This document shows, piece after piece, positions 1 to 64,000 of a DNA stretch of 64,000 nt. The notes under the pieces were generated by a model. It did not search any database and was not told the DNA's origin. It saw only the letters and a list, made by a program, of their open reading frames with translations. Source of the DNA: Streptomyces sp. 846.5 (GTDB lineage Bacteria; Actinomycetota; Actinomycetes; Streptomycetales; Streptomycetaceae). The stretch covers positions 682,001 through 746,000 of the forward strand of contig NZ_SOBN01000002.1 of assembly GCF_004365705.1 (NCBI RefSeq). The letters run 5' to 3'. Every line of letters begins with the position of its first letter. Within the stretch, counting starts at the first letter, position 1. A program made the translations under genes and the position numbers.

Positions 1-2493
1 GCCACCGACCACCACATCACCGGCCGCTTCCAGGGTCTCCTGCACCGCAACCGTCAGCACCGGATGCGAACTGACCTCCACGAACACCCCGTGCCCCTCG
101 GCATGCAGGGCCCGCACCGCCTCCTCGAACCGCACCCGCTGCCGCAGATTCCGGTACCAGTAACCCCCATCCAACGACGCGGTGTCCACCAACCCCGCCT
201 GAACGGTGGAGAAGAACGGCACCGACCCCGACACCGGCACCACCCCGGCCAGCGCCCGCCCCAACTCCCCCTCGATCTCCTCCACATGCACCGTGTGCGA
301 GGCGTAGTCCACCGGAACCCGACGCACCCGCACCCCCTGCGCCTCCCCCCACGCCACAAACTCGTCCAACGCATCCCCGTCCCCCGCCACCACCACCGAA
401 CCAGGACCATTCACCGCCGCAACCGACACCCGGCCCCCCCAACGACCCAGCTCCTCCTCCACCCGCTCCAGGGACATGGCCACCCACACCATCCCGCCCC
501 GACCCGCAATCGCCCGAATCGCCCGCGACCGCAACGCCACCACCCGCGCACCATCCACCAACGACAACCCACCAGCCACAACCGCCGCCGCAATCTCCCC
601 CTGCGAATGACCCACCACAACCGACGGCGCCACCCCGGCGGCGCCCCACAGCGCCGCCAACGACACCATCACCGCCCACGACACCGGCTGCACCACATCC
701 ACCCGCCCCAACGCCACCTCGTCATCCAGCACATCCAACAGCGACCACTCCACAAACGGCGCCAACGCCGCCGCACACTCCTCCATCCACCCACGAAACA
801 CCGAAGAGGACCCCAACAACTCCCGACCCATCCCCACCCACTGCGCACCCTGACCCGGAAAGACGAACACCACACCACCCGCAGCCCCCGCCACACCACG
901 CACCACACCAGGAGCCACCTCACCCGCCCCCAACGACTCCAACCCCATCACCAACGACCCACGATCCGACCCCAACACCACCCCCCGATGCTCAAACAAC
1001 GCCCGCGACCCCACCAACGACCGCGCCACCCCCACCGGCTCCAACCCAGGCCGTACCCGCACATGCTCCAGCAACCGCACCGCCTGCTCCCGCAACGCAC
1101 CCGGCGTCCGGCCCGATACCACCCACGGCAGCGGGGCCGAGGCCACGAATGACGGCTGCGGCTCGACCTCGAACGGCTCGGCGACCGCCGGAGCCTCCCC
1201 CAGGACGACGTGGCAGTTGGTGCCGCCCATTCCGAACGCACTCACACCTGCCAGCAACGCGGCGTCCGGACGCGGCCACTCGCCGAGCGACGTCTGGACC
1301 CGCAAACGGAGTTCGTCGAAGGGGATGCGCGGGTTCGGCGTCTTGTGGTTGAGGCTTGCCGGCACTTGGCGGTGCTCGATCGCCAGGGCCGTCTTCAGCA
1401 GGCCGACGATCCCGGCCGCGCCTTCGAGGTGTCCCACGTTGGTCTTGGCGGAGCCCACCAGCAGCGGCTGGTCCGCGTCGCGGCCCCGGCCCAGCGCCGC
1501 TCCGAGCGCGGACGCCTCGACCGGGTCGCCGACGGGCGTTCCGGTGCCGTGCAGTTCGACATACTGGATGTCCCGGGCAGCCGTCCCGGCACGCCGATGG
1601 GCGCGCCGGATCACGTCCTCCTGGGCGCTTGCGTCGGGTGCGGTCAGCGTGTCGCCGCCACCGTCGTTGTTCACCGCGCTGCCGTGGATCACGGCGTGCA
1701 CCCGGTCTCCGTCGGCCAGAGCCCGGTCCAGCAGCTTGAGCACGATCAGCGCGCCGCCCTCGCCGCGCACGAAGCCGTTGGCCCGCTCGTCGAAGGTGAA
1801 GCAGCGGCCGTCCGGCGAGAGGGCGCCGAACCTCTCCATGTAGAGCGAACTCTCGGGCGCGAGGATGAGATTGACGCCGCCGGCGATGGCGAGGTCGCTG
1901 TCGCCGCTGCGCAGGCTCTGGCAGGCCAGATGGACGGCGACCAGCGAGGAGGACTGGGCGGAGTCCAGGGTGAGGCTGGGTCCGCGCAGCCCCAGCGTGT
2001 AGGAGACGCGGTTGGCGATGAAGCCGCGGTGCGTCCCGGTCAGCGACTGATGCGTGACCGCGTCGGGGCCGAGCGCGTGCAGCAGCGTGGCGTAGTCGTC
2101 GTGCGCCGCGCCGACGAACACACCGGTTGCTCTGCTGCCCAGGTCGGCCGGAACCACGCGGGCGTCCTCCAGCGCCTCCCAAGCCAGTTCGAGAGCCAGG
2201 CGCTGCTGGGGGTCGATGCCGTCGGCCTCGCGGGGGCTGATCCCGAAGAAGCCGGCGTCGAAGCCGTCGACCTGGTCGAGATACCCACCCCACCGATCCC
2301 GGGCAGTCTCCACCTCCGACCCGGCGTCCGCGTCGAGCGTGCTGGGGCGAATGGCGCTGGCGCCGTCTCGGAGCAGCCGCCAGAACGCGTCCGGATCGGG
2401 TGCACCGGGCAGGCGGCAGGAGAGGCCGACGATCGCGACCGGGCGCTGCTCCGCAGCACCGGACTCGGGCGTTCCGCTGTCAGACTCGCTCAT
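1..2493 (-). CDS. Type I PKS loading module, KSQ-AT (partial, runs off left edge)
   Basis: This is the N-terminal 831 residues of a modular PKS; the rest lies beyond the edge. The ATG at 2493 follows a GGAG-type site, and there is no docking helix before the KS, as expected for the first PKS protein. KS domain: about residues 17-440. At the active site DTACSS is replaced by DSAQSS, with Gln180 (CAG, 1954-1956) in place of Cys. The HGTGT and NVGH histidine motifs are kept. This is the classical KSQ decarboxylase of loading modules. AT domain: about 540-831, with GQGAQ, GHSQG (Ser630) and YASH (His733), the signature of methylmalonyl-CoA selectivity. Inference: methylmalonyl is loaded and decarboxylated to give a propionyl starter. 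The ACP and any extension modules should follow leftward. A PAS-LuxR-type box lies 137 bp upstream. Confidence 0.95.
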   Translation of the reverse strand, partial: MSESDSGTPESGAAEQRPVAIVGLSCRLPGAPDPDAFWRLLRDGASAIRPSTLDADAGSEVETARDRWGGYLDQVDGFDAGFFGISPREADGIDPQQRLALELAWEALEDARVVPADLGSRATGVFVGAAHDDYATLLHALGPDAVTHQSLTGTHRGFIANRVSYTLGLRGPSLTLDSAQSSSLVAVHLACQSLRSGDSDLAIAGGVNLILAPESSLYMERFGALSPDGRCFTFDERANGFVRGEGGALIVLKLLDRALADGDRVHAVIHGSAVNNDGGGDTLTAPDASAQEDVIRRAHRRAGTAARDIQYVELHGTGTPVGDPVEASALGAALGRGRDADQPLLVGSAKTNVGHLEGAAGIVGLLKTALAIEHRQVPASLNHKTPNPRIPFDELRLRVQTSLGEWPRPDAALLAGVSAFGMGGTNCHVVLGEAPAVAEPFEVEPQPSFVASAPLPWVVSGRTPGALREQAVRLLEHVRVRPGLEPVGVARSLVGSRALFEHRGVVLGSDRGSLVMGLESLGAGEVAPGVVRGVAGAAGGVVFVFPGQGAQWVGMGRELLGSSSVFRGWMEECAAALAPFVEWSLLDVLDDEVALGRVDVVQPVSWAVMVSLAALWGAAGVAPSVVVGHSQGEIAAAVVAGGLSLVDGARVVALRSRAIRAIAGRGGMVWVAMSLERVEEELGRWGGRVSVAAVNGPGSVVVAGDGDALDEFVAWGEAQGVRVRRVPVDYASHTVHVEEIEGELGRALAGVVPVSGSVPFFSTVQAGLVDTASLDGGYWYRNLRQRVRFEEAVRALHAEGHGVFVEVSSHPVLTVAVQETLEAAGDVVVGG

Positions 2494-2629
2494 TGCATCC
2501 AACTCCAATACCCGGAGGGACTACAGACGGCAGGCAGGCCCCTGCCTCATCGCACTGCCTTCGGCCGACGCCTTCGACCGGATCGCAGAATGCAGGACGA
2601 TGAGGATCCTGACGCTAGGCCCGTCGGCA

Positions 2630-2645
2630 CTAGGGCGGCCCCTAG
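2630..2645. promoter_or_regulatory. Putative PAS-LuxR (PimM-type) operator upstream of the loading PKS
   Basis: The site reads ctagggcggcccctag. Both six-base arms (CTAGGG/CCCTAG) match the published PimM consensus CTVGGGAWWTCCCBAG exactly; only the central AWWT differs. It sits in the 215-bp gap between the sulfotransferase stop and the loading-PKS start, so it can serve the leftward PKS promoter. The likely binder is the PAS-LuxR protein encoded at 11132. Binding is inferred. Confidence 0.65.
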
Positions 2646-2708
2646 ATGTGCACGTCGGCGAACTGACGGTTGCGCAACTCGTGCTCGACTCGGGTGCCCC
2701 ACGGTCGG

Positions 2709-3998
2709 TCAGCGCTTGTCCAGGGGGACGTCGAAACGGTCGTAGTAGAAGGCGAAGCGCTCCCGCAGCTCCGGAACGTCCAGGGCGAAGTCCGAGGCGG
2801 CGTACTGGTGCCGCCCGCTGCTGCGGGACTCGGCGGCCGCGTACTCGCGCATGGCGTTCTCCGTGGCGTCGTCCATCTCCCGCCCGGCCACCTCGTAGAC
2901 CCGATCGAGCTCACGCACTGGATCCTCGATGAGTCGATGGAACGCTATATCGATAATCCGGTCTCCGGCCAGCTCGCGGTCGCGGATCGACGCACGCAGC
3001 AGGCGCTCGACGAAATCGGCCGAGAACTGGCCGATCAGGTGCGGGTTGGGGTGGTCGAAGTAGACCCGCGCGCCATACGCGATGAGGTTGCTGAACGAGA
3101 TCACCGAGGTCACCGGATCCCGGTGGGTCTGCACGACCGTGGCGTCCCCGAAGGTGCTGAACAGCGGGCCCAGCATCTCCATATGCCCTGGGGCCTTCAG
3201 CGCCCACCGGTCGCCGACCGGTCGACTCCACTGCATGAACTGGAGGTAGCGCTTGAAGTACCGGTAGCCGTCGCTGTGGTCGGCCGCGGTGAACCAGCGA
3301 CTGTACTCGGGCACCAGGCCCAGGGCCTCGAACATCGACGAGGCGTGGCCGGCAGCCAGGAGCAGGTTGTCCTCCTCCGGCTCCTCGTGCGAGAGCTCGT
3401 GCATGGTGCCCTGCTCCGGGAGGATCTTGTTCGCCAGGCCGGCCTCGATCCGGCTGATCCTGATGCGGGGATCCGGATTCGGCCTCGGCGCTTCCAGGTC
3501 GCCGTCCGGCAGCGGATGGGTGACCTCCCACATCGGCAGCATGCGCCACCGCGAGTCACGCGCCAGCAGCCGCTGCACGAAGGTCGTGCCCGAGCGCATC
3601 GCGCCCGTGACGAAGAGCGGCGCCGGCACCGGCGCCTCGAAGATCTCCGGACGACGGGTGGCGAGATCCTCCAGGCGGAGCCGGTTCACCAGATCCCCGA
3701 CCAGCTGACTGTGCAGCCCCAACCTGCCGTTGCCGCTGAGTTGCAGCTCCTGGGTCAGTGACCGGCAGAGGATGTCCAGCGGCTTGTCGAAGTCCAGGCC
3801 CGAACCGAAGTCGGACAGTTTGGCCTTCTTGCGCGCTTTGGCCTTGAGGGCCTCCGGTTCGAGTGGCCACAGCCGCTCGGCGAAGGGCCCGGTCAACCCG
3901 TTCAGCAACCGTATCGGCCACACGAGCTTCGGGTACGCCAACTCGACACCGTGCGGGGTGAGTTCTTGACGCTGCGGCAGCGGAACCTGATTGAGCAT
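2709..3998 (-). CDS. Sulfotransferase family protein
   Basis: A 429-residue PAPS-dependent-type sulfotransferase. The 5'-phosphosulfate loop is visible as VTGAMRSGTTF (about residue 140), and the 3'-phosphate-binding stretch as THRDPVTSVIS further on, with the usual C-terminal region. The ATG at 3998 is chosen because GAGG lies about 8 bases upstream; an earlier in-frame start at 4073 has no clear ribosome site. Long members of this family (around 400 residues) occur in actinomycetes. The gene lies between the cold-shock gene and the loading PKS on the same strand, so tailoring of the polyketide by O-sulfation is plausible. The substrate is unknown, and some members of the superfamily act on lipids or carbohydrates. 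Confidence 0.85.
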   Translation of the reverse strand: MLNQVPLPQRQELTPHGVELAYPKLVWPIRLLNGLTGPFAERLWPLEPEALKAKARKKAKLSDFGSGLDFDKPLDILCRSLTQELQLSGNGRLGLHSQLVGDLVNRLRLEDLATRRPEIFEAPVPAPLFVTGAMRSGTTFVQRLLARDSRWRMLPMWEVTHPLPDGDLEAPRPNPDPRIRISRIEAGLANKILPEQGTMHELSHEEPEEDNLLLAAGHASSMFEALGLVPEYSRWFTAADHSDGYRYFKRYLQFMQWSRPVGDRWALKAPGHMEMLGPLFSTFGDATVVQTHRDPVTSVISFSNLIAYGARVYFDHPNPHLIGQFSADFVERLLRASIRDRELAGDRIIDIAFHRLIEDPVRELDRVYEVAGREMDDATENAMREYAAAESRSSGRHQYAASDFALDVPELRERFAFYYDRFDVPLDKR

Positions 3999-4126
3999 GC
4001 GTGACCTCTTCGAGGCTGAGGGACCGGATTGGCCGCCATCTTTCTCACATCCCTTCCGGACCCAACAAGGCACGCCACAACGGCACTAGAAGAACTGCTG
4101 GACAATGATGTGTGCCCCGGACATGA

Positions 4127-4160
4127 CGGATCCCCCTGCACCACAGGCGCGGGGGATCCG
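4127..4160 (-). terminator. Hairpin terminator after the cold-shock gene
   Basis: A perfect 10-bp inverted repeat (CGGATCCCCC / GGGGGATCCG) with a 14-base loop starts 11 bp beyond the stop of the leftward cold-shock gene. It lacks a T-run, as is common for actinobacterial terminators. Confidence 0.6.
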
Positions 4161-4171
4161 GGAGACAACTG

Positions 4172-4603
4172 TCAGGACTCGATCCAGTTGTGGGTCCGAG
4201 CCAGCTCGATCACCCTGCTCCGCACCTGAAGGATCTGGGCGGCGGTGAGCGTGGGGGCCGACTCCAGGAGCGCTTCGCTCAGCTCCTGGCGGAACTCGGC
4301 GGCCGAAAGGACGTCGCACAGCCCGTCCCCGCTGTCCTCCCGGGCGCTCCACACCGGGGCGACCGAGGCCGGGGCAGCGTGCGCCGAGGCAACTGCCCCG
4401 CCGTTGTCCACCAGCTGGACGCGCGAGGCCTTCAGACCCCGGCTGCCGTCCTCGGCCTCGAAGGACACCATCAGGCCCGGCCGGAGCATCGACTTCTCGC
4501 CGAGCAGATCATTGGCGTGCATGAACACGTCCTCGCCACCGCCGCTCGGAGCGATGAACCCGTAACCACGTACCTCGTCGAACCGCAGGATCTTTCCAGT
4601 CAT
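4172..4603 (-). CDS. Cold-shock domain protein
   Basis: A 143-residue protein with an N-terminal cold-shock (OB-fold) domain of about 68 residues. It shows the RNP1-like stretch GYGFIAPS and the RNP2-like DVFMHAND, so single-stranded nucleic-acid binding is expected. The C-terminal half is a low-complexity linker followed by a helical segment with no clear domain. This two-part architecture (CSD plus C-terminal extension) is longer than the classical 67-residue Csp and recurs in streptomycetes. The ATG at 4603 opens the domain exactly; GTG codons lie directly before it and the ribosome site is weak. It is divergent from the NRPS gene and probably a bystander in the cluster. Confidence 0.85.
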   Translation of the reverse strand: MTGKILRFDEVRGYGFIAPSGGGEDVFMHANDLLGEKSMLRPGLMVSFEAEDGSRGLKASRVQLVDNGGAVASAHAAPASVAPVWSAREDSGDGLCDVLSAAEFRQELSEALLESAPTLTAAQILQVRSRVIELARTHNWIES

Positions 4604-4843
4604 CACCACAAGAAGCCCCAATTGCCCACGTGTCAAACGGAAGAAATCAGCCGACAGGGCCCTTTGCTCTGCCGCGCGCACACCGTACCGAGTCCACTCG
4701 GATCGCAACAGGGGGTGACCTTGACCCCCGCCGATCAACCGGCGTACGGCTGGCAAATGTTGAAGATATTCCTAGTGCGGGGCAGGCAATGATGCTGTCA
4801 GCATGCCCATCCAGCAGGCATACGCCCGCCCAGGAGGCCCCGA

Positions 4844-7800
4844 GTGCGCGACCACGCCGGAGACCGGTCCTACAGCCGATCCTTCTCAGCCGAGGAGTGG
4901 CTGTACGTCGGCATGGGAGGGAAGAACGTCATCCAGCACGTGATCGAGGGCCGGGGAAGCGTGCGCCCGGACGATCTCGCCAAGGCGGTGGCCGTCGCCG
5001 CCGAGGCGTGCCCGGGGATGCGGCTGCGGCGACGCGGACAGCGCTGGACGGACAGCGGTGTGGCACCGGCCGTCCGGGTGCTGGACAGCACCTCCTTCGA
5101 CCTGCAGCGACTGGACTCGCCCGCACTGCGTGAGACCCTGAAGGCCGCCGGCCCCACCTGCGAAGTGCTGCTGCTCCCCGAAGCCGGCGAGGCCGGCTCG
5201 GCCTCGACCAGCCTCGTCTTCCGCGCCTCCCACGCGATCACGGACGCCCGCGGTCTCATGGTCTGGGTCGACGACGTGTTCCGTGTGCTGCGCGGCGAGC
5301 AACCGCTGGGAGCTCCCTCCCCGCTGAGCAGCACCGAGTTCCTGGAACAGCTCGATCTTCCGGGCGGCCTGCCGCCCGCGCTCCCCGCCGCCGGCAAGCT
5401 GGAATGGCCCTCCCCGCTGGGCCGCCTGCCGCGCGGTCGCCGCGGCGTGCTGTGGCGCCGCCGCACCGTGGACGGCAGCTACCCCGCCGCCACGGCGAAG
5501 GTGATCGCCGCCCTCGCCGAGAAGTACGGACCGGACGGGCGCGGGCGCTTCTTCGTCCCGGTCGACCTGCGTCGGCACGACCCGGAGATCCGCTCGACCG
5601 CCTGGCTGTCCCAGGCGCTGCTGCTGGAGATCGACCCCGGCGAGGGCTGGGAGGAGGTGCAGCGCCGCACGCTAACGGCCCTGGCCGAGCGGCGCGAGCT
5701 GGCGCTGCGCAGCGAACCGCGCTTCCTCCGCACTCCGCTGCCCGTGCTCCGGCTGCTTGCCGCAGCCGTCGAGTCGCAGTCCGTCAGCAAGGACCAGTAC
5801 TCGGCACTGGGCTTTGTGACGCATCTGGGCGCCTTCGACCTCGCCGACTTCAGCCTGCCGGACTTCGAGGCGACGGCGCTGTTCACCCTCGGCGGCACCG
5901 GACCGGGCAGCCCGCCGTCGATCGAGATGCTGGAGAGCGGCGGCCGCACCGAGATCACCCTGGCCTGGCAGGACGGACCGGGCGTCGCGGAACGCGCCGA
6001 CGCCCTGCTCGCCGACATCGAGGAGGCCCTGTCCCCGCGCGCACTGCGGCACTGGGCGGGCAACGAGACCGAGCGCGCCCTGCCGTCCGAACTCTCGGTG
6101 CTCCAGCTCTTCCGTGAGCAGGTCGCCCGGACGCCCGACCGGACCGCCCTCAGCGGGCCGGAAGGCAAGGTCAGCTACGCCGAGTTGAGCCGCCGGGCCG
6201 ACCTGGTAGCCGCCGAGCTGCGCCGCCGCGGCGCGGGCCGGGGCAGTGTGGTCGGGCTGCTCGCCGACCGCTCGGTGGCCGGTATCGCCGGACTGTGGGG
6301 GGTGCTGCGCACCGGAGCCTGCTACCTCCCACTGGACACTCGGCACCCGGACGCCCGGCTGGCCGGCCTGCTGGCGGACGCCGAGGCCGGGTACTGCCTG
6401 GTGCAGCGCCTCTACGACGAGCGCGAGTGCCTCCCCGACGGCTGCGATCAGCTCGTCCTGGAGGAGCTGATCGGCGCCACCCTCGAAACCCCTGAAACCA
6501 CCGAAACCTCCGAAGCGGCGCCGACCGCGGCCGGGGCGCCCTTCCACGACGCCCAGGTCCGTCCCGACGACCTGGCATACGTGATCTACACCTCCGGCTC
6601 CACCGGCCGCCCCAAGGGTGTGCAGATCGAGCACCACAGCCTGCTCAACTACATCCACTGGGCGACCCGGCTCTTCGACGTCGACGAGACGTCCCGGCTC
6701 CCGCTGATCACCTCGCCCTCCTTCGACGTCTCGGGCACCTCCGTCTTCCTCCCGCTGCTGACCGGCGGCGAGTTGATGCTGGTCCGCGAGGACCCCAACC
6801 ACCTCTCGATGCGCGGGCTGCTGGCGGACTCCGGCGCCAACATGCTGAACCTGACGCCCTCCCACCTCGACCTGATCGGTCAACTGGACCTGTCCCCCGC
6901 GGGCTTCCGCACGGTGATCGTGATCGGCGAGCAGCTCCGCACCGAGGTGGCCGCTCGGGCGCAGGAGATGTTCGGGCCCAAGTGCCGGATCATCAACGAG
7001 TACGGGCCGACCGAGGCCACCATCGGCTGCACCGCGCACACCTTCGACGCCGAGCTGGACGCCGCGAGCGCCAACGTGCCCATCGGGCTCCCCGCCGACA
7101 ACACCACGGTGTTCCTGCTCGACGACAAGCGCCGCTTCGTCGCCCCCGGGGAGGTCGGCGAGATGTATCTCGGCGGCGTGCAGCTGGCCAGAGGCTACTG
7201 GGGACGTCCGGATCTGGACCGCGAGCGATTCCCCACCCTCGCCGACGGCACCCGCGTCTACCGCACCGGTGACCTGGCTCGACTGCTGCCCTCGGGCGAG
7301 TTGGACTGCATCGGGCGCATCGACGACCAGGTCAAGGTGCGCGGCCATCGGGTCGAGCCGGCCGAGGTGGCACAGGCGCTGGAGACCCATCCGGCCGTCG
7401 ACCGGGCCATCGTGGTGGCCAAGGAGCGTCCCGGCCGGTTCGGCAAGGCCCTGATCGGATACGTCCTGGCCGGCTCCGAGGTGACCCCGGACGAGCTGTC
7501 GGGGTATCTGGCCGAGCGCCTCCCCCACTACATGGTGCCCGCCGCGACCGTCGTGTTGTCCCAACTCCCTTACACCATCAGCGGAAAAGTCGACACGAAG
7601 GCACTGCCTGACCCCTTCGGCATCGAGGCCGACGCCTCGGCGCCGGTCCGCCCCGCCACGGACACCCCGGTGGATCCGGTGGAGGAGGCAGTCGCCCGGA
7701 TCTGGGCGCGCACGCTGGGCGTGGAGCGGGGCGCACTGGACGCCCAGGGGGACTTCCACCGGCTGGGCGGTGAGTCACTGGCACTGCTCGCCATGCTCGC

Positions 7801-7966
7801 CGGGGTCTGCCGGGACCTGCTGGACACGGATCAGGAGGCAGCGTTCATGTCGAACCTTCCGCAGATCATCAGCGAGCCCACGCTGGAGCGGGTGGCCGAA
7901 CTGGCCCGCCGGGCCGGCGCCGGAGGGAGGACCGGACGACAGGCGGAGGAGCCGACACCCGCATGA
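4844..7966 (+). CDS. NRPS-like protein, condensation-like / adenylation / carrier (C-A-T)
   Basis: A 1040-residue single-module protein. The GTG start at 4844 sits 6 bases after a perfect AGGAGG. Residues about 15-405 form a condensation/acyltransferase-like domain; its catalytic motif reads SHAITDARG, so the second His and the Asp are kept but the first His of HHxxxDG is Ser. Residues about 420-905 form an adenylation domain with core motifs YTSGSTGRPKG, NEYGPTE and YRTGDLARL and a terminal Lys region. The Asp that holds the substrate amino group is present (SFDVSG), so an alpha-amino acid is the likely substrate; identity not predicted. Residues about 930-1020 form a carrier domain with the attachment site GGESL. 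There is no thioesterase. It probably supplies an aminoacyl unit to the polyketide or condenses with it. Confidence 0.93.
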   Translation: MRDHAGDRSYSRSFSAEEWLYVGMGGKNVIQHVIEGRGSVRPDDLAKAVAVAAEACPGMRLRRRGQRWTDSGVAPAVRVLDSTSFDLQRLDSPALRETLKAAGPTCEVLLLPEAGEAGSASTSLVFRASHAITDARGLMVWVDDVFRVLRGEQPLGAPSPLSSTEFLEQLDLPGGLPPALPAAGKLEWPSPLGRLPRGRRGVLWRRRTVDGSYPAATAKVIAALAEKYGPDGRGRFFVPVDLRRHDPEIRSTAWLSQALLLEIDPGEGWEEVQRRTLTALAERRELALRSEPRFLRTPLPVLRLLAAAVESQSVSKDQYSALGFVTHLGAFDLADFSLPDFEATALFTLGGTGPGSPPSIEMLESGGRTEITLAWQDGPGVAERADALLADIEEALSPRALRHWAGNETERALPSELSVLQLFREQVARTPDRTALSGPEGKVSYAELSRRADLVAAELRRRGAGRGSVVGLLADRSVAGIAGLWGVLRTGACYLPLDTRHPDARLAGLLADAEAGYCLVQRLYDERECLPDGCDQLVLEELIGATLETPETTETSEAAPTAAGAPFHDAQVRPDDLAYVIYTSGSTGRPKGVQIEHHSLLNYIHWATRLFDVDETSRLPLITSPSFDVSGTSVFLPLLTGGELMLVREDPNHLSMRGLLADSGANMLNLTPSHLDLIGQLDLSPAGFRTVIVIGEQLRTEVAARAQEMFGPKCRIINEYGPTEATIGCTAHTFDAELDAASANVPIGLPADNTTVFLLDDKRRFVAPGEVGEMYLGGVQLARGYWGRPDLDRERFPTLADGTRVYRTGDLARLLPSGELDCIGRIDDQVKVRGHRVEPAEVAQALETHPAVDRAIVVAKERPGRFGKALIGYVLAGSEVTPDELSGYLAERLPHYMVPAATVVLSQLPYTISGKVDTKALPDPFGIEADASAPVRPATDTPVDPVEEAVARIWARTLGVERGALDAQGDFHRLGGESLALLAMLAGVCRDLLDTDQEAAFMSNLPQIISEPTLERVAELARRAGAGGRTGRQAEEPTPA

Positions 7967-8931
7967 CCGAGGCCGGTACGACCGCCCCCGTCTACGCGCA
8001 TCTGCGGGGCACCACCCTCACCCAGCGGATCCTGGCCGCCCTGCTGCAGCACCGGATGGCCACCACCGGCCAGCTCCACCAACTGCTGCTCCCCGGCGGC
8101 AGCGTGGTGGAGCTGCGGCGCCGGGTGGACACCATGCGTGCCCAGCACCTGGTCGACTGCACCGACACCAGGCGCCGACCCGCCTGGTTCCTGACCCGGG
8201 ACGGGCTCGACCTGGCCCGCTCGCTGCCCGACCTTCCCGCCTGCGGCTCCCGCGAGCCGATCACCCAACTCGAGGACGCCACGCGGCAGCAGGAGCGCGT
8301 CCTCACCGTGCTGCGCACCGGGCTGCCGTTCATCGAGCACCGCCGCAGCGACTTCCCCGGCCAGCTCTTCACCTGGGACCCCCAAGTCGCCCACAACTAC
8401 CGCGAGTCGGGAACCGGAGTGGAGCGATTGCTGGTCCCCGACGCCCGATTGCGCTCCGCCGTGCGCTCCAGTCACGGCCTGCACTTCGTCGACGCCTTCG
8501 TCGAGATCGTGCCCCCGGCCACTACCGTGCGCGCGCTGGCCGCACGCGTCGAGGCCTACGCCCGGTTCCACGGCGGGCCGCCGGCCGGGGGGCGCGCGAC
8601 CAGGGTGACCACGCAGGACTGGCGGCGCTGGTATCCGAGGTTCCCGCATCTGCTGCTTGTCACCCACCGCCCCTGCGTCCGGCTGCTGGCAGGTCTGCGA
8701 GCCAGGGTCGGATCCGATCAGCGGCTGTCCGCTCTGGCCGGGCAGGTGCCCGTCGGCTGCGCCTCGCTGCCCGATCTTGAGGCACACGGGGCCGGCGCCA
8801 CGGTGTGGACGGCACTGGGGCAGGACGATCAACGACACGTGTGGACGGCGCTGCGTCCCCAAGCGGTTCCCGCGCCGAAATTGCGCCCGCTGGGTCTCCT
8901 CAACCTGGATCCACAGAGCCGTATTCGGTGA
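7963..8931 (+). CDS. Replication-relaxation-like protein, 3' end altered by an IS
   Basis: A 322-residue protein overlapping the NRPS stop by 4 bases (ATGA), so translationally coupled. The N-terminal 90 residues look like a winged-helix domain (TQRILAALLQHRMATTGQLHQLL), and the overall pattern fits actinobacterial replication-relaxation proteins (PF13814-like), usually found on plasmids and mobile DNA. Its last nine codons are not native: the IS1380 element starts at 8904 inside the reading frame. If the IS and one copy of the target duplication are removed, the frame joins to 10577-10583 and ends LLKA-stop, giving a 315-residue ancestor. The protein is therefore probably still functional. 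Its role inside a polyketide operon is unexplained; a DNA-binding regulator is an alternative. Confidence 0.7.
   Translation: MTEAGTTAPVYAHLRGTTLTQRILAALLQHRMATTGQLHQLLLPGGSVVELRRRVDTMRAQHLVDCTDTRRRPAWFLTRDGLDLARSLPDLPACGSREPITQLEDATRQQERVLTVLRTGLPFIEHRRSDFPGQLFTWDPQVAHNYRESGTGVERLLVPDARLRSAVRSSHGLHFVDAFVEIVPPATTVRALAARVEAYARFHGGPPAGGRATRVTTQDWRRWYPRFPHLLLVTHRPCVRLLAGLRARVGSDQRLSALAGQVPVGCASLPDLEAHGAGATVWTALGQDDQRHVWTALRPQAVPAPKLRPLGLLNLDPQSRIR
8899..8903. repeat. IS1380 target-site duplication, left copy (CTCAA)
   Basis: The five bases directly left of the element match the five bases directly right of it (10572-10576). The IS1380 family usually gives a 4-bp duplication, so the fifth base may be chance. 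Confidence 0.75.
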
Positions 8932-8944
8932 GTGCGGCTCTGTG
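8912..8944. terminator. Subterminal hairpin at the left end of the IS
   Basis: A perfect 10-bp stem (CACAGAGCCG / CGGCTCTGTG) with a 13-base loop begins inside the left terminal repeat. It could stop transcription entering the IS from the NRPS operon, or transcripts leaving the transposase gene. Confidence 0.45.
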
Positions 8945-9062
8945 ATTTTCGGAGCGGATTCGGCGGTCCTCTTGCTGGTGGGCATGGGTGATTGCCGGGT
9001 GGCCGTCCCGGTGGCGGGGTCTCCGTGGTCCTTGGTCGTGGGTGGTCGGGTGGGCTCGTCGG

Positions 9063-10451
9063 TCAGGTTCGCAGTCGGTGGCCGACGGCTGTCCACAGAT
9101 CGGCGAACGCCTCCCGCCAGCGCCAGTGCTCGGGAATGTGCCAGGTCAGGGTCCGGCCTCCGGTGGCCAACCGCGCCGGGACGTTGATGAGTTGGCGGCG
9201 GATCGTGCCGGTGCGGGCTCTGGCGTGGAAGCCGGAGGCCAGGGTGCCCAGGGCTCGAGTCAGGTTGTGGGCGACGGCGGCCAGGGTCAGCCACGCGGCG
9301 TTCGCGGTGAACTTCCCCGAGGGCAGATGCCCCAGCGCCGAGTCCTCAAGATCGGCAAAAACCTGTTCCACAATGGCGTGCCGACGATGGTCCGCCTCGG
9401 CCTCGACCAGCGGCAACGGCGAGTCGGTGAACACCGCGTGGAACCGCCAGACGGTGAACAACTCGCCCTGCCCGTCCGGGATTCCGGCCTCGTTCAGGCG
9501 CTTGACCCGCCGCACCAGAAGTCGGGCGGTGGCCCGGTAGCGCTTGGCCTTGCCGGTGAACGCGGTGTACTGGATCTCGGCGACCTCCGCGTCCGAGACC
9601 CAGCGTTCCTCGTCCCGGTCCCAGATCGCCTTCGGGTACTTGATCGCCGTCCACGCGGTCTCGGGGATCGTCGCGATCAGTTCGCGGACCTTTTTGCGCT
9701 GCGCGACGGCGAGCGAGAACCGGACCTTGTTGCGGCGGCAGACGTCTACGACCTTGTGGGAGAAGAACGCGGAGTCGGCACGGACCACGATCATGCCGAT
9801 CGCGCCCGTCGCCCGCACCGTCCTGATGGCTTCGGCGATCAGGGAGGCGGCGCCCTTGGCGGAGCCGGCCGAGCCTTTGCGCAGGCGGGTGGCCACGATG
9901 ACCGGCGCGGCTAGCGGGGTGGAGGCGGTGACGATCTGGAAGTGCAGGCCGCGGACCTTGGTGTAGCCGTATTCCGCGCCCTGCTTGCCGGCCCCGTAGA
10001 CCTGCTTGACCTTCGAGTCGATGTCCAGGTACACCACTTGGTCGCCGCCCGCGAGCAGGTTGCAGTGCCGGGCCAGGTTGCAGGTGAACGCCCGTGCTGC
10101 GGACTCCAGTTGGCGCACATGGCCCCAGGTGAACGCGCGCAGGAAAGTGCCAAGTGTGGACGGCGCGCGGATCCCGGCGAAGGCCCGGGCCATGGCACCG
10201 TGTCGCAGGACGTCGGTGTCGTCGATGCTGTCCGCCCCGGCGAGCATTCCCGCCACGAGCGACATCACCTTCGCGCCGACGGCTGCCCCGGCGCCGTTCG
10301 CGGCATCCTTGAGCTGCACCTTCTCCCGGGCCAGCGCGGGCAGGCCGCACCGCTCGGCCAACCGCACCGCCGCAGCCAGGCCACCGAACGCCAGGAGATT
10401 CGGGTCATCGAACGCCGCGAAGGTCGCTGCGGCGGTGTGGGAAGATTTCAT
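9063..10451 (-). CDS. IS1380-family transposase
   Basis: A 462-residue DDE-type transposase of the IS1380 family. The catalytic region is recognisable from VVYLDIDSKVKQVYG (first Asp, about residue 150) and VVRADSAFFSHKV (second Asp, about residue 225). The C-terminal part (AWLTLAAVAHNLTRALG) is the usual family ending. The ATG at 10451 lies 120 bp inside the right terminal repeat. The frame is intact, so the element may be active. It lies antisense to the cluster genes on both sides. Confidence 0.93.
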   Translation of the reverse strand: MKSSHTAAATFAAFDDPNLLAFGGLAAAVRLAERCGLPALAREKVQLKDAANGAGAAVGAKVMSLVAGMLAGADSIDDTDVLRHGAMARAFAGIRAPSTLGTFLRAFTWGHVRQLESAARAFTCNLARHCNLLAGGDQVVYLDIDSKVKQVYGAGKQGAEYGYTKVRGLHFQIVTASTPLAAPVIVATRLRKGSAGSAKGAASLIAEAIRTVRATGAIGMIVVRADSAFFSHKVVDVCRRNKVRFSLAVAQRKKVRELIATIPETAWTAIKYPKAIWDRDEERWVSDAEVAEIQYTAFTGKAKRYRATARLLVRRVKRLNEAGIPDGQGELFTVWRFHAVFTDSPLPLVEAEADHRRHAIVEQVFADLEDSALGHLPSGKFTANAAWLTLAAVAHNLTRALGTLASGFHARARTGTIRRQLINVPARLATGGRTLTWHIPEHWRWREAFADLWTAVGHRLRT

Positions 10452-10571
10452 TTAGGACGTGCCTTGTCTTACCGCGAGCTGGAAGCGTAGAGAACTCCCA
10501 TACTGGCAGGTCACAGGGCACGTCTTCTTCGTTGGGTCAGCCTCTCACGGTCACCGGTCGGTGGATCGAGG

Positions 10572-10576
10572 CTCAA
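10572..10576. repeat. IS1380 target-site duplication, right copy (CTCAA)
   Basis: Matches 8899-8903. The bases that follow, aagcgtag from 10576, contain the original stop codon (TAG 10581-10583) of the interrupted replication-relaxation-like gene. Confidence 0.75.
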
Positions 10577-10583
10577 AGCGTAG

Positions 10584-11131
10584 CCCGCCCCCGGAGACCG
10601 CGCCGCTAAGCGCCCGCCGGCGTTCGACAATTTGACGGACTACCGCTCGGTAGGAAATCTGCGCGACGCATCGCGGATGCCTCCGACCCTTGGAGCAATG
10701 CCGAACATCCGGTGAATGAACCGGAAAGGCGCTCCCGCCGGCTTCGCCCTGCACCGCCGCCCCCGAGATCCGGGCCATTTCTTGATCGAACTCTGACATT
10801 CCTCGGAAACATCATTCAAGCAGCAGATACACCTTGGAAACAAAGGCGTATCCGGGAACGGTGCGGACCGATCCTGGAATGCCACCGTACCCCCGCGCGC
10901 CCCCCCGAGCGGGGACCGTACCCCGACCGAACCACCGGGGGTGGGGTACCACAGTGTTTTGCCCGCCCGACCTGGTCGTCGTTGACGACGAACTTTGAAA
11001 ACGCTTACGCTCAGCCCGAATCAATCAGACGCGGTAGGAAATACAACACGACGCCGAATCCCAGAAAAGATTCCGACGCAACACTCGCTCTATGACGTGA
11101 ATTTCCGTCGTAATCTGAAGCCAGAGAGAGA
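10584..11131. other. Intergenic region upstream of the PAS-LuxR gene
   Basis: About 550 bp with no convincing gene and clearly lower GC than its surroundings. It holds two copies of accgtacccc (10884 and 10916), an inverted repeat GTACCCC/GGGGTAC (10918-10924 and 10943-10949) and a short palindrome GTCGTC-gtt-GACGAC (10975-10989) that overlaps the -35 element of the putative promoter. Such a long leader with several dyads suits a pathway-specific regulator that is itself controlled. Confidence 0.6.
10982..11011 (+). promoter_or_regulatory. Putative sigma-70-type promoter for the PAS-LuxR gene
   Basis: TTGACG (10982-10987), an 18-base spacer and TACGCT (11006-11011), about 120 bases before the regulator start. 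A 6-bp dyad (10975-10989) overlaps the -35 box and could be an operator. Identified by eye only. Confidence 0.4.
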
Positions 11132-11833
11132 GTGCCTCTCATGCCCCTTCTTGCCACTGGTACGGCCCGCTCCGCAGTCGACACCCTGGCTCCACCGCAT
11201 GGAGAGAGCGTTCACCCCGAGCGCCGACCGCGATCCGGCCGGGTCACCTGTATGGCCAGCCTGGACACCTCCCTCACTATCGCGGCCGCGAACGCGGACT
11301 TCTTCCGGCAGTTCGCCCGCCCCTCCGCGGACATCTGCGGGCGCAGCATCTACGACTTCCTGCATCCGAGCGCCCGGAACAACCTCCCCCAGCACTTCAC
11401 AAGGCTGTCCGACCCGCGCCGTGCCCGGTTCGTCGAACGGGTGGTCGCCATACGCGGGGCGGACCGGGTCTTCTCCGCCGAGATCACCGGCGTGGCGGTC
11501 CGCAGCGAGGGCGACGAGCTGTCCGGCATCGTCATCCTGGTCAGCCCGGACGACGAGGCGCCCGACGCTCACCCGTCGACCTCCCTGCACAAGCCGCTGC
11601 TGACCCCCCTGGACGCCCGCATCCTGGAGGGGATCGCCACCGGGGCCTCTACCGTCCAGCTCGCCGCCCGCCTCTACCTCAGCCGTCAGGGCGTGGAGTA
11701 CCACGTCGGGCTGATGCTCCGCCGGCTCAAGGCGCCGAACCGCGCCGCGCTGGTCTCCCGCGCCTACTCGACCGGCATCCTCACCATCGGGAACTGGCCG
11801 CCCCGGGTGCTGCCGGAGTTCGTGAAGGAGTAG
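11132..11833 (+). CDS. PAS-LuxR family transcriptional activator (PimM-like)
   Basis: A 233-residue regulator. The N-terminal PAS domain (about residues 40-145, starting ASLDTSLTIAAANADFF and including CGRSIYDFLHPS) and the C-terminal LuxR helix-turn-helix (about 165-220, with ARLYLSRQGVEYHVGLMLRRLK) match the PimM/AmphRIV/NysRIV family, pathway-specific activators of macrolide clusters. The GTG at 11132 is preceded by a purine run (AGAGAGAG); an ATG nine bases further in is an alternative. The family binds CTVGGGAWWTCCCBAG-like sites, and four close matches occur upstream of leftward genes in this window. It is therefore the probable master activator of this cluster. Confidence 0.93.
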   Translation: MPLMPLLATGTARSAVDTLAPPHGESVHPERRPRSGRVTCMASLDTSLTIAAANADFFRQFARPSADICGRSIYDFLHPSARNNLPQHFTRLSDPRRARFVERVVAIRGADRVFSAEITGVAVRSEGDELSGIVILVSPDDEAPDAHPSTSLHKPLLTPLDARILEGIATGASTVQLAARLYLSRQGVEYHVGLMLRRLKAPNRAALVSRAYSTGILTIGNWPPRVLPEFVKE

Positions 11834-11919
11834 CGTCCGGGGACCGGCCCTCACCTCCGGCCCCTGCCGCCGCTTCCAGTCCCGATCTCGGCAGTCCCGA
11901 TCTCGATCTCGGCCCGACA

Positions 11920-11959
11920 CAGATCACCCGACCCGCGAGCCCACGGGTCGGGTGATCTG
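11920..11959. terminator. Bidirectional terminator between the PAS-LuxR gene and the ABC permease
   Basis: A perfect 16-bp stem (CAGATCACCCGACCCG and its complement at 11944-11959) with an 8-base loop, between the convergent stops at 11833 and 11993. It can serve both transcripts. Confidence 0.85.
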
Positions 11960-11992
11960 CTGTGCCGGCACACCTGGTCGGGATCCGGCCCC

Positions 11993-12760
11993 TCAGGCGT
12001 CACGAGTCTGCAGCAGCGCATAACCGCCGAGCACCACCGCCGCCACCCAGAGCAGCATGATGCCGAACCCGCCCAAGGGGCCGAAAGGGGTGCCGGCGTC
12101 CTGGACGACACGGGTCATCGCCCGCCCGGCCTGGTCCGGGAAGTAGCGGGCGACCGTCTTCGCGCCGGGCACCGCGATCAGGATGTTGGTCACCAGCAGG
12201 AAGAACGTCACCAGAACGGCCAGCGACAGGACGGAACTCCGCAGCATCGTGGCGACGCCCATCGAGAACAGCGCGAGCAGGGTCATGTAGAGGCCGGCGC
12301 AGACCGTCGCACGCAGCACATTGGGCGCGCCGAGCGTGGTGTGGTGCGACCCCAGCGCGGCCTGGCCGATGAAGAAGCTGGCGAAGCCCGTGATTTCGGC
12401 GACGATGAACACCGCCACCGTCGCGACCGCCAGCTTGCTGAAGTACAGGGTCCCGCGCTGGGGCACCGCCGCCAGCGAGGTGCGGATCATGCCCGAGGTG
12501 TACTCGCCGCTGACGACGAGAACGCCGAAGGCGATGACGGCGAGCTGGCCGAGCAGCGCACCGGAGAAGCTGGTGCTGGTCGCGTCGAAGCTCTGCTGCT
12601 GAGCCTGCGTCAGCTTGTCCCACCCGCTGACGGTCAGCGCGCTCAGCAGCGCGCCGAGCAGGACGGTGACGAGGAAGGCCAGCGCCAACGTCCAGGCCGT
12701 GGAGCGGACCGACTTGATTTTGAACCATTCCGAGCGGAGGACCGCTGTCGCCTGGGCCAT
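11993..12760 (-). CDS. ABC transporter permease (ABC-2 type)
   Basis: A 255-residue integral membrane protein with about six predicted transmembrane segments, for example TLALAFLVTVLLGALLSALT near the N-terminus and IMLLWVAAVVLGGYALL at the C-terminus. It follows the ABC-2 permease pattern: N-terminal cytoplasmic stretch SEWFKIKSVRSTAWT and the central VSGEYTSGMIRTSL signature. It starts 2 bp after the ATPase stop, so the two form one exporter. Probable role: export of, or self-resistance to, the cluster product. Some relatives export lantibiotics or other peptides. Confidence 0.9.
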   Translation of the reverse strand: MAQATAVLRSEWFKIKSVRSTAWTLALAFLVTVLLGALLSALTVSGWDKLTQAQQQSFDATSTSFSGALLGQLAVIAFGVLVVSGEYTSGMIRTSLAAVPQRGTLYFSKLAVATVAVFIVAEITGFASFFIGQAALGSHHTTLGAPNVLRATVCAGLYMTLLALFSMGVATMLRSSVLSLAVLVTFFLLVTNILIAVPGAKTVARYFPDQAGRAMTRVVQDAGTPFGPLGGFGIMLLWVAAVVLGGYALLQTRDA

Positions 12761-12762
12761 GG

Positions 12763-13722
12763 TCAGGCCTCCTTTCCGGCAGTCAGGGACTCCTGCTGCG
12801 CGCTCGCGGGCGCGGCGGCCGGTTCGGAGCGGTACTCGGTCGCTCCCCCGGTCAACTGGATGAACGCCTCTTCCAGGGAGGCGCTCTGCGGGCTCAACTC
12901 GTGCAGCACCACCTGCGCCTCGGCCAGCACATCGCCGATCCGCTCGACCGGCACCTCGGTCACCTCGAACGCACCGTCGGCCGTGGTCTCCGCCTCGATC
13001 CCGGCGGCGGTCAGCGCGTCCAGCAGCTGCTCCGGTTGCGGCGTGCGAATCCGCACGTAGGAGCGGGAGTTGCGGGCGATGAACTCGGGCATGGAGGTGT
13101 CCGCCAGCAGCTTGCCCTTGCCGATCACCACCAGGTGGTCGGCGGTCAGTGCCATCTCGCTCATCAAGTGGCTCGACACGAAGACCGTGCGGCCGTCGTT
13201 GGCGAGACCCTTCATCAGCGTGCGGATCCAGTGGATGCCCTCGGGGTCGAGCCCGTTGACCGGCTCGTCGAACATCAGGATCTCCGGGTCGCCCAGCAAT
13301 GCGGCTGCGATGCCGAGCCGCTGGCCCATCCCCAACGAGAAGTTCTTGGAGCGCTTCCGGCCGACTTCGGCCAGGCCCACCTGCTCCAGCACCTCGTCCA
13401 CCCGGGCAGCGGCGATGCGGTTGCTCAACGCGAGGCACATCAGGTTGTCGCGGGCACTGCGTCCCGGGTGCATCGCCTTGGCGTCGAGCAGGGCGCCTAT
13501 GTAGCGGAGCGGGTTCTGCAGGTCCGCGTAGCGCTTCCCGTCGATCCGCACCCGACCGGCGGTGGGGCGGTCCAGGTCGAGCATCATCCGCATCGTCGTT
13601 GACTTCCCCGCGCCGTTGGGGCCGAGGAACCCGGTGACGGAACCGGGGTGCACCTTGAACGTGAGGTCGTCGACCACTGTCTTCTCGCCGTAGCGCTTCT
13701 TAACGCCTTCAAGCTCAATCAT
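12763..13722 (-). CDS. ABC transporter ATP-binding protein
   Basis: A 319-residue ATPase of the DrrA/CcmA type. Walker A is GPNGAGKSTT, the signature is NFSLGMGQRLGIA and Walker B is ILMFDEPVNGLDPEG; SSHLMSEM is the H-loop region. The C-terminal 90 residues form the usual accessory domain. The ATG at 13722 opens the domain directly; an ATG at 13764 is in frame but too close to the promoter-region box. It is the first gene of a two-gene leftward operon with the permease and lies behind a PAS-LuxR-type site at 13775, so it is likely co-activated with the biosynthetic genes. Confidence 0.93.
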   Translation of the reverse strand: MIELEGVKKRYGEKTVVDDLTFKVHPGSVTGFLGPNGAGKSTTMRMMLDLDRPTAGRVRIDGKRYADLQNPLRYIGALLDAKAMHPGRSARDNLMCLALSNRIAAARVDEVLEQVGLAEVGRKRSKNFSLGMGQRLGIAAALLGDPEILMFDEPVNGLDPEGIHWIRTLMKGLANDGRTVFVSSHLMSEMALTADHLVVIGKGKLLADTSMPEFIARNSRSYVRIRTPQPEQLLDALTAAGIEAETTADGAFEVTEVPVERIGDVLAEAQVVLHELSPQSASLEEAFIQLTGGATEYRSEPAAAPASAQQESLTAGKEA

Positions 13723-13774
13723 GCTGTCCAACGTAGGGTGACTGACAGGTACACGGCCGGGCATTTCACTTTAT

Positions 13775-13790
13775 CTAGGGATCTCAGCAG
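13775..13790. promoter_or_regulatory. Putative PAS-LuxR operator upstream of the ABC exporter
   Basis: The site ctagggatctcagcag matches CTVGGGAWWTCCCBAG at 13 of 16 positions. It lies 53 bp before the ATPase start, in the 156-bp gap behind the KAS III-like gene, the position where family members overlap the -35 region. Confidence 0.65.
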
Positions 13791-13878
13791 TGCAGGGGAC
13801 TCGCGCGGCAGTACGTACGTCGTACGGAAACCCCGCTGCCGCTGGGCAGCAGCGGGGTCTGCACGGACCTCGCCCGGG

Positions 13879-14922
13879 TCAGGAAGCCCAGGCCGGCACG
13901 TCGAGGATGGTGAGGACCGCCGAGGAGGAGACCCAACCGGCCCCCGACGTGGTCATCAGGATGTTGTCGCCCACGGCCAGCCGACCGGTCGTGATCATGT
14001 GGTTCAGCAGCACCGCCATGTCGCAGGCGCCGATGTGCCCGAACTCCTTCCCGAAGTCCCAGCTGGAGCGCGACATCGGGAGCCCGAGGGGCTGCATCTT
14101 CATCTGATCGATCATGGTCGCGTCGCTGTTGGCCACCACCACACAGGCGATGTCGGAGGCGTTGAGTTCGGCGTCGACCAGGGACCGCTGCACGATGTCG
14201 AGCTCGAACTCCATGATCATCTGCATGCACTTGTCCAGCGGAATCACATTCGCGTTGAAGAACGTCAGCAGGTCCAGCATGGTGACCTGCCCCAACTCGT
14301 CGTCGCGGTAGGCGAGCTGGCTCTGCTCCCCGCGGTGCCACTGCTCCAGCGCGGGCAGCGTGCCGGAGTTGAGCGAACGCAGCTGCGCGAAGCCGCTCTC
14401 GGCGCTGAACAGGACGGCTGCGGCGCCGTCGCTGGCGGTGAAGCCGGTGCCGAAGCCCTGCCAGCGGTCGATCTTCGGGGTGGTGAAGTTCTCCCCCGCG
14501 GTGACCAGCACCGACTCCGCCGCCGCGGCACCCGTCATCTGCCCGACGACGACCTCGAAGGCGGCGAGCATTCCGTTGGAGTGCTGACGCACGTCCGTGC
14601 TGGGGATCCCGCTGATGCCGAGTTCGCGCAGGACGTAGCCACCGGGGTAGGACCCGGCCGGGCCCTGCTGGGTGGCGCTGCAGTGGACGTGGAAGTCGAT
14701 CGACCCGGTGTCCTGCCCGGACCGCTCGATCGCCTGGCGCGCGGCGTCGACCGCCATGTCGACCGCGGGCACGTCGCCGGCGATGTAGGCAGCAGTCAGA
14801 CCTGTCCCGTAGGCGATCGACATCTCGTCGTAGAGACCCTCGGCAACGGCCTTTTCGATGCTCACCCACTCGTCGGGGAGATGGACCCCGACAGTGTCGA
14901 TGTAGATGCCGTCAGTTTTCAT
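13879..14922 (-). CDS. KAS III (FabH)-like ketoacyl synthase/acyltransferase with Ser at the active site
   Basis: A 347-residue thiolase-fold protein of the ketoacyl-ACP synthase III group. At the nucleophile position the sequence reads VRQHSNGM (residues 111-118), so Ser115 stands where FabH has Cys. The usual catalytic His and Asn positions also differ (ANSDA, EFGHIGACD). It resembles FabH relatives in antibiotic clusters, such as DpsC (Ser nucleophile) and the acyltransferase CerJ. The ATG at 14922 is preceded by AGGAGA. It lies 68 bp after the PKS stop on the same strand and probably shares its transcript. Likely role: acyl transfer or starter/offloading chemistry rather than decarboxylative condensation. 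With no thioesterase seen, it is a candidate for chain release. Confidence 0.85.
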   Translation of the reverse strand: MKTDGIYIDTVGVHLPDEWVSIEKAVAEGLYDEMSIAYGTGLTAAYIAGDVPAVDMAVDAARQAIERSGQDTGSIDFHVHCSATQQGPAGSYPGGYVLRELGISGIPSTDVRQHSNGMLAAFEVVVGQMTGAAAAESVLVTAGENFTTPKIDRWQGFGTGFTASDGAAAVLFSAESGFAQLRSLNSGTLPALEQWHRGEQSQLAYRDDELGQVTMLDLLTFFNANVIPLDKCMQMIMEFELDIVQRSLVDAELNASDIACVVVANSDATMIDQMKMQPLGLPMSRSSWDFGKEFGHIGACDMAVLLNHMITTGRLAVGDNILMTTSGAGWVSSSAVLTILDVPAWAS

Positions 14923-14990
14923 GCGTGCTCTCCTAGCGGTCTCGGCGGTCTCGGCGGTGTTCTGACCACGGGTCTTCGGTGCGGGCGGCG

Positions 14991-17900
14991 TCAGTGCCGC
15001 AGGAGTTCTTCCTTGAGATGCAGCGCCAGCCTCGTCGGGGTGTCCTGCTCGAACAGCAGCGCCGCCGGCAGGCGCAGGCCGGTGGCGTCCTTCAGCCGGT
15101 TGCGCAGGGCGAAGGTCGTCAACGAGTTGAGCCCGATCTCGCGGAACGCCCGGTCGGTCTCGACCTCCCCCGGCGACTCGTACTCCAGGACGGCCGCGAC
15201 ACTGACCCGCACGATCTCCACCAGCAGGTCGTCCCGCTCGGTGTCGTCCAGACCGGCCAGCCGGCGCTTCAGCAAGGTGAGCACTCCTGACGGGCCGTCC
15301 GCCTGCCCCACCGTCCGCCGGCGCGTGGTCCGCACGAGGTTCCGGAGCAGGGCCGGGCGCTCCCGGTGGCTGCCTCCGGCGGCCAGGCTCGCGACGTCGA
15401 ACCGCACGGGCGCCACCGCGGCCGCGTCGAGGCGGCAGGCGGCGTCGAACAGGTCCAGTGCCTCCTCCAGGGAGAGTTCCGCCAGTCCCGGGCCCGCCGG
15501 TGGGCGCGGACCGACCTGCGCGGACCGCGCCGTGCTCTCGTCGCTCCACGGGCCCCACCCGAGTGAGAGCGCATGCAGTCCACGGGCCCGGCGGTGTTGC
15601 GCGTACGCGTCCAGGAAGGCGTCCGTCGCGGCGTGGCCGCCCTGGCCCGCGGCGCCCAGGGCGCCGACGAGGGAGGAGAACAGGACGAACGCCGAGAGCC
15701 CCAGCCTTGCGGTCAGCTCGTCCAGGTTCAGGACCGCCTCGACCGTGGGCCGCAGCACCGTGTCGATCCGCTCCGGTGTCAGCGAGGGGATGGTCGCGTC
15801 GTCCGGCCGGGGGGCGGCGAGCACGACGGCCGTCAGGGTGTGCTCCGGGGAGATCCCGGCCAGCAGCCCGGCCAGCGCGGTGCGGTCGGCGGGGTCGCAG
15901 TCGGCGACCGTGACCTGCGCGCCGAGAGCCGTCAGCTCCGCTTCGAGCACAGCCGCTCCGTCGTTCCGCTGATCCGGCGCGTCGGCCAGCAGCAGGTGTC
16001 GGACACCGTGCCGCTCGACCAGGTGCCGGACGACGGCGTCGCCGAGCGAGCCGGCGCTGCCGACGACCAGGATGGTGCCCTCGCCGTCCGGCGAGAAGAC
16101 GGTCACCTCCTCCGGCCCACCACGGTCGTCGGACCCTGCCGTGGAGCTCGCGCGGGCCAGCCGGGGCACCTTGAGTACGCCCTTGCGCAGGGCCACGGCC
16201 GGTTCCCCGGTGGCCACCGCGGTGGTCAGCTTGCGCCAGGATCCGCGCTGACTGTCCAGGTCGACCAGGACGAAGCGGTCCGGGCTCTCCGACTGGGCCG
16301 ATCGGATCAGTCCCCACACCGGAGCGACAGCGAGGTCCGGCCCACCCGGGCCTGCCCCGACGGCCACCGCGCCACGGGTCAGGAAGACCAGTCGGGAGGC
16401 GCCGAAACGGTCGTCGGCGAGCCACTCCTGAGCGAGCGTCAGCGCCTGCCGGGCGACGGCAGCGGCATCGGACGCCGACACTGTCGGGGTGAGCGAGACG
16501 AGCACGGCGTCGGGTACCGGCGTTCCGGCGTCGACGGCCGAACCCAGCGCCGTGAGGTCGGGATAGCTCTCGGTGTACTGGCCGGACTTCATCAGCGACG
16601 GCCTGGCGCTGAGAGCGTCCGGGCCGACCACGGCCCAGCGGACCGCGGACTGCGGCGGATCGGCCGCCAGGTCCGGCCACTCGACCTGGAACAGTCCGGT
16701 GCGCTGGCCGGCGCGGGCGCTGCGGAGCTGTCCTGGGACCACCGACCGCAGCGACAGGGTGTCGACGGACGCGACCGGCGCGCCGGTGTCGTCGGCAAGC
16801 GCGACGGCTACGGTGTCCGGCCCCGTGCGGGTCAACCGCACCCGCAGTGCGGCCGCGGCCGACGCGTGCAACGCCACGCCCTGCCAGCACAGGGGTTCGA
16901 GGGCCAGGGGTTCGACGAGGGCCAGGGGTTGCAGCGCCGCGTCCAGGAGCACCGGGTGCAGGCCGTAACGGGGCGCATCGGCCGACTCCCGCTCGGCCAG
17001 CTCGACATCGGCGAACAACTCGTCGCCGCGTCGCCAGGCCGAGCGCAGTCCCCGGAACGCGGGCCCGAGGCTGTGCCCGGCAGCCGACCGGCGTGCGTAG
17101 AACTCGGTCAGGTCCACCACCTCGGCGTCGGCGGGCGGCCACAACTCCAGATCGAACGACGGCGGCGGGCCGACGGGGGCGAGTTCCCCGCTGGCGTGAC
17201 GGATCCAGGGGTCCTCGCGGAGCGCGCTGTCCGGCTTGGAGAACACCGCGAGCGAGCGCCGGCCGGACTCCTGCGGCTCCCCCACGGTCAGCCGGAGTCG
17301 CACGCCGTTCCGTTCGGGCAGCAGCAGCGGGGCCTCCAGGGTCAGCTCCGTCAGCAGCTCGCAGCCGACCTGGTCGCCGGCCTGGACCGCGAGTTCCACG
17401 AGGACCGCGGCAGGTAGCGGCACCATGCCCTCGACGACGTGGTCGGCGAGCCAGGGATGCGTCCGCAAGGACAGCTGTCCGGTCAACAGAAGCGCTTCGG
17501 AGTCGGGCAGTTCCACCGCCGCCCCGAGCAGCGGGTGCCGGAGCGAGCCCGGACCGGCCGGCTCCGCGCCGTCGGAGCGCGGTTCGGGTTGCGGAAGCCA
17601 GTAGTGCTGCCGCTGGAAGGCGTAGGTGGGCAGGTCGACGCGGCGGGCCCCGGTGCCCGCGAACACCGCGGGCCAGTCCGTGTCGATGCCGTGGACGTAG
17701 AGCTCGGCCAGCGAAGCGACGAGCCGGTCCGCACCGTCCTGGTCCGGTCCGGCCGCGACAACCGCGACGACGTCCTTTCCGGCTTCGCGCGCGACCTTGA
17801 GGAGCTGTTCCGCGACGACCGGTTCGGCGTCCATCTCGACGAAGAGTCCGTGCCCGCCGACCAGCAGAGTCCCCATCGCGGCCTCGAAACCGGCCTGGTC

Positions 17901-20900
17901 GCCTCGGTCGGATCCGTTGGGGGCGGACGCCCAGTACTGGGCGTCCAGAGCGGCGGTGTCCAACCAGCCGCCCGTGACGGTCGAGCAGAACGGCACGTCA
18001 CCGGAGACCGGCTGGATGCCCGCCAGTGGCCGCGCACGCTCGTCATCGGGCGTCCCGGCGGCGGCGACCACCCGCGCGCCGTCCTCCAGCGACAGTCCCC
18101 CGGCCACGCACGCCGCGGCGATCTCACCCTCCGAGCAGCCGAGCACCACGGCCGGTTCGATCCCGAGGGAGCGCCAGACCACGGCGAGCGACACCGCCAC
18201 CGCCCACCGCGCGCACCGCACCACGTCGTCCCGCTCGGACCAGCCCGGCTCGGCCCGGTCCGTCACCAGCTCCAGCAGCGACCAGGGAACCAAGCCCGAC
18301 AGGGCCCGATCGCAGGCGGCCATCGAGTCTGCGAAGGCCGGCGAGGACGCCAGCAGACGGGCCGCAGTCTCCGACCACGCGGGGCGCTCGCCGTCACCGC
18401 CGGCATCACCAGGGAAGACGAAGACCACGGGCCGGCCCGGCTCACCGGGCTTCGCGGTGCCCCGGACCACTCCCGCGTCCGGGTCACCCAGCGCGAGTGC
18501 CCGCAGCGCCCGCAGGGCGTCGTCCCGGCCGGGGGCGAGGACGGCGGCTCGGTGCTCGAGCGCCGAGCGCGTCGTGGCCAGCGACAGGCCGAGGTCCGCC
18601 AGACGCAGCCGCGGATCGGCCGCCAGGAACGTGCCCAGCTGCTCCGCCTGCGCCCGCAGCGCGTCGGCACTGGTCGCCGAGACGAACAGCGGCGTCACAG
18701 GCAGTTCGGCAAGGTCCGGAAGGTCAGCGGAGGGGAGCTCCTCGACAGCGAGGGCTGCGTCCTCGTCGGCGGGCTGCTCGATGATCACATGCGCATTGGT
18801 GCCGCTGATGCCGAAGGACGACACGCCCGCTCGGCGCGGCCGTCCGTCACGGGGCCAGGCGACCGGCTCGCTCAGCAGTTCCACACTGCCCTGCGTCCAG
18901 TCCACGTAGCTGGACGGCGTCTCCGCATACAGAGTGCGCGGCAGTACCTCGTTGCGCATCGCCATGATCATCTTGATCACGCCCGCGGCGCCGGAGGCCG
19001 ACTGGGTGTGTCCGATGTTCGACTTCAGCGAGCCCAGCCACAACGGCCGCCCCGGCTCCCGCCCCTGACCGTACGTCGCCAGCAGCGCCTGCGCCTCGAT
19101 CGGGTCACCCATCGGTGTACCGGTGCCGTGCGCCTCCACCGCGTCGACGTCGGCGGACGACAGGCCCGCCGAGGAGAGCACCTGCCGGATGAGCCGCTGC
19201 TGCGCCGGTCCGCTGGGTGCGGTCAGGCCGTTGGACGCGCCGTCCTGGTTGATTCCGCTGCCGGCGACCACGGCCAGCACGGTATGGCCGTTGCGCCGGG
19301 CGTCCGAGAGCCGCTCCAGCAGCAGCACGCCGACGCCCTCGCCCCAGTTGGTCCCGTCGGCGGCGTCGCTGAAGGACTTGCACCGCCCGTCCACCGCCAG
19401 CGACCGCTCCCGGCTGAACGTCACCCAGGATTCGGGCTTCGACATGACGGTGACCCCACCGGCCAGGGCGAGGTCGCACTCACCCGCGCGCAGTGACTGC
19501 GCGCCCAGGTGCAGCGCCACCAGCGCCGAGGAGCAGGCGGTGTCGACCGCGACCGACGGCCCCTCCAGGCCGAAGGCGTAGGAGATCCGGCCCGCCGTGA
19601 CGTTGCCGGAGGTCCCCATCTGCATGCCCGACGCGTAGTCGAGGAAGGTCACACCGGCGAACACACCGGTACGGCTCCCCTTCAGGGACGCCTGGGTGAG
19701 CCCGGCCCGCTCGAAGACCTCCCAGCTGGTCTCCAGCAGGAGCCGCTGCTGAGGGTCCATCATCAGCGCTTCGCGCGGCGAGATCCCGAAGAACTGGGCG
19801 TCGAAGCGACCGGCCTCGTAGAGGAAACCCGCCTCGCGTACATAGGTCGTGCCCTCGTGGTCCGGGTCCGGGTCGTAGAGGGCCTCGACGTCCCAGCCAC
19901 GGTCGGTCGGGAAGGGCCCGAGCGCGTCCCGGCCCGCGTCGACCAACTGCCACAGCTCCTCGGGGGAGTCCACTCCGCCGGGGAAGTGACAGCCCATCGA
20001 GACGATCACGATGGTGTCGTCGTCCCCCTTCGCCAGTGCGGGCGTCAGCGCTGCCCCCGATGCCGCGGTGCCGCTGGTCTGGTCCCCGCCCGAGGCGAGT
20101 GCGCCCAGTTCGGACATCAGGTAGAGCACGAGCGCCGAGGCCGAGGGGTGGTCGAAGACCAGGGTGGGCGGCAACCGCAGACCGGTCTCGGTGTTGAGGC
20201 GGTTGCGCAGGTCGAGCGCGGTGAGCGAGTCGAAGCCCAGATCCTTGAAGGGACGCTCGGACGCCACCTGCTCGATCGAGTCGTAGCCGAGCACAATGGC
20301 CACCTGGGTACGCACCAGCTCCGACACCGCGCGGTGCCGCTGCGCCTGCGGCAGCGCGGCCAGCCGCCGGGCCAGCTCCGGACCGGCCTGGTCGGACCCG
20401 GGCTGCGCGCTGCGACGGCCGGAGGCCCGGATCAGCCCGCGCAGCAGTCCCGGCACCTCGCCGGAGGCGGCCCTGGCCCGCAGCGAGGCGGCGTCCAGGC
20501 GCATCGGCAGGAAGTGCGGGCCGTCCAGTGCGGTGGCGACGTCGAACAGGGCCAGCCCCTGGGCCGAGGGGATCGCAGCGGCGCCCTCCCGGCTCATCCG
20601 GGCGAATCCGTCCCGGCCCAGCTGCTCGGTCATCCCGCTGGACTTCTCCCAGAGGCCCCAGGAGAGCGAGGTCATCGGCAGTCCGTTCACCCGCCGGTGA
20701 TGCGCGAGCGCGTCCATGAACGAGTTCGCCGCCGCATAGTTGCCCTGGCCCAGGGTGCCCCAGAGGCCGGCGACCGAGGAGAAGAGCACGAAGCCGGCCA
20801 GCCGCTCACCGGCCTCGCGGGTCAGCTCGTGCAGGTTCACCGTGCCGGTCACCTTCGCCCGGAGCACGTCTTCCAGTGCCTCCGGGCTCAGCGAGGTGAT

Positions 20901-23900
20901 CAGTCCGTCGTGGATCACGCCGGCGGTGTGGATCACGGCCGTCAGCGGGTATTCGGCCGGTATCGCGGCCAACAGCGCGGCCAGCGCCTCCCGGTCGGCC
21001 ACGTCAACGGACTCGACGGCGACCTCCGCCCCCAGGGCGATCAGGTCCTCCCGCAGCTGCGTCGCACCCGGAGCCTGCGGACCGCGGCGGCTGACCAGCA
21101 GCAGCCGCCGCACGCCTCGGGTGACCACCAGGTGACGGGCCATCAGGCTGCCCAGCCCACCGGTGCCACCGGTGATCAGCACGGTGCCCGCGGCGACCTC
21201 GGGGCCGAACGCCGACGCCACCGGTTCGCCGTCCAGGGGCCGGACATCCACGGGCCGGCGAGCCAGCCGAGGCGTCAGCAGCACTCCGCCGCGCACCGCC
21301 ACCTGGGTCTCCCCGCACACCAGCGCGGCAGGCGGCAACTGCGCGGGCGACTCCCGGTCGACCAGCACGATCCGGCCCGGATTCTCCGACTGCGCCGAAC
21401 GCACCAGGCCCCACAGCGGCGCGTGCGGCAGATCCGGCACGTCCTCGTCCGGCCCTGCGGCCACCGCTCGGCAGGTCACCACCGCCAGCCGTGTCGACGC
21501 CAACCGGTCGTCGGCCAGCCAGGACTGAAGCACCGTCAGCGCCCAGGCCGTCGCGCCCTCCGCGGCCCCGGCGACGTCGAAGCCCTGGGCCCCGCCCTGA
21601 ACCCCGGTCGCCTGATCGCACAGCAGCAGGACCAGACCCGGCACCGGGTCGCCCGCGTCGACCGCCGCGCGCAGAGCCTCCAGATCGGTATACGTCCAGG
21701 CCGAAATCCCGGACTCGGCCAGTCCTGCGGCCAGTTCCGGACCGCCGGGCCCCAGCAGGGCCCAGCCGCCGGCCCCGGACTCCTGCACCGCAGCGTCCGC
21801 GACCGCCACCACGGGCTGCCAGTCGAGTACGAACAGCGCGTTCTGGTAGGCGGCCCCCGCGCCGGACGGTCCCTCGGCCGGTACCGGACGCAACGACAGC
21901 GACTCCACCGCAGCCACCGGACGGCCCGTGGTGTCCGCGACCGCGAGGGCCACGGTGTCCGTGCCGACCCCGGACAGTCGCACCCGAACGGCGGCCGAGC
22001 CGGAGGCGAAGAGCGACACGCCGCTCCACCCGGACGGCAGCCGGACCCCGTCGAGGACCCCGTCCATGACGCCTGTCATCAGCGTGTGCAGAACCGCGTC
22101 CAGGAGCGCCGGGTGCAGACCGAAGGAGTCCGCCTCCTCCCGCTCCCGCCCGTCCAGCGACACCTCGGCGAAGACCTCCGTGCCGAGCCGCCACATCGCC
22201 CGCAGCCCCTGGAACGCGGGGCCGAAGTCGTAGCCGGCCCCGGCCAGCAGCTCGTGGAGACCGTCCAGAGGAACCGGTTCGGCGCCCTCCGGCGGCCAGA
22301 CGCCGAGGTCAAAAGCGGGGGGCTTGCTCCCGCGGGCCAGCACTCCGGAGGCGTGACGGGTCCAGCTCTGCTCCCACTCCTCGCCGTCCGGCCTGGAGTA
22401 GACCGAGAACGGGCGCCGCCCCGCCTCGTCCGGGGCCTCGACCAGGATCTGCAGCTGCGCGGCGCCCACCTCGGCCAGGAGCAGCGGGGTCTCCACCGCC
22501 AGGGTCTCCAGCAGGTCGCACCCCACCTCGTCCCCGGCCCGGACCACCAGCTCCACGAAGGCGGAGTCGGGCAGCAGCAGTGAGCCACCCACCCTGCGGT
22601 CGGTCAGCCAGGGCTGCGCCTGCACCGAGAGCCGCCCGGTGAGCAGTATCCCCCGCTCATCGGCGAGTTCAACCACCGCGCCCAGCAACGGGTGCCCGGC
22701 CGCGCCCAGTCCGGCCGCGGTCACCCCGGCGGAGGACATGACCGAAGCGGGCAGCCAGTGGCGGCGGCGCTGGAACGCGTACGTGGGCAGCTCGACCCTG
22801 CGGGCGCCGGGCCCCGCGAAGAACGCCGGCCACTGCACCGCCGCACCGCGGGTGTGCAGGGCGGCCACCGCCGACGTCAGACTCCAGGCCTCGGCACGGT
22901 CCTTGCGCAGTGCCGGAACCAGCAGATGTTCGATGACCTCGGTGCCCTCCGCGCCCTCGGCGGCTTCCTTGTCGACGACGTCGACAACACCGTCAGCGCC
23001 GTCAGCGCCGTCCAGGCAGAGTCGGGCCATCGCGGTCAGCGTGCCGTCGGGTCCCAGTTCGAGGAAGCGGGTGGCGCCGTTCTCCGCCAACCGACGGACG
23101 CCGTCATCAAACCGCACGGCGTTGCGAACGTGCTGCACCCAGTACTGGGGGGACGTCAGCTCGCCGGGCCCGACCAACCGGCCGGTGACGGTGGAGACGA
23201 CGGGCAGGCTCGGCTCCTGGTACTTCACGCTCTCCGCCACCCGGCCGAACGCGAGCAGCATCGGTTCCATCAGCGGCGAGTGGAACGCGTGGCTGACCCG
23301 CAGCCGGGTCGCCTTCCGCCCCGACTCCCGGAAGTGCTCGGCGATCGCCTCGACTGCCGTCTCCGCGCCGGAGACCACGATCGCGTCCGGGCCGTTCACC
23401 GCCGCGATGCCGATCTCATCCGCACGGCCCGCGATCAACCGCAGCACCTCGTCCTCGGTCGCCCGCAGCGCGACCATCGCGCCGCCGACGGGCAGTGCCT
23501 GCATCAACTGCCCGCGCGCCACCACCAGTCGGCACGCGTCCGCGAGCGACATCACCCCCGCCACATGGGCGACGGCGATCTCCCCGATGGAGTGCCCCGC
23601 CAGCAGGTCCGGCCGGACGCCCCAGGACTCCACCAGCCGGAACAGTGCCACCTCCAGGGCGAACAACGCCGGTTGCGCATAGCCGGTGGAGTTGAGCAGT
23701 TCCGCGTCGTCCCCGAACACCACGTCGTAGAGCGGTCGTTCCAACTCCGCGTCCACCTGTGCGCAGACCGCGTCGAACGCGGTCGCGAAGACGTCGAAGG
23801 ACTCGTACAACTCCCGGCCCATGCCGAGCCGTTGCGATCCCTGACCGGCGAAGAGAAACGCCGTCCGGCCGCCGACCGCTGCTCCGGTCACCACGTTCGG

Positions 23901-25568
23901 TGCGAACTGGCCTGCAGCCAAGGCTTCCAGACCATGCATCAGCTCCGCACGGTCACCGCCCAGCAGCACCGCCCGGTGCTCGAAGACGGATCGCGTCGTC
24001 ACCAGCGAGTGGCCGATGTCGCGCGGGTCGGCGTCGGGGACCGCGGCCAGGTGCGACAGCAGCCGTGCGGCCTGCTCCTGGACTGCGGCAGGGGTCCGGC
24101 CGGTGATCGACCACGGGATCACCGGCGACGACTCGGTCGCGGTCGGCGGGACGGCCTCCGTCGGCACGTGCACCGGGACGTCCGACGGGGCCTGCTCCAG
24201 GACGACGTGCGCGTTGGTCCCGGACACGCCGAAGGCGGAGACCCCGGCCCGGCGCGGCCGGTCGACCTCCGGCCAGGGGGTGTTCTCCGTCAGCAGGCGC
24301 ACCTCGCCCTGCGACCAGTCCACGTGCGTGGACGGCTCGGTCACATGCAGGGTCGGCGGCAGTACGCCGTGCTGCAGCGCCAGCACCATCTTGATCACAC
24401 CGGCCGCACCGGCCGCCGCCTGGGTGTGCCCGATGTTCGACTTCACCGAGCCGAGCCACAACGGCCGCTCCGGCTCCCGCCCCTGGCCGTATGTCGCCAG
24501 CAGCGCCTGCGCCTCGATCGGGTCGCCCAGCGTGGTTCCGGTTCCATGTGCCTCCACCGCGTCCACGTCCTGCGGCGTCAGCCCGGCTCCGGCCAGGGCG
24601 GCGACGATCACCCGGCGCTGCGAGGGGCCGTTCGGGGCCGTCAGCCCGTTCGACGCGCCATCCTGGTTCACCGCGCTGCCCGTCACCAGCGCGAGCACTG
24701 TGTGCCCGTTGCGCCGTGCGTCCGACAGCCGCTCGACGACGAGCACGCCGATGCCCTCACCCCACGCAGTGCCGTCCGCCGAGTCGGAGAAGGCCTTGCA
24801 CCGTCCGTCCTCCGCGAGCCCCCGCTGCCGACTGAACTCGACGAAGGCGCCGGGCGTCGACATCACCGTCACCCCGCCCGCGAGCGCGAGGTCGCTCTCG
24901 CCCGCCTGCAGCGAGCGCACCGCGAGGTGCAGCGCCACCAGCGCCGACGAGCAGGCCGTGTCCACCGTCAGCGCTGGGCCCTCCAGCCCGAGCACATAGG
25001 ACACCCGACCCGACAGGACGGACGCGGTAGCCGCCGTGGTCAGCTGCCCCTCGGCCTCCTCGGGCCGGTTGAGCAGCAGCGCCACGTAGTCCTGTCCGTT
25101 GGACCCCATGAACACCCCGGTACGGCTGCCGCGCAACGTCCCCGGCTCGATTCCGCCCCGCTCCAGCGCCTCCCACGACGTCTCCAGCAGCAGGCGCTGC
25201 TGCGGGTCCATCGCCATCGCCTCACGCGGCGAGATCCCGAAGAACGAGGCGTCGAACAGGGGCGCGCCATGGACGAATCCGCCGTGCCGCGAGTACGTCG
25301 TCCCCGCGCTTCCTGCGGGGTCGTAGAGCGCGTCCAGGTCCCATCCGCGATCGGTCGGGAGCTCGGTGACCGCGTCCACTCCCTCGGACACCAACCGCCA
25401 CAGGTCGTCGGGCGACGCCACGCCGCCCGGGAAGCGGCAGCCGATACCCACGATGGCGATGGGCTCCTGCTGCCGGGTCTCCGCCTCGTGCAGGCGCTTG
25501 CGGGTCTGGCGAAGATCCGCGGTCACCAGCTTGAGGTAGTCCCGCAGCTTCTCTTCGTTGCTCGCCAT
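14991..25568 (-). CDS. Bimodular type I PKS with complementary inactive domains
   Basis: A 3525-residue PKS with an N-terminal docking helix (residues 1-33). Module 1: KS (Cys206), AT (GHSIGE and HAFH, malonyl type), DH with Arg991 in place of the catalytic His ([10 protein letters not shown]), KR intact (GGTGGLG, Ser and Tyr present, VIHD suggesting B-type), ACP (GFDSL). Module 2: KS intact (DTACSS, HGTGT, NIGH); AT degenerate: GQGxQ reads GDAGG, the nucleophile elbow reads GCSEG (Ser2479), and about 82 residues containing the ASH/AFH motif and catalytic His are missing; DH intact (His2710, [10 protein letters not shown], with LLDAALQ); KR dead (Tyr to His3312, Lys to Thr); ACP GLNSL. There is no thioesterase. 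It starts 169 bp after the P450 stop. Prediction: one malonyl extension, then no cis extension by module 2. Confidence 0.96.
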
Positions 25569-25737
25569 CGTCTACCGCTTCCTGGGAGGAATCCCGGAAT
25601 GATCCGGACCTGTCGAATCAGTGAGAGATCAGGAGGAGTTCCCGCAACCGGGCCGTGCCCCTGTCACGCACGTCGGCACGGGCGCCAGGGCACCACCACC
25701 GGGTTCGCCGACCCCATGTGATCACCGGCCGCGCCGG

Positions 25738-27165
25738 TCACCGGCGGCGGCGGGCGATCATCGTCAGGCCGTCCTTGGGCTGGACGGTGATGTGGGTGAG
25801 GATGGGCACCGGGTCGTCGTTGACCGCGTCGAACTCCCAGTGCCGGCCGATGGTGGCGAGCGTCATGACCGCTTCCATCCGCGCGAAGGCGTTGCCGATG
25901 CACTGCCGGGGCCCGGACCCGAAGGGGAGGTAGGCCAACCGCGGCCGACCGGGTTCCAGCGCCTGGCCGTTGAGCGGGTCGCCGTCGTCGGCGGCGATCC
26001 AGCGCTGCGGGGCGAAGCGGTCGGGCTCCGGCCACCACGTCGGGTCGTGATGCACGACCCAGGGGCTCATCATCACGAACCGGTCCTTCGGGATGACGTA
26101 GCCGTTGGCGTCGTAGTCCTCCAGGGAGCGCCTGACGGTGTTCCAGACCGGCGGATACATACGCATCACTTCGGAGAATACGGCGTCGGTGTAGGGGAGG
26201 TTGGGCAGGTCGGCGGCTTCGGGAAGGCGGTCCCCGAGCACCTCGTCCAGTTCGGCGTGGAGCCGCGCCTTGGCCTCGGGGTTCTTCGCGAGCAGGTGGT
26301 AGGCCCAGGTGAGCCCTGCCGACGAGGTCTCATGACCGGCCATCAGCAGGGTGACCGCTTCGTCGTGCAGCAGTTGGTCGTTCATCGGTTCGCCGGTGTC
26401 GGCGTCCCGGACGTTGATCAGCACCGAGAGCAGGTCGTCGCCGTCACCGGGCCCCGCCCGCCGCTCGTCGATCATCTCCTGGATGACGCTGTTGAGGTAC
26501 TTGTGGCCCTTCCAGAATCGGCGGTTGGCACGCAGCGGCAGACGCATGATGAACCGGCCGAACGGGACGACCTGCTCCCAGCGCATCGGGCCGCCCCGGC
26601 GGGGGAAGGCGAGGCGGATGGTCGTCGCCACGTGGCTGTCGAGCGAGACGTCGAAGACGGTCTTCGCCACCATCCCGAGCGACAGTTCGTACATCGCCTC
26701 CTGGATGTTGAGCTCGTGTCCGTCCTTCAGCTCGGCGGCACCCGCCTCCGCGAGCCGGGCGAAGGCGTCCCCGTACCCGGCGATCCGCTGCCGGTGGAAG
26801 ACCGGCTGGATGAGTCGGCGCTGCTTGCGGTGCAGTTCCCCGCCGCTGGTGGCCAGGCCGTCGCCGAGGCCGACGCTGAACGGTGCGATCCTCTTGCCAC
26901 GACCGCCGGGCAGCACATTCTTGTCGAACTTGCGGCCGGTGCTGACGTAGATGTCCTGGATGACGTTCGGGTCGCTGATCAGGTAGCCGCGGGACAAGCC
27001 GTAGGGGAAGCTCGCGATGGGCCCGTACTGCTCACGGAGTCCGGTGAAGAAGCTCGGGGCATCGGCCAGGAGGGCGCGAAGCTCTTTCGGCCCCAACCCC
27101 GGCGGGCCCGGTATCGGCTCACCAGTGGGAGCGACGGGTTCGGCAGCGGTACTGACATCAACCAC
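25738..27165 (-). CDS. Cytochrome P450
   Basis: A 475-residue P450. The haem loop is FGSGPRQCIGNAFARME, the I-helix AGHETSSAGLTW and the ExxR motif SEVMRMYPP. This resembles the fatty-acid/terpene-type P450s with a long C-terminus rather than the short macrolide hydroxylases. The GTG at 27165 is chosen because AGGAG lies 6 bases upstream. It is the first gene of a probable leftward operon with the bimodular PKS and the KAS III-like gene, and a PAS-LuxR-type box lies about 146 bp upstream. Likely role: oxidative tailoring of the polyketide. No dedicated ferredoxin is seen in the window. Confidence 0.94.
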   Translation of the reverse strand: MVDVSTAAEPVAPTGEPIPGPPGLGPKELRALLADAPSFFTGLREQYGPIASFPYGLSRGYLISDPNVIQDIYVSTGRKFDKNVLPGGRGKRIAPFSVGLGDGLATSGGELHRKQRRLIQPVFHRQRIAGYGDAFARLAEAGAAELKDGHELNIQEAMYELSLGMVAKTVFDVSLDSHVATTIRLAFPRRGGPMRWEQVVPFGRFIMRLPLRANRRFWKGHKYLNSVIQEMIDERRAGPGDGDDLLSVLINVRDADTGEPMNDQLLHDEAVTLLMAGHETSSAGLTWAYHLLAKNPEAKARLHAELDEVLGDRLPEAADLPNLPYTDAVFSEVMRMYPPVWNTVRRSLEDYDANGYVIPKDRFVMMSPWVVHHDPTWWPEPDRFAPQRWIAADDGDPLNGQALEPGRPRLAYLPFGSGPRQCIGNAFARMEAVMTLATIGRHWEFDAVNDDPVPILTHITVQPKDGLTMIARRRR

Positions 27166-27310
27166 AGATGTCTCCTGAAAATCGAAGGTTCGAAGGGACG
27201 TCGGGAGTCCGGTGCACCGCGCGACCAAAGGGAAGCTGGGAGTCGACCTGTCAGGTCAGATTCGGAGGCTAGCACCGAGGTCCGGGGGCACCCCGTGCCG
27301 CCGCTGTTGT

Positions 27311-27326
27311 CTAGGGAATTCCGGAA
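27311..27326. promoter_or_regulatory. Putative PAS-LuxR operator upstream of the P450-PKS operon
   Basis: The site ctagggaattccggaa matches the first 12 positions of CTVGGGAWWTCCCBAG perfectly, including the AWWT core, while the last four differ. It lies upstream of the P450 that heads the P450, PKS and KAS III transcript. Confidence 0.65.
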
Positions 27327-27799
27327 TGGGCCGACCGCCACTGGCTGATGTCAGGTTTCCCCAACGAGTCCACAGTCTCAGCTTGACTCTGTCGGTGATC
27401 TTGGTTGGTCGAGGTCAGGTGCCGAAGGTGCGCCAGGACTTGGATCGGGGAATCGTCCTCGGCGGACTCCTCAACGAGAACCACCCAGCCTCCTGACATA
27501 CCATCAGTGCCACCGGGAAAGCACCAGGTCAGAGCATGTTCCGTGATTCTGGAACCCTACGGGGTGATGTCCTCGGTCGTCGTCTCATCAGAGAGAACAG
27601 CGCTGACGAATGGGAAGCCCGACCCGCCGTCAACAAACCACCGCTCGTTCGGGGACGCCCTCCACCTGCACGGCGCGGCCGGTTGCGCGGACGCACTGGA
27701 CCTGTCGCTGTGGGATCCGCAAGGCCCGCGCTCTGCGCAATGCCTTGGGCACGCCCGCGGCCTGCCGCGCCCAGGTCCTGGCACCCGAGGCCGACCCGG
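27327..27799. other. Intergenic region between the P450 box and the lipoprotein gene
   Basis: About 470 bp in which short frames exist on both strands but none has a ribosome site, recognisable domain or consistent coding bias. It may contain decayed coding DNA (a stretch around 27650-27800 is Arg/Ala-rich in two frames), in line with the scarred region to the right. Confidence 0.5.
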
Positions 27800-29032
27800 T
27801 CAGCCGGTGAAGGTGCCGCTTTTCAGTGCGACCCACTTGCCGTGCTTCACCGTGTACATAGTGAGCTCGTCGTTGACAGGGTCGCCGTAGGCGTCGAAGG
27901 AGACCGGGCCGGTGACGCCGGCGAAGGAGACCCACGGCACTGCCGCCTCGACCAGCTGGCGGGCGTCGGAGGGCAGGCCGCTTTTCATGGCCGCGATGGC
28001 CTTGACGCCCTCGATGACGACCCAGGCACTGTCGTAGGCGTAGCCGCCGTAGGCGGCGTAGGGCTCCTTGTAGCCGGCGGCCTGGTAGTCGGCGACGTAG
28101 GTCTTCGCGGAGGCCAGCGCGGCCACCGGAGCGCCCACGCTGGTGGCGAAGTCGCCCTCGGCGTGCTGGCCGGCCAGTTGGATGTAGGCGGGGTCGAAGA
28201 TACCGTCGCCGCCGATCAGCGGTATTCGCACACCGGCCTGCTTCAGTTCGGCGCTCAGCGGCCCCGCGTCCGGGAATTCGCCGCCGAAGTAGACGAAGTC
28301 CGCGTGCGACGCCTTCACCTCGGCGACCAGGTCGGCGAAGCTCTTGGTGCCGGAGGTGATTTGCCTCTGCCCCACGACCGCGCCGCCGTGGTGCAGGAAC
28401 TGGCTCTGGAACGTGGCGACCAGCCCTGCGCCGTACAGGGTATCGTCGTTGACCAGGAACACCTCGGACTTCCCCAGCGTAGCGGCCGCGAACTGGGCGG
28501 CGAAGGGACCCTGCACAGCGTCCGTGGTCGAGGTCCGGAAGTAGGTGTGGTATGGGCGTTGCTTGGGGCCGTCCGCCCAGTTCGGCCCCTGGCTGAGCGC
28601 GGGGTTGGTGTTCGAGGGCGAGACCTCGGTCAGGTGGGCGTCGGCGAAGATCTTCTGCATGCTCTGCGCGACACCGGAGTTCAGCGGTCCCACGACACCG
28701 AGGACAGTGGGTTCCGCGACGAAGGTTTTCGCGTTGGCGGCGCCAAGCGCCGGCTGCGCCTGGTCGTCGCGCGTCTCCACGCGGAAGGTGATGCCCGGAA
28801 CCTCGTGCGTGCGGTTGGCCACCTTGACGGCCAGGTCGACGGAGTTGGCGATGCCCCTTCCGAGGGAGGCGCGCGATCCGGTGAGCGGGGCGTCGACACC
28901 GATCACGACGGTGGTACCGGAGAAGCCCGCCCCCGTGGCGGTTGAGGCGTTTCCCGAGGACGCGCAGGCGCTGAGACTCAGGCAGCCCGTGGCGAGCAGG
29001 GCCACCCTGTTGCGTTGAAAACGGTGATGCAC
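27800..29032 (-). CDS. ABC transporter substrate-binding lipoprotein, branched-chain amino acid type
   Basis: A periplasmic-binding-fold type I protein of about 410 residues. The N-terminus has a lipoprotein signal: basic start, hydrophobic core, then the lipobox LSAC (cysteine about residue 23). The mature part has LivJ/K-like motifs (VVIGVDAPLTGSRAS near the start, GVVGPLNSGVAQSM, YGGYAYDSAWVVIEG). The GTG at 29032 is preferred for its AAAGG ribosome site; an ATG at 29047 is in frame. The palindrome CCTTTC-tat-GAAAGG at about 29040-29054 overlaps this region. No permease or ATPase gene is adjacent, so it is an orphan receptor. Role in the cluster is doubtful. Confidence 0.88.
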   Translation of the reverse strand: MHHRFQRNRVALLATGCLSLSACASSGNASTATGAGFSGTTVVIGVDAPLTGSRASLGRGIANSVDLAVKVANRTHEVPGITFRVETRDDQAQPALGAANAKTFVAEPTVLGVVGPLNSGVAQSMQKIFADAHLTEVSPSNTNPALSQGPNWADGPKQRPYHTYFRTSTTDAVQGPFAAQFAAATLGKSEVFLVNDDTLYGAGLVATFQSQFLHHGGAVVGQRQITSGTKSFADLVAEVKASHADFVYFGGEFPDAGPLSAELKQAGVRIPLIGGDGIFDPAYIQLAGQHAEGDFATSVGAPVAALASAKTYVADYQAAGYKEPYAAYGGYAYDSAWVVIEGVKAIAAMKSGLPSDARQLVEAAVPWVSFAGVTGPVSFDAYGDPVNDELTMYTVKHGKWVALKSGTFTG

Positions 29033-29333
29033 GGTAGGACCTTTCATAGAAAGGGGCGTGCTACCGCACGACCGCCCGGCTCGGCCAGGCGCGGCGGGTG
29101 CGGACTCCCGGCGACTCTAGAGCCCTCCATGACCGGCAAGATAGAGCCAAACCGCTCCGTGCCCCTTTTTTGGTTCTTCTACTGAACCTGTGGCCGTGAT
29201 CACGCGAGTTGGCGGCGGGGCAGAGCGGGACGGTTGCTGCGGAGGCAGAGCTTGGCTCACACAAGACTTTCGTAGGCGTTGATCGAACTGTCCGACGCCG
29301 ACGACGGAGTGTCAGGCTGGGTGCACGCTGGGG
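29033..29333. other. Intergenic region upstream of the lipoprotein gene
   Basis: About 300 bp, partly AT-rich with a short T-run near 29164-29170 and a small dyad GGTTC/GAACC. No gene seen. Confidence 0.5.
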
Positions 29334-29560
29334 ATGAGTGACGTTGAGCTGGAGCTTCTGCTGCCGCATTTGGGAGACCTGGTCCGGGTCCATCGCGAGA
29401 CCCCTCGGATCCCGGACGAGCTGCTGGCCGAGGAACGGCTGCGGCTGCACCCGGTGCCCGAACAGCCGTTCACCGCGGCGTTCGGCGAGACCCGCCGGGT
29501 CGGCAAGGACTCCACGATCCCGGTCGAGTCGGTCCGCTACTCGGTCCCGCACGAGTGCCC
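29334..29560 (+). pseudogene. Transposase remnant (IstA/Mu-type C-terminal part)
   Basis: The frame encodes a stretch ending in GETRRVGKDSTIPVES and VRYSVPHE, typical of the C-terminal beta-barrel region of IS21/IS481-like transposases (a strand pattern of the type TRRV-x-D-x-T-I-x-V-x-x-VRYSVP). Only about 75 residues survive; the catalytic core and both ends are absent and the frame then runs into unrelated sequence. A dead fragment. Confidence 0.6.
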
Positions 29561-29587
29561 CACACATCCGCCGGGCGATGGCGGAGC

Positions 29588-29851
29588 TCATCCCGACCGC
29601 GAAGGCTCAGCGATGGGACCCTGCCGAGATCGTTCGGCCCCTGCTGGCAGAGGAGGCAGCCGGCGGCCATGCTGCCAACCTCCGCACCGCTCAAATCCCT
29701 TCTGATGCTTCTTCACCCAGCCGCGCAGGGTCTCTGAATTGACGCCGATCTCCCGACCAACCTCGGTGACGGCCTTACTCGAGCTCAACGCTATCCGGAC
29801 CGCTTCTTCGCGGAACCCCGGTGAGTACTTGCTGGGCGGCGCCTGGGGTAC
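29588..29851 (-). pseudogene. IS3-family OrfA remnant
   Basis: The minus-strand frame contains PPSKYSPGFREEAVRIAL and REIGVNSETLRGWVKKHQ, the N-terminal helix-turn-helix of IS3-family OrfA proteins. The natural start is separated by a frameshift: an ATG near 29875 is in another frame, which stops early. No OrfB follows. The sequence after the HTH is unrelated, so the element is truncated on both sides. Confidence 0.65.
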
Positions 29852-30057
29852 CTCGTTTCCTCTGAGCAGAGATCATCTTGGACCTCTGTCCGGAAACCTC
29901 GGGGCCCCTCAGGTACCACGCTACACACCGCAGCTGCGCTGCTGAGGCACGCGTTTCGGCTCTCCATCCGCAGACGTCGTCGAGCGTGGAACGCGCCCAG
30001 GCACTGGCCGTCCAGGCCCTGGACCGCGTCGAGACCGGACCGAGTGCAGGTGCCCGG

Positions 30058-30228
30058 TCAGCGACGGAAGTAGCGGAACGCCGCCACGCCCACGGCGCCG
30101 AGCGCCGGACCGACCCAGGACCAGTTGAGGGGGTAGGCCAAGGCGACGGCGATGCTCCCCACGCAGAAGAGCAGGCCGACGGTGATCAGTATGGGCCTGG
30201 CCGGTGAGCGGTCTGTTTGAGCGTCCAT
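30058..30228 (-). CDS. Small membrane protein, 56 residues
   Basis: A short frame of 57 codons with strong G/C third-position bias. It encodes a polar N-terminus (MDAQTDRSPARP), two hydrophobic segments (ILITVGLLFCVGSIAVALAY and WVGPALGAVGVAAF) and a basic end (FRYFRR). The pattern is that of small two-helix actinobacterial membrane proteins, with the positive tail inside. The ribosome site is weak (GAAAGA). No function is recognised. Its location beside a KdpD-like remnant is noted, but it does not look like KdpF. Confidence 0.6.
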   Translation of the reverse strand: MDAQTDRSPARPILITVGLLFCVGSIAVALAYPLNWSWVGPALGAVGVAAFRYFRR

Positions 30229-30399
30229 GTGAGAGGTCTTTCTGCTCGGTGCAGGATCGAGTGAGCCGAAGGCGCTACCCGAGGGCTTTCCCCGGTCCCG
30301 CCCGAGCTAAGCGGATCTCCACCGCCGTGGTTGTCAATGGCCCATCAAGATTCCGGCCGGGGCTGCGGAATCCCTGCTGACGACCCATTCGCAGGAGGG

Positions 30400-30645
30400 A
30401 TGGCGCGGGGCGTCGTAGGCAGAGCCGCCGAGGGTGTCCTCGGGCGCGGGTGAACCGCCCATGGCCTCGGCGAAGCCGTGCGACAGGGCGAGATCGAGAT
30501 GGTGCCGCGGTCGGTCTCCCCGGTGGCCGGGAACGGATCGAAGACGCTGTCGCGGTCCGTGACGGGGGCTCCCGGGCCGCAATCGCTCACCCGGACCTCG
30601 ACCCGCCCGTTGTTCAACGCACCGGCGGAAACGATGGAAACGACG
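30400..30645 (-). pseudogene. Frameshifted KdpD-like sensor kinase remnant (C-terminal ATPase)
   Basis: Two minus-strand frames together retain pieces of a histidine-kinase ATPase domain. One frame gives VEVRVSDCGPGAPVTDRD then SVFDPF (N/G1-like box and F-box). The other gives LDLALSHGFAEAMGG and SPAPEDTLGG (G2 region and the end of KdpD-type kinases). The switch of frame between them shows at least one indel. Nothing of the sensor, HisKA or Usp parts is present. Confidence 0.6.
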
Positions 30646-30691
30646 CCCTGGGGTTCCTCGCAAGAGTCCGCTGAATTCGTGGCCCAGGACA

Positions 30692-30707
30692 CTAGTGGGA
30701 CAGCTAG
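30692..30707. promoter_or_regulatory. Possible weak PAS-LuxR-type site upstream of the second P450
   Basis: The site ctagtgggacagctag keeps the outer CTAG...CTAG palindrome but only about 10 of 16 consensus positions. It lies 51 bp before the P450 start, the right place for an operator. Much weaker than the four other candidates. Confidence 0.3.
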
Positions 30708-30757
30708 AAGGTCTTCTCCTAGGCTTCGTTGCCAGGCTGAACCAGGGAGGATCACTC

Positions 30758-31981
30758 ATGGACGCAGGGACGATCGTCATGGAACTTCTGTCACCGGAAG
30801 GACGGATCGATCCCTACCCCCTGTACGCACGTGCTCACGAACTCGGGCCGGCCGCGCCGGCCGGTGACGGACTGGTGCTCGTATCCGGGTATCAGGCCTG
30901 CAAGCAGGCCCTGCGCCACCCCGGTCTCGGCGCGGACATCGGGCTTGTGGCCTCGCCCACCGACGTCGAGCAGCATCTCTCGCTGGCCCTTCTCAGCGAG
31001 ACGATCCTGGTCTCGAACCCGCCCGACCATGGTCGGCTGCGGTCCCTGATGTCCCAGGTCTTCACCGCCCGGCGGGTCGCCGCCCTGGAACCCGGCATCC
31101 GCCGGAGCGTTGACACGCTGCTCGACAGCATCGAGGCGGCCGGTGCGTCCCCCGTGGACTTCATGGACACCTTCGCCTTCGCGCTGCCGGCGAGCGTTAT
31201 CTGCGAGTTGCTCGGCGTCCCGGACCAGGACCGCCGTCTCTTCCGCGGACTGGCCTCCGACCTGATGGCCACGCTGGAACTCCTGGCCGATCCGTCCGGC
31301 CTCCCGGCGGCCGACAAGGCGGCGGCCGAGGTCAGCGAGTACTTCACGGCGCTGGCCGACCAGCGACGGACGGATCCCCGTGACGACCTGGTGACCACTC
31401 TGGTCCAGGCCCGGGATGCATCCGACGCGTTGCTCACTGACGAGGAACTCATCGCGAACCTCGCCAGCGTGCTGCTGGCCGGCTTCGAGACCACCACCCA
31501 CCTGCTGGGCAACGGCCTGCAACTGCTCTTCGAACACCCTGACGTGATGGCCGGGCTCCGGGCCGGGAAGATCGCCACGCAGAGCTTCGTGGAAGAGGTA
31601 CTGCGCTACGACTCACCCGTGCAGGTCAGCAACAGGCGAGCGTTGGCCGACGGGATCGACATCGACGGCGTTCCCGTCCCGGCCGGCACCCATGTGGTCC
31701 TGCTGCTCGGCGCCGCCAACCGCGATCCGGCCCGCTACGCCGACCCCGGGCGCTTCGACCCCGAGCGCGGCGACATCCAGCCGCTCAGTTTCGGCGGTGG
31801 CATGCACCACTGCCTCGGCGCGATGCTCGCCCGTCTGGAAGGGGCCGTCGCCTTCGGCGGTCTGCTGTCCCGGTTCCCCGCTCTCGGCCCCGCAGCAGGA
31901 ACCCGGCCGACCCGCCGGGACCGGCTCGCGCTGCGCGGCTACGAGACGCTCCCGGTCGTCACGGAGGGAGGGGAACGGTGA
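30758..31981 (+). CDS. Cytochrome P450, macrolide-tailoring type
   Basis: A 407-residue P450 of the usual bacterial class I length. The I-helix is LLAGFETTTHLL, the ExxR motif EEVLRYDSP and the haem loop FGGGMHHCLGAMLARLE. The ATG at 30758 follows GGGAGG at a 7-base spacing, better than the upstream ATG at 30695. The HH-C pattern is common in CYP105/CYP107-like enzymes acting on polyketides. It is convergent with the nitroreductase that ends the seven-gene operon. Probable site-specific hydroxylation or epoxidation of the product; regiochemistry cannot be read from sequence. Confidence 0.95.
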   Translation: MDAGTIVMELLSPEGRIDPYPLYARAHELGPAAPAGDGLVLVSGYQACKQALRHPGLGADIGLVASPTDVEQHLSLALLSETILVSNPPDHGRLRSLMSQVFTARRVAALEPGIRRSVDTLLDSIEAAGASPVDFMDTFAFALPASVICELLGVPDQDRRLFRGLASDLMATLELLADPSGLPAADKAAAEVSEYFTALADQRRTDPRDDLVTTLVQARDASDALLTDEELIANLASVLLAGFETTTHLLGNGLQLLFEHPDVMAGLRAGKIATQSFVEEVLRYDSPVQVSNRRALADGIDIDGVPVPAGTHVVLLLGAANRDPARYADPGRFDPERGDIQPLSFGGGMHHCLGAMLARLEGAVAFGGLLSRFPALGPAAGTRPTRRDRLALRGYETLPVVTEGGER

Positions 31982-32137
31982 GAGGAGGTATGTCCGACTC
32001 AGCTCCCTGGCTCTCACCCGAGGCGCACGCCCTACCCGTTCGGCCCAACGGATCCGCCAGGCCGCGCCCGGGAGTTCGGCGACGTCGACTCCGGCCGGCG
32101 CATAGCAGACGGTGTACCGTGCCCCAGAGAGGCGGCC

Positions 32138-32845
32138 CTAGTCCATGACCGTCCGAGCGTCCTGCCAGCGGTCGATGTGCAGCACCTCTTCCAACGGGCG
32201 GCGCGGGCCGGGCCGGAAGCGGGTTCTGACGGTGTGGGCGGTGGGCAGCAGGCCGCCCTGGTGGACGGTGGGTGGGAGACCGAGCAGTTCGGCGACCTCC
32301 CGCTCGCGGTCCAGGTGAACGGTCGTCCAGGCGGTGCCGAGGCCGCGAGTGCGGGCAGCCAGTGCGTAGCTCCAGGCAGCGGGCAGCAGCGAGGCCCACA
32401 CCCCGGCCTGGTTGCCGGCCGGCAACCCTTCGGTGCCCAATTCGAGGCAGGGAATGACCAGTACCGGCACCTGGTGCAGCTTCTCGGCCAGCTCGCGTCC
32501 GCCGGCGACCGTACGACGGGTGGCCTCGTCCACCTCGTGCAGCCGGTTCAAGGTCTCGGCGTTGCGCTGGAAGTAGGCCTCGCGGTAGATCCGGGCCACG
32601 GCGGCGCGGATCGCCGGGTCGGTGAGCACCAGCCAGCGCCAGCGCTGCCGGTTCATGCCGTTGGGCGCCTGGATGGCCAGGCGGAGGCAGTCCTTGACCA
32701 CCTCCAGGTCCACCGGGCGGTCCAGGTCCAGCCCTCGGCGCACGGTGCGCGTGGTGGTCAGCAGTTCGTCGCAGGTCAGGGTGGGCTGCGGCTCGATGTC
32801 GACGTCGGCTCGCGTCAGGGATGTGTCTTTCAGTAGGTGGTGCAC
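32138..32845 (-). CDS. Nitroreductase family protein
   Basis: A 235-residue flavoprotein of the nitroreductase fold. It has the N-terminal FMN-phosphate-binding arginines (TTTRTVRRGL), the APNGMNRQRWRWLVL segment that contacts FMN, and the C-terminal GLGTAWTTVHL stretch. The GTG at 32845 follows GAGGAG. It is the last gene of the seven-gene leftward operon, 37 bp after the UbiA-like gene. Members reduce nitro groups, quinones or enones or dehydrogenate using FMN. Here it may oxidise or reduce a double bond in the unit built by the operon; the substrate is unknown. Confidence 0.85.
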   Translation of the reverse strand: MHHLLKDTSLTRADVDIEPQPTLTCDELLTTTRTVRRGLDLDRPVDLEVVKDCLRLAIQAPNGMNRQRWRWLVLTDPAIRAAVARIYREAYFQRNAETLNRLHEVDEATRRTVAGGRELAEKLHQVPVLVIPCLELGTEGLPAGNQAGVWASLLPAAWSYALAARTRGLGTAWTTVHLDREREVAELLGLPPTVHQGGLLPTAHTVRTRFRPGPRRPLEEVLHIDRWQDARTVMD

Positions 32846-32882
32846 CGGTCTCCTCGCTTGCGTGAATGACGTACGAACGGTC

Positions 32883-33779
32883 TCAGCGCGCGACGGCCGC
32901 CTGGAGCACCAGCAAGAGGTACGAGCCCAGGATGAAACCCATGGCGAGGGGAAGCGGCCAACTCCCGCTGCGCGAGGCGAAGAAGCGCCAGCCACCGAAT
33001 GCGGGCAGGATCGCCATCAGGCAGGGCAGCAGGCTGATCGGCGTCGAGGGCCGGAACAGCACCAGCTCGCACACCACCGCACCGGCTGCCAGACCCAGTG
33101 CGACGGCCGCGCTGCGCTCCGGCCCGAGCACGGCCGAGTAGAGGCGCGCGCCGGGCTCGGAGCTCCAGGCGGTCTTGCGCGCGAACTCGAAGTGCAGGAA
33201 GACGCAGGCGAAGAGGAGGACGAGCGGAACCGCCCGCCAGTCGGCCGCGACAGCGCCGGAGGCGGCCAGCGACGCATACAGGTAGCAGCTCAGCAGCAGC
33301 TGCACCGGGTAGGTGACCAGCAGGTTGAGCAGCAGGCTCTCCCGGACCGCCGTCGACCAGCGCTCCAACTGCGCAAGGAACAGGCCGTAGCCGAGCGCGA
33401 CGAGGACGAGGACCACGGCCGTTGGTGCGAGCGCGGCGTTCAGACCCACCACGACGACAGTGATCACCGCCATCCCGCCGCGCAGTTCGGCGACCGAAAT
33501 CGCACCGGTGACCAGCGGCCGGTCCGGGTGGTGCACACGGTCGTACGCGAGGTCCTTCTGCTCGTCCAGCATGCGAAGGAACAGCAGGGCCAGCACCACG
33601 CTGACCACCCGCACCCCGGTCGCTGCGGAGAGGCGCCAGGCCCCCCGCGACAGGGTGACGGCCGAGCCTTCCAGAGCGAGTGCCCAGAGCAGCCCGTAGG
33701 TGGCGTAGATATGCGGCCGAAACATCTGCAGCACGAACCGGCCCAGCCGGGCCGGTGCCTGAACGGCGGCCGTGGTCAC
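32883..33779 (-). CDS. UbiA-family prenyltransferase-like membrane protein
   Basis: A 298-residue integral membrane protein with about eight transmembrane helices. The first Asp-rich motif of the UbiA family is present (LDEQKDLAYDRVHHPDRPL), binding prenyl diphosphate via Mg. The second motif, normally DxxxD, reads FEFARKT and has lost the aspartates, so activity may be altered. The GTG at 33779 is preferred because AGAGGA lies 6-7 bases upstream; a TTG at 33794 overlaps the preceding stop. It lies in the operon between the AfsA-like and nitroreductase genes. Either a divergent prenyltransferase or another intramembrane transferase. Confidence 0.82.
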   Translation of the reverse strand: MTTAAVQAPARLGRFVLQMFRPHIYATYGLLWALALEGSAVTLSRGAWRLSAATGVRVVSVVLALLFLRMLDEQKDLAYDRVHHPDRPLVTGAISVAELRGGMAVITVVVVGLNAALAPTAVVLVLVALGYGLFLAQLERWSTAVRESLLLNLLVTYPVQLLLSCYLYASLAASGAVAADWRAVPLVLLFACVFLHFEFARKTAWSSEPGARLYSAVLGPERSAAVALGLAAGAVVCELVLFRPSTPISLLPCLMAILPAFGGWRFFASRSGSWPLPLAMGFILGSYLLLVLQAAVAR

Positions 33780-33790
33780 ATGCGGTCCTC

Positions 33791-34774
33791 TCAAGCTCGG
33801 GCGAAGAGTGGCGAACAGGCCGCTGCCAGGTCGGGCCGAGACCGGTCGGCGAGTACGACCCGCGCTTCGGCGACCACCATCCCGGCCTGGTGCATGGAGC
33901 AGTGGATCTCCTCACCGGGCCGGACCGGACCGGTCCGGCACTCCGCGGACAGGTCGAGCTCCGCGAGCGAGCGGAACCGCGCCGACAGGCCGACCAGAAG
34001 GGCCGCAGGCGTCGGCAGCACTCCCGAGTCGACAGCCGCGGTGAGGGCGAGCTGCCGGAACGCCTCCAGTTCGAGCATCCCGGGCACGTGGTCGAGGCGG
34101 TGGTCGAACATCGTCGCGTGCGAGGTGTCGACCACCAGGGTCGCGGCCCGCCCACCGTCCTCGACGGATCGCGGCGGCGAGATCACCGCGTTGTCCGGGT
34201 CGCGGCGGTCGACCAGCGGGGCGTCGATCCGAGGCTCCTGCCACGGGACGGACGGCGTCGCCGGCAGTCCCAGTGCGCTTCTCCGCGTCGCTCGCATCGC
34301 CGTCCACTGCTCCGGCGGCATCCAGGAGTAGTTGATCCTGACCGTCATGGCTTCGCGGTCGTCGATGACCATGGTGTAGCGCACCACCAGACCGATCACA
34401 CCCGTTCGCCCGCGAAGCCGGCGCTCGACCTGGCAGCCGACCACGACGTGCGTCGGGACGTCCTTGGGCGGCGCCAGGGCGGTCCGGTCGAGGACGTCGA
34501 ACTCAACGGTTCGGAGGATGAACTGATATCCCTCCGGCACTCCGAAGAATCGGTGACCCAGGACGAAGATGCCCTGCCTGGCGACCTCCAGGAGCAGCAT
34601 CGGGTCGTAGCTGGTCCGCGGGCCGAGGGTGTCTCCGTAGAAGGCGTGGGCGCGCGGGAGTTGTGCTGCCAGGTGGTAGCTGTCGTCCTCGCGGCGGTGC
34701 GCGTCGGTCAGGAGGACCTCGGCGATCGCCGCTCGGTGCACCAGCCATCTCGGCAGCGTCCGGGTGAACTCCAT
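33791..34774 (-). CDS. AfsA/ScbA-family double hot-dog protein
   Basis: A 327-residue protein with the two A-factor-biosynthesis hot-dog repeats. The first begins LVHRAAIAEVLLTD (residues about 11-24), the second TLVVDTSHATMFDHRLDHVPGMLELEAF (about 217-243, given here in two parts: TLVVDTSHATMF and DHRLDHVPGMLELEAF). AfsA homologues join a beta-ketoacyl chain to dihydroxyacetone phosphate in gamma-butyrolactone synthesis. The ATG at 34774 has AGGAGG at ideal spacing. No butyrolactone receptor (TetR/ArpA type) gene is seen nearby. Being embedded in a seven-gene biosynthetic operon argues for a product-building role, such as esterification to a phosphorylated partner, though a private signalling molecule remains possible. 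Confidence 0.88.
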   Translation of the reverse strand: MEFTRTLPRWLVHRAAIAEVLLTDAHRREDDSYHLAAQLPRAHAFYGDTLGPRTSYDPMLLLEVARQGIFVLGHRFFGVPEGYQFILRTVEFDVLDRTALAPPKDVPTHVVVGCQVERRLRGRTGVIGLVVRYTMVIDDREAMTVRINYSWMPPEQWTAMRATRRSALGLPATPSVPWQEPRIDAPLVDRRDPDNAVISPPRSVEDGGRAATLVVDTSHATMFDHRLDHVPGMLELEAFRQLALTAAVDSGVLPTPAALLVGLSARFRSLAELDLSAECRTGPVRPGEEIHCSMHQAGMVVAEARVVLADRSRPDLAAACSPLFARA

Positions 34775-34798
34775 GCATTCCTCCTGGATCTCTGCGGC

Positions 34799-35782
34799 TC
34801 ATCGCCCCGGCGTCGGGGCTGCGTTCAGTTCGGCCAGGTGCCGCAGCCAGTCGTCGACGCCGGCGCCGTCGAGCACCGGTGCGCGGCCCTCCTGCCTCAT
34901 CGGGAGGACCCGGGACCCGACGATGACGGCGTCCCAGGGGTCGAGCTCCACACCGTGGCTCCAGGCGGCTTCCAGCAACTGCCGGGGGTCGGCCGCCGGG
35001 TCGAGCCGGGGGTGCTCGGACGCCACGCGCCGCAGCCGGTCCACCGCCGGCTCGAAGTCGAGGTCGCGGGGCGTGCACTGGGCGTAGAGCTGATCGGCGA
35101 GCATCCGGGCCCGCTCGGAGCAGTCCCGGCCGCTGAGCGCGGAGCGGTAGATCTGCTCGCGGCGCTCGTCGTCGAAGTGGACGGCGAGCTCGCGCAGCAC
35201 ATCGGCGGGTTCGTCCGGGGTGTGCACCAGGTTCAGCAGGTAGCTGTACCGGCCGAGCAGGTGCCGCAGCTGGCCGGGAACCCTGGCGTCCGGGTCGGTC
35301 GGGCCCTTCAACGCGGTGAGCCGCACCGACGTCGGCACATCGGTCCCGGACTCGGACTCGGACTCGGGGCGGACGACGAGGACCAGGGAGTCGGTGCTGC
35401 CGAGGAAGAGCCGGGCGAGCCGCCGTCGGTACGGGGTGGCGAGGTTCCACTGGAAGTACCAGAGCGAGCGGATCATCGTCCTGGTGAGCCTCGTCGGCTC
35501 GGCCGCGACGATACGGAAGCCCTGTTCGACCAGCCAGTCGATGGCCGGAAAGAGCCGGCGGGCGGCCACCGCGTCGGGCTTGAGCAGCAGCGCCGCGTGC
35601 CGGTTGGCGAAGTGCGCCACATCATCGGTCAGCGCGTCGAGTTGTTCGAAGCTCTCCTGGAAGTAGGTATCGGCACCGTAGAGTCGACGCTTCTCGGGAT
35701 CGCGGCTCAGCAGCGGCGACACCTCGATTCCATACGTCGGTGCCGGGGTCGTCAACGCAGGGGTCATCAGCGCGGGGTTCAT
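34799..35782 (-). CDS. Nucleoside-diphosphate-kinase-like protein with C-terminal extension
   Basis: A 327-residue protein. Residues about 60-220 resemble nucleoside diphosphate kinase: ALLLKPDAV near the start, then TALKGPTDPDARVPGQLR, and the active-site region NLVHTPDEP with the phospho-accepting His kept. NDK is normally about 140 residues; here there is an insertion and a C-terminal domain of about 100 residues without recognised similarity. The start overlaps the SDR stop by 4 bases (ATGA). It may transfer phosphate to a nucleotide or to a small molecule for the neighbouring nucleotidyltransferase. Divergent enough that a non-nucleotide substrate is possible. Confidence 0.72.
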   Translation of the reverse strand: MNPALMTPALTTPAPTYGIEVSPLLSRDPEKRRLYGADTYFQESFEQLDALTDDVAHFANRHAALLLKPDAVAARRLFPAIDWLVEQGFRIVAAEPTRLTRTMIRSLWYFQWNLATPYRRRLARLFLGSTDSLVLVVRPESESESGTDVPTSVRLTALKGPTDPDARVPGQLRHLLGRYSYLLNLVHTPDEPADVLRELAVHFDDERREQIYRSALSGRDCSERARMLADQLYAQCTPRDLDFEPAVDRLRRVASEHPRLDPAADPRQLLEAAWSHGVELDPWDAVIVGSRVLPMRQEGRAPVLDGAGVDDWLRHLAELNAAPTPGR

Positions 35783-36876
35783 ACCCGGGTCCTCTCATCG
35801 AGTCCGGCGAGTGCCGGGACGGAGTCCGGCACGGGCGCGGTGCCCAGGTAGCCGGACTTCAGGCAGTAGTCGAGCAGCCGGCGCAGGTACGGACGGCCCC
35901 CGCCGGGTGCGGGGCGGCTGGAGAAGGCGGCTGCCACGCGGTCGTCGAAGCGGATACGGCGCGAGAAGTAGGTCTCGTAGAGTGAGATCACCCGTTGGTG
36001 GTACGCACGTTCCACCGGGGGCAGTGTCTCGGCGGAGAACGCGGAGGGCGGGACGAACCTTGGCACCTGGAAGGAGGGGTACTCGGCGAGCACGTCGGAG
36101 AAGTCCCGCAGCGTCAGCGGTCGGCCGATGGCGTGCAGGGTCCGGCCCTCGGCCTCGGCGAAGCGGGTCGCCGCCTCGGTCACCAGGTCCGCGACGTAGT
36201 CCACCGGCACGAGGTCCAGGGCCGCGTCGTAGTGCCCGGGCATGGACGTGACCAGGCCCTTGGTGACCAGCTTGAGGATGGGGTAGATGGTCTTGAACTC
36301 GCGGACACAGCCGCTGCGTTCGGCACCCACCACGATGCTCGGCCGGACGACGGCCACCGGCAGGCCGTCCTCGGCTGCCCGGCGTACCAGGATCTCCGCC
36401 CGCAGTTTGCTCTTCTCGTAGTCGTTGCCCGGGAGTTGGCCGACGTCCAGCTCGTCCTCGCGAGCGACCCCGTCCCGCTCGCCGCACACGTACGCGGTGC
36501 TCACGTGCACCAGGGGCACTCGACCGGCCCGGGCCAGGGCCAGCACCTGCTCGGTCCCGGCCACGTTGACGCGCCGGTACTCCTCGTCAGGGCGGCCGAA
36601 GTCGGTGATCGCCGCGCAGTGGACGATCCGGTCGACGGCGGCGACGCGGTGCAGATCCTCGGCGGAGAGACCGAGTCCGGGACGGGTGATGTCCCCGCTG
36701 AGGTGGGTCAGCGTCCCGGGCTTCGGCTTCAGTCTGGTCCCGTTGTTGCGGACCACATCCGCATTGCTGTGCAGCAGGGCCAGCACCGAGTGCCCGGCCT
36801 TGGCCAGCCTCGCGGTCACCTCGGCACCGACGAGCCCGCTCGCGCCGGTGACCAGCACGGTCATCCCATCCGCCAT
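35779..36876 (-). CDS. Thioester-reductase-like / extended SDR protein
   Basis: A 365-residue extended short-chain dehydrogenase. It has the Rossmann motif VTGASGLVGAE, the catalytic pair YEKSK and the substrate-region VRPSIVVGAERSG; the overall pattern matches the reductase domain of thioester reductases and fatty acyl-CoA reductases (NAD-binding 4/male sterility type). The ATG at 36876 shares one base with the nucleotidyltransferase stop (TGATG), so the genes are coupled. Likely NADPH-dependent reduction of a carrier- or CoA-bound thioester to aldehyde or alcohol. In a cluster without a visible thioesterase this is a candidate for reductive chain release; sugar or lipid SDR is the alternative. 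Confidence 0.82.
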   Translation of the reverse strand: MADGMTVLVTGASGLVGAEVTARLAKAGHSVLALLHSNADVVRNNGTRLKPKPGTLTHLSGDITRPGLGLSAEDLHRVAAVDRIVHCAAITDFGRPDEEYRRVNVAGTEQVLALARAGRVPLVHVSTAYVCGERDGVAREDELDVGQLPGNDYEKSKLRAEILVRRAAEDGLPVAVVRPSIVVGAERSGCVREFKTIYPILKLVTKGLVTSMPGHYDAALDLVPVDYVADLVTEAATRFAEAEGRTLHAIGRPLTLRDFSDVLAEYPSFQVPRFVPPSAFSAETLPPVERAYHQRVISLYETYFSRRIRFDDRVAAAFSSRPAPGGGRPYLRRLLDYCLKSGYLGTAPVPDSVPALAGLDERTRV

Positions 36877-38609
36877 CAGCTGTCCTGCCCAGGCGGCCGC
36901 TGCGCCGACAGGTGTGGTTGGGCCCCGTTGCTGGCGATCAGGTCGCGGGCCTCCTGGATGGGCAGGTCGGCCCCCAGATGGGCGCCGAGGCGCAGCCAGT
37001 CGTAGCCGATCTCCAAGGTGGCCCGCCAGCCGTCGGCCGAGTCGAACGAGTCGGGGAACGCGTCGGCCCCGGTGATCCCCCGGACCAGATCGACGAAGGC
37101 CTCCAGCTCGGCCAGCACGGCCGAGCCGTGCTCGGGCGTGTCGATGGTCAGCTGGTCCAGGCGGGTCGCGAGGCCCCGGATCTGCTGGGTGCCGGAGGGC
37201 AGCAGGGTCAGTCGGCGGATCAGATCCGAGTCGGGCGGCAGCGGGTTGACCCCGTAGGCGCTGAACAGGCCGCGCAGGGCCGCCTGGAGAGCGCGGCGGG
37301 CGGTCAGCTCGGCCACTCGCCACTGACCCCGCTGCAGGGCGCCCGCGAGATCCTCCCGGGCGTTCTCGACCAGGACGTTGGACCACACCAGGGCCATCGC
37401 GGCCGCCGCGAACCGTTCGGCCGGGAGCGGTACCAGGTCGATGCTGTCGACAGCGGTGACGGCGGCGCCGCGGACGGTGAGCAGCGGCTGCGCGGTGCTG
37501 GGCGGTGGGGTGATCGGGCCCGGTGGCGCGCCGAGCGGCAGCGCGGGGGTGACCGTGCCGCCGCCCTTCCAGGCGAGCCGGACCAGTCCGAGTCTCAGGA
37601 AGTCCGCCAGCAGGGAGCCGGCCGAGCCGACCCCGGTCGCCTCGGCGCCGGCCAGCACCTGCGGCAGCGACCTGCCGAGGACGAGGGAGCGCCACACCTG
37701 CCCGGCCTGCGGGCCGAGGGCGAACACGTCGCGCCGGCCACGGATCACCTGGACCCGCTCACCGGTCTGCCAGGTGGTCACTCCCGCTCTGCGTTCGACG
37801 GTGAGCCGGTCGGGTCGCCACTGGATGCCGCTGATCCCCAGGTCCTCGGCCAACGCGACGCAGGCGGCGACGTAGTCCGCCGCAGGCAGGTCTCGGGCGG
37901 AGGACTCCAAGGACCAGTAGTGCTCGCGGACCTCGGGCCGATCGACCCGGTCCAGCTGCATGGACAGCCACTTCGGCTCCAGGTAGGTCTCCCCCTGCCA
38001 GGCCGCCCATGCCTTCACCACCTGCACCAGCCCGGCCCGGGCCCAGTCGACGGCCTCCTCCGACTCTCCGAGGCACGCCAGGGCCATCGCCTGCCGGAGC
38101 GACTGCCTGGCGTAGTGCTCCCACCAGTCGCCGGCTGTCCGGCGCAGTTGCTCGGCCGGCAGCAGACCCTTGATCTCGTCCACCAGCGCGTGGCCGCGCA
38201 GCGGGAAGCTGTTCAGCAGCCGCTGGCAGCGGTTCAGCAGGTCCTCCGGAATCCTGGCGACCCGCTTGGCTCCGGCCTGCAACTCCGCGAACTGCTCGGC
38301 GATCTGGCGCACGGTGCGGGTCCGGACCTCGACCCGGCGGCCGTCCACGAAGAGCAGCGAGGGCATCGTGGGCAGGTCGTTCTCGTCGCGGCCGATGAGC
38401 AGGAAGTCGATGTCCGAGGAGGGATTGCCGAATCCCTCGGCGATTGAGCCTTCGAGCACCACCGCCCACTCGTCGCCGGGCCGCAGCTCGGCCAGCGCCT
38501 TGTCCAGCAGTCCTTGCAGGTAGTCCTCGCTGAGGATCACGCGAATGCCTCCGTCCTGGTCCTGGGAGTCTCGAAAGTCCTGGGAGTCTCCGATTTCATG
38601 ACGTTCCAT
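36876..38609 (-). CDS. Nucleotidyltransferase (Pol beta/ANT superfamily)
   Basis: A 577-residue protein. Near the N-terminus EGSIAEGFGNPSSDIDFLL carries the GS-x-x-x-G and D-x-D metal-binding motif of the Pol beta nucleotidyltransferase superfamily. The long C-terminal part is helical, including several ALA-rich segments, with no second domain recognised. The start (38609) overlaps the end of the phosphotransferase gene by 14 bases. The N-terminus contains a short duplicated motif (GDSQD/RDSQD). Relatives adenylate antibiotics or transfer NMP to sugars and phosphates. Together with a rifampicin-phosphotransferase-like and an NDK-like gene, it suggests nucleotide activation or modification of a small molecule. 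Confidence 0.8.
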   Translation of the reverse strand: MERHEIGDSQDFRDSQDQDGGIRVILSEDYLQGLLDKALAELRPGDEWAVVLEGSIAEGFGNPSSDIDFLLIGRDENDLPTMPSLLFVDGRRVEVRTRTVRQIAEQFAELQAGAKRVARIPEDLLNRCQRLLNSFPLRGHALVDEIKGLLPAEQLRRTAGDWWEHYARQSLRQAMALACLGESEEAVDWARAGLVQVVKAWAAWQGETYLEPKWLSMQLDRVDRPEVREHYWSLESSARDLPAADYVAACVALAEDLGISGIQWRPDRLTVERRAGVTTWQTGERVQVIRGRRDVFALGPQAGQVWRSLVLGRSLPQVLAGAEATGVGSAGSLLADFLRLGLVRLAWKGGGTVTPALPLGAPPGPITPPPSTAQPLLTVRGAAVTAVDSIDLVPLPAERFAAAAMALVWSNVLVENAREDLAGALQRGQWRVAELTARRALQAALRGLFSAYGVNPLPPDSDLIRRLTLLPSGTQQIRGLATRLDQLTIDTPEHGSAVLAELEAFVDLVRGITGADAFPDSFDSADGWRATLEIGYDWLRLGAHLGADLPIQEARDLIASNGAQPHLSAQRPPGQDS

Positions 38610-41385
38610 CAGGAACGGCCAGCACCGTCACCGTGCCGGCGCCGCCGTCGACCCGCAGCCGGGTCCCGGAGCGGATCTCCGTGGTGATGTTCTTGACCTG
38701 GACCACCGTGGGGATGCCGAGTTCGCGTGCCACGACGGCGACGTGGGTCAGCGGGCTGCCGCGCTCGATGACCAGCGCAGCAGCGGAGGACAGCGCAGAC
38801 ACCCAGCCGGGGTCGGTCCGGTAGGTCAGCATGATGCCGCCGCCGATGTCGCGCGGGGCGTCGGTGACCACCGCCAGGCCCTCGACGACTCCGGGGCACG
38901 AGGCGGTGCCGCGGAACTCGCGTGCTCCGCTGCGCACCGCGCCGTCCGCGGTCCAGCCGGCGCGTTCGAGGTTGCCCCGCCAGTACGGCGCACCGTGGGT
39001 GGTGAACCTCGACGGGGCACGGAGTTCGGCGTCCTCGGCCAGCTGCCGCCTGCGCACCACGACCAGCTCCCTGAGCTCGGTGTGCGCGATCGAGCCCTCG
39101 AAAGCCCCGCGCAGTTCCTCCAGGCGCAGCAGGAAGACATCGTCCCAGGCGTCGATCGCCTGAATCCTGGCCAGGTCGCGACCCATCGCCCGGAGCATCC
39201 GCTTGGCGGCGCCGAAGGCCCTGGTGCGGCAGAAACGCAGCCGCTCGCGGTCGGCGAGCGACCTGCGGGTCTTGCCGCGCACGAGGTCGTAGACCCAGCG
39301 GCGCGGGCCGCGCAAGCGCTGGTCGAGGTAGTCGTCCGCGTCCGCGCCACGGTCCGGACCCGCCTCCGGCAGGGCGCCGCGCAGCAGGGTGAACAGACCG
39401 GTCGGGTCCTCGCTCAGGTCGGGCACTTCGAGTTTGAGCTCGTCCGGGCTGCGGTAGCCGTACGCGTCGATGTAGGCGTCGACGGCGGCCAGCATCGCGG
39501 TGTGCCCACCGTCCTGCAGGGCCCGGTACAGCTCGCCGTCAGCGGTACGCTCGATCAGCTCCCGCAGCGGCTCGTCGGCGCGGACCAGCGCGGCCATCTC
39601 GGCGAGCGCCTGCACCGGCTCTGCGGACTCCAGTCCCATGCCGGGGGCGGCGGCCGCCAGGGTGAACCACTCGGGCGCGTCGGGCAGCCAGCGTCGGGTC
39701 AGCAGGGTGAGCATGCCGACGGAGAGCAGGATCGTGGCGTCCAGGGCCATCATCGGGCCCCATTTCTCGATCAGTTCCCGCTGCAGCCGACGGAACCGGC
39801 GATATGTCTCCTCGCCCGGCAGCGCATCGTAGTCGACATGGTTGAACACGTCGTACGCCTGGTAGAAACCCCGTTGGAAAGCATCGACGGCCTTCCCCAT
39901 GGCGAGGAATCTGTAGGTGAACACGGCGTATCTGGCCGACCGTGACATGCGGCCGCGCAGGCCCGATGGGGAAATGAAGGGATGGAGACTGGTGGCCATT
40001 TCTTCGGAAAGGCTCTCCTCGACCCCGAGGGAGAATTCGAGCACCCGCCGGGTCAGCGGATAGAGCGGCGCCAGCCGTACCATGCGGTACCAGTGGAAGA
40101 GGTTGTAGTACACCCGGCCGTGGAAGTAGCCCAGCATCTGGGGCGTCCACTCCTGCAGCTGTCGGAGCTGGTCCCCCGACACGTGCAGCGCACGGGCGTA
40201 GTGCTCGTAGACCGTCGCATAGGTATCCGCCGCGAAGCTGAAGGTGAGCGGGGAGACGATCCCGCTGAAGCTCTCGATGATGTTCGAGTTGTCCCAGATC
40301 CGCAGTTCGCCCTCGGGTTCGGGTTCGCCCTCGGGTTCGGGTTCGCCCTCGGGTTTGGGTTCGCCCTCGGGTTTGGGTTCGCCCTCGGGTTTGGGTTCGG
40401 CCTGTAGGGATTCCCGGAGCGGAGTGGTGACGGGCCTGCTCTGCAGGACCCAGACGGTGCCTGCGGCGATCGCCCACTCGATGTCCTGCGGCGCCCCGTA
40501 CAGCTGCGTCGCCAGGACTCCGATCCGGTGCAGGCTGACAAGATCGTCCGCAGTCACCGACAGTGCGTCGCGGTCGGCGGACGGCACCTCCTCGACCACG
40601 CAACCCGACCCCGCGGCAGGGCGGTAGCTCTCTTCCTTACCACCGATCACCGTGTGGACCGGCTCCCCGGTGCCGGCGTCCAGGACCACGGTGTCGGCGT
40701 CCACAGCGCCCGAGACCAGTCCTTCGCCGAGCCCGTACACCGAGCTGACCACGTAAGACCTGGTGCTGCCGGTCGTCGGATCGGCAGTGAACAGCACGCC
40801 GCTCCGCTCAGCGGGCACCATCTGCTGGACGATGACCGCCACGCCGCCCGCGCTCGGCGGCAGGCCCCGCTGCGACCGGTAGTGCAGTGACCGCTCGGAG
40901 AACCCGGAGGCCCAGCAGCTGCGGACCTGCGCCGTCAACTGCTCCAGCCCGGAGACGTTGAGGAAGCTGTCGAACTGGCCCGCGAAGGAGTGCTCCGCGC
41001 CGTCCTCTTCCGCACCGGAGGAGCGGACCGCCACCGGACCCGCTCCGGCCAGCTCGTATGCCGAGGCGAGGGCGGCGGCGACGGGGCCGTCCATGGGTGC
41101 CGCCTCGATGAGTTCGGCGATCTTCGCAGCGACCGCCGCAGGCTGCTGCTCCCAGCCGTCCCCCAGCAGCAGCTCCAACTCCTCGTCGAGGCCGCTGCCG
41201 CGGGCGAACTCGGCGAAGACGTCGAGACCGATCACCGCCCAGCGCGGAACCTGGAACCCGGCGGCGGTGAGCACCTGCAGGTTGCGACCTTTGCCGCCGG
41301 CGGACCGCGCGAACTCATGCGCATCGCTCCTGGGCGTCAGAATGCGCAGCGGCGGAACTGCTGATCCTGCCGTGGCTGACATCAT
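38596..41385 (-). CDS. PEP-synthase-like phosphotransferase, rifampicin-phosphotransferase architecture
   Basis: A 929-residue protein in three parts. Residues about 1-330 are an ATP-grasp/PPDK N-terminal domain (GGKGRNLQVL, VRSSGAEEDG, GVLFTADPTTG, QDIEWAI). A repetitive linker follows (five EGEP(K/E)P units), then a helical region (about 370-830) of unknown specificity, and a C-terminal swivelling His domain (about 840-929) with the phospho-carrier His in RGSPLTHVAVVARELGIP. This order equals that of rifampicin phosphotransferase, which phosphorylates a polyketide with ATP, rather than housekeeping PEP synthase. The ATG at 41385 is preceded by GGAGGA. First gene of the seven-gene operon and probable phosphorylation of a pathway intermediate or of the product for self-protection. 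Confidence 0.88.
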   Translation of the reverse strand: MMSATAGSAVPPLRILTPRSDAHEFARSAGGKGRNLQVLTAAGFQVPRWAVIGLDVFAEFARGSGLDEELELLLGDGWEQQPAAVAAKIAELIEAAPMDGPVAAALASAYELAGAGPVAVRSSGAEEDGAEHSFAGQFDSFLNVSGLEQLTAQVRSCWASGFSERSLHYRSQRGLPPSAGGVAVIVQQMVPAERSGVLFTADPTTGSTRSYVVSSVYGLGEGLVSGAVDADTVVLDAGTGEPVHTVIGGKEESYRPAAGSGCVVEEVPSADRDALSVTADDLVSLHRIGVLATQLYGAPQDIEWAIAAGTVWVLQSRPVTTPLRESLQAEPKPEGEPKPEGEPKPEGEPEPEGEPEPEGELRIWDNSNIIESFSGIVSPLTFSFAADTYATVYEHYARALHVSGDQLRQLQEWTPQMLGYFHGRVYYNLFHWYRMVRLAPLYPLTRRVLEFSLGVEESLSEEMATSLHPFISPSGLRGRMSRSARYAVFTYRFLAMGKAVDAFQRGFYQAYDVFNHVDYDALPGEETYRRFRRLQRELIEKWGPMMALDATILLSVGMLTLLTRRWLPDAPEWFTLAAAAPGMGLESAEPVQALAEMAALVRADEPLRELIERTADGELYRALQDGGHTAMLAAVDAYIDAYGYRSPDELKLEVPDLSEDPTGLFTLLRGALPEAGPDRGADADDYLDQRLRGPRRWVYDLVRGKTRRSLADRERLRFCRTRAFGAAKRMLRAMGRDLARIQAIDAWDDVFLLRLEELRGAFEGSIAHTELRELVVVRRRQLAEDAELRAPSRFTTHGAPYWRGNLERAGWTADGAVRSGAREFRGTASCPGVVEGLAVVTDAPRDIGGGIMLTYRTDPGWVSALSSAAALVIERGSPLTHVAVVARELGIPTVVQVKNITTEIRSGTRLRVDGGAGTVTVLAVPDGTS
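40306..40395. repeat. Five tandem 18-bp units in the phosphotransferase linker
   Basis: The unit ttcgccctcgggttcggg (with a gttt variant) is repeated at 40306, 40324, 40342, 40360 and 40378. It encodes a charged, proline-rich hinge between the ATP-binding and middle domains. Prone to copy-number change. Confidence 0.9.
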
Positions 41386-41497
41386 GGTGGTCTTCCTCCG
41401 ATTCTGCGTCCGGGGTGAGGTAGGACGGCCTGTCGAGGCAGTCTGCGGTCGGCGATCGCGGGTTCGAGTCAGTCATGTGACTGCACCGCGCGGACAT

Positions 41498-41513
41498 CTA
41501 GGGAGATTGCCGA
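41498..41513. promoter_or_regulatory. Putative PAS-LuxR operator between the seven-gene operon and the LAL regulator
   Basis: The site ctagggagattgccga keeps the CTAGGGA arm and 11 of 16 consensus positions. It lies 113 bp before the phosphotransferase start and 88 bp before the divergent LAL gene, so it could act on either or both. Confidence 0.5.
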
Positions 41514-41600
41514 AGTCCCACACCAGGACCCGGAGCTAGAGTTGACGCCCCAGCCAGCCTCTCCAGCCCGCCAGTCCCTGTGCACGGACAGGAGTCGTTC

Positions 41601-44351
41601 TTGACTGCTCCACCCATCTCCGACAACACGTTCGTGGGTCGTGACCTCGAAGCCGCCCGGATCAGAAGCGTGCTGCACCCTTCGCACGGCACCGGGCATG
41701 CTCTCGTCATCACCGGCGAGCCGGGAATCGGCAAGAGCACGCTCCTCGACAGGGAGGTCCGGCACGCTCGCGAGACCGGTCTCCAGGTGCTCCGGGCCGA
41801 AGGCAGCCAGCAGGAGACCGACCTGGCCTTCGCTGGCCTGCATCAGCTCCTCAAGCCGGTGCTGGACCGGGCGGAGAGCCTTCCGGAGCGGCAACGCGAC
41901 GCCCTGCTGGGCGCCTTCGGGATCACCGCCGGGCCTGCGGAGCCCGGTCAGCTGATCATCGGCATCGCGGTCCTCAGCCTGCTGTCGGACCTGGCCGGCA
42001 CCCGTCCCGTGCTGCTCGTGGTCGACGACGCGCAATGGCTGGACCAGGACTCGCTGGAAGTGCTCGGGTTCGTGGCCAGGAGGCTGAGAGACGAGCGGAT
42101 CATGATGCTGAGCGCCGTCCGCAGCGGTGCCCGGCTCCTCGCGTACGCTCACAACCAGCCGGTTGTCGACCTGGGGCCGCTCGATGCGGTCGCCGCGAAC
42201 CAGCTCCTTGACGCACAGCCCCGACCACCCGCCGGTCGCGTCCGACCACGCATCCTGGCCGAGGCGGCGGGTAACCCCCTGGCGCTGGTCGAGTTCGCGA
42301 AAATGGGCTCCGCCCGCGAGCGCGCGCTCGCACCGGCCGGACCGCTGCCGCTCACCGACCGGCTTGAACAGGTCTACAGCGCGACGTTGGACGAACTGCC
42401 CAGTGCCACCCGGCAGGCACTGCTGCTGGCGGCCACCGACACCGGCACCCCGGACGGCGTCGCACCCGAGGTATGGCTGCCCGCGGAGAAGGCCGGCCTG
42501 GTCCGCGTCCGCGACGGCCACGTCCGGTTCCGCCACCCGCTCATCCGGTCCGCCGTCTACCACGCCGCGGCCCCGCCGGAACGCCACCTGGCCCACCTCA
42601 TCTGGGCCGAGGCACTGCACGATGTCCCGGACCGACGCACCTGGCATCTGGCCGCCGCGAGCAACGGCCCGGACGAGAGCGTGGCCCAGGCACTGGAGCG
42701 CACTGCCGGTCAGGTCCAGCAGCGGGGCGGCTTCGCGGCGGCGGCCCAGGCGCTCCAGCAGGCCGGCGAACTCAGCCCCGAACCCCGTGACGCCGCACGG
42801 CGGTTCACCCGCGCCGCCGGCATCGCGATCCTCACTGGCGACACGGGCTGGGTCGAGGAGCTGACGGCCCGGGTCGACTCACTCACCGACGACCCCGTGC
42901 AGCTCGCACTCGCCGCACTGCGCCGGGGCCAGGCCCTCGCCCTCACCCCCCGCCGTACTCTCGCCTACCCGCTGCTGCTGCGCACGGCCGAGACCCTCGC
43001 GCGGCTCCACCCGGCACCGGCGCTTGAGGCCCTCGCCGCAGCGGCCCTGGTCAGCTACTACCACGGGGATATCTCCCAGCGAGACGACTTCCGGCGCGTG
43101 CTGTCCCTCCTGGGCAGGACGCCGCTCGGCGGGACGCCGAAGGAGCACGACGGCGGGCTGGCGGAACTCTGGATCCGGGCAGCGACCGATCCTCCGTCCG
43201 GCAGAGCGGCGAACCTCTCCGAACTGCGCCGGCTGGTCTCGGCCGGACCATCCGGGTCCGGGCCGCTGACCGCCCTGGCCACCGTCGCCTGGGTTCTCGA
43301 CGAAACCGCGCTGGCCGTCTCCCTGTTCGGCACGGCGGCACAATCCTCGCCCGCGTCAGCGAGGCTGCCGGACGCGCTCCGCTGCGTCGCGGGCTGGGCC
43401 TGTCTGGAGGAGGGCGAGTGGACGCGGGCACGGGACATCGCGAGCGGCTCGATCCGCGCGGCAGCCGAAGCCCGACCCCCGCACCGGGCGCCATCGGCGT
43501 TGACACTCGACGCCGCCGTCCTCGCCCTCCAGGGGGACTCCGGGGCGGCACGGGAATCGGCCATGAAAGCGCTGGCCTGCGTGACGGCACGTGACACCTT
43601 CGTGATCGTCCGGGCCCGCTGGGCGCTGGGGATCGCAGCAGCGGCGCAGGGCGACCATGAGACCGCGTTCGACCAGTTCCGCATGATGTTCACCGCCGAC
43701 GGATCACCAGTGCACTACCACGCGTCCGCCGTGGGCCTGGCCGATCTCGCCGCGGCAGCGGTTCGCGGCGGGCGGCGTGACGGCGCGCGCACGGTCGTGA
43801 ACCGGGCGGCGCGCCACCTGGAGCACGCCTCACCACGTCAACGCGTCCTGCTCTCGCGGGCAAGGGCGCTGCTGGCCGGCCCCGACGATGCCGAACGCCA
43901 CTTCCGAGCCGCGCTCGACGAGCCGTCCAGCGAGGATCGGCCGTTCGAGCATGCTCTGACGCAGTTGGACTACGCGGAATGGCTCCGTCGGCAACTCCGC
44001 CCGAGCCAGGCACGCCCGTTGCTGGCCGCCGGGCTGGAGACCTTCCGCAGGCTGGGCGCCCAGCCGTGGACCGATCGCACGCTGTCCGAACTGCGCGCGG
44101 TCGGGGTTCGCGAGGCCACCAGCGCTCCGCCGACGCTGCGGGCACTCACCCCGCAGCAACGGCAGATCGTGCACCTGGCTGCCCGTGGACTGACCAACCG
44201 CGAGATCGGCGAGCGGTTGCTGCTCTCCCCACGCACCGTCAGTTCACACCTCTACCGGTCCTTTCCCAAACTGGGGGTCACCGCCCGCTCCCAGCTCCGC
44301 GACCTCGTCGACGGCACCATGACCGACCCGAGAACCTTCGCCCACCGCTGA
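41601..44351 (+). CDS. LAL-family LuxR transcriptional regulator
   Basis: A large ATP-binding regulator of about 916 residues. The N-terminal ATPase has Walker A GEPGIGKST and Walker B LLVVDDAQW; a long helical/TPR-like middle region follows; the C-terminal LuxR helix-turn-helix is clear (LTPQQRQIVHLAARGLTNRE ... ERLLLSPRTVSSHL). The TTG at 41601 is chosen because AGGAG precedes it by 6 bases; a GTG at 41580 lacks a ribosome site. LAL regulators are typical pathway activators of macrolide clusters. It is divergent from the seven-gene operon and marks the right border of the cluster. With the PAS-LuxR protein it may form a two-level cascade, as in polyene clusters. Confidence 0.93.
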   Translation: MTAPPISDNTFVGRDLEAARIRSVLHPSHGTGHALVITGEPGIGKSTLLDREVRHARETGLQVLRAEGSQQETDLAFAGLHQLLKPVLDRAESLPERQRDALLGAFGITAGPAEPGQLIIGIAVLSLLSDLAGTRPVLLVVDDAQWLDQDSLEVLGFVARRLRDERIMMLSAVRSGARLLAYAHNQPVVDLGPLDAVAANQLLDAQPRPPAGRVRPRILAEAAGNPLALVEFAKMGSARERALAPAGPLPLTDRLEQVYSATLDELPSATRQALLLAATDTGTPDGVAPEVWLPAEKAGLVRVRDGHVRFRHPLIRSAVYHAAAPPERHLAHLIWAEALHDVPDRRTWHLAAASNGPDESVAQALERTAGQVQQRGGFAAAAQALQQAGELSPEPRDAARRFTRAAGIAILTGDTGWVEELTARVDSLTDDPVQLALAALRRGQALALTPRRTLAYPLLLRTAETLARLHPAPALEALAAAALVSYYHGDISQRDDFRRVLSLLGRTPLGGTPKEHDGGLAELWIRAATDPPSGRAANLSELRRLVSAGPSGSGPLTALATVAWVLDETALAVSLFGTAAQSSPASARLPDALRCVAGWACLEEGEWTRARDIASGSIRAAAEARPPHRAPSALTLDAAVLALQGDSGAARESAMKALACVTARDTFVIVRARWALGIAAAAQGDHETAFDQFRMMFTADGSPVHYHASAVGLADLAAAAVRGGRRDGARTVVNRAARHLEHASPRQRVLLSRARALLAGPDDAERHFRAALDEPSSEDRPFEHALTQLDYAEWLRRQLRPSQARPLLAAGLETFRRLGAQPWTDRTLSELRAVGVREATSAPPTLRALTPQQRQIVHLAARGLTNREIGERLLLSPRTVSSHLYRSFPKLGVTARSQLRDLVDGTMTDPRTFAHR

Positions 44352-44792
44352 CCACTGATGATCCCCCATCGCACTGGACCACCTGCCGTACCCTCAGCCG
44401 CGACCGGTCCAGCGTCAGCGCACCCTCCGCGTCGGTCAGCCGCGTCGGCAAAACGGGTCTCTGACGTACCGTCAGGGTAGTGCACTTCTGGCCCTGTTCG
44501 CGGACACGTGGCAGCCGAACGGGCTCCTGCGGAGCAACCCGGGCGTCCGTGGAACCCTCCGCACGGAGCGGTTCCCCGCGCCCCACGCGTGCCCCTGTCA
44601 GTCCGCGGCGGCGATCAGCGGGCCGGCGCGACTACCGGTGGGACGGGTACTGGACGACCTGGTGGTAGGTCGGCCGGTTCTGCCAGTTGGAGTTGGCGTC
44701 GGTGATCCCGCCCGGCGGGCGCTGGACGCGATTCACCGCCGCACCGGGGACAATGGACGGGCGATCGTGAACCGCACTACGGGAGAAGCCCT
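44352..44792. other. Intergenic region at the right border of the cluster
   Basis: About 440 bp between the LAL regulator and the haemoglobin gene. It contains a small dyad CTGACG-tac-CGTCAG near 44461-44475, and one short minus-strand frame (listed separately). No other gene or strong terminator seen. Confidence 0.5.
44632..44736 (-). CDS. Tentative small ORF, 34 residues
   Basis: A GTG-initiated frame with 33 of its first 34 codons ending in G or C. It encodes a peptide rich in Gln, Asn, Pro and Tyr (including SNWQNRPTYHQVVQYP). No clear ribosome site. It might be the C-terminal remnant of a lost gene or a real small peptide; not recognised. Confidence 0.25.
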   Translation of the reverse strand: MNRVQRPPGGITDANSNWQNRPTYHQVVQYPSHR

Positions 44793-45248
44793 ATGACCGA
44801 GCGTTCCGAAACCCTGTTCGAGGCTGTCGGCGGAATCGACGCACTGCGCCGACTGAGCAGCACCTTCTACGACGCCGTCCTGGCCGACCCCTTGCTGGCG
44901 CCGGTCTTCGCCGACTTCACCCCCACCCATGTCGAGCACGTGGTCGTCTGGCTCGCCGAGGTCTTCGGGGGTCCCAGCGGCTTCACCGACGAACTCGGCG
45001 GCCACCAGACCCTGCTGCGCTCCCACCTGGGCCTGTCGATCACCGAGGAGCAGCGCCTGCGCTGGATGGAGCTGATGACGGCCGCCGTCGAGAAGGAGCT
45101 CCCGGACGACGAACTGCTGCGCCGACGCGTCGTCGAGTACTTCGACTGGGGAACCAGGATCGCCCGCGACGTCTCCGCCGACCCGGTCGGCCAGGACCTC
45201 GGCGACCCGGGCCCCACCCCCCGCTGGAGCTGGGACGGACTCGTCTGA
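44793..45248 (+). CDS. Truncated haemoglobin (group II-like)
   Basis: A 151-residue globin. The N-terminal LFEAVGGIDALRRLSSTFYDAV and the following LLAPVFADF are typical of truncated haemoglobins; the proximal His region is GGHQTLLRSHLGL, and a Trp-containing G-helix (RLRWMELM) follows. Group II members bind O2/NO and assist nitrosative-stress defence. The ATG at 44793 follows GGGAGA. Its 3' part overlaps, on the opposite strand, the extended frame of the saccharopine-dehydrogenase-like gene. Probably unrelated to the polyketide cluster. Confidence 0.9.
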   Translation: MTERSETLFEAVGGIDALRRLSSTFYDAVLADPLLAPVFADFTPTHVEHVVVWLAEVFGGPSGFTDELGGHQTLLRSHLGLSITEEQRLRWMELMTAAVEKELPDDELLRRRVVEYFDWGTRIARDVSADPVGQDLGDPGPTPRWSWDGLV

Positions 45249-46483
45249 CGCCGCTTCAGGAACCTTCTACGGGAGGCGGCGGGCGGGCGGCCCGTCAGCG
45301 GCGGATCCAGGACAGTGAAGCGCAGTCCGGCGGCGGTGAGGCGGTCGATGAGGGCCGTGCCCAGAGCGGCGGCGGTGGTCACCTGCCCCGCCGTGGGCGG
45401 CAAGTCGTCGAAGGCCAGCGAGAGGGCGGCCTCGGCGAGCATCTTCGCGGTTTCGGTGTAGCCGGGATCGCCGCCGGAGACCTCGGTGACCACACGATGG
45501 CCCCCGCTCTCACCGACGAACCTGACGGAGAACCAGCTCTGCGCCCGCTGCTGGTCGCTGGGCCCCTGACCCGGTCTGCGCAGCGAGGAGACGGCACGGC
45601 GCAGCGGCGGTACCTGGGCGAGGCCGACCAGGACGACGGCGCCGAGCGTTCCGGCCAGGGCCACCGGCAGCCACTTGACGGCCGCGTAGTGCGCAAAGCG
45701 GAAATCCGGGCCGTAGCCGGGCAGCGCCGCCGCCGAGCGCGCCACGATCTGCGGGTCGATCGTCGGCAGCGGCAGCACCCAGGCCCCTGCCGCGCGGGAC
45801 CTGCGCGGCAGGCCGATGACGGCCCGGACCCGGCGACCGGGCAGCGGCGGCTCGGCCACCCGGCGCGCACGGGCTGTACGGACGATCGGCAGCAGCCGGG
45901 AGAAGGCGGTCAGCGCGGAATCCAGCGTGCCGCCGGAGATCGTCCCTCCGGCCCGCACGAAGCCCTGCACCCTGATCGCTCGCTTGTCGCTTCCCGGCGG
46001 CAGGGCGTTGACCGTGAACAGGACGCCGAGGTCGTGCGGCACCGAGTCAAATCCGCAAGCGTGCACGATCCGCGCGCCGCTCGCCACCGCGCGCTCGTGA
46101 TGGCGGAGGTACATCAGGTCGACGAACTCCGGCTCACCGGTCAGATCGACGTAGTCGGTGCCGGCCTCGGCGCACGCGGCCACCAGCGGCTCCCCGTGGC
46201 GCAGATAGGGGCCGACCGTGGAGATCACCACCCGGCCGGCGGCCGCGACTTCGCGCACGGCCTCGGGATCGGCCGAGTCGGCCACCAGCAGCGGCAGTTC
46301 GGCAAGGCCGGGACGGCCGGCGGCCAGCTGCGCCCTGACTGCTTCGAGCTTGCCCCGGTCGCGCCCGGCCAGCGCCCACCGGCAACCGGCGGGAGCGGCC
46401 TCGGCGAGGTAGGCGGCGGTCAGCGCCCCGGTGAAGCCGGTCGCGCCGAACAGGACGAGGTCGTACGCGCGCTCGCGGGCCAT
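44867..46483 (-). CDS. Saccharopine-dehydrogenase-like / trans-acting enoyl-reductase-like protein with anomalous C-terminus
   Basis: The first about 410 residues form a complete protein of this family: Rossmann motif DLVLFGATGFTGALTAAYL, the stretch VISTVGPYLRHGEPLVAACA and GTDYVDLTGEPEFV. The family normally ends near VLDPP (about residue 410, position 45250). Here the frame stays open for a further 130 residues of Ser/Arg-rich sequence that is simply the antisense of the haemoglobin gene. A TAG lies one base out of frame near 45270, so loss of the native stop by a one-base indel is likely. Function: NAD(P)-dependent reductase of uncertain substrate, in mycobacteria linked to lipid biosynthesis. 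Confidence 0.8.
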   Translation of the reverse strand: MARERAYDLVLFGATGFTGALTAAYLAEAAPAGCRWALAGRDRGKLEAVRAQLAAGRPGLAELPLLVADSADPEAVREVAAAGRVVISTVGPYLRHGEPLVAACAEAGTDYVDLTGEPEFVDLMYLRHHERAVASGARIVHACGFDSVPHDLGVLFTVNALPPGSDKRAIRVQGFVRAGGTISGGTLDSALTAFSRLLPIVRTARARRVAEPPLPGRRVRAVIGLPRRSRAAGAWVLPLPTIDPQIVARSAAALPGYGPDFRFAHYAAVKWLPVALAGTLGAVVLVGLAQVPPLRRAVSSLRRPGQGPSDQQRAQSWFSVRFVGESGGHRVVTEVSGGDPGYTETAKMLAEAALSLAFDDLPPTAGQVTTAAALGTALIDRLTAAGLRFTVLDPPLTGRPPAASRRRFLKRRQTSPSQLQRGVGPGSPRSWPTGSAETSRAILVPQSKYSTTRRRSSSSSGSSFSTAAVISSIQRRRCSSVIDRPRWERSRVWWPPSSSVKPLGPPKTSASQTTTCSTWVGVKSAKTGASKGSARTAS

Positions 46484-46617
46484 GCCATTCCCTACCGCCG
46501 AGTAAGTTCATGAGTGAGGGGTCACGCTAGGGACGCACCGGAGCCCTTGTCAACGAACCGGGTCGGCTCCGGCGCCGCGTTTGAGGTTCCCCCGGGGCAA
46601 GGTCCTAGGTTCGGGGC

Positions 46618-47472
46618 ATGGCGGACGGACCTGAACTGATCACGGTCGGTCAGCTGGCGCGCCGCGTCGGCCTGACCGCGAAGGCACTGCGGCACTACGA
46701 CCGGGTGGGACTGCTGGCGCCTGCCGTGGTCGACCCCGACACCGGCTACCGCCTCTACGGCCCCGAACAGGTCGCCGATGCGCTGCTGGTACGAATCCTG
46801 CGCGCAGTCGACGTCCCGCTGGAGCAGGTACGCGCCTGTCTGGCGACGACACCGCACGACCAGGCCGTGGTCCAGCAGGTCCTGATCCAGCACCGCCGCC
46901 GGCTCCAGTCACGCCTGGACCGGGTCCGGGGCGACCTCCACCGCACCGACCATCTCATCAAGGACGGAGTCACCACTCTCATGACCGACCAGGACACCCA
47001 GCAGCCCACCACCGAGTCCGCCGGCGACGAGCGCCGGATGGCCGTCGACCTGTACAACGGGGTCTGGCGGCTGCTGGAGAAGGAGGACCGCAGCGTCGAG
47101 GAGGACGACCGGATGCTGCACATGGCGCACGCCTCGCGCTACCACTGGGGCCAGATCGGCGCCCCGGTGAACCTCAGCCGTGGCGAGTGGCAGTGCTCAC
47201 GGGTCTACTCCGTACTGGGCCGGGCCGAACCCGCCCTGCACCACGCCCGGCGGGGCCTGGAGATCTGCCAGGCGCACGGAATCGCAGACTGGGACCTGGC
47301 CTACGCCTACGAGTCCCTGGCCCGCGCCCACGCGGTGGCCGGCGACGAGGACCAGGCCCGCACCTGGACCGAACAGGCCCTGGCCGCCGCCGAGGACATC
47401 GCCGAGGACGGGGACCGCGAACTGGTCCTCACCGACCTGGAGTCCATCCCCGCCCAGCCACGCTTCTGGTGA
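46618..47472 (+). CDS. MerR-family regulator with helical C-terminal domain
   Basis: A 284-residue protein. The N-terminal winged helix (residues about 7-75: LITVGQLARRVGLTAKALRH, then GLLAP and YRLYGPEQ) is a standard MerR DNA-binding domain followed by a coiled-coil helix (VLIQHRRRLQSRLDRVRGDL). The C-terminal half is unusual: a tetratricopeptide-like helical region (ALHHARRGLEICQAHGI, YESLARAHAVAGDEDQARTW) in place of a short effector domain. The ATG at 46618 is divergent from the reductase gene. The 15-bp gap to the convergent GH76 gene means their 3' ends nearly touch. Ligand unknown. Confidence 0.85.
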   Translation: MADGPELITVGQLARRVGLTAKALRHYDRVGLLAPAVVDPDTGYRLYGPEQVADALLVRILRAVDVPLEQVRACLATTPHDQAVVQQVLIQHRRRLQSRLDRVRGDLHRTDHLIKDGVTTLMTDQDTQQPTTESAGDERRMAVDLYNGVWRLLEKEDRSVEEDDRMLHMAHASRYHWGQIGAPVNLSRGEWQCSRVYSVLGRAEPALHHARRGLEICQAHGIADWDLAYAYESLARAHAVAGDEDQARTWTEQALAAAEDIAEDGDRELVLTDLESIPAQPRFW

Positions 47473-47486
47473 CCCGACGCCCGCTT

Positions 47487-49067
47487 TCAGCCCGCGGCGG
47501 CGGTGAGCGCGCCGAGGGCGCTCGCCTGGGTGCGCCAGTCGGTCGGGTCGGGGCTGGTGCCGGCCCAGCGCTCGCCCAGGGCGTTGATCGGGCTGCGGTC
47601 CTGCGCCCGCAGGGTGGCCGCCTGCTGCTGGACGTAGTTCAGGTAGGCAGTGGAGCCGGTGGCCTTCGCGAGGTCGGCGAAGTTCCGCATGAAGATGCCC
47701 TTGAACTGCTTCTGATTGTCGTCGCAGGATGCCGATCCGGTGTCGCAGGACTCGGTGAGCACTCCGCCGCTGGTCAGCGACGGGCTGCTGACGGCGGCGT
47801 CGGCCAGGGTACGCGCGGTGGCCAGCAGCGAGCTGTCCCCGGTCGCCTTCCACAGCTCGGTGAACCCGCCGATGGCGAGCCCCTGGTTGTAACTCCACAC
47901 GGTGCTGCCGTTGTTGGCACAGGCCGAGGTCAGCCCGTCGTTCACCAGCCCCGAAGAATTGATCAGCCCGCTGGACCGGTACCAGGCCGCAGCCGTGTTC
48001 GCCCGCTGGAGCCACACGGTGTCGCCGGGGATGCGCTGTTGCAACGCCGTGGTCAGCCAGAAGTACTGACCGTTCGTCACCGCGTTCTTGTAGGTGCGCT
48101 CACGGTCCCACCACATGCCGCCGCCGCAGCTGCCGGTGTCCCAGTACTGCTGCAGGTCGCTGACGATGGTCACCGCCTCGTTCAGATAGCGGGAGTTGCC
48201 GGTGTAGTCGTACGCGTCCAGCCAGGCGATGGCCCACCAGCCCGCGTCGTCGTTGGCGCGGCTGATGAAGTCGCCCTCGATCGCGTCCGAGCTGCGCACG
48301 CCGGCGGCGAAGACGCCCTTGTTCTGGTCGAAGGTGCGCGCGATCACCCAGTCGTAGTCGTGCGTGCCGGTGGTCCTGGCGAAGTCGACGAGGGTGGTGA
48401 GGGTGGCCGCGGAGTTCCACCAACTGCTGGGCCACCAGCCGTTGTACGGGTCGTAGGCGGACATCAGCGCCTCCGCCGCCGCGCGCGCCGGGGTCGGCGC
48501 CGGACGGACCCAGGCGGTGCAACTGCCCTCCTGATGGCTCGCCTCCCGGCCGCAGGCGCGTACCGCGCCGCCGTAGAGGAGGCCGCGCGGGTCGCGGGTG
48601 GCGTACATCGCGGTGCGGGTGCCGGTGGCGCCGGACGGTGTGCTGGTGCGGCCCAGCGAGGAGCCGTCCGGCCAGGTCGTGCCACCGTCCCAGGAGCGGT
48701 CCAGCCAGATTTCGTCACCGGCGCCGCCGGAGTCGATGCTCGCCCAGGCCAGCGCGTTCTTCTGGTCGACATGCAGCCGAATGGTGCGGCCGTACAGGGT
48801 GGTCGACGGCACCGGCTGGTCGTCACCGGCCGCCCGGGCAGGATCCGTGCCGTCGCAGAGCGTGTCGCAGACCGTGGGGTAGACCCAGTTCGTACAGCCG
48901 ACGGCGGCCGCATCGCCGCAGGCCCGGACCAGCCCGCGCCGGTGGTCGCGGGGGTCGGTGATGTTGTACATCAGCGTCCTGGTGCCGGTCCAGCTGCTCG
49001 GAATGCTCGCCTTGCCCAGCAGCCCCTCCCAGCTGGCACCCCCGTCCCAGGACCGGTTCAGCCACAC
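47487..49067 (-). CDS. GH76-family alpha-1,6-mannanase-like protein, 5'-truncated
   Basis: The C-terminal 350 residues are a glycoside hydrolase family 76 domain (catalytic pair in SRANDDAGWWAIAWLDAY). The N-terminal part holds two copies of a module of about 100 residues: IWLDRSWDGGTTW and TGTRTAMY recur as VWLNRSWDGGASW and TGTRTLMY. There is no signal peptide although GH76 enzymes are secreted. The first copy starts abruptly, 15 bases after the in-frame TAG of the upstream gene; the GTG at 49067 has a GGGGG ribosome-like site. It looks like a gene whose 5' end was deleted by recombination; probably non-functional as an extracellular enzyme. Confidence 0.8.
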   Translation of the reverse strand: MWLNRSWDGGASWEGLLGKASIPSSWTGTRTLMYNITDPRDHRRGLVRACGDAAAVGCTNWVYPTVCDTLCDGTDPARAAGDDQPVPSTTLYGRTIRLHVDQKNALAWASIDSGGAGDEIWLDRSWDGGTTWPDGSSLGRTSTPSGATGTRTAMYATRDPRGLLYGGAVRACGREASHQEGSCTAWVRPAPTPARAAAEALMSAYDPYNGWWPSSWWNSAATLTTLVDFARTTGTHDYDWVIARTFDQNKGVFAAGVRSSDAIEGDFISRANDDAGWWAIAWLDAYDYTGNSRYLNEAVTIVSDLQQYWDTGSCGGGMWWDRERTYKNAVTNGQYFWLTTALQQRIPGDTVWLQRANTAAAWYRSSGLINSSGLVNDGLTSACANNGSTVWSYNQGLAIGGFTELWKATGDSSLLATARTLADAAVSSPSLTSGGVLTESCDTGSASCDDNQKQFKGIFMRNFADLAKATGSTAYLNYVQQQAATLRAQDRSPINALGERWAGTSPDPTDWRTQASALGALTAAAG

Positions 49068-49082
49068 CGATATGCCCCCGTT

Positions 49083-49856
49083 CTACGCGTTCGGGTCCCA
49101 GTCTGCGAGCTGCTCCATCGGCTCGGTGTCGCCGGTGGTCTCCAGGCCGTCGAGCGGGACGCGATCGTAGAAGTAGAGGACCATTTCGCTCGCTGCGCCT
49201 CGCATCGCCATGTCGCCGGGCTCCGCGTCGGCGGCGAGGTCGTCGCAGTGGACGCCGTCGGCGTTGAGGGTCAGGCACCAGGAGCGGCCCTCGGTCGTGT
49301 GCAGGTCGATGGTGGCCGGCTTGAAGGGCCAGGGGACGGTCGTCGCCGAGACGGTCGTCAGGAACTCGTCGACGCCCTCGACCGCGACGTCCGTCGGCAG
49401 CGGCTGTGCGGCCCCCTGGGTGAGCTGGGCGTCGTAGGTGTGGACGGCGAACTCCTGGATCTGGTGCCGGGCCACGGCTCCGCTGGTCTCCGGGGCCTGC
49501 GAGCGGCCCCACCAGGTCCAGCAGCCGCGGTCCGGACCGGCCTCGCGCATCGCGTCGAGCATGAGCTCGGTCGACTCGGCGAGCCAGGCGTCCAGGGCTT
49601 CGCGGTCGCGGGGCGCGGTCGGGGCGCCCTTCGGGTCCGTCCTCGCCGGGGGCTCAGCGCCCGGTCCCGCCGCGACGATGGCGGCCTGGCGGCGACGGCC
49701 GTCGCCGAGGTGCTGCGCCAGTTCGCGCAGCGTCCAGTCCGGGCAGGTCGGGACCTGGACGTCAAGGTCGGGGGCGGACGCGATCGCGGCCCGGAACGCG
49801 GCCGAGCGGTCGTCGATCAGCCGCAGGACCTCGGGGAACTCCAAGTTGTTGTGCAC
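49083..49856 (-). CDS. Maleylpyruvate isomerase family mycothiol-dependent enzyme
   Basis: A 257-residue DinB-like four-helix protein of the mycothiol-dependent maleylpyruvate isomerase group. Visible are the N-terminal metal/thiol region VPTCPDWTLRELAQHLGD and the His motif RHQIQEFAVHTYDAQL, followed by the C-terminal SCP2-like part. The GTG at 49856 is preceded by a weak CGAGG. Its TAG stop is directly in frame with the truncated GH76 sequence, with no spacer, which suggests a deletion junction. Typical role: thiol-dependent detoxification or isomerisation. Confidence 0.87.
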   Translation of the reverse strand: MHNNLEFPEVLRLIDDRSAAFRAAIASAPDLDVQVPTCPDWTLRELAQHLGDGRRRQAAIVAAGPGAEPPARTDPKGAPTAPRDREALDAWLAESTELMLDAMREAGPDRGCWTWWGRSQAPETSGAVARHQIQEFAVHTYDAQLTQGAAQPLPTDVAVEGVDEFLTTVSATTVPWPFKPATIDLHTTEGRSWCLTLNADGVHCDDLAADAEPGDMAMRGAASEMVLYFYDRVPLDGLETTGDTEPMEQLADWDPNA

Positions 49857-50051
49857 CTCGGTTGTGTATCACGGCGCTCCGGCCGCCGGGTAGCGAATTT
49901 GTCGACGGAGGCCCGCTACCAACTCGCTGCTGCCCCACCTACGAAGTCACTCCCAGCAAGACCCGGCCCCGGCGTGGTGGTACTGGGTTCACCATGGATG
50001 CGGATACAAGATCCATGGCAGGCCCGTGTTGAGGTGCTCTAACGTCGAGCC

Positions 50052-51296
50052 ATGACGATTCCGCCCCGGTTGGGGCGCCTGGCACGGCGGGCGCGGCGGG
50101 ACACCGGCTTCCTGGCCACGGGTGTCCCGGTGCACCTGGCACTGGTGCCCGTGTGGTCCTGGGGCGCGACGACCACTGCCAGGACGGGGAACTGGGCGCT
50201 CGCGCTCCCCGTGTCTGTCGCCCTGGTCCTGAGCGGCGTCCCGGTGCTGACGGTGGTTCAGCGGTACCGGCACCGGGCGCTGCTCGGGGTGGACATCCGT
50301 CGCTCGGCGCCCGTGCCGCAGCGGTGGTCGCCGGCCACGGCCCTGCGGTGGCTCTCCTCGCCGCGCGCCTGGCGCCAGGTCGGGTACCACCTGCTGCTGG
50401 GCCCGCTGGCGGCCTTGTCGGAGCTATCGGTGCTGGTGGCGGCGGTGGTGGGTCTGGCGGGCGCCACCGGGTACGGCTGGGTGTGGGCGCTGCCGGTCGG
50501 GGTGCGGCGCGACTGGTTCGGCTGGGCGACGCTGATGCCGTGCTGCACCTTGCTCGGCCTCTCTCTGCTGTCCCTCCTGCCCTGGCTCGCCGGGCTGGTG
50601 GCCCGGGCGGAGTCGCGCTCCGCCGCGGCGCTGCTCGGACCCAGCCGGGCCGATCGGCTCCAGGAGCGGGTCGCGTACCTGGCGGGCAGCCGCACCGACC
50701 TGATCGAGGCGGTCGATGCCGAGCGCCGCCGGATCGAGCGCGACCTGCACGACGGCACCCAGCAGCGGCTGGTCTCGCTGGCGGTCAACCTGGGACTGGC
50801 CATGGCCACCCGCCCCGATCTGCCGGGCGAGGCCCGTCAGGTGCTGGCAGAAGCGCACCTGGAGGCGAAGGCGGCGATCTCCGAACTCGGCGATCTGGTA
50901 CGCGGGTTGCACCCGGCGGTACTCGAAGACCGGGGTCTGGACGCGGCGTTGTCCGGACTGGCCGCCCGAGTTCCGCTGCCGGTGCGCCTGCGGGTCGAGC
51001 TGCCTGAGCGGGCGGCGCCCGCCGTGGAGTCGGTTGCGTACTTCGTGATCTCCGAGGCGCTGGCGAACGTGACCAAGCACGCCGGCGCCTCGCGGGTCGA
51101 GGTGACGGTCCGACGGGTCGGGACGGTCCTGCGGGTGAACGTCACCGACGACGGGCTGGGCGGCGCCGACCCCTCCGGTGGTACGGGGTTGAGCGGGCTG
51201 GCCAAGCGGGTGGGCTCCGTCGACGGCATCTTCCGGCTCAGCAGCCCCGTCGGGGGACCGACGACCGTGACGGTGGAGCTGCCGTGCGCGCGGTGA
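50052..51296 (+). CDS. Sensor histidine kinase (NarL-type, HisKA_3)
   Basis: A 414-residue membrane kinase. The N-terminal 190 residues have four to six hydrophobic segments (e.g. LVPVWSW, LALPVSVALVLSGVPV). The dimerisation/phosphoacceptor helix contains ERRRIERDLHDGTQQRL with the His in DLHDG, the HisKA_3 signature. The ATPase domain has the N-box EALANVTKHAGAS and the G-boxes DDGLGGAD and GTGLSGLAKRV. It overlaps the response-regulator start by 13 bases, so the two form a two-component operon. The signal is unknown. Confidence 0.93.
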   Translation: MTIPPRLGRLARRARRDTGFLATGVPVHLALVPVWSWGATTTARTGNWALALPVSVALVLSGVPVLTVVQRYRHRALLGVDIRRSAPVPQRWSPATALRWLSSPRAWRQVGYHLLLGPLAALSELSVLVAAVVGLAGATGYGWVWALPVGVRRDWFGWATLMPCCTLLGLSLLSLLPWLAGLVARAESRSAAALLGPSRADRLQERVAYLAGSRTDLIEAVDAERRRIERDLHDGTQQRLVSLAVNLGLAMATRPDLPGEARQVLAEAHLEAKAAISELGDLVRGLHPAVLEDRGLDAALSGLAARVPLPVRLRVELPERAAPAVESVAYFVISEALANVTKHAGASRVEVTVRRVGTVLRVNVTDDGLGGADPSGGTGLSGLAKRVGSVDGIFRLSSPVGGPTTVTVELPCAR

Positions 51297-51931
51297 TCGC
51301 CGAGGACTCGGTGCTGTTGCGGGTCGGCCTGGTCAAGGTGCTGGAGATGGGCGGCTTCCAGGTCGTCGCGGAAGTCGGCGATGCGGAAGCGCTGTTGGCC
51401 GCCGTCGAGGAGCACCGGCCCGAACTCGCTCTGGTGGACGTCCGGATGCCGCCCACCTTCACCGACGAGGGCGTGCGGGCGGCCGCGGTGATCCGCCGCG
51501 GCCGGCCGCGCACGGCGGTGGTCCTGCTTTCGCAGTACGTGGAGGAGCGGTACGCCGCTGACCTGTTGGCGACCAACACGAGCGGAGTGGGCTACCTGCT
51601 CAAGCAACGCGTGGCCGATGTCCAGGACTTCGCAGCAGCGGTACGGCGGGTGGCCGAGGGGGGAACGGCGCTGGACCCCCAGGTCGTCGCCCAACTTCTA
51701 CTCCGCCGCGGCGACCCCCTGGCCGCCCTGACCCCGCGCGAGCGGGAGGTGCTGGCCCTGATGGCGGAGGGCCGGTCCAACGCCGGCATCGCCGAGGCGC
51801 TGACGGTCAGTGAGAGCGCAGTGGCCAAGCACATCAACAACATCTTCGCCAAACTCGACCTGCCGGTGGCCGATGCGGACCACCGCCGCGTGCTCGCCGT
51901 GCTGCGCTTCCTGGGCGCGTCCAGGGGCTGA
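51284..51931 (+). CDS. Response regulator, NarL/LuxR type
   Basis: A 215-residue response regulator. The receiver domain starts MRAVIAEDSVLLRVGL with the acidic pair, the phospho-acceptor Asp lies in LALVDVRMPP and the conserved Lys in YLLKQRV. The C-terminal helix-turn-helix is LTPREREVLALMAEGRSNAG ... SESAVAKHINNIF. The GTG at 51284 lies inside the kinase gene. It is the cognate partner of the upstream kinase; targets are not evident, though the divergent/adjacent small membrane genes are candidates. Confidence 0.94.
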   Translation: MRAVIAEDSVLLRVGLVKVLEMGGFQVVAEVGDAEALLAAVEEHRPELALVDVRMPPTFTDEGVRAAAVIRRGRPRTAVVLLSQYVEERYAADLLATNTSGVGYLLKQRVADVQDFAAAVRRVAEGGTALDPQVVAQLLLRRGDPLAALTPREREVLALMAEGRSNAGIAEALTVSESAVAKHINNIFAKLDLPVADADHRRVLAVLRFLGASRG

Positions 51932-52005
51932 ACCCCGGGGGGCACGGGGACGCTGACCGCGGTGGCGCTGGCGTCCCGAGAGCTCGGGTCCTATCCTTTG
52001 GGCCC

Positions 52006-52533
52006 GTGATCGAAAACCGCGTTTCGCTTCCCCCGACGGTCTACTCGCTGGCCAAGGGACGCACATGGGCCATGCTGGCCGGCTCTCTGGTCTTCGTCGC
52101 TCTGGGCGTCGTCTTCCTGGTCACCCACAGCACGGTGAAGATGACACTGGCGGGGGCCGTTGCCGTGCCCTTCTTCGGGCTCTGCTCGGTGATCATCGCT
52201 CGGCGTCTGCTCCGCGACCAGCCCGAGCTGGTGCTGGACGACGCGGGAGTGGAGCACGCGACGCTGGGTCGGTTCGCCTGGGACGAGATAGCCGCCGTGC
52301 GCATCCGCGAGCAGCGGGTGCGCAACACCTCGCAGCGGTTCATCGAGCTGGTGCTGCACGACCCGGACGCCTATCTGGCCCGAGCGCCCATGCTCGTCCG
52401 CCGTACCGCGTCCATGAACGCACGACTCGGCTTCGGTCCGGCCAACATGCCCACGACCACCCTGCGGGTGCCGCCCGAGGCGGTCCTGGAGGCGATTGAA
52501 CGCCACTGCCCCGGACTCGCAGTACTGCACTGA
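52006..52533 (+). CDS. STM3941-type conserved membrane protein
   Basis: A 175-residue protein with two N-terminal transmembrane helices (WAMLAGSLVFVALGVVFLV and AVAVPFFGLCSVIIA) followed by a PH-like domain (LVLDDAGVEHAT, FAWDEIAAVRI, FIELVLHDPDAYL). This matches the STM3941 family of uncharacterised envelope proteins. The GTG at 52006 is about 75 bp after the response regulator. No function is known. Confidence 0.7.
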   Translation: MIENRVSLPPTVYSLAKGRTWAMLAGSLVFVALGVVFLVTHSTVKMTLAGAVAVPFFGLCSVIIARRLLRDQPELVLDDAGVEHATLGRFAWDEIAAVRIREQRVRNTSQRFIELVLHDPDAYLARAPMLVRRTASMNARLGFGPANMPTTTLRVPPEAVLEAIERHCPGLAVLH

Positions 52534-52558
52534 GCCCGCATTCTCGGGGTTCGCGACC

Positions 52559-52801
52559 GTGATGTACACCTTTGTGGCGATCAACGTCGGCGCCGGGTAC
52601 CAGGCGCGGCATCCCGGGCAGTCGGACCATGTGGGGGTCCTCGCGTTCACCCCCTGGCTGGGGCTGATCGCTGCCGTGGTGTTGGTCATCGCCTGGGGCG
52701 CGCACCTGCTCCAGCGAGGTCAGTCGCCGTGGCCCGCGTATGTGACGGCGGCGGGGATGTACCTCGTCCCACTCGTGGTGTCGTGCATGCTGCTGCCCTG
52801 A
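52559..52801 (+). CDS. Small membrane protein, about 80 residues
   Basis: A short frame with three hydrophobic stretches (YTFVAINVGAGY, LGLIAAVVLVIAWGAHLL, YVTAAGMYLVPLVVSCMLL). The GTG at 52559 is used; an in-frame TTG at 52496 overlaps the STM3941 gene, and the ATG at 52562 is also possible. Not recognised. It ends 24 bp before the convergent arsC stop. Confidence 0.5.
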   Translation: MMYTFVAINVGAGYQARHPGQSDHVGVLAFTPWLGLIAAVVLVIAWGAHLLQRGQSPWPAYVTAAGMYLVPLVVSCMLLP

Positions 52802-52825
52802 GTGCCAGCACCCTGACCAGCAACG

Positions 52826-53242
52826 TCAAGACGGCGGAGGCTCCATGAGTTCGCCGATCAGGGTGCGGATGCGGGCGGCGATCTCGTCGCGGATCGGGCG
52901 TACGGCGGCGACCCCTTGCCCGGCGGGGTCGGCCAACTGCCAGTCGAGGTAGCGCTTGCCGGGGAAGTACGGGCAGGCGTCACCGCAGCCCATGGTGATC
53001 ACCACGTCGGAGTCCTGTACGGCTTCGCCGGTCAGGATTTTGGGGGTCTCGGCGGAGAGGTCGATGCCGAGCTCGTGCATCGCCTCGACCACGGCCGGGT
53101 TGACGCGGTCGGCCGGCGCGGAGCCGGCGGAGCGGACCTCGACGCGGTCACCGGCGAAGTGGGTCAGGAACGCGGCGGCCATCTGGGACCGGCCGGCGTT
53201 GTGGACGCAGACGAACAGCACGGACGGACGGGCGGCGCTCAT
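52826..53242 (-). CDS. arsC: Arsenate reductase (low-molecular-weight phosphatase type)
   Basis: A 138-residue protein with the P-loop CVHNAGRSQMAAA (CX5R) of the LMW-phosphatase/ArsC fold and the catalytic-loop region GCGDACPYFPG with the additional cysteines. It reduces arsenate to arsenite using mycothiol/mycoredoxin or thioredoxin. The start overlaps the MIP-channel stop by 4 bases, and it is the last gene of the arsR-MIP-arsC operon. Confidence 0.93.
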   Translation of the reverse strand: MSAARPSVLFVCVHNAGRSQMAAAFLTHFAGDRVEVRSAGSAPADRVNPAVVEAMHELGIDLSAETPKILTGEAVQDSDVVITMGCGDACPYFPGKRYLDWQLADPAGQGVAAVRPIRDEIAARIRTLIGELMEPPPS

Positions 53243-53997
53243 GCGGTGGCCGTGGTGGCGAGTTCGTGCTCATCGTCGGGCATGACGACGACGGCATCCT
53301 CAGCCGCACGGGCGGGAGCGCCGAAGAGGGCGGCGGCCAGGCCCACCCCCACGGCGGCGCCCAGCAGTTGGGCGCCGATGAAGGGCAGCAGGGAGGAGGG
53401 CGCGATGCCGGCGAAGGTGTCGGTGAACGCCCGGCCGATGGTCACCGCCGGGTTGGCGAAGCTGGTGGACGAGGTGAACCAGTACGCCGCCCCGATCCAG
53501 GACGCGACCGCCACTGCGGCGAAGCGGGCCCGACCGGTCCGGCTCAGGCCGAGGATCAGCAGGACCAGGCCGGCGGTTGCCACAACCTCGCCGAGCCACA
53601 GGTGGCCGGCGGAGCGCTGGTGCGTCGACCACCTCACCAGCGGCTGGGCGAACATGGCGTTCGCCAGGACCGAGCCGCCGACCGCGCCCGCGATCTGGGC
53701 CGGGACGAAGGCAGCGACCTCGCGCAGCAGTTCCGGGCCATCGCCCGTCCTCCGGCCGGTCCACCAGGCGGCGAGGGTGACCACGGGATTGAAGTGGGCG
53801 CCGGAGACCGGGCCGAGCAGCGCGATGAGCACGCCCAGGCCGAAGACCGTGGCCAGGGAGTTGGCCAGCAGTCGTACACCGACGTCCGCGGAGAGCTCGG
53901 TCGCCTGGATGCCGGACCCGACCACGACGGCGACCAGCGCCGCCGTCCCGACCGCCTCGGCGGCCACCCGGCGGGCCATCGGGGCCCGGGCCGTCAT
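53239..53997 (-). CDS. MIP-family channel (AqpS-like) of an arsenic operon
   Basis: A 252-residue six-helix aquaglyceroporin. The two half-helix motifs read HFNPVVTLAAW and FANPAVTIGRAF, so the first NPA is NPV. The ATG at 53997 overlaps the arsR stop by 4 bases (ATGA), and the stop overlaps the arsC start likewise. In such operons the channel takes the place of the ArsB/Acr3 pump, letting arsenite from arsenate reduction leave downhill. No active arsenite efflux pump is present in this island. Confidence 0.9.
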   Translation of the reverse strand: MTARAPMARRVAAEAVGTAALVAVVVGSGIQATELSADVGVRLLANSLATVFGLGVLIALLGPVSGAHFNPVVTLAAWWTGRRTGDGPELLREVAAFVPAQIAGAVGGSVLANAMFAQPLVRWSTHQRSAGHLWLGEVVATAGLVLLILGLSRTGRARFAAVAVASWIGAAYWFTSSTSFANPAVTIGRAFTDTFAGIAPSSLLPFIGAQLLGAAVGVGLAAALFGAPARAAEDAVVVMPDDEHELATTATA

Positions 53998-54368
53998 CCC
54001 GTCGCTCCCACAGCGGTCGTCGCCGGGGCCTGGAGCAGGGCGGAGAGCTTGGCCAGGGCCTGGGGCAGCACCCAGTAGTAGACCCAGGTCCCGCGGCGTT
54101 CGGAGCCGACCAGGCCGGCCTCGCGCAGGACCTTGAGGTGGTGCGAGATGGTCGGCTGGGACACGTCGAAGGGGCCGGTCAGGTCGCAGACGCAGGCCTC
54201 GCCGCCCTCGTGGGAGGCGATCAGCGACAGCAGTCGCAGCCGGACCGGGTCCGACAGCGCCTTGAACATCCGGGCCAGGTCGGCGGCGGACTCCTCGCCC
54301 AGCGGCTCGCGGACCAGGGGCGAACAGCACACTCCCTGGTCGAGCACCGGCAGCTCCAATTTCGACAT
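53994..54368 (-). CDS. arsR: ArsR-family repressor
   Basis: A 124-residue winged-helix metalloregulator. The recognition helix is DVSQPTISHHLKVLREAGLV. Arsenic-binding cysteines are likely the N-terminal pair in GVCCSPL and those in EACVCDL. First gene of the leftward arsR-MIP-arsC operon, divergent from the ArsI/CadI gene. A 9-bp palindrome in the 87-bp divergent gap is the probable operator for both directions, released when arsenite or antimonite binds. Confidence 0.94.
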   Translation of the reverse strand: MSKLELPVLDQGVCCSPLVREPLGEESAADLARMFKALSDPVRLRLLSLIASHEGGEACVCDLTGPFDVSQPTISHHLKVLREAGLVGSERRGTWVYYWVLPQALAKLSALLQAPATTAVGATG

Positions 54369-54410
54369 GCGTCTATGTTGACATCCATCGATTCAGAGAG
54401 CAACCTTCGC

Positions 54411-54432
54411 TGTATCGACAACCGTCGATACA
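54411..54432. promoter_or_regulatory. Putative ArsR operator
   Basis: A perfect 9-bp inverted repeat TGTATCGAC-aacc-GTCGATACA, 24 bp before the arsI/cadI start and 43 bp from the arsR start. A related half-site (ATCGATT) lies at about 54387-54393. The size and position suit a dimeric ArsR. Confidence 0.75.
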
Positions 54433-54455
54433 GAAACCGGATCGAGGAGACATCC

Positions 54456-54872
54456 ATGTCCCGCGTTCAGCTCGCTCTCAATGTCGCCGACCTCGAAGCC
54501 TCGGTCGCCTTCTACTCCAAGCTCTTCGGCGCCGAGCCCGCCAAGCGCCGCCCCGGCTACGCGAACTTCGCCGTCGCCGAGCCGCCGCTCAAGCTCGTCC
54601 TGATCGAGGGCGCTCCCGACCAGGAGACCCGGCTGGACCACCTCGGCGTCGAGGTCGAGTCCACCGATCAGGTCACCGCCGCAGCCGGTCGCCTCCAGGA
54701 CGCCGGCCTGGCCACGTTCGAGGAGAACGACACCTCCTGCTGCTACGCCGTGCAGGACAAGGTCTGGGTGACCGGCCCGGGCCAGGAGCCCTGGGAGGTC
54801 TACGTGGTCAAGGCCGACGCCGACCGGCTCGACAAGGCCGCGGCGGGCGCCGGATGCGCCTGCGGCAGCTGA
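54456..54872 (+). CDS. ArsI/CadI-family VOC protein (C-As lyase-like)
   Basis: A 138-residue vicinal-oxygen-chelate protein. It starts MSRVQLALNVADLEASVAFY; the vicinal cysteine pair of ArsI-type enzymes is present in DTSCCYAVQDKVWV; metal ligands are the His of LDHLGVEVE and the Glu of PWEVYVV. ArsI cleaves the C-As bond of trivalent organoarsenicals, while the same family is known as cadmium-induced CadI in mycobacteria. The ATG at 54456 follows GAGGAGA. Divergent from arsR and probably repressed by it. Confidence 0.9.
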   Translation: MSRVQLALNVADLEASVAFYSKLFGAEPAKRRPGYANFAVAEPPLKLVLIEGAPDQETRLDHLGVEVESTDQVTAAAGRLQDAGLATFEENDTSCCYAVQDKVWVTGPGQEPWEVYVVKADADRLDKAAAGAGCACGS

Positions 54873-54898
54873 CCCTCACCGCACAGGAGGCGGGTCAG
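54869..54898. terminator. Convergent terminator between the ArsI/CadI and IHF-like genes
   Basis: A 7-bp inverted repeat CTGACCC/GGGTCAG that spans the 22-bp convergent gap and overlaps both stop codons. Modest stem; possibly bidirectional. Confidence 0.4.
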
Positions 54899-55224
54899 GC
54901 CGGCAGGTGGGGGCGCGGGGCGCGGTTCAGGGTGTGGGCCATGGCGCGGTGTTGGTCGGCCGTGAGCTCGCCGAGGAGCTGGTCGTCGCGCAGCCCGGCG
55001 TTGCGCAGCAGGTCGTGGCAGGTCAGCCAGTCCACCTCGGGAACGGCGCGGAGCAGTGCGCCGACGGTCATGGCGGCGGCGACCGGGTCGCCCCGGCGGG
55101 AGTCGATCAGGACCAGGGCCAGGGCGGGCAGGCCGCCGTGCCCGATCTTGGCCAGCAGCATCTCCTGGGCCCGGTGCTGGTCACCGGGTTCGGCGGCGCG
55201 GTGGTCAGCGGCGGTGGTCATCAT
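54895..55224 (-). CDS. Small protein with an integration-host-factor-like C-terminal half
   Basis: A 109-residue protein. The ATG at 55224 (followed by a second ATG) lies 7-8 bases after GAGGGAG. Its C-terminal half (MTVGALLRAVPEVDWLTCHD, then LLRNAGLRDDQLLGEL and TADQHRAM) follows the spacing of the DNA-binding helix-two-turn-helix region of actinobacterial IHF (mIHF/sIHF). The lysine/arginine-rich residues of true sIHF are largely missing. So it may be a degenerate or specialised relative; similarity is by eye and low. Confidence 0.55.
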   Translation of the reverse strand: MMTTAADHRAAEPGDQHRAQEMLLAKIGHGGLPALALVLIDSRRGDPVAAAMTVGALLRAVPEVDWLTCHDLLRNAGLRDDQLLGELTADQHRAMAHTLNRAPRPHLPA

Positions 55225-55357
55225 GGCGCGGCTCCCTCGACCGTGGGGCACGTGGCCGGTGCGCCCCGTGCTTCCATGCCCCTCCAAGCGTAAGTCGCAC
55301 GGCGCGATCCGGTGCCGTGCGCGCAGGCCGCACCGGCGCGGCCCATAACAGCGGCTT

Positions 55358-56485
55358 ATGGCCTCATCGAACCGTGGGGGCTACTACCGCACTGGCCGGC
55401 GGACCACAGTCGACAACGTGAACAGCCACGTCGACACCGCCCAGCGCGCCCGCCCGGCCGAGCACCCAACCGGCGCCGTATCGTCCCGTCCGGGCCCGGT
55501 ACTGCCCGGGCTCGCGCTGGCGCTGCTGGTCGCGGCTGTGGCCACCGGACTGGGCGGCATCCTTCCGCTGGTCGGCGCACCGGTGTGCGGCATCGTGCTC
55601 GGGACGCTGCTCACGGTCCTGCGCCGCCCCGGTGCCCGGCTCGCCCCGGGGATCTCCTTCGCGAGCCGCGGCATCCTGCAGGCGTCCATCGTCGTCCTGG
55701 GCTGCCAGTTGTCCCTGGCCCAGGTCGTGCAGGTCGGCGCCGCCTCGCTCCCGGTCATGCTCGGAACCCTGGGGGCCTGCCTGCTGGCGGCCCGGTGGCT
55801 GGGCCGCGCCCTGCGCATCAGCGGTGACCTGCGCACTCTCGTCGGGGTCGGCACCGGCGTCTGCGGAGCCTCCGCCATCGCCGCGGTCACGCCGGTGATC
55901 GAAGCCGCCGGAGCGGACGTCGCCTATGCGGTCTCCACCATCTTCGTGTTCAACCTCGCCGCCGTCCTCACCTTCCCGCTGCTGGGCCACCTGCTCGGCA
56001 TGGACCAGCACGCCTTCGGGCTCTTCGCCGGGACCGCGGTCAACGACATGTCCTCGGTCGTGGCCACCGCCACCGCCTACGGCCCCGGCACGGTCAGTCA
56101 TGCCGTCGTCGTCAAGCTGACCCGCACCCTGCTCATCGTCCCCATCTGCCTGGCGCTCGCCGCCCGCACCCGCCGCGCGCGGGCGGCCACCGCCACCGCG
56201 CCCACCCCGAACCCGCCCCGGTTGCGGGTGTCCGGGCTGGTCCCCTGGTTCATCGTCGGATTCCTGCTGACCGCCGCGGCCAACACCGCCCACCTGATCC
56301 CAGCCCCCTGCCACCCCGTCCTCAGCCGGGCGGCCGTCTTCCTGATCACCACGGCGCTGTCCGCCGTGGGCCTGTCGACCGACCTCAGCTCGCTGCGGCG
56401 GGCCGGACCCCGTCCGCTGCTCCTCGGCGCCTGCCTGTGGATCGTCGTCACCGCGACCAGCATCACCCTGCAGCAGCTGACCTGA
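55358..56485 (+). CDS. YeiH-family putative sulfate exporter
   Basis: A 375-residue membrane protein with about ten transmembrane segments, of the YeiH/Cons_hypoth698 family. Key stretches are ASRGILQASIVVLGCQLSL, GVGTGVCGASAIAAVTPVI and AGTAVNDMSSVVATA. The first about 40 residues are not conserved; a GTG at 55420 (MNSHVD) is an equally good start. Convergent with the MarR gene (7 bp apart). Transported substrate unproven; no regulatory neighbour seen. Confidence 0.85.
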   Translation: MASSNRGGYYRTGRRTTVDNVNSHVDTAQRARPAEHPTGAVSSRPGPVLPGLALALLVAAVATGLGGILPLVGAPVCGIVLGTLLTVLRRPGARLAPGISFASRGILQASIVVLGCQLSLAQVVQVGAASLPVMLGTLGACLLAARWLGRALRISGDLRTLVGVGTGVCGASAIAAVTPVIEAAGADVAYAVSTIFVFNLAAVLTFPLLGHLLGMDQHAFGLFAGTAVNDMSSVVATATAYGPGTVSHAVVVKLTRTLLIVPICLALAARTRRARAATATAPTPNPPRLRVSGLVPWFIVGFLLTAAANTAHLIPAPCHPVLSRAAVFLITTALSAVGLSTDLSSLRRAGPRPLLLGACLWIVVTATSITLQQLT

Positions 56486-56492
56486 CCCGGAT

Positions 56493-56948
56493 TCAGGGAC
56501 GCGGCCAGGGGCGGCCGCCGAGGCGTTCGATGTCGGCGTTGAAGCGTCTCAGGTAGGCGGCGAAGCCGGCGATGTCCTCGTCCGGCCAGTCGATCATGAT
56601 CCGCTCCAGGGAGCGGACCAGGCCCTCGCGCTCCTCGTCGAGCATGCGCACACCCTCGTCGGTGATCCGGAACCTGCGGGCCATGCCGCCCCCGGGGTCG
56701 GCGATGCGCTCCACCAGCCCGGCCCGCACGGCCCCCGCGGTCTGCCGGTTGAGTGTGGAGGCGTCCAGACCGAAGGCGTCGCTGAGTTCGCCTATGGTCA
56801 TCGGCCCCTGCACCCGCACCCGGCTGAGCAGGATGTAGGCGCTGCGCTCCAGCAGACCGTCCTTGCGGCGTCCGCCCTTCTGCTGCAGGAGGCCGTGGCG
56901 ACTGAGGAGCATCTGCTCGTACTCGACCTCGTGGGTGGGTCTGGTCAT
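56493..56948 (-). CDS. MarR-family transcriptional regulator
   Basis: A 151-residue winged-helix regulator. The recognition region is MTIGELSDAFGLDASTLNRQ, followed by the wing AGLVERIADPGGGMARRFRI. The ATG at 56948 is preferred over an upstream ATG (56987), as AGGAG and GCAGG precede it. It is divergent from the MFS gene with 161 bp between, so it probably represses that exporter. Several AT-rich dyads (catatg, acatgt, tgcac repeats) in the gap near 57028-57085 are operator candidates. Confidence 0.9.
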   Translation of the reverse strand: MTRPTHEVEYEQMLLSRHGLLQQKGGRRKDGLLERSAYILLSRVRVQGPMTIGELSDAFGLDASTLNRQTAGAVRAGLVERIADPGGGMARRFRITDEGVRMLDEEREGLVRSLERIMIDWPDEDIAGFAAYLRRFNADIERLGGRPWPRP

Positions 56949-57109
56949 GCGCCTGCTGTCTCCTGCCGTCGTCCAGGCCGTCGGCACGTCCCGGCGCCGG
57001 ATCGGCCTGACCCTCCATCAGATCAGTGCAACATACACGTCATATGTTTGATGCACAAGACATGTACTATGCACTTGATCATTCCGACAGACAGCCCAAG
57101 GAGTCCCGG

Positions 57110-58567
57110 ATGGGTGCACCCCAGCCATCAGCCCGCGCAGGACGGGTCGTCGCCACCCTGGCATTCGCCGGAACCACGGCGGCCATCATGCAGACCCTGG
57201 TCACCCCGCTCATCGCGGAGCTGCCGAAGATCCTGCACACCACGTCCTCGAACGCGGCGTGGGTGATCACCGCCACCCTGCTGGTGTCGGCTGTCTGCGT
57301 GCCGGTCTCCGGGCGTCTGGGAGACATGCTCGGCAAGCGCCGGATGCTGCTGGTGTGCTCGGTGCCGCTGGTGGCGGGATCCGTGGTGTGCGCGCTCTCC
57401 TCCTCCGTCGTGCCGATGATCATCGGACGGAGTCTGCAGGGCATGGGCATGGGCATGCTGCCGCTCGGCATCGCCCTGCTGCGCGACGTGGTCCCCGCGG
57501 AGAAGCTCAGCTCCTCCATCGCACTCGTCAGCGCCTCCATGGGCATCGGCGGCGCACTCGGCCTGCCGATCGCCGCGGCGGTCGCCCAGTACTCCAGCTG
57601 GCGGGCGCTGTTCTGGGGCGCGGCCGGCCTGGCCACCATCGTCGCGCTGCTGATCTGGTTCCTGATCCCCGAGGTGCCGGCCGCCGCCAAGGGCCAGCGC
57701 TTCGACCTGCTCGGCGCGCTCGGCCTCGGCGCCGGCCTGGTCTGTCTGCTGCTCGCCGTCTCCAAGGGCGCCGACTGGGGCTGGGGCTCGACCACTACCC
57801 TCGGCCTGTTCGTCGGCGCGCTCGCGCTGCTGGTCGGCTGGGGCTTCTGGGAGCTGCGGACCCGGGACCCGCTGATCGACCTGCGCACCACCGCCCGCCC
57901 CCGGGTGCTGATGACCAACTTCGCCTCGGTCTTCGTCGGTTTCGGCATGTACGCCAGCCTGCTGATCACTCCGCAGCTGCTGCAGTTCCCCGCGGCCACC
58001 GGCTACGGCCTCGGGCAGTCGATGCTGCACGCGGGCCTGTGGATGGCGCCCGGCGGGATCATGATGATGTTCGTCTCCCCGTTCGGCGGGAAGCTCAGCG
58101 ACGCCCGCGGCCCGAAGTTCACCCTGGTCTGCGGCGTCCTGGTGATCGCCGCCGGCTACGGCCTGTCGCTGGCGCTGATGGGTTCCGCCTGGGGTCTGAT
58201 GCTGGTCAGCATGGTGATCAACAGCGGCGTGGGCCTGGCGTACGGCGCGATGCCCGCGCTGATCATGAGCGCGGTCCCGCTCTCCGAGACCGCCGCCGCC
58301 AACGGCTTCAACACGCTGATGCGCGCGCTGGGCACCTCGATCGGCGCCGCGGTGATCGGCGTGGTCCTCTCGCACATGAACACCACCATGTCCGGCTACA
58401 GCTTCACCTCCAAGGCGGGCTTCCAGACCGGCCTGATCATCGGCTGCGGCGTCGCCCTGGTCGCCGCCACGGTCGCGGCCCTCATCCCGGCCGTACGCCG
58501 CGCCACGGCGGACAGCGAGAAGGACGAGGCCGACACCACCCCCGAACAGGCCACCGCCGAGGTCTGA
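57110..58567 (+). CDS. MFS drug transporter (DHA2, 14-TM type)
   Basis: A 485-residue exporter with about 14 transmembrane helices. Motif A is GRLGDMLGKRRML, and motif C is visible in MGIGGALGLPIAAAV. The ATG at 57110 lies 6 bases after AAGGAG; an earlier ATG at 57026 is in the promoter region. Divergent from a MarR regulator, the usual arrangement for inducible multidrug efflux. It may also give tolerance to the cluster product, but is 13 kb away. Confidence 0.93.
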   Translation: MGAPQPSARAGRVVATLAFAGTTAAIMQTLVTPLIAELPKILHTTSSNAAWVITATLLVSAVCVPVSGRLGDMLGKRRMLLVCSVPLVAGSVVCALSSSVVPMIIGRSLQGMGMGMLPLGIALLRDVVPAEKLSSSIALVSASMGIGGALGLPIAAAVAQYSSWRALFWGAAGLATIVALLIWFLIPEVPAAAKGQRFDLLGALGLGAGLVCLLLAVSKGADWGWGSTTTLGLFVGALALLVGWGFWELRTRDPLIDLRTTARPRVLMTNFASVFVGFGMYASLLITPQLLQFPAATGYGLGQSMLHAGLWMAPGGIMMMFVSPFGGKLSDARGPKFTLVCGVLVIAAGYGLSLALMGSAWGLMLVSMVINSGVGLAYGAMPALIMSAVPLSETAAANGFNTLMRALGTSIGAAVIGVVLSHMNTTMSGYSFTSKAGFQTGLIIGCGVALVAATVAALIPAVRRATADSEKDEADTTPEQATAEV

Positions 58568-58613
58568 CCTACGCCGGTCCGAACCCCCACCCCGGCGCGT
58601 CCAGGAGAACCGA

Positions 58614-58642
58614 GCCGGGGCGCGCCGGCAGCGCGCCCCGGC
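58614..58642 (+). terminator. Terminator after the MFS gene
   Basis: A perfect 12-bp GC-rich stem (GCCGGGGCGCGC and its complement) with loop cggca, starting 47 bp after the MFS stop. Confidence 0.75.
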
Positions 58643-58741
58643 GCCCTGACGACCCGGCGCACGGCTCCGACTTGTTCGCCCGCACCGGCGGGGTCAGTCT
58701 GATCTCATGCAGCGTGGGAGCCGAGCGTACGGAGCGCAGTC

Positions 58742-60916
58742 ATGAGGAGGCCGGCCGACCTCGTGGCCGGCCCCGATCTGCTGGCCGGCATGTTCGCGCA
58801 CGCTCCGGTGATCTTCGCCGTGCTCAGCGGCCCCGACCACCTGCTCGCCGGGGCCAACGACGCCTTCTTCGACGCGATCGGGGTCGGCCGGGGGCGAGAG
58901 CTGCTGGGCCGCCCCACCGTGGACGTCGTGCCCGAGCTGGTGCACCAGGGGCTGCCGGCGCTGCTCGACGGGGTCTACCGGGACGGGGCGCCGTTCATCG
59001 CGCTCGGCGCCGGGGTGCTGCTCGGGCCGGCCGGCAAGGCGCGGCTGCGGTACTACGACTTCAGCCTCGAACCACGCCTGGACCAGGCCGGGCAGATCCA
59101 GGGCGTGGCCTTCGTCGCCGTGGACGTCACCCGCCAGCGTGCCGCCCACAAACTGGCCGCGGAGCAGCAGGTGCTGCTCGAACAGATCGCCCGGGACGCG
59201 CCGCTGGCCGAGGTCCTGGACGGCATGTGCCGGGCCATCGAGAAGCTCTCCCCCAAGGTGCTCAGCTCCGTGCTGCTGCTGGACCCGTCGGGGCAGCGTC
59301 TGGTGCACGGCGCCGCCCCCAGCCTCCCGGACTTCTACAACGAGGCCATCGACGGCATGGAGATCGGCCCGCAGGAGGGCTCCTGCGGCACCGCCGCGTA
59401 CCGGCGCGAGATGGTCGTGGTCGACGACATCGCCAGGAGTCCGCTCTGGACCAAGTACCAGGACCTGGCACGAAGGGCCGGGCTCGCGGCCTGCTGGTCC
59501 TCACCCATCATGTCCAGCACCGGGGAACTGCTCGGCACCTTCGCCATGTACCACCGCACGCCCCAGCACCTGCGCGAGGACGATCTCGACCTGAGCATCG
59601 TCTTCACCCGCACCGCCGCCCTCGCCATCGAGCGCCACCGCGCCGAGCAGGCGCGCCGCCAGGCTCACGCGAGCGAGCAGGCGCTCAGCTCCGATCTGAC
59701 GTTCGTACTGGAGACCAGCACCGCGGTCAGCGAGGAAGCCCACTACCCGCAGAACCTGCAGCGGCTGGCCCGGCTCGCGGTGCCGGCGCTCAGCCCGGTG
59801 TGCGTCATCGACGTGCTGGAGGCGGGCCGGATCCAGCGGGTGGCCGTCGCGGTCGCGCCGAACCTGCCCCAGCGGGTCCAGGCGCTGCTGGCGGCCGAGG
59901 AGCCGACCCGGCTGGCGGCGTCCCCGGTCGGACGCGTGCTCGCCACCGGCACGAGCGAGATCAGCCCGACCCCGCCCCCGGGAGCCTGGCAGGAACTGGA
60001 CCTGCCCGTCACCGCGCAGGTCTGCGTCCCGCTCACCGCCCGCGGGCACACCTTCGGTGTGCTGACCCTGGCGGCCACCGCGGACCGGCCGCTGGACGAC
60101 CGCACGATCGCCCTCGCCGAGGCGCTCGCCCGTACCGCCGCGGCCGGCGCCGAGACCACCCGCCAGCACGACCAGCGGGCCCGGCTGGCGCGCGACCTGC
60201 AGGCAGGACTGCTGCTGGCCGCGCTCCCCGACGTGCCCGGAGCGCAGCTGGCCGCCTCCTACCGACCCGCGGGCGAGGGACTGGACATCGGCGGCGACTT
60301 CTACGACGTCTTCCCGCTGCCCGGGGACTGGTGGGGGCTGGTCATCGGGGACGTCTGCGGCCGCGGGGCCTACGCGGCGACCACCACCGCACTGGTCCGC
60401 AACACCGCCCGCGCGGTGGCCCCGCTGCTGGCCACCCCCAGCGCGGTGGCCGAGGCCGTCAACGACGCCCTGCTGGCCCGGTCGGACGGCGGCGAGAGCT
60501 TCGTCACCCTCATCTACGCCGAACTGCGCCGGACCCGGGACGGGATCGCCATGAGCATGGTGCGGGCCGGGCACCCGCCGCCGCTGCTGCGCCGGGCCGA
60601 CGGCACCGTCACCAGCCCCAGTCCGGCCGGCCAGCTCCTCGGCGTCTCCACCGATCCGGACCTGGTCCTGGAGTCCTTCACGGTGGACCACGGCGACTGC
60701 CTGGTCCTGGTGACCGACGGCATCCTGGAGGCCCGCGACCAGGCCGGCACCTTCTTCGGCGAGGAGCGCCTGGTCGCCGCCATCAGCTCCACCACCGGGT
60801 CCACCGACGCGCAGCAGATCCTGGACGCGGTCACCGCCGCCGTCGACGCTTTCACCGGCGGCGTCACCGACGACGACCAGGCAGCCCTGGTCCTGGTCGC
60901 CCAACAGCTCCGCTGA
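58742..60916 (+). CDS. PAS-GAF-GAF-SpoIIE (PP2C-type) phosphatase
   Basis: A 724-residue signalling protein. Residues about 15-130 form a PAS domain (AHAPVIFAVLSGPDHLLAGA), about 155-300 a GAF domain (GPQEGSCGTAAYRREMVVVD), about 320-460 a second, more diverged GAF, and about 490-720 a SpoIIE/PP2C phosphatase domain with metal-binding motifs GGDFYDVFPLPG and IGDVCGRGAYAA and the end DDQAALVLV. Such proteins dephosphorylate anti-anti-sigma factors. No anti-sigma kinase (RsbW-like HATPase) domain is fused. Start ATG at 58742 lies 100 bp after the MFS terminator. Signal and partner unknown. Confidence 0.93.
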   Translation: MRRPADLVAGPDLLAGMFAHAPVIFAVLSGPDHLLAGANDAFFDAIGVGRGRELLGRPTVDVVPELVHQGLPALLDGVYRDGAPFIALGAGVLLGPAGKARLRYYDFSLEPRLDQAGQIQGVAFVAVDVTRQRAAHKLAAEQQVLLEQIARDAPLAEVLDGMCRAIEKLSPKVLSSVLLLDPSGQRLVHGAAPSLPDFYNEAIDGMEIGPQEGSCGTAAYRREMVVVDDIARSPLWTKYQDLARRAGLAACWSSPIMSSTGELLGTFAMYHRTPQHLREDDLDLSIVFTRTAALAIERHRAEQARRQAHASEQALSSDLTFVLETSTAVSEEAHYPQNLQRLARLAVPALSPVCVIDVLEAGRIQRVAVAVAPNLPQRVQALLAAEEPTRLAASPVGRVLATGTSEISPTPPPGAWQELDLPVTAQVCVPLTARGHTFGVLTLAATADRPLDDRTIALAEALARTAAAGAETTRQHDQRARLARDLQAGLLLAALPDVPGAQLAASYRPAGEGLDIGGDFYDVFPLPGDWWGLVIGDVCGRGAYAATTTALVRNTARAVAPLLATPSAVAEAVNDALLARSDGGESFVTLIYAELRRTRDGIAMSMVRAGHPPPLLRRADGTVTSPSPAGQLLGVSTDPDLVLESFTVDHGDCLVLVTDGILEARDQAGTFFGEERLVAAISSTTGSTDAQQILDAVTAAVDAFTGGVTDDDQAALVLVAQQLR

Positions 60917-61060
60917 CCGGCTCACCCCGCGAGGGAGACCCGGAGGAACACCGCCGCACCAGTTTTCGGGGCCCTCGATGCAACTGGGGCGCGGTGCCAC
61001 GCGTGAACACTGCGGCAGCGCCGGGGAGCGCTGCGGGATGCGAGCAGGAGGGGAGGCGCG

Positions 61061-61612
61061 GTGAGGGACGAGCCCAGCATGGACTTCGACGGGTTCTACG
61101 CCGCGACGTACCGGCGGATGGTGGGTCAGCTGTATGCGATGACCGGCAGCATGACCGAGGCCGAGGACTGCGTCCAGGAGGCGTACGCGCGGGCCTGGCA
61201 GCGCTGGGCCAGGGTCAGCAGACACGGCGCGCCCGAGGCCTGGGTGCGTACCGTCGCCTACCGGCTCAGCGTCTCGTCCTGGCGCAAGACCGTGAACCGG
61301 CTCTCGGCGCACCGCCGCGAACACGGGCAGGCCGTGGTGCAGGGACTGAACCCGGATCACCTGGCACTGGTGGCCGCGCTTCGGCGGATCTCCGCCGACC
61401 AGCGCGAGTCGATCGTCCTGTACCACCTGGTCGGTCTGTCCGTGGAGGAGATAGCCGCCCAGAGCGGCGTCCCGGCCGGCACGGTCAAGGCCCGGCTCTC
61501 CCGGGGCCGCAAAGCGCTGGCCCCGCATCTGAACGAGTACACCGACGGCGCGGCGACCCGCCGCGCCGACCAGGGCGCCGCAGCGCGGCCCAGCACCGGG
61601 AAGGAGATCTAG
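61061..61612 (+). CDS. ECF (SigE-type) RNA polymerase sigma factor
   Basis: A 183-residue sigma-70 family protein with region 2 (FDGFYAATYRRMVGQLYAM, TEAEDCVQEAYARAW) and region 4 (RISADQRESIVLYHLVGLSV ... GTVKARLSRGRKAL). No extra domains. The GTG at 61061 follows GAGGGGAGG. It lies 2 bp before the membrane protein that is its probable anti-sigma-like partner. Confidence 0.93.
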   Translation: MRDEPSMDFDGFYAATYRRMVGQLYAMTGSMTEAEDCVQEAYARAWQRWARVSRHGAPEAWVRTVAYRLSVSSWRKTVNRLSAHRREHGQAVVQGLNPDHLALVAALRRISADQRESIVLYHLVGLSVEEIAAQSGVPAGTVKARLSRGRKALAPHLNEYTDGAATRRADQGAAARPSTGKEI

Positions 61613-61614
61613 CC

Positions 61615-62760
61615 GTGCCCGAGGACTTCGACAACCTCCTGTCCGCCATAGCCACCTCGGCGGGCGCCGCTGCCCGTCCGCACGGTCCCGATGCCGCCCG
61701 GCGGCGCGGGGCGCAGCGCACCCTGCGCCGACGACTGGCCGTGTCGGCGCTGTCGGCGGTGCTTCTCGCCGGCGGGATCGGCACCGCGCTGGCCGTCAGC
61801 CGGTCCGGGAGCGGGCCCGACCCGGCCCCGCCCGCCGTCAGCCCCAGCGCTTCAGCGGGCACCGGCCGACCGAGCCCGAGCCCGACGCCGAGCAGCAGCA
61901 CCGGTTCCGGCGACGCCGCACCGACGCTGTCCCTGCAACTGCCGACCGCGCTGGCCAAGGCCACCGCCAACCAGGTCGGCTTCACCGTCACCAACCCCGG
62001 CCCCGCCCGCACCGAGACGGTGACCCTGGACCTGGGCAGGCCGACGTCCGGCGCGCCCACGTCGACGATGCCTTTGGAGCGCGGGATCGTGCAGCGTCAG
62101 GACGGCCCCGGCGGCGCCTGGGTCACGGTGCCGGTCAGCTACAGCGGGACGGGATCGGCATCCGGGACCGCCGCCGACACGGCGACCTACCAGCTGGCCC
62201 TGCCGGCCAGGTCCGGCGTGCAGGAGCACCTGCGGGTGACCCCGGTAGGCGTCGAGTCCGTCGACTTCGCGGTCAGACTCACCGGCGGCGGCTCGGCGCC
62301 GGTCACCCGGTCGCAGACGCTCCCACTGGCGACCCCGACCGTGACCGGCACCGGCCCCGCCTCGGTGACCCACGGCACCACCTCGGCCGAGTTCGACTTC
62401 ACGCTGAGCAATGCCACGGCGGCGGACTACAGCGCGGTGGGCCTGTATCTCAACGCCGGTGGATCCTCGGCCAACTGCAACTTCGCCCCGTTCGCCACCG
62501 CCCAGTGGTGGGACGGCACCGGATGGCGCAGCATCTCGCTCAGCACGGGCTGGCCGAGTCTCAAAACGGTCAGCCTCGGCGCAGGGCAGACAGTGACGGT
62601 GCGGACCCGGCTGATCGTGCCCGCGACCCTCGCCTCCTGCCTCAAGCGCGGAGATGTGTCCATGATTGCCGCCACTGGCGGCCTCGCCGAGAACGGAGGC
62701 AGCACTGCAGCGCCGCAAATCAGCGTGCGGGGCGACGCACCGTTCTTCAGCATCGGCTGA
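61615..62760 (+). CDS. Membrane-anchored protein paired with the ECF sigma factor
   Basis: A 381-residue protein. A cytoplasmic N-terminus of about 40 residues (MPEDFDNLLSAIATSAG, then basic) precedes one transmembrane helix (AVSALSAVLLAGGIGTALAV), a Ser/Pro/Thr-rich linker and a large extracellular domain with beta-sandwich character and two cysteines (SSANCNFAPF, LASCLKRG). The GTG at 61615 follows AAGGAGA, two bases after the sigma stop. Topology and position match membrane anti-sigma factors, but no ZAS motif is present, so this is inference. Confidence 0.75.
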   Translation: MPEDFDNLLSAIATSAGAAARPHGPDAARRRGAQRTLRRRLAVSALSAVLLAGGIGTALAVSRSGSGPDPAPPAVSPSASAGTGRPSPSPTPSSSTGSGDAAPTLSLQLPTALAKATANQVGFTVTNPGPARTETVTLDLGRPTSGAPTSTMPLERGIVQRQDGPGGAWVTVPVSYSGTGSASGTAADTATYQLALPARSGVQEHLRVTPVGVESVDFAVRLTGGGSAPVTRSQTLPLATPTVTGTGPASVTHGTTSAEFDFTLSNATAADYSAVGLYLNAGGSSANCNFAPFATAQWWDGTGWRSISLSTGWPSLKTVSLGAGQTVTVRTRLIVPATLASCLKRGDVSMIAATGGLAENGGSTAAPQISVRGDAPFFSIG

Positions 62761-62810
62761 CACCCAGTCGGCGCAGACAGCACAGCGGTACGGCGGTACA
62801 GCTGTGCGGC

Positions 62811-62844
62811 GGTACCCCGGGCCCGGGATGGGGCCCGGGGTACC
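62811..62844 (+). terminator. Terminator after the sigma operon
   Basis: A perfect 14-bp stem (GGTACCCCGGGCCC and its complement) with a 6-base loop, 50 bp after the stop. Strong GC stem, no T-run. Confidence 0.85.
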
Positions 62845-62899
62845 GGAACCTGCCCGCGCACCTTGACGCGTCCAGGGCATGAGTGTTCACTTCCTGGCT

Positions 62900-62913
62900 A
62901 GAGAGCGCTCTCT
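62900..62913. promoter_or_regulatory. LacI-type operator upstream of the discoidin protein
   Basis: AGAGAGCGCTCTCT is a perfect 14-bp palindrome with the GAGCGCTC core of streptomycete LacI/CebR-like sites (TGGGAGCGCTCCCA). It lies 115 bp before the ATG of the secreted discoidin protein, consistent with sugar-responsive repression. The repressor gene is not in the window. Confidence 0.6.
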
Positions 62914-62946
62914 GACACCTTGTCAGCGGACTTCCACCGTCGCGGA

Positions 62947-62991
62947 CCTTGGTTCGCCATGCCTTGGTTCGCCATGCCTTGGTTCGCCATG
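62947..62991. repeat. Three tandem copies of a 15-bp unit
   Basis: The unit ccttggttcgccatg occurs three times without a mismatch, followed by a degenerate piece. It lies in the leader between the LacI-type operator and the discoidin gene. Confidence 0.9.
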
Positions 62992-63027
62992 CCCTTGCTT
63001 CCCCATCCCACCCCGTGAGGAAGATTC

Positions 63028-64000
63028 ATGTACGCCAGTCAACGGGTCAGACCCCGCTCCGCCCGAACGCTCCGCTCCGCGTGGGCCGTCCCCCTCGCCG
63101 TCCTGGCTCTGGTCGCCTCGCTGTTCGGTTCCGCCGGGCCGGCCCGTGCCGCGGCCTCGCTGCTGTCGCAGGGCAAACCGGCCACCGCCTCGTCCGTCGA
63201 GAACGCCGGGACCCCCGCATCCGCGGCGGTCGACGGCAACACCGGCACCCGCTGGTCCAGCGCCTTCGCGGACCCCCAGTGGCTCCAGGTCGACCTGGGC
63301 GCGAACGCGACGGTCACCCAGGTCGTCCTGCAGTGGGAGGCGGCCTACGCGACCGCCTTCCAGATCCAGGTGTCCACCGACGGCACCACCTGGTCCCCGA
63401 TCTACACCACGACCACCGGCACCGGCGGGACGCAAAGCCTCACCGTCTCCGGGACCGGCCGCTACGTCCGCATGTACGGCACCGCCAGAGCCACCGGATA
63501 CGGCTACTCCCTCTGGGAGTTCCAGGTCTACGGCTCCCTGACCGGCGGTGGCGGGGCGACCTGCGGCACCACCAACGCGGCGCTCAACCAGCCGGCCACC
63601 GCCTCCTCCACGGAGAACGCCGGCACCCCGGCGGCCGCCGCGGTCGACGGCAACACCGGCACCCGATGGTCCAGCGCGGCCGCCGATCCCCAGTGGCTCC
63701 AGGTCGACCTGGGCTCAAGCGTGCCGGTCTGCCAGGTCGTCCTGAACTGGGAGACGGCCTACGCGACCGCCTTCCAGATCCAGGTGTCCACCGACGGCAC
63801 CGCCTGGTCCCCGGTCTACTCCACCACCACCGGTACCGGCGGGACGCAAACCCTCGCCGTCTCCGGCGCCGGCCGCTACATCCGCATGTACGGCACCGCC
63901 AGAGCCACCGGATACGGCTACTCCCTCTGGGAGTTCCAGGTCTTCACCGGCGGCAGCGGCACGGGCGGCGGCACCGGCGGCTGCGGAACGACCAACGCCG
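63028..64000 (+). CDS. Secreted discoidin (F5/8 type C) repeat protein, partial
   Basis: At least 324 residues; the C-terminus lies beyond the edge. The N-terminus is a long signal peptide (basic MYASQRVRPRSARTLRSAW, hydrophobic VPLAVLALVASLFGSAG, cleavage near ARA-AA). Two F5/8 type C/CBM32-like domains follow, spaced by 138 residues (the sequence repeats with a 414-bp offset): each has VDGNTGTRWSS, DPQWLQVDLG, YATAFQIQVSTDG and YGYSLWEFQV. A Gly/Thr-rich linker precedes the next domain. The ATG at 63028 has GAGGAAG upstream. Such N-terminal sugar-binding domains usually precede a glycoside hydrolase; the catalytic part should be to the right. Confidence 0.9.
   Translation, partial: MYASQRVRPRSARTLRSAWAVPLAVLALVASLFGSAGPARAAASLLSQGKPATASSVENAGTPASAAVDGNTGTRWSSAFADPQWLQVDLGANATVTQVVLQWEAAYATAFQIQVSTDGTTWSPIYTTTTGTGGTQSLTVSGTGRYVRMYGTARATGYGYSLWEFQVYGSLTGGGGATCGTTNAALNQPATASSTENAGTPAAAAVDGNTGTRWSSAAADPQWLQVDLGSSVPVCQVVLNWETAYATAFQIQVSTDGTAWSPVYSTTTGTGGTQTLAVSGAGRYIRMYGTARATGYGYSLWEFQVFTGGSGTGGGTGGCGTTNA

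Follow-up and report, generated by a model that had tools for sequence, protein, structure and literature searches.

An operon of Streptomyces sp. 846.5 that resembles a reduced salinipostin (spt) operon and adjoins a giant polyketide synthase cluster

What might be made by an operon that sets proteins for phosphate transfer and nucleotidylation beside AfsA- and UbiA-like ones? The question is raised by seven co-directional, tightly packed genes, here called A to G, on the minus strand at 32138..41385 of a window of 64,000 nucleotides (the whole stretch of Streptomyces sp. 846.5 DNA that was analysed). The initial annotation had listed seven genes of named families with overlaps or short gaps, and open reading frames combined with Pfam and NCBIfam domain searches recovered every one of these families on that strand. 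Gene A (38596..41385) encodes a 929-aa protein with PPDK_N and phosphohistidine mobile domains; gene B (36876..38609), a 577-aa nucleotidyltransferase (NT) of the Pol beta type (MNT-like); gene C (35779..36876), an SDR of the thioester-reductase type; gene D (34799..35782), an NDK-like protein with N- and C-terminal extensions; gene E (33791..34774), a free-standing, 327-aa AfsA-type phosphorylated butenolide synthase; gene F (32883..33794), a UbiA-like membrane protein; and gene G (32138..32845), a nitroreductase-family flavoprotein. As read from the sequence, A and B overlap by 14 nt, B and C have 1 nt in common (TGATG, the ATG of gene C at 36876 overlapping the stop codon of gene B), and C and D, like E and F, overlap by 4 nt, with gaps of 24 nt between D and E and 37 nt between F and G. 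The nitroreductase most likely starts at the GTG at 32845, downstream of an AGGAG-type site, rather than at 32995, where the first in-frame start would give a 285-aa frame. Upstream of gene A, a divergent intergenic region of 194 bp (41386..41579) leads to a LAL/LuxR-type regulator gene that accompanies the operon (41580..44351, plus strand). This region is probably the operon promoter; no sigma-70 consensus site was found in it, and the promoter and terminator scan gave nothing above chance. A cytochrome P450 gene, convergent here (30695..31981, plus strand), also accompanies the operon.

In Pfam, gene A matched PPDK_N (E 2e-70) and PEP-utilizers (E 5e-19) and nothing of the PEP-binding TIM barrel (PF02896), so that it consists of PPDK_N and the mobile domain only. 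It scored above the cut-off of NCBIfam NF004881, 'phosphoenolpyruvate synthase', a name that we take to be a generic label, and its best matches among solved structures (5hv1-5hv3 and 5fbs-5fbu) were deposited under the same name; these structures are rifampin phosphotransferases. Given these matches and the missing PF02896, the label 'rifampicin-phosphotransferase-like' used earlier for this gene is a fair one. Genes C (NAD_binding_4/thioester-reductase type SDR, E 8e-44), D (NDK, E 1e-10), E (AfsA, E 1e-39, with the ScbA/BarX equivalog barely over its cut-off) and G (nitroreductase, E 4e-19) were assigned in the same way. Gene B matched NTP_transf_2 at E 1.7e-4, barely above the Pfam cut-off, and its profile found no convincing match in the PDB (best E 0.005), though by eye the second half of the protein may be PqqD-like; the UbiA match of gene F (E 8e-5) scored 22.5 bits, below the Pfam cut-off of 34, and is weak taken alone. 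In the family alignments, positions conserved at 95% or more included His881 of gene A in SPLTHVA (84 sequences), Y154-x3-K158 of gene C, and K68 and the phospho-accepting His187 position (N184-x-x-H187) of gene D, while G54-S55...D66-x-D68 and E94 of gene B were invariant in 24 aligned sequences. Gene F keeps the first Asp-rich motif (D77/D81/D85) and R92-P93, and its second motif is changed to FEFARK. The conserved residues of the PPDK, NT, SDR and NDK proteins and the first UbiA motif are presumably catalytic.

The set had at first been thought to match no described pathway. Judged by sequence, the spt operon of Salinispora tropica contains counterparts of six of the seven, so that most of the set recurs in a characterised cluster, a finding that the initial annotation had named as speaking against its reading. 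PMC7888443 (Table 1) places the spt operon of S. tropica CNB-440 at RS20900-RS20940, over 11.1 kb, with salinipostin as its product. This range would comprise nine tags if the step is five. The genome G1053, which was taken to be that strain, has nine spt-like genes over 11.06 kb in the order PPDK, FAAL (fatty-acyl-AMP ligase), NT, ACP (carrier protein), SDR, NDK, UbiA, luciferase-like and AfsA. It also encodes a protein pair of the salinosporamide type (KS, two AT, two ACP and a condensation domain, followed by a protein with A and PCP), which we take to be comparable to SalA/SalB. Salinipostins are lipids built around a phosphate triester, a group rare in nature, and Kudo 2020 and Creamer 2021 are the main papers on spt. 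Among the papers listed by a literature search, mostly of non-subscription sources, none dealt with spt enzymology or with PKS-linked spt operons, which is not proof of absence in print; to our knowledge, the accessible literature does not settle the making of the triester enzyme by enzyme.

Co-directional PPDK-like, NT, SDR, NDK-like, UbiA-like and AfsA genes are common to both operons, as is the relative order PPDK-NT-SDR-NDK. With spt numbering assigned from gene order, genes A, B, C, D, E and F would be the counterparts of Spt1, Spt3, Spt5, Spt6, Spt9 and Spt7. Identity to the S. tropica spt locus (L125) was 54% for gene A, 48% for B, 52% for C and 38% for F, gene D falling inside the 38-54% range of these genes, and 30% between gene E and Spt9. 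The two operons differ as follows: FAAL (spt2) and ACP (spt4) are missing from the Streptomyces operon; the position of the luciferase-like Spt8 is taken by the nitroreductase, and no match to a luciferase-like oxidoreductase was found near the operon; AfsA lies ahead of UbiA, whereas it is the last gene in S. tropica; and the operon adjoins a giant PKS cluster, unlike spt. We consider it quite probable that the operon is a reduced spt-type variant with counterparts of spt1, 3, 5, 6, 7 and 9, a nitroreductase in place of Spt8, and the mechanism proposed below. Its product is likely a cyclic enol-phosphotriester of the salinipostin/cyclipostin type and/or the corresponding gamma-butyrolactone. 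Since gamma-butyrolactones with a phosphotriester are the hallmark of spt-type operons, the earlier suggestion that these genes build and attach an unusual phosphorylated unit was right in outline.

The seven-gene grouping is not a chance one, because 75 of 79 named actinobacterial loci among the matches listed keep genes A to F in one order (PPDK-NT-SDR-NDK-AfsA-UbiA) on one strand; the other four (L052, L080, L093 and L108) are cut by contig ends. A search for conserved co-occurrence, proposed at the outset as a check, thus came out in favour of the grouping. The loci were collected with the NT profile, and for each gene only the top match lying no more than 9 kb from NT entered the order count; the named scan took in 80 of the 101 confirmed stretches, so that further variants may exist, Salinispora was reached by separate searches, and L163 and L164 stand outside all comparisons. 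Some of the 75 have a FAAL or nitroreductase gene inserted among A to F. Six of the 13 Micromonosporaceae matches were examined (the two weakest, G1039 and G819, and five others lie outside this count), and in five of the six AfsA came last, behind UbiA, the sixth being the rearranged L129. An NT tree built from 40 sequences (41 of 86 loci submitted, L129 dropped by the program) split those of Micromonosporaceae and Streptomyces from the Nocardia-side ones at 100/100. A plasmid search with the gene B NT gave 0 matches.

The missing FAAL/ACP pair bears on whether the operon could still yield a product. Among the 86 loci in the matches listed, a carrier accompanied FAAL in 57 of 58 cases and was found in none of the 28 loci without FAAL; FAAL was looked for up to 4 kb and ACP up to 3.5 kb from NT, so that relocated copies are possible; L108, one of the 28, ends before the FAAL place, and the rearranged L129 is the FAAL locus without ACP. 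The module changed at least three times on the NT tree, and among the loci without FAAL there is one well-supported clade, which holds 15 of the 40 tree rows. FAAL-containing operons of Streptomyces, Streptantibioticus, Rhodococcus rhodnii and Nocardia (for example L053, L062, L063 and L070) have A to F in the order seen here, some with a nitroreductase between AfsA and UbiA, but carry FAAL and ACP; in the Nocardia-family loci L013, L020, L021 and L022 an open frame is long enough for FAAL and NT together. In our operon there is no FAAL, and the best hit in the whole genome reached 33%; an AMP-binding protein at 4844-7966 matched FAAL at 27%, and the overlapping genes B and C leave no room for an ACP between them. 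Two of nine spt genes gone and no better FAAL elsewhere are what a decaying remnant without a product would look like. We regard decay as very unlikely indeed: all seven frames are intact, the junctions are coupled, active-site positions are conserved, and the form without FAAL recurs in those 28 of 86 loci, the supported clade among them. A point against the reduced spt-type reading is that, with FAAL and ACP lost, the product may carry another alkyl group or no alkyl group at all. At least three FAAL/ACP changes with the other genes kept separate a lipid-activation half of the operon from its core half, which indicates the genes to test together, and the swap of luciferase-like protein for nitroreductase points to the ring reductase.

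The AfsA comparisons weigh against the spt-type reading. Spt-type AfsA proteins did not resolve to one origin in a tree of 23 of them, in which only the well-supported subgroups are usable and two rows from the genome itself look like wrong-frame extractions. By identity, gene E is no closer to Spt9 than to the plasmid AfsA proteins listed (31-37% for the best 40 of 159 records). The plain butyrolactone loci L134 and L137 (AfsA/ScbA/BarX) have in common with the operon an AfsA-family enzyme; alongside it lie an aldo/keto reductase and a HAD phosphatase, and the features displayed for these loci include no phosphoryl or nucleotidyl transferase. The phosphatase adjoined AfsA in these two of the five other AfsA regions, the flanks of L133-L136 being 0.5 kb only. 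Neither a HAD phosphatase nor an ArpA-like receptor was found among genes A to G by Pfam and NCBIfam; the absence of the phosphatase fits a pathway that retains phosphate. A plain butyrolactone locus was not the preferred reading, given the missing phosphatase and the surplus of phosphoryl-transfer genes.

A related possibility, tentative and on balance unlikely, is that a butyrolactone-type autoregulator is the sole product of the operon and would act via the adjacent LAL regulator to switch on the giant polyketide cluster. The spt operon also yields Sal-GBLs, the LAL gene accompanies the operon, and one relative has the PKS neighbourhood and lacks the operon. In PMC7480387, afsA-like genes are described as common in or near antibiotic clusters. 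A plain butyrolactone would take AfsA, dephosphorylation and reduction, and PPDK, NDK, NT and UbiA would be superfluous for it, yet they are kept in the complete named loci; the lack of phosphatase and receptor noted above argues the same way.

Under the reduced spt-type reading, AfsA would couple a beta-ketoacyl thioester with dihydroxyacetone phosphate, as published for the family, giving a phosphorylated butenolide whose ring double bond the nitroreductase might reduce. A fatty alcohol would come from reduction of an acyl thioester by the SDR; as the operon has lost its dedicated FAAL/ACP pair, the acyl group would be drawn from acyl-CoA or some other carrier. The PPDK-like protein could then move a phosphate of ATP via its histidine to the fatty alcohol, with a second phosphate perhaps supplied by the NDK-like protein. 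Least certain are the last steps, in which activation of the butyrolactone phosphate by the NT would allow the enol oxygen to close a cyclic phosphodiester, and the UbiA-like protein might move the alkyl group from its diphosphate to form the phosphotriester. The altered second Asp-rich UbiA motif and the 30% identity of AfsA to Spt9 count against an spt-type mechanism. So does L129, which in 19.5 kb has PPDK, FAAL, NT and a displaced SDR only, with no NDK, AfsA or UbiA nearby.

The position of the operon invites a link with the polyketide. It was found with markers of one giant PKS family in nine Streptomyces contigs, and the family is present in its own genome too; PKS domains themselves were seen in seven of the nine, S. 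monashensis having KAS III only. Modification of the polyketide had been suggested initially, and the repeated linkage leaves it a possible reading; operons without a type I PKS nearby, and a related PKS neighbourhood with the operon site empty, speak against it. We think it improbable that the operon tailors or supplies the polyketide, with a PKS-made chain replacing the FAAL/ACP fatty acid and a phosphotriester that carries this chain or hangs on the polyketide. Such a role would suit the neighbouring two-module PKS (14991..25568, minus strand), which has an N-terminal docking domain and ends in an ACP without thioesterase or C-terminal docking tail. Elsewhere, according to PMC7756379, an AfsA-like domain releases polyketides with dihydroxyacetone phosphate; in that gladiostatin PKS, AfsA chemistry likewise occurs in a polyketide setting, but AfsA is fused to the last module, whereas here AfsA is a free 327-aa protein and the PKS has a thioesterase. 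That thioesterase, at the end of one giant PKS subunit, and the KR in both modules of the two-module PKS, which would leave no beta-keto thioester for AfsA unless a KR is idle, weigh against the role. Further, 18 of the 27 named loci without FAAL among the matches listed had no PKS, KAS III, P450 or LAL marker at high identity within 10 kb either side of NT, some loci being cut by contig ends, and in the three free-standing operons without FAAL that were followed, the adjoining sequence showed no type I PKS over about 22-27 kb (for naganishii to one side of the operon only).

Self-protection of the polyketide by the rifampicin-phosphotransferase-like enzyme, also suggested earlier, was set aside as the main reading: nothing was found in its favour, and spt-type operons carry the gene as a constant component, PKS-free loci included.

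We hold it for quite doubtful that a reduced spt module was captured and rewired by the giant PKS cluster to give a polyketide phosphotriester hybrid, in which the SDR would reduce a PKS-made chain, for instance from the two-module PKS with its terminal ACP, and the chain would then be phosphorylated and linked to the butyrolactone phosphate that AfsA makes. By these comparisons the operon is a module that related bacteria carry elsewhere or lack. In its own genome it sits at a different place in the PKS cluster, so the link either survived rearrangement or arose twice. Because the cassette is portable within a giant PKS family and one relative has the site empty, strains with and without it can be compared, as nature provides them, to learn what the operon contributes to that cluster. 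Among the 12 contigs searched, the P450 recurred at 65-72% identity in six and the LAL regulator at 61-65% over about 900 aa in four, with a 98-aa match in a fifth.

The seven genes at 32138..41385 had been described in the initial annotation as a set with overlaps or short gaps, and reading the junctions in the sequence, together with Pfam and NCBIfam searches, bore this out and placed all seven, tightly coupled, on the - strand. They encode, lettered A to G, a PPDK-like protein (A), a nucleotidyltransferase (NT, B), an SDR (C), an NDK-like protein (D), an AfsA-like protein (E), a UbiA-like protein (F) and a nitroreductase (G), the gene for the last probably starting at GTG 32845. Taken singly, UbiA and NTP_transf_2 were weak matches in the Pfam/NCBIfam search. 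In family alignments, the expected motifs were kept in the operon proteins except for the second UbiA motif.

The same annotation could match the set to no described pathway, a claim that did not hold. Kudo et al. 2020 and Creamer et al. 2021 reportedly found that a nine-gene operon, spt, makes salinipostins, which are phosphotriester lipids, in Salinispora. A published table places spt of S. tropica CNB-440 at RS20900-RS20940 (11.1 kb), with salinipostin as product (PMC7888443). The NT profile matched 13 of 354 Micromonosporaceae genomes, and six of the 13 were examined. The family was chosen through one genome with 97% identity to a 16S fragment. In genome G1053, the NT lies at 4.72 Mb on a 5.18 Mb contig, in a set of nine genes over 11.06 kb: PPDK, a fatty-acyl-AMP ligase (FAAL), NT, a small ACP, SDR, NDK, UbiA, a luciferase-like oxidoreductase and, last, AfsA. 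This set fits spt1-spt9, and six of the seven window genes therefore answer to spt1, 3, 5, 6, 7 and 9, a numbering that we infer from gene order. Near 1.155 Mb, G1053 also carries a pair of genes like those for salinosporamide: the first product combines a KS and a condensation domain with two AT and two ACP domains, and the second is an A-PCP protein. One Micromonosporaceae locus, L129, runs against a fixed spt-type gene set: PPDK, FAAL, NT and a displaced SDR were present, and no NDK, AfsA or UbiA gene was found, within 19.5 kb. The operon is of a known kind, in a reduced variant that is often PKS-linked. The spt match removes most of the surprise, and what is worth following is how FAAL and ACP are distributed, the exchange of one reductase for another, and the empty site, all described below.

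NT was used as the marker for genome searches because it is the most distinctive of the operon proteins. With the strain's own genome counted, NT turned up at E <= 1e-20 in 8 of the 394 genomes searched from the window's family, and a search of 394 genomes from the class gave 6 with NT. None of the 13 other genomes of the window's genus had it; the operon is therefore patchy and probably moves horizontally. A scan of named genomes gave 79 loci, from the best 80 of 101 confirmed stretches, in Streptomyces, Streptantibioticus, Nocardia, Rhodococcus, Gordonia, Tsukamurella, Mycobacterium and Mycolicibacterium. With X standing for FAAL, the gene orders among these were AXBCDEF (26 loci), AXBCDEGF (24), ABCDEFG, the window's pattern (20, all Streptomyces), ABCDEGF (3) and ABCDEF (2), while 4 loci were cut by a contig end. 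A possible FAAL-NT fusion protein was seen in four spt-like operons of the Nocardia family, the two seemingly sharing a single open frame in L013 (7113-10637) and, judged by frame length, in L020, L021 and L022.

The presence of FAAL was surveyed in 86 loci: the window, the 79 named loci (from the best 80 of 101 stretches) and six from Micromonosporaceae. FAAL was present near NT in 58 and not seen in 28, L108 being counted among the latter although it ends before the expected place. An ACP-like match accompanied NT in 57 of the 58 FAAL loci (L129 being the sole exception) and in none of the 28 others. On an NT tree (41 loci submitted, 40 used) the FAAL state must have changed at least three times, and the FAAL/ACP pair was therefore lost, or regained, jointly more than once. 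In the same 86 loci, the nitroreductase occurred in 25 of the 28 FAAL-less and 24 of the 58 FAAL loci, and a luciferase-like gene in seven (five Micromonosporaceae and two Nocardia, L081 and L089). The two were mutually exclusive save in L089, a distribution that fits two alternative reductases. Since 31 of the 86 loci, a few ending at contig ends, had neither oxidoreductase, there must be other solutions, or reductases more distantly related, among spt-type loci.

PKS domains, KAS III, P450 (65-72% identity to window 30695-31981) or a LAL regulator lay beside the operon in 9 of the 27 FAAL-less named loci (best 80 of 101 stretches), with PKS domains proper in seven, KAS III in seven, P450 in six and LAL in five. 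In five of these nine contigs (DI166, S. bungoensis, sp. HD, NRRL S-646 and S. actuosus) the operon is flanked by a GFO/IDH oxidoreductase gene on one side and an ABC-2 pair on the other. Three more (S. griseoruber, DSM 15324 and S. humidus) have the ABC-2 pair after the operon, and no GFO gene was found ahead of it; in S. monashensis KAS III was the sole marker found. KS modules flank the operon on both sides in DI166, S. griseoruber and DSM 15324, and on one side in S. bungoensis, with KR/AT domains opposite. Genome G034 has the order KS-GFO-ABC-P450-P450-KS, GFO directly against ABC, and no NT match anywhere in the genome; here the site is empty. Among the 394 genomes of the family, five had a tandem-P450 marker (at least 79%), and four of these carry the operon. 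No type I PKS was found within about 22-27 kb of the FAAL-less operons of S. djakartensis, S. aureus (both sides) and S. naganishii (one side), S. djakartensis having a single KS-like match (32%) in the flanks followed. Taken together, the PKS linkage, the empty site and the PKS-free loci show the operon to be a separable cassette whose link with this PKS family is frequent but not constant.

In the strain's own genome, a giant modular PKS (25 KS matches, C2 562001-786000) has the window close to its right edge. The GFO gene there directly adjoins the ABC-2 genes; the operon, P450 and LAL lie about 57 kb from them, towards the cluster's other end, with no KAS III beside them. Among eight PKS subunit ends examined, one, at the left, bears a thioesterase; two further-left KS matches fall outside this set. 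A two-module PKS (14991-25568) has an N-terminal docking domain, no thioesterase and few residues past its last ACP, while six of the other seven ends have about 85-95 residues and the seventh a TE. A 1040-aa AMP-binding protein gene followed directly by a Replic_Relax (replication-relaxation) gene (4844-8931), with a DDE transposase nearby (9063-10451), points to a mobile element having inserted next to the PKS genes. A sulfotransferase gene (2709-4073) adjoins a PKS subunit and had no match in 12 related contigs searched, which carry incomplete clusters; a sulfated polyketide may therefore be special to Streptomyces sp. 846.5.

For the pathway, gene content, gene order, conserved motif positions and FAAL/ACP coupling were directly observed. 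Published work on the AfsA family shows its enzymes condensing beta-keto thioesters with DHAP, the product being a phosphorylated butenolide (PMC7756379). The other steps of a reduced spt-type pathway we infer. No PEP barrel was found in the PPDK-like protein by Pfam search, which makes the phosphorylation or coupling of an alcohol its more likely role, by analogy with rifampin phosphotransferase. In the NDK-like protein, the histidine that accepts the phosphate is conserved. Against solved structures, the UbiA-like protein had a single listed relative, digeranylgeranylglyceryl phosphate synthase (a weak match, E 0.004), an enzyme that puts a prenyl chain on a phosphate-bearing acceptor.

A third AfsA-type gene of the strain (C1:541383) lies within a 1069-aa open frame, and its AfsA domain may be fused to another part. 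On Rhodococcus fascians plasmid pFiD188, another butenolide-type operon joins an AfsA gene with genes for transporters, a HAD phosphatase, an FAD monooxygenase and an aldo/keto reductase, and the features displayed for it include no further gene of spt type.
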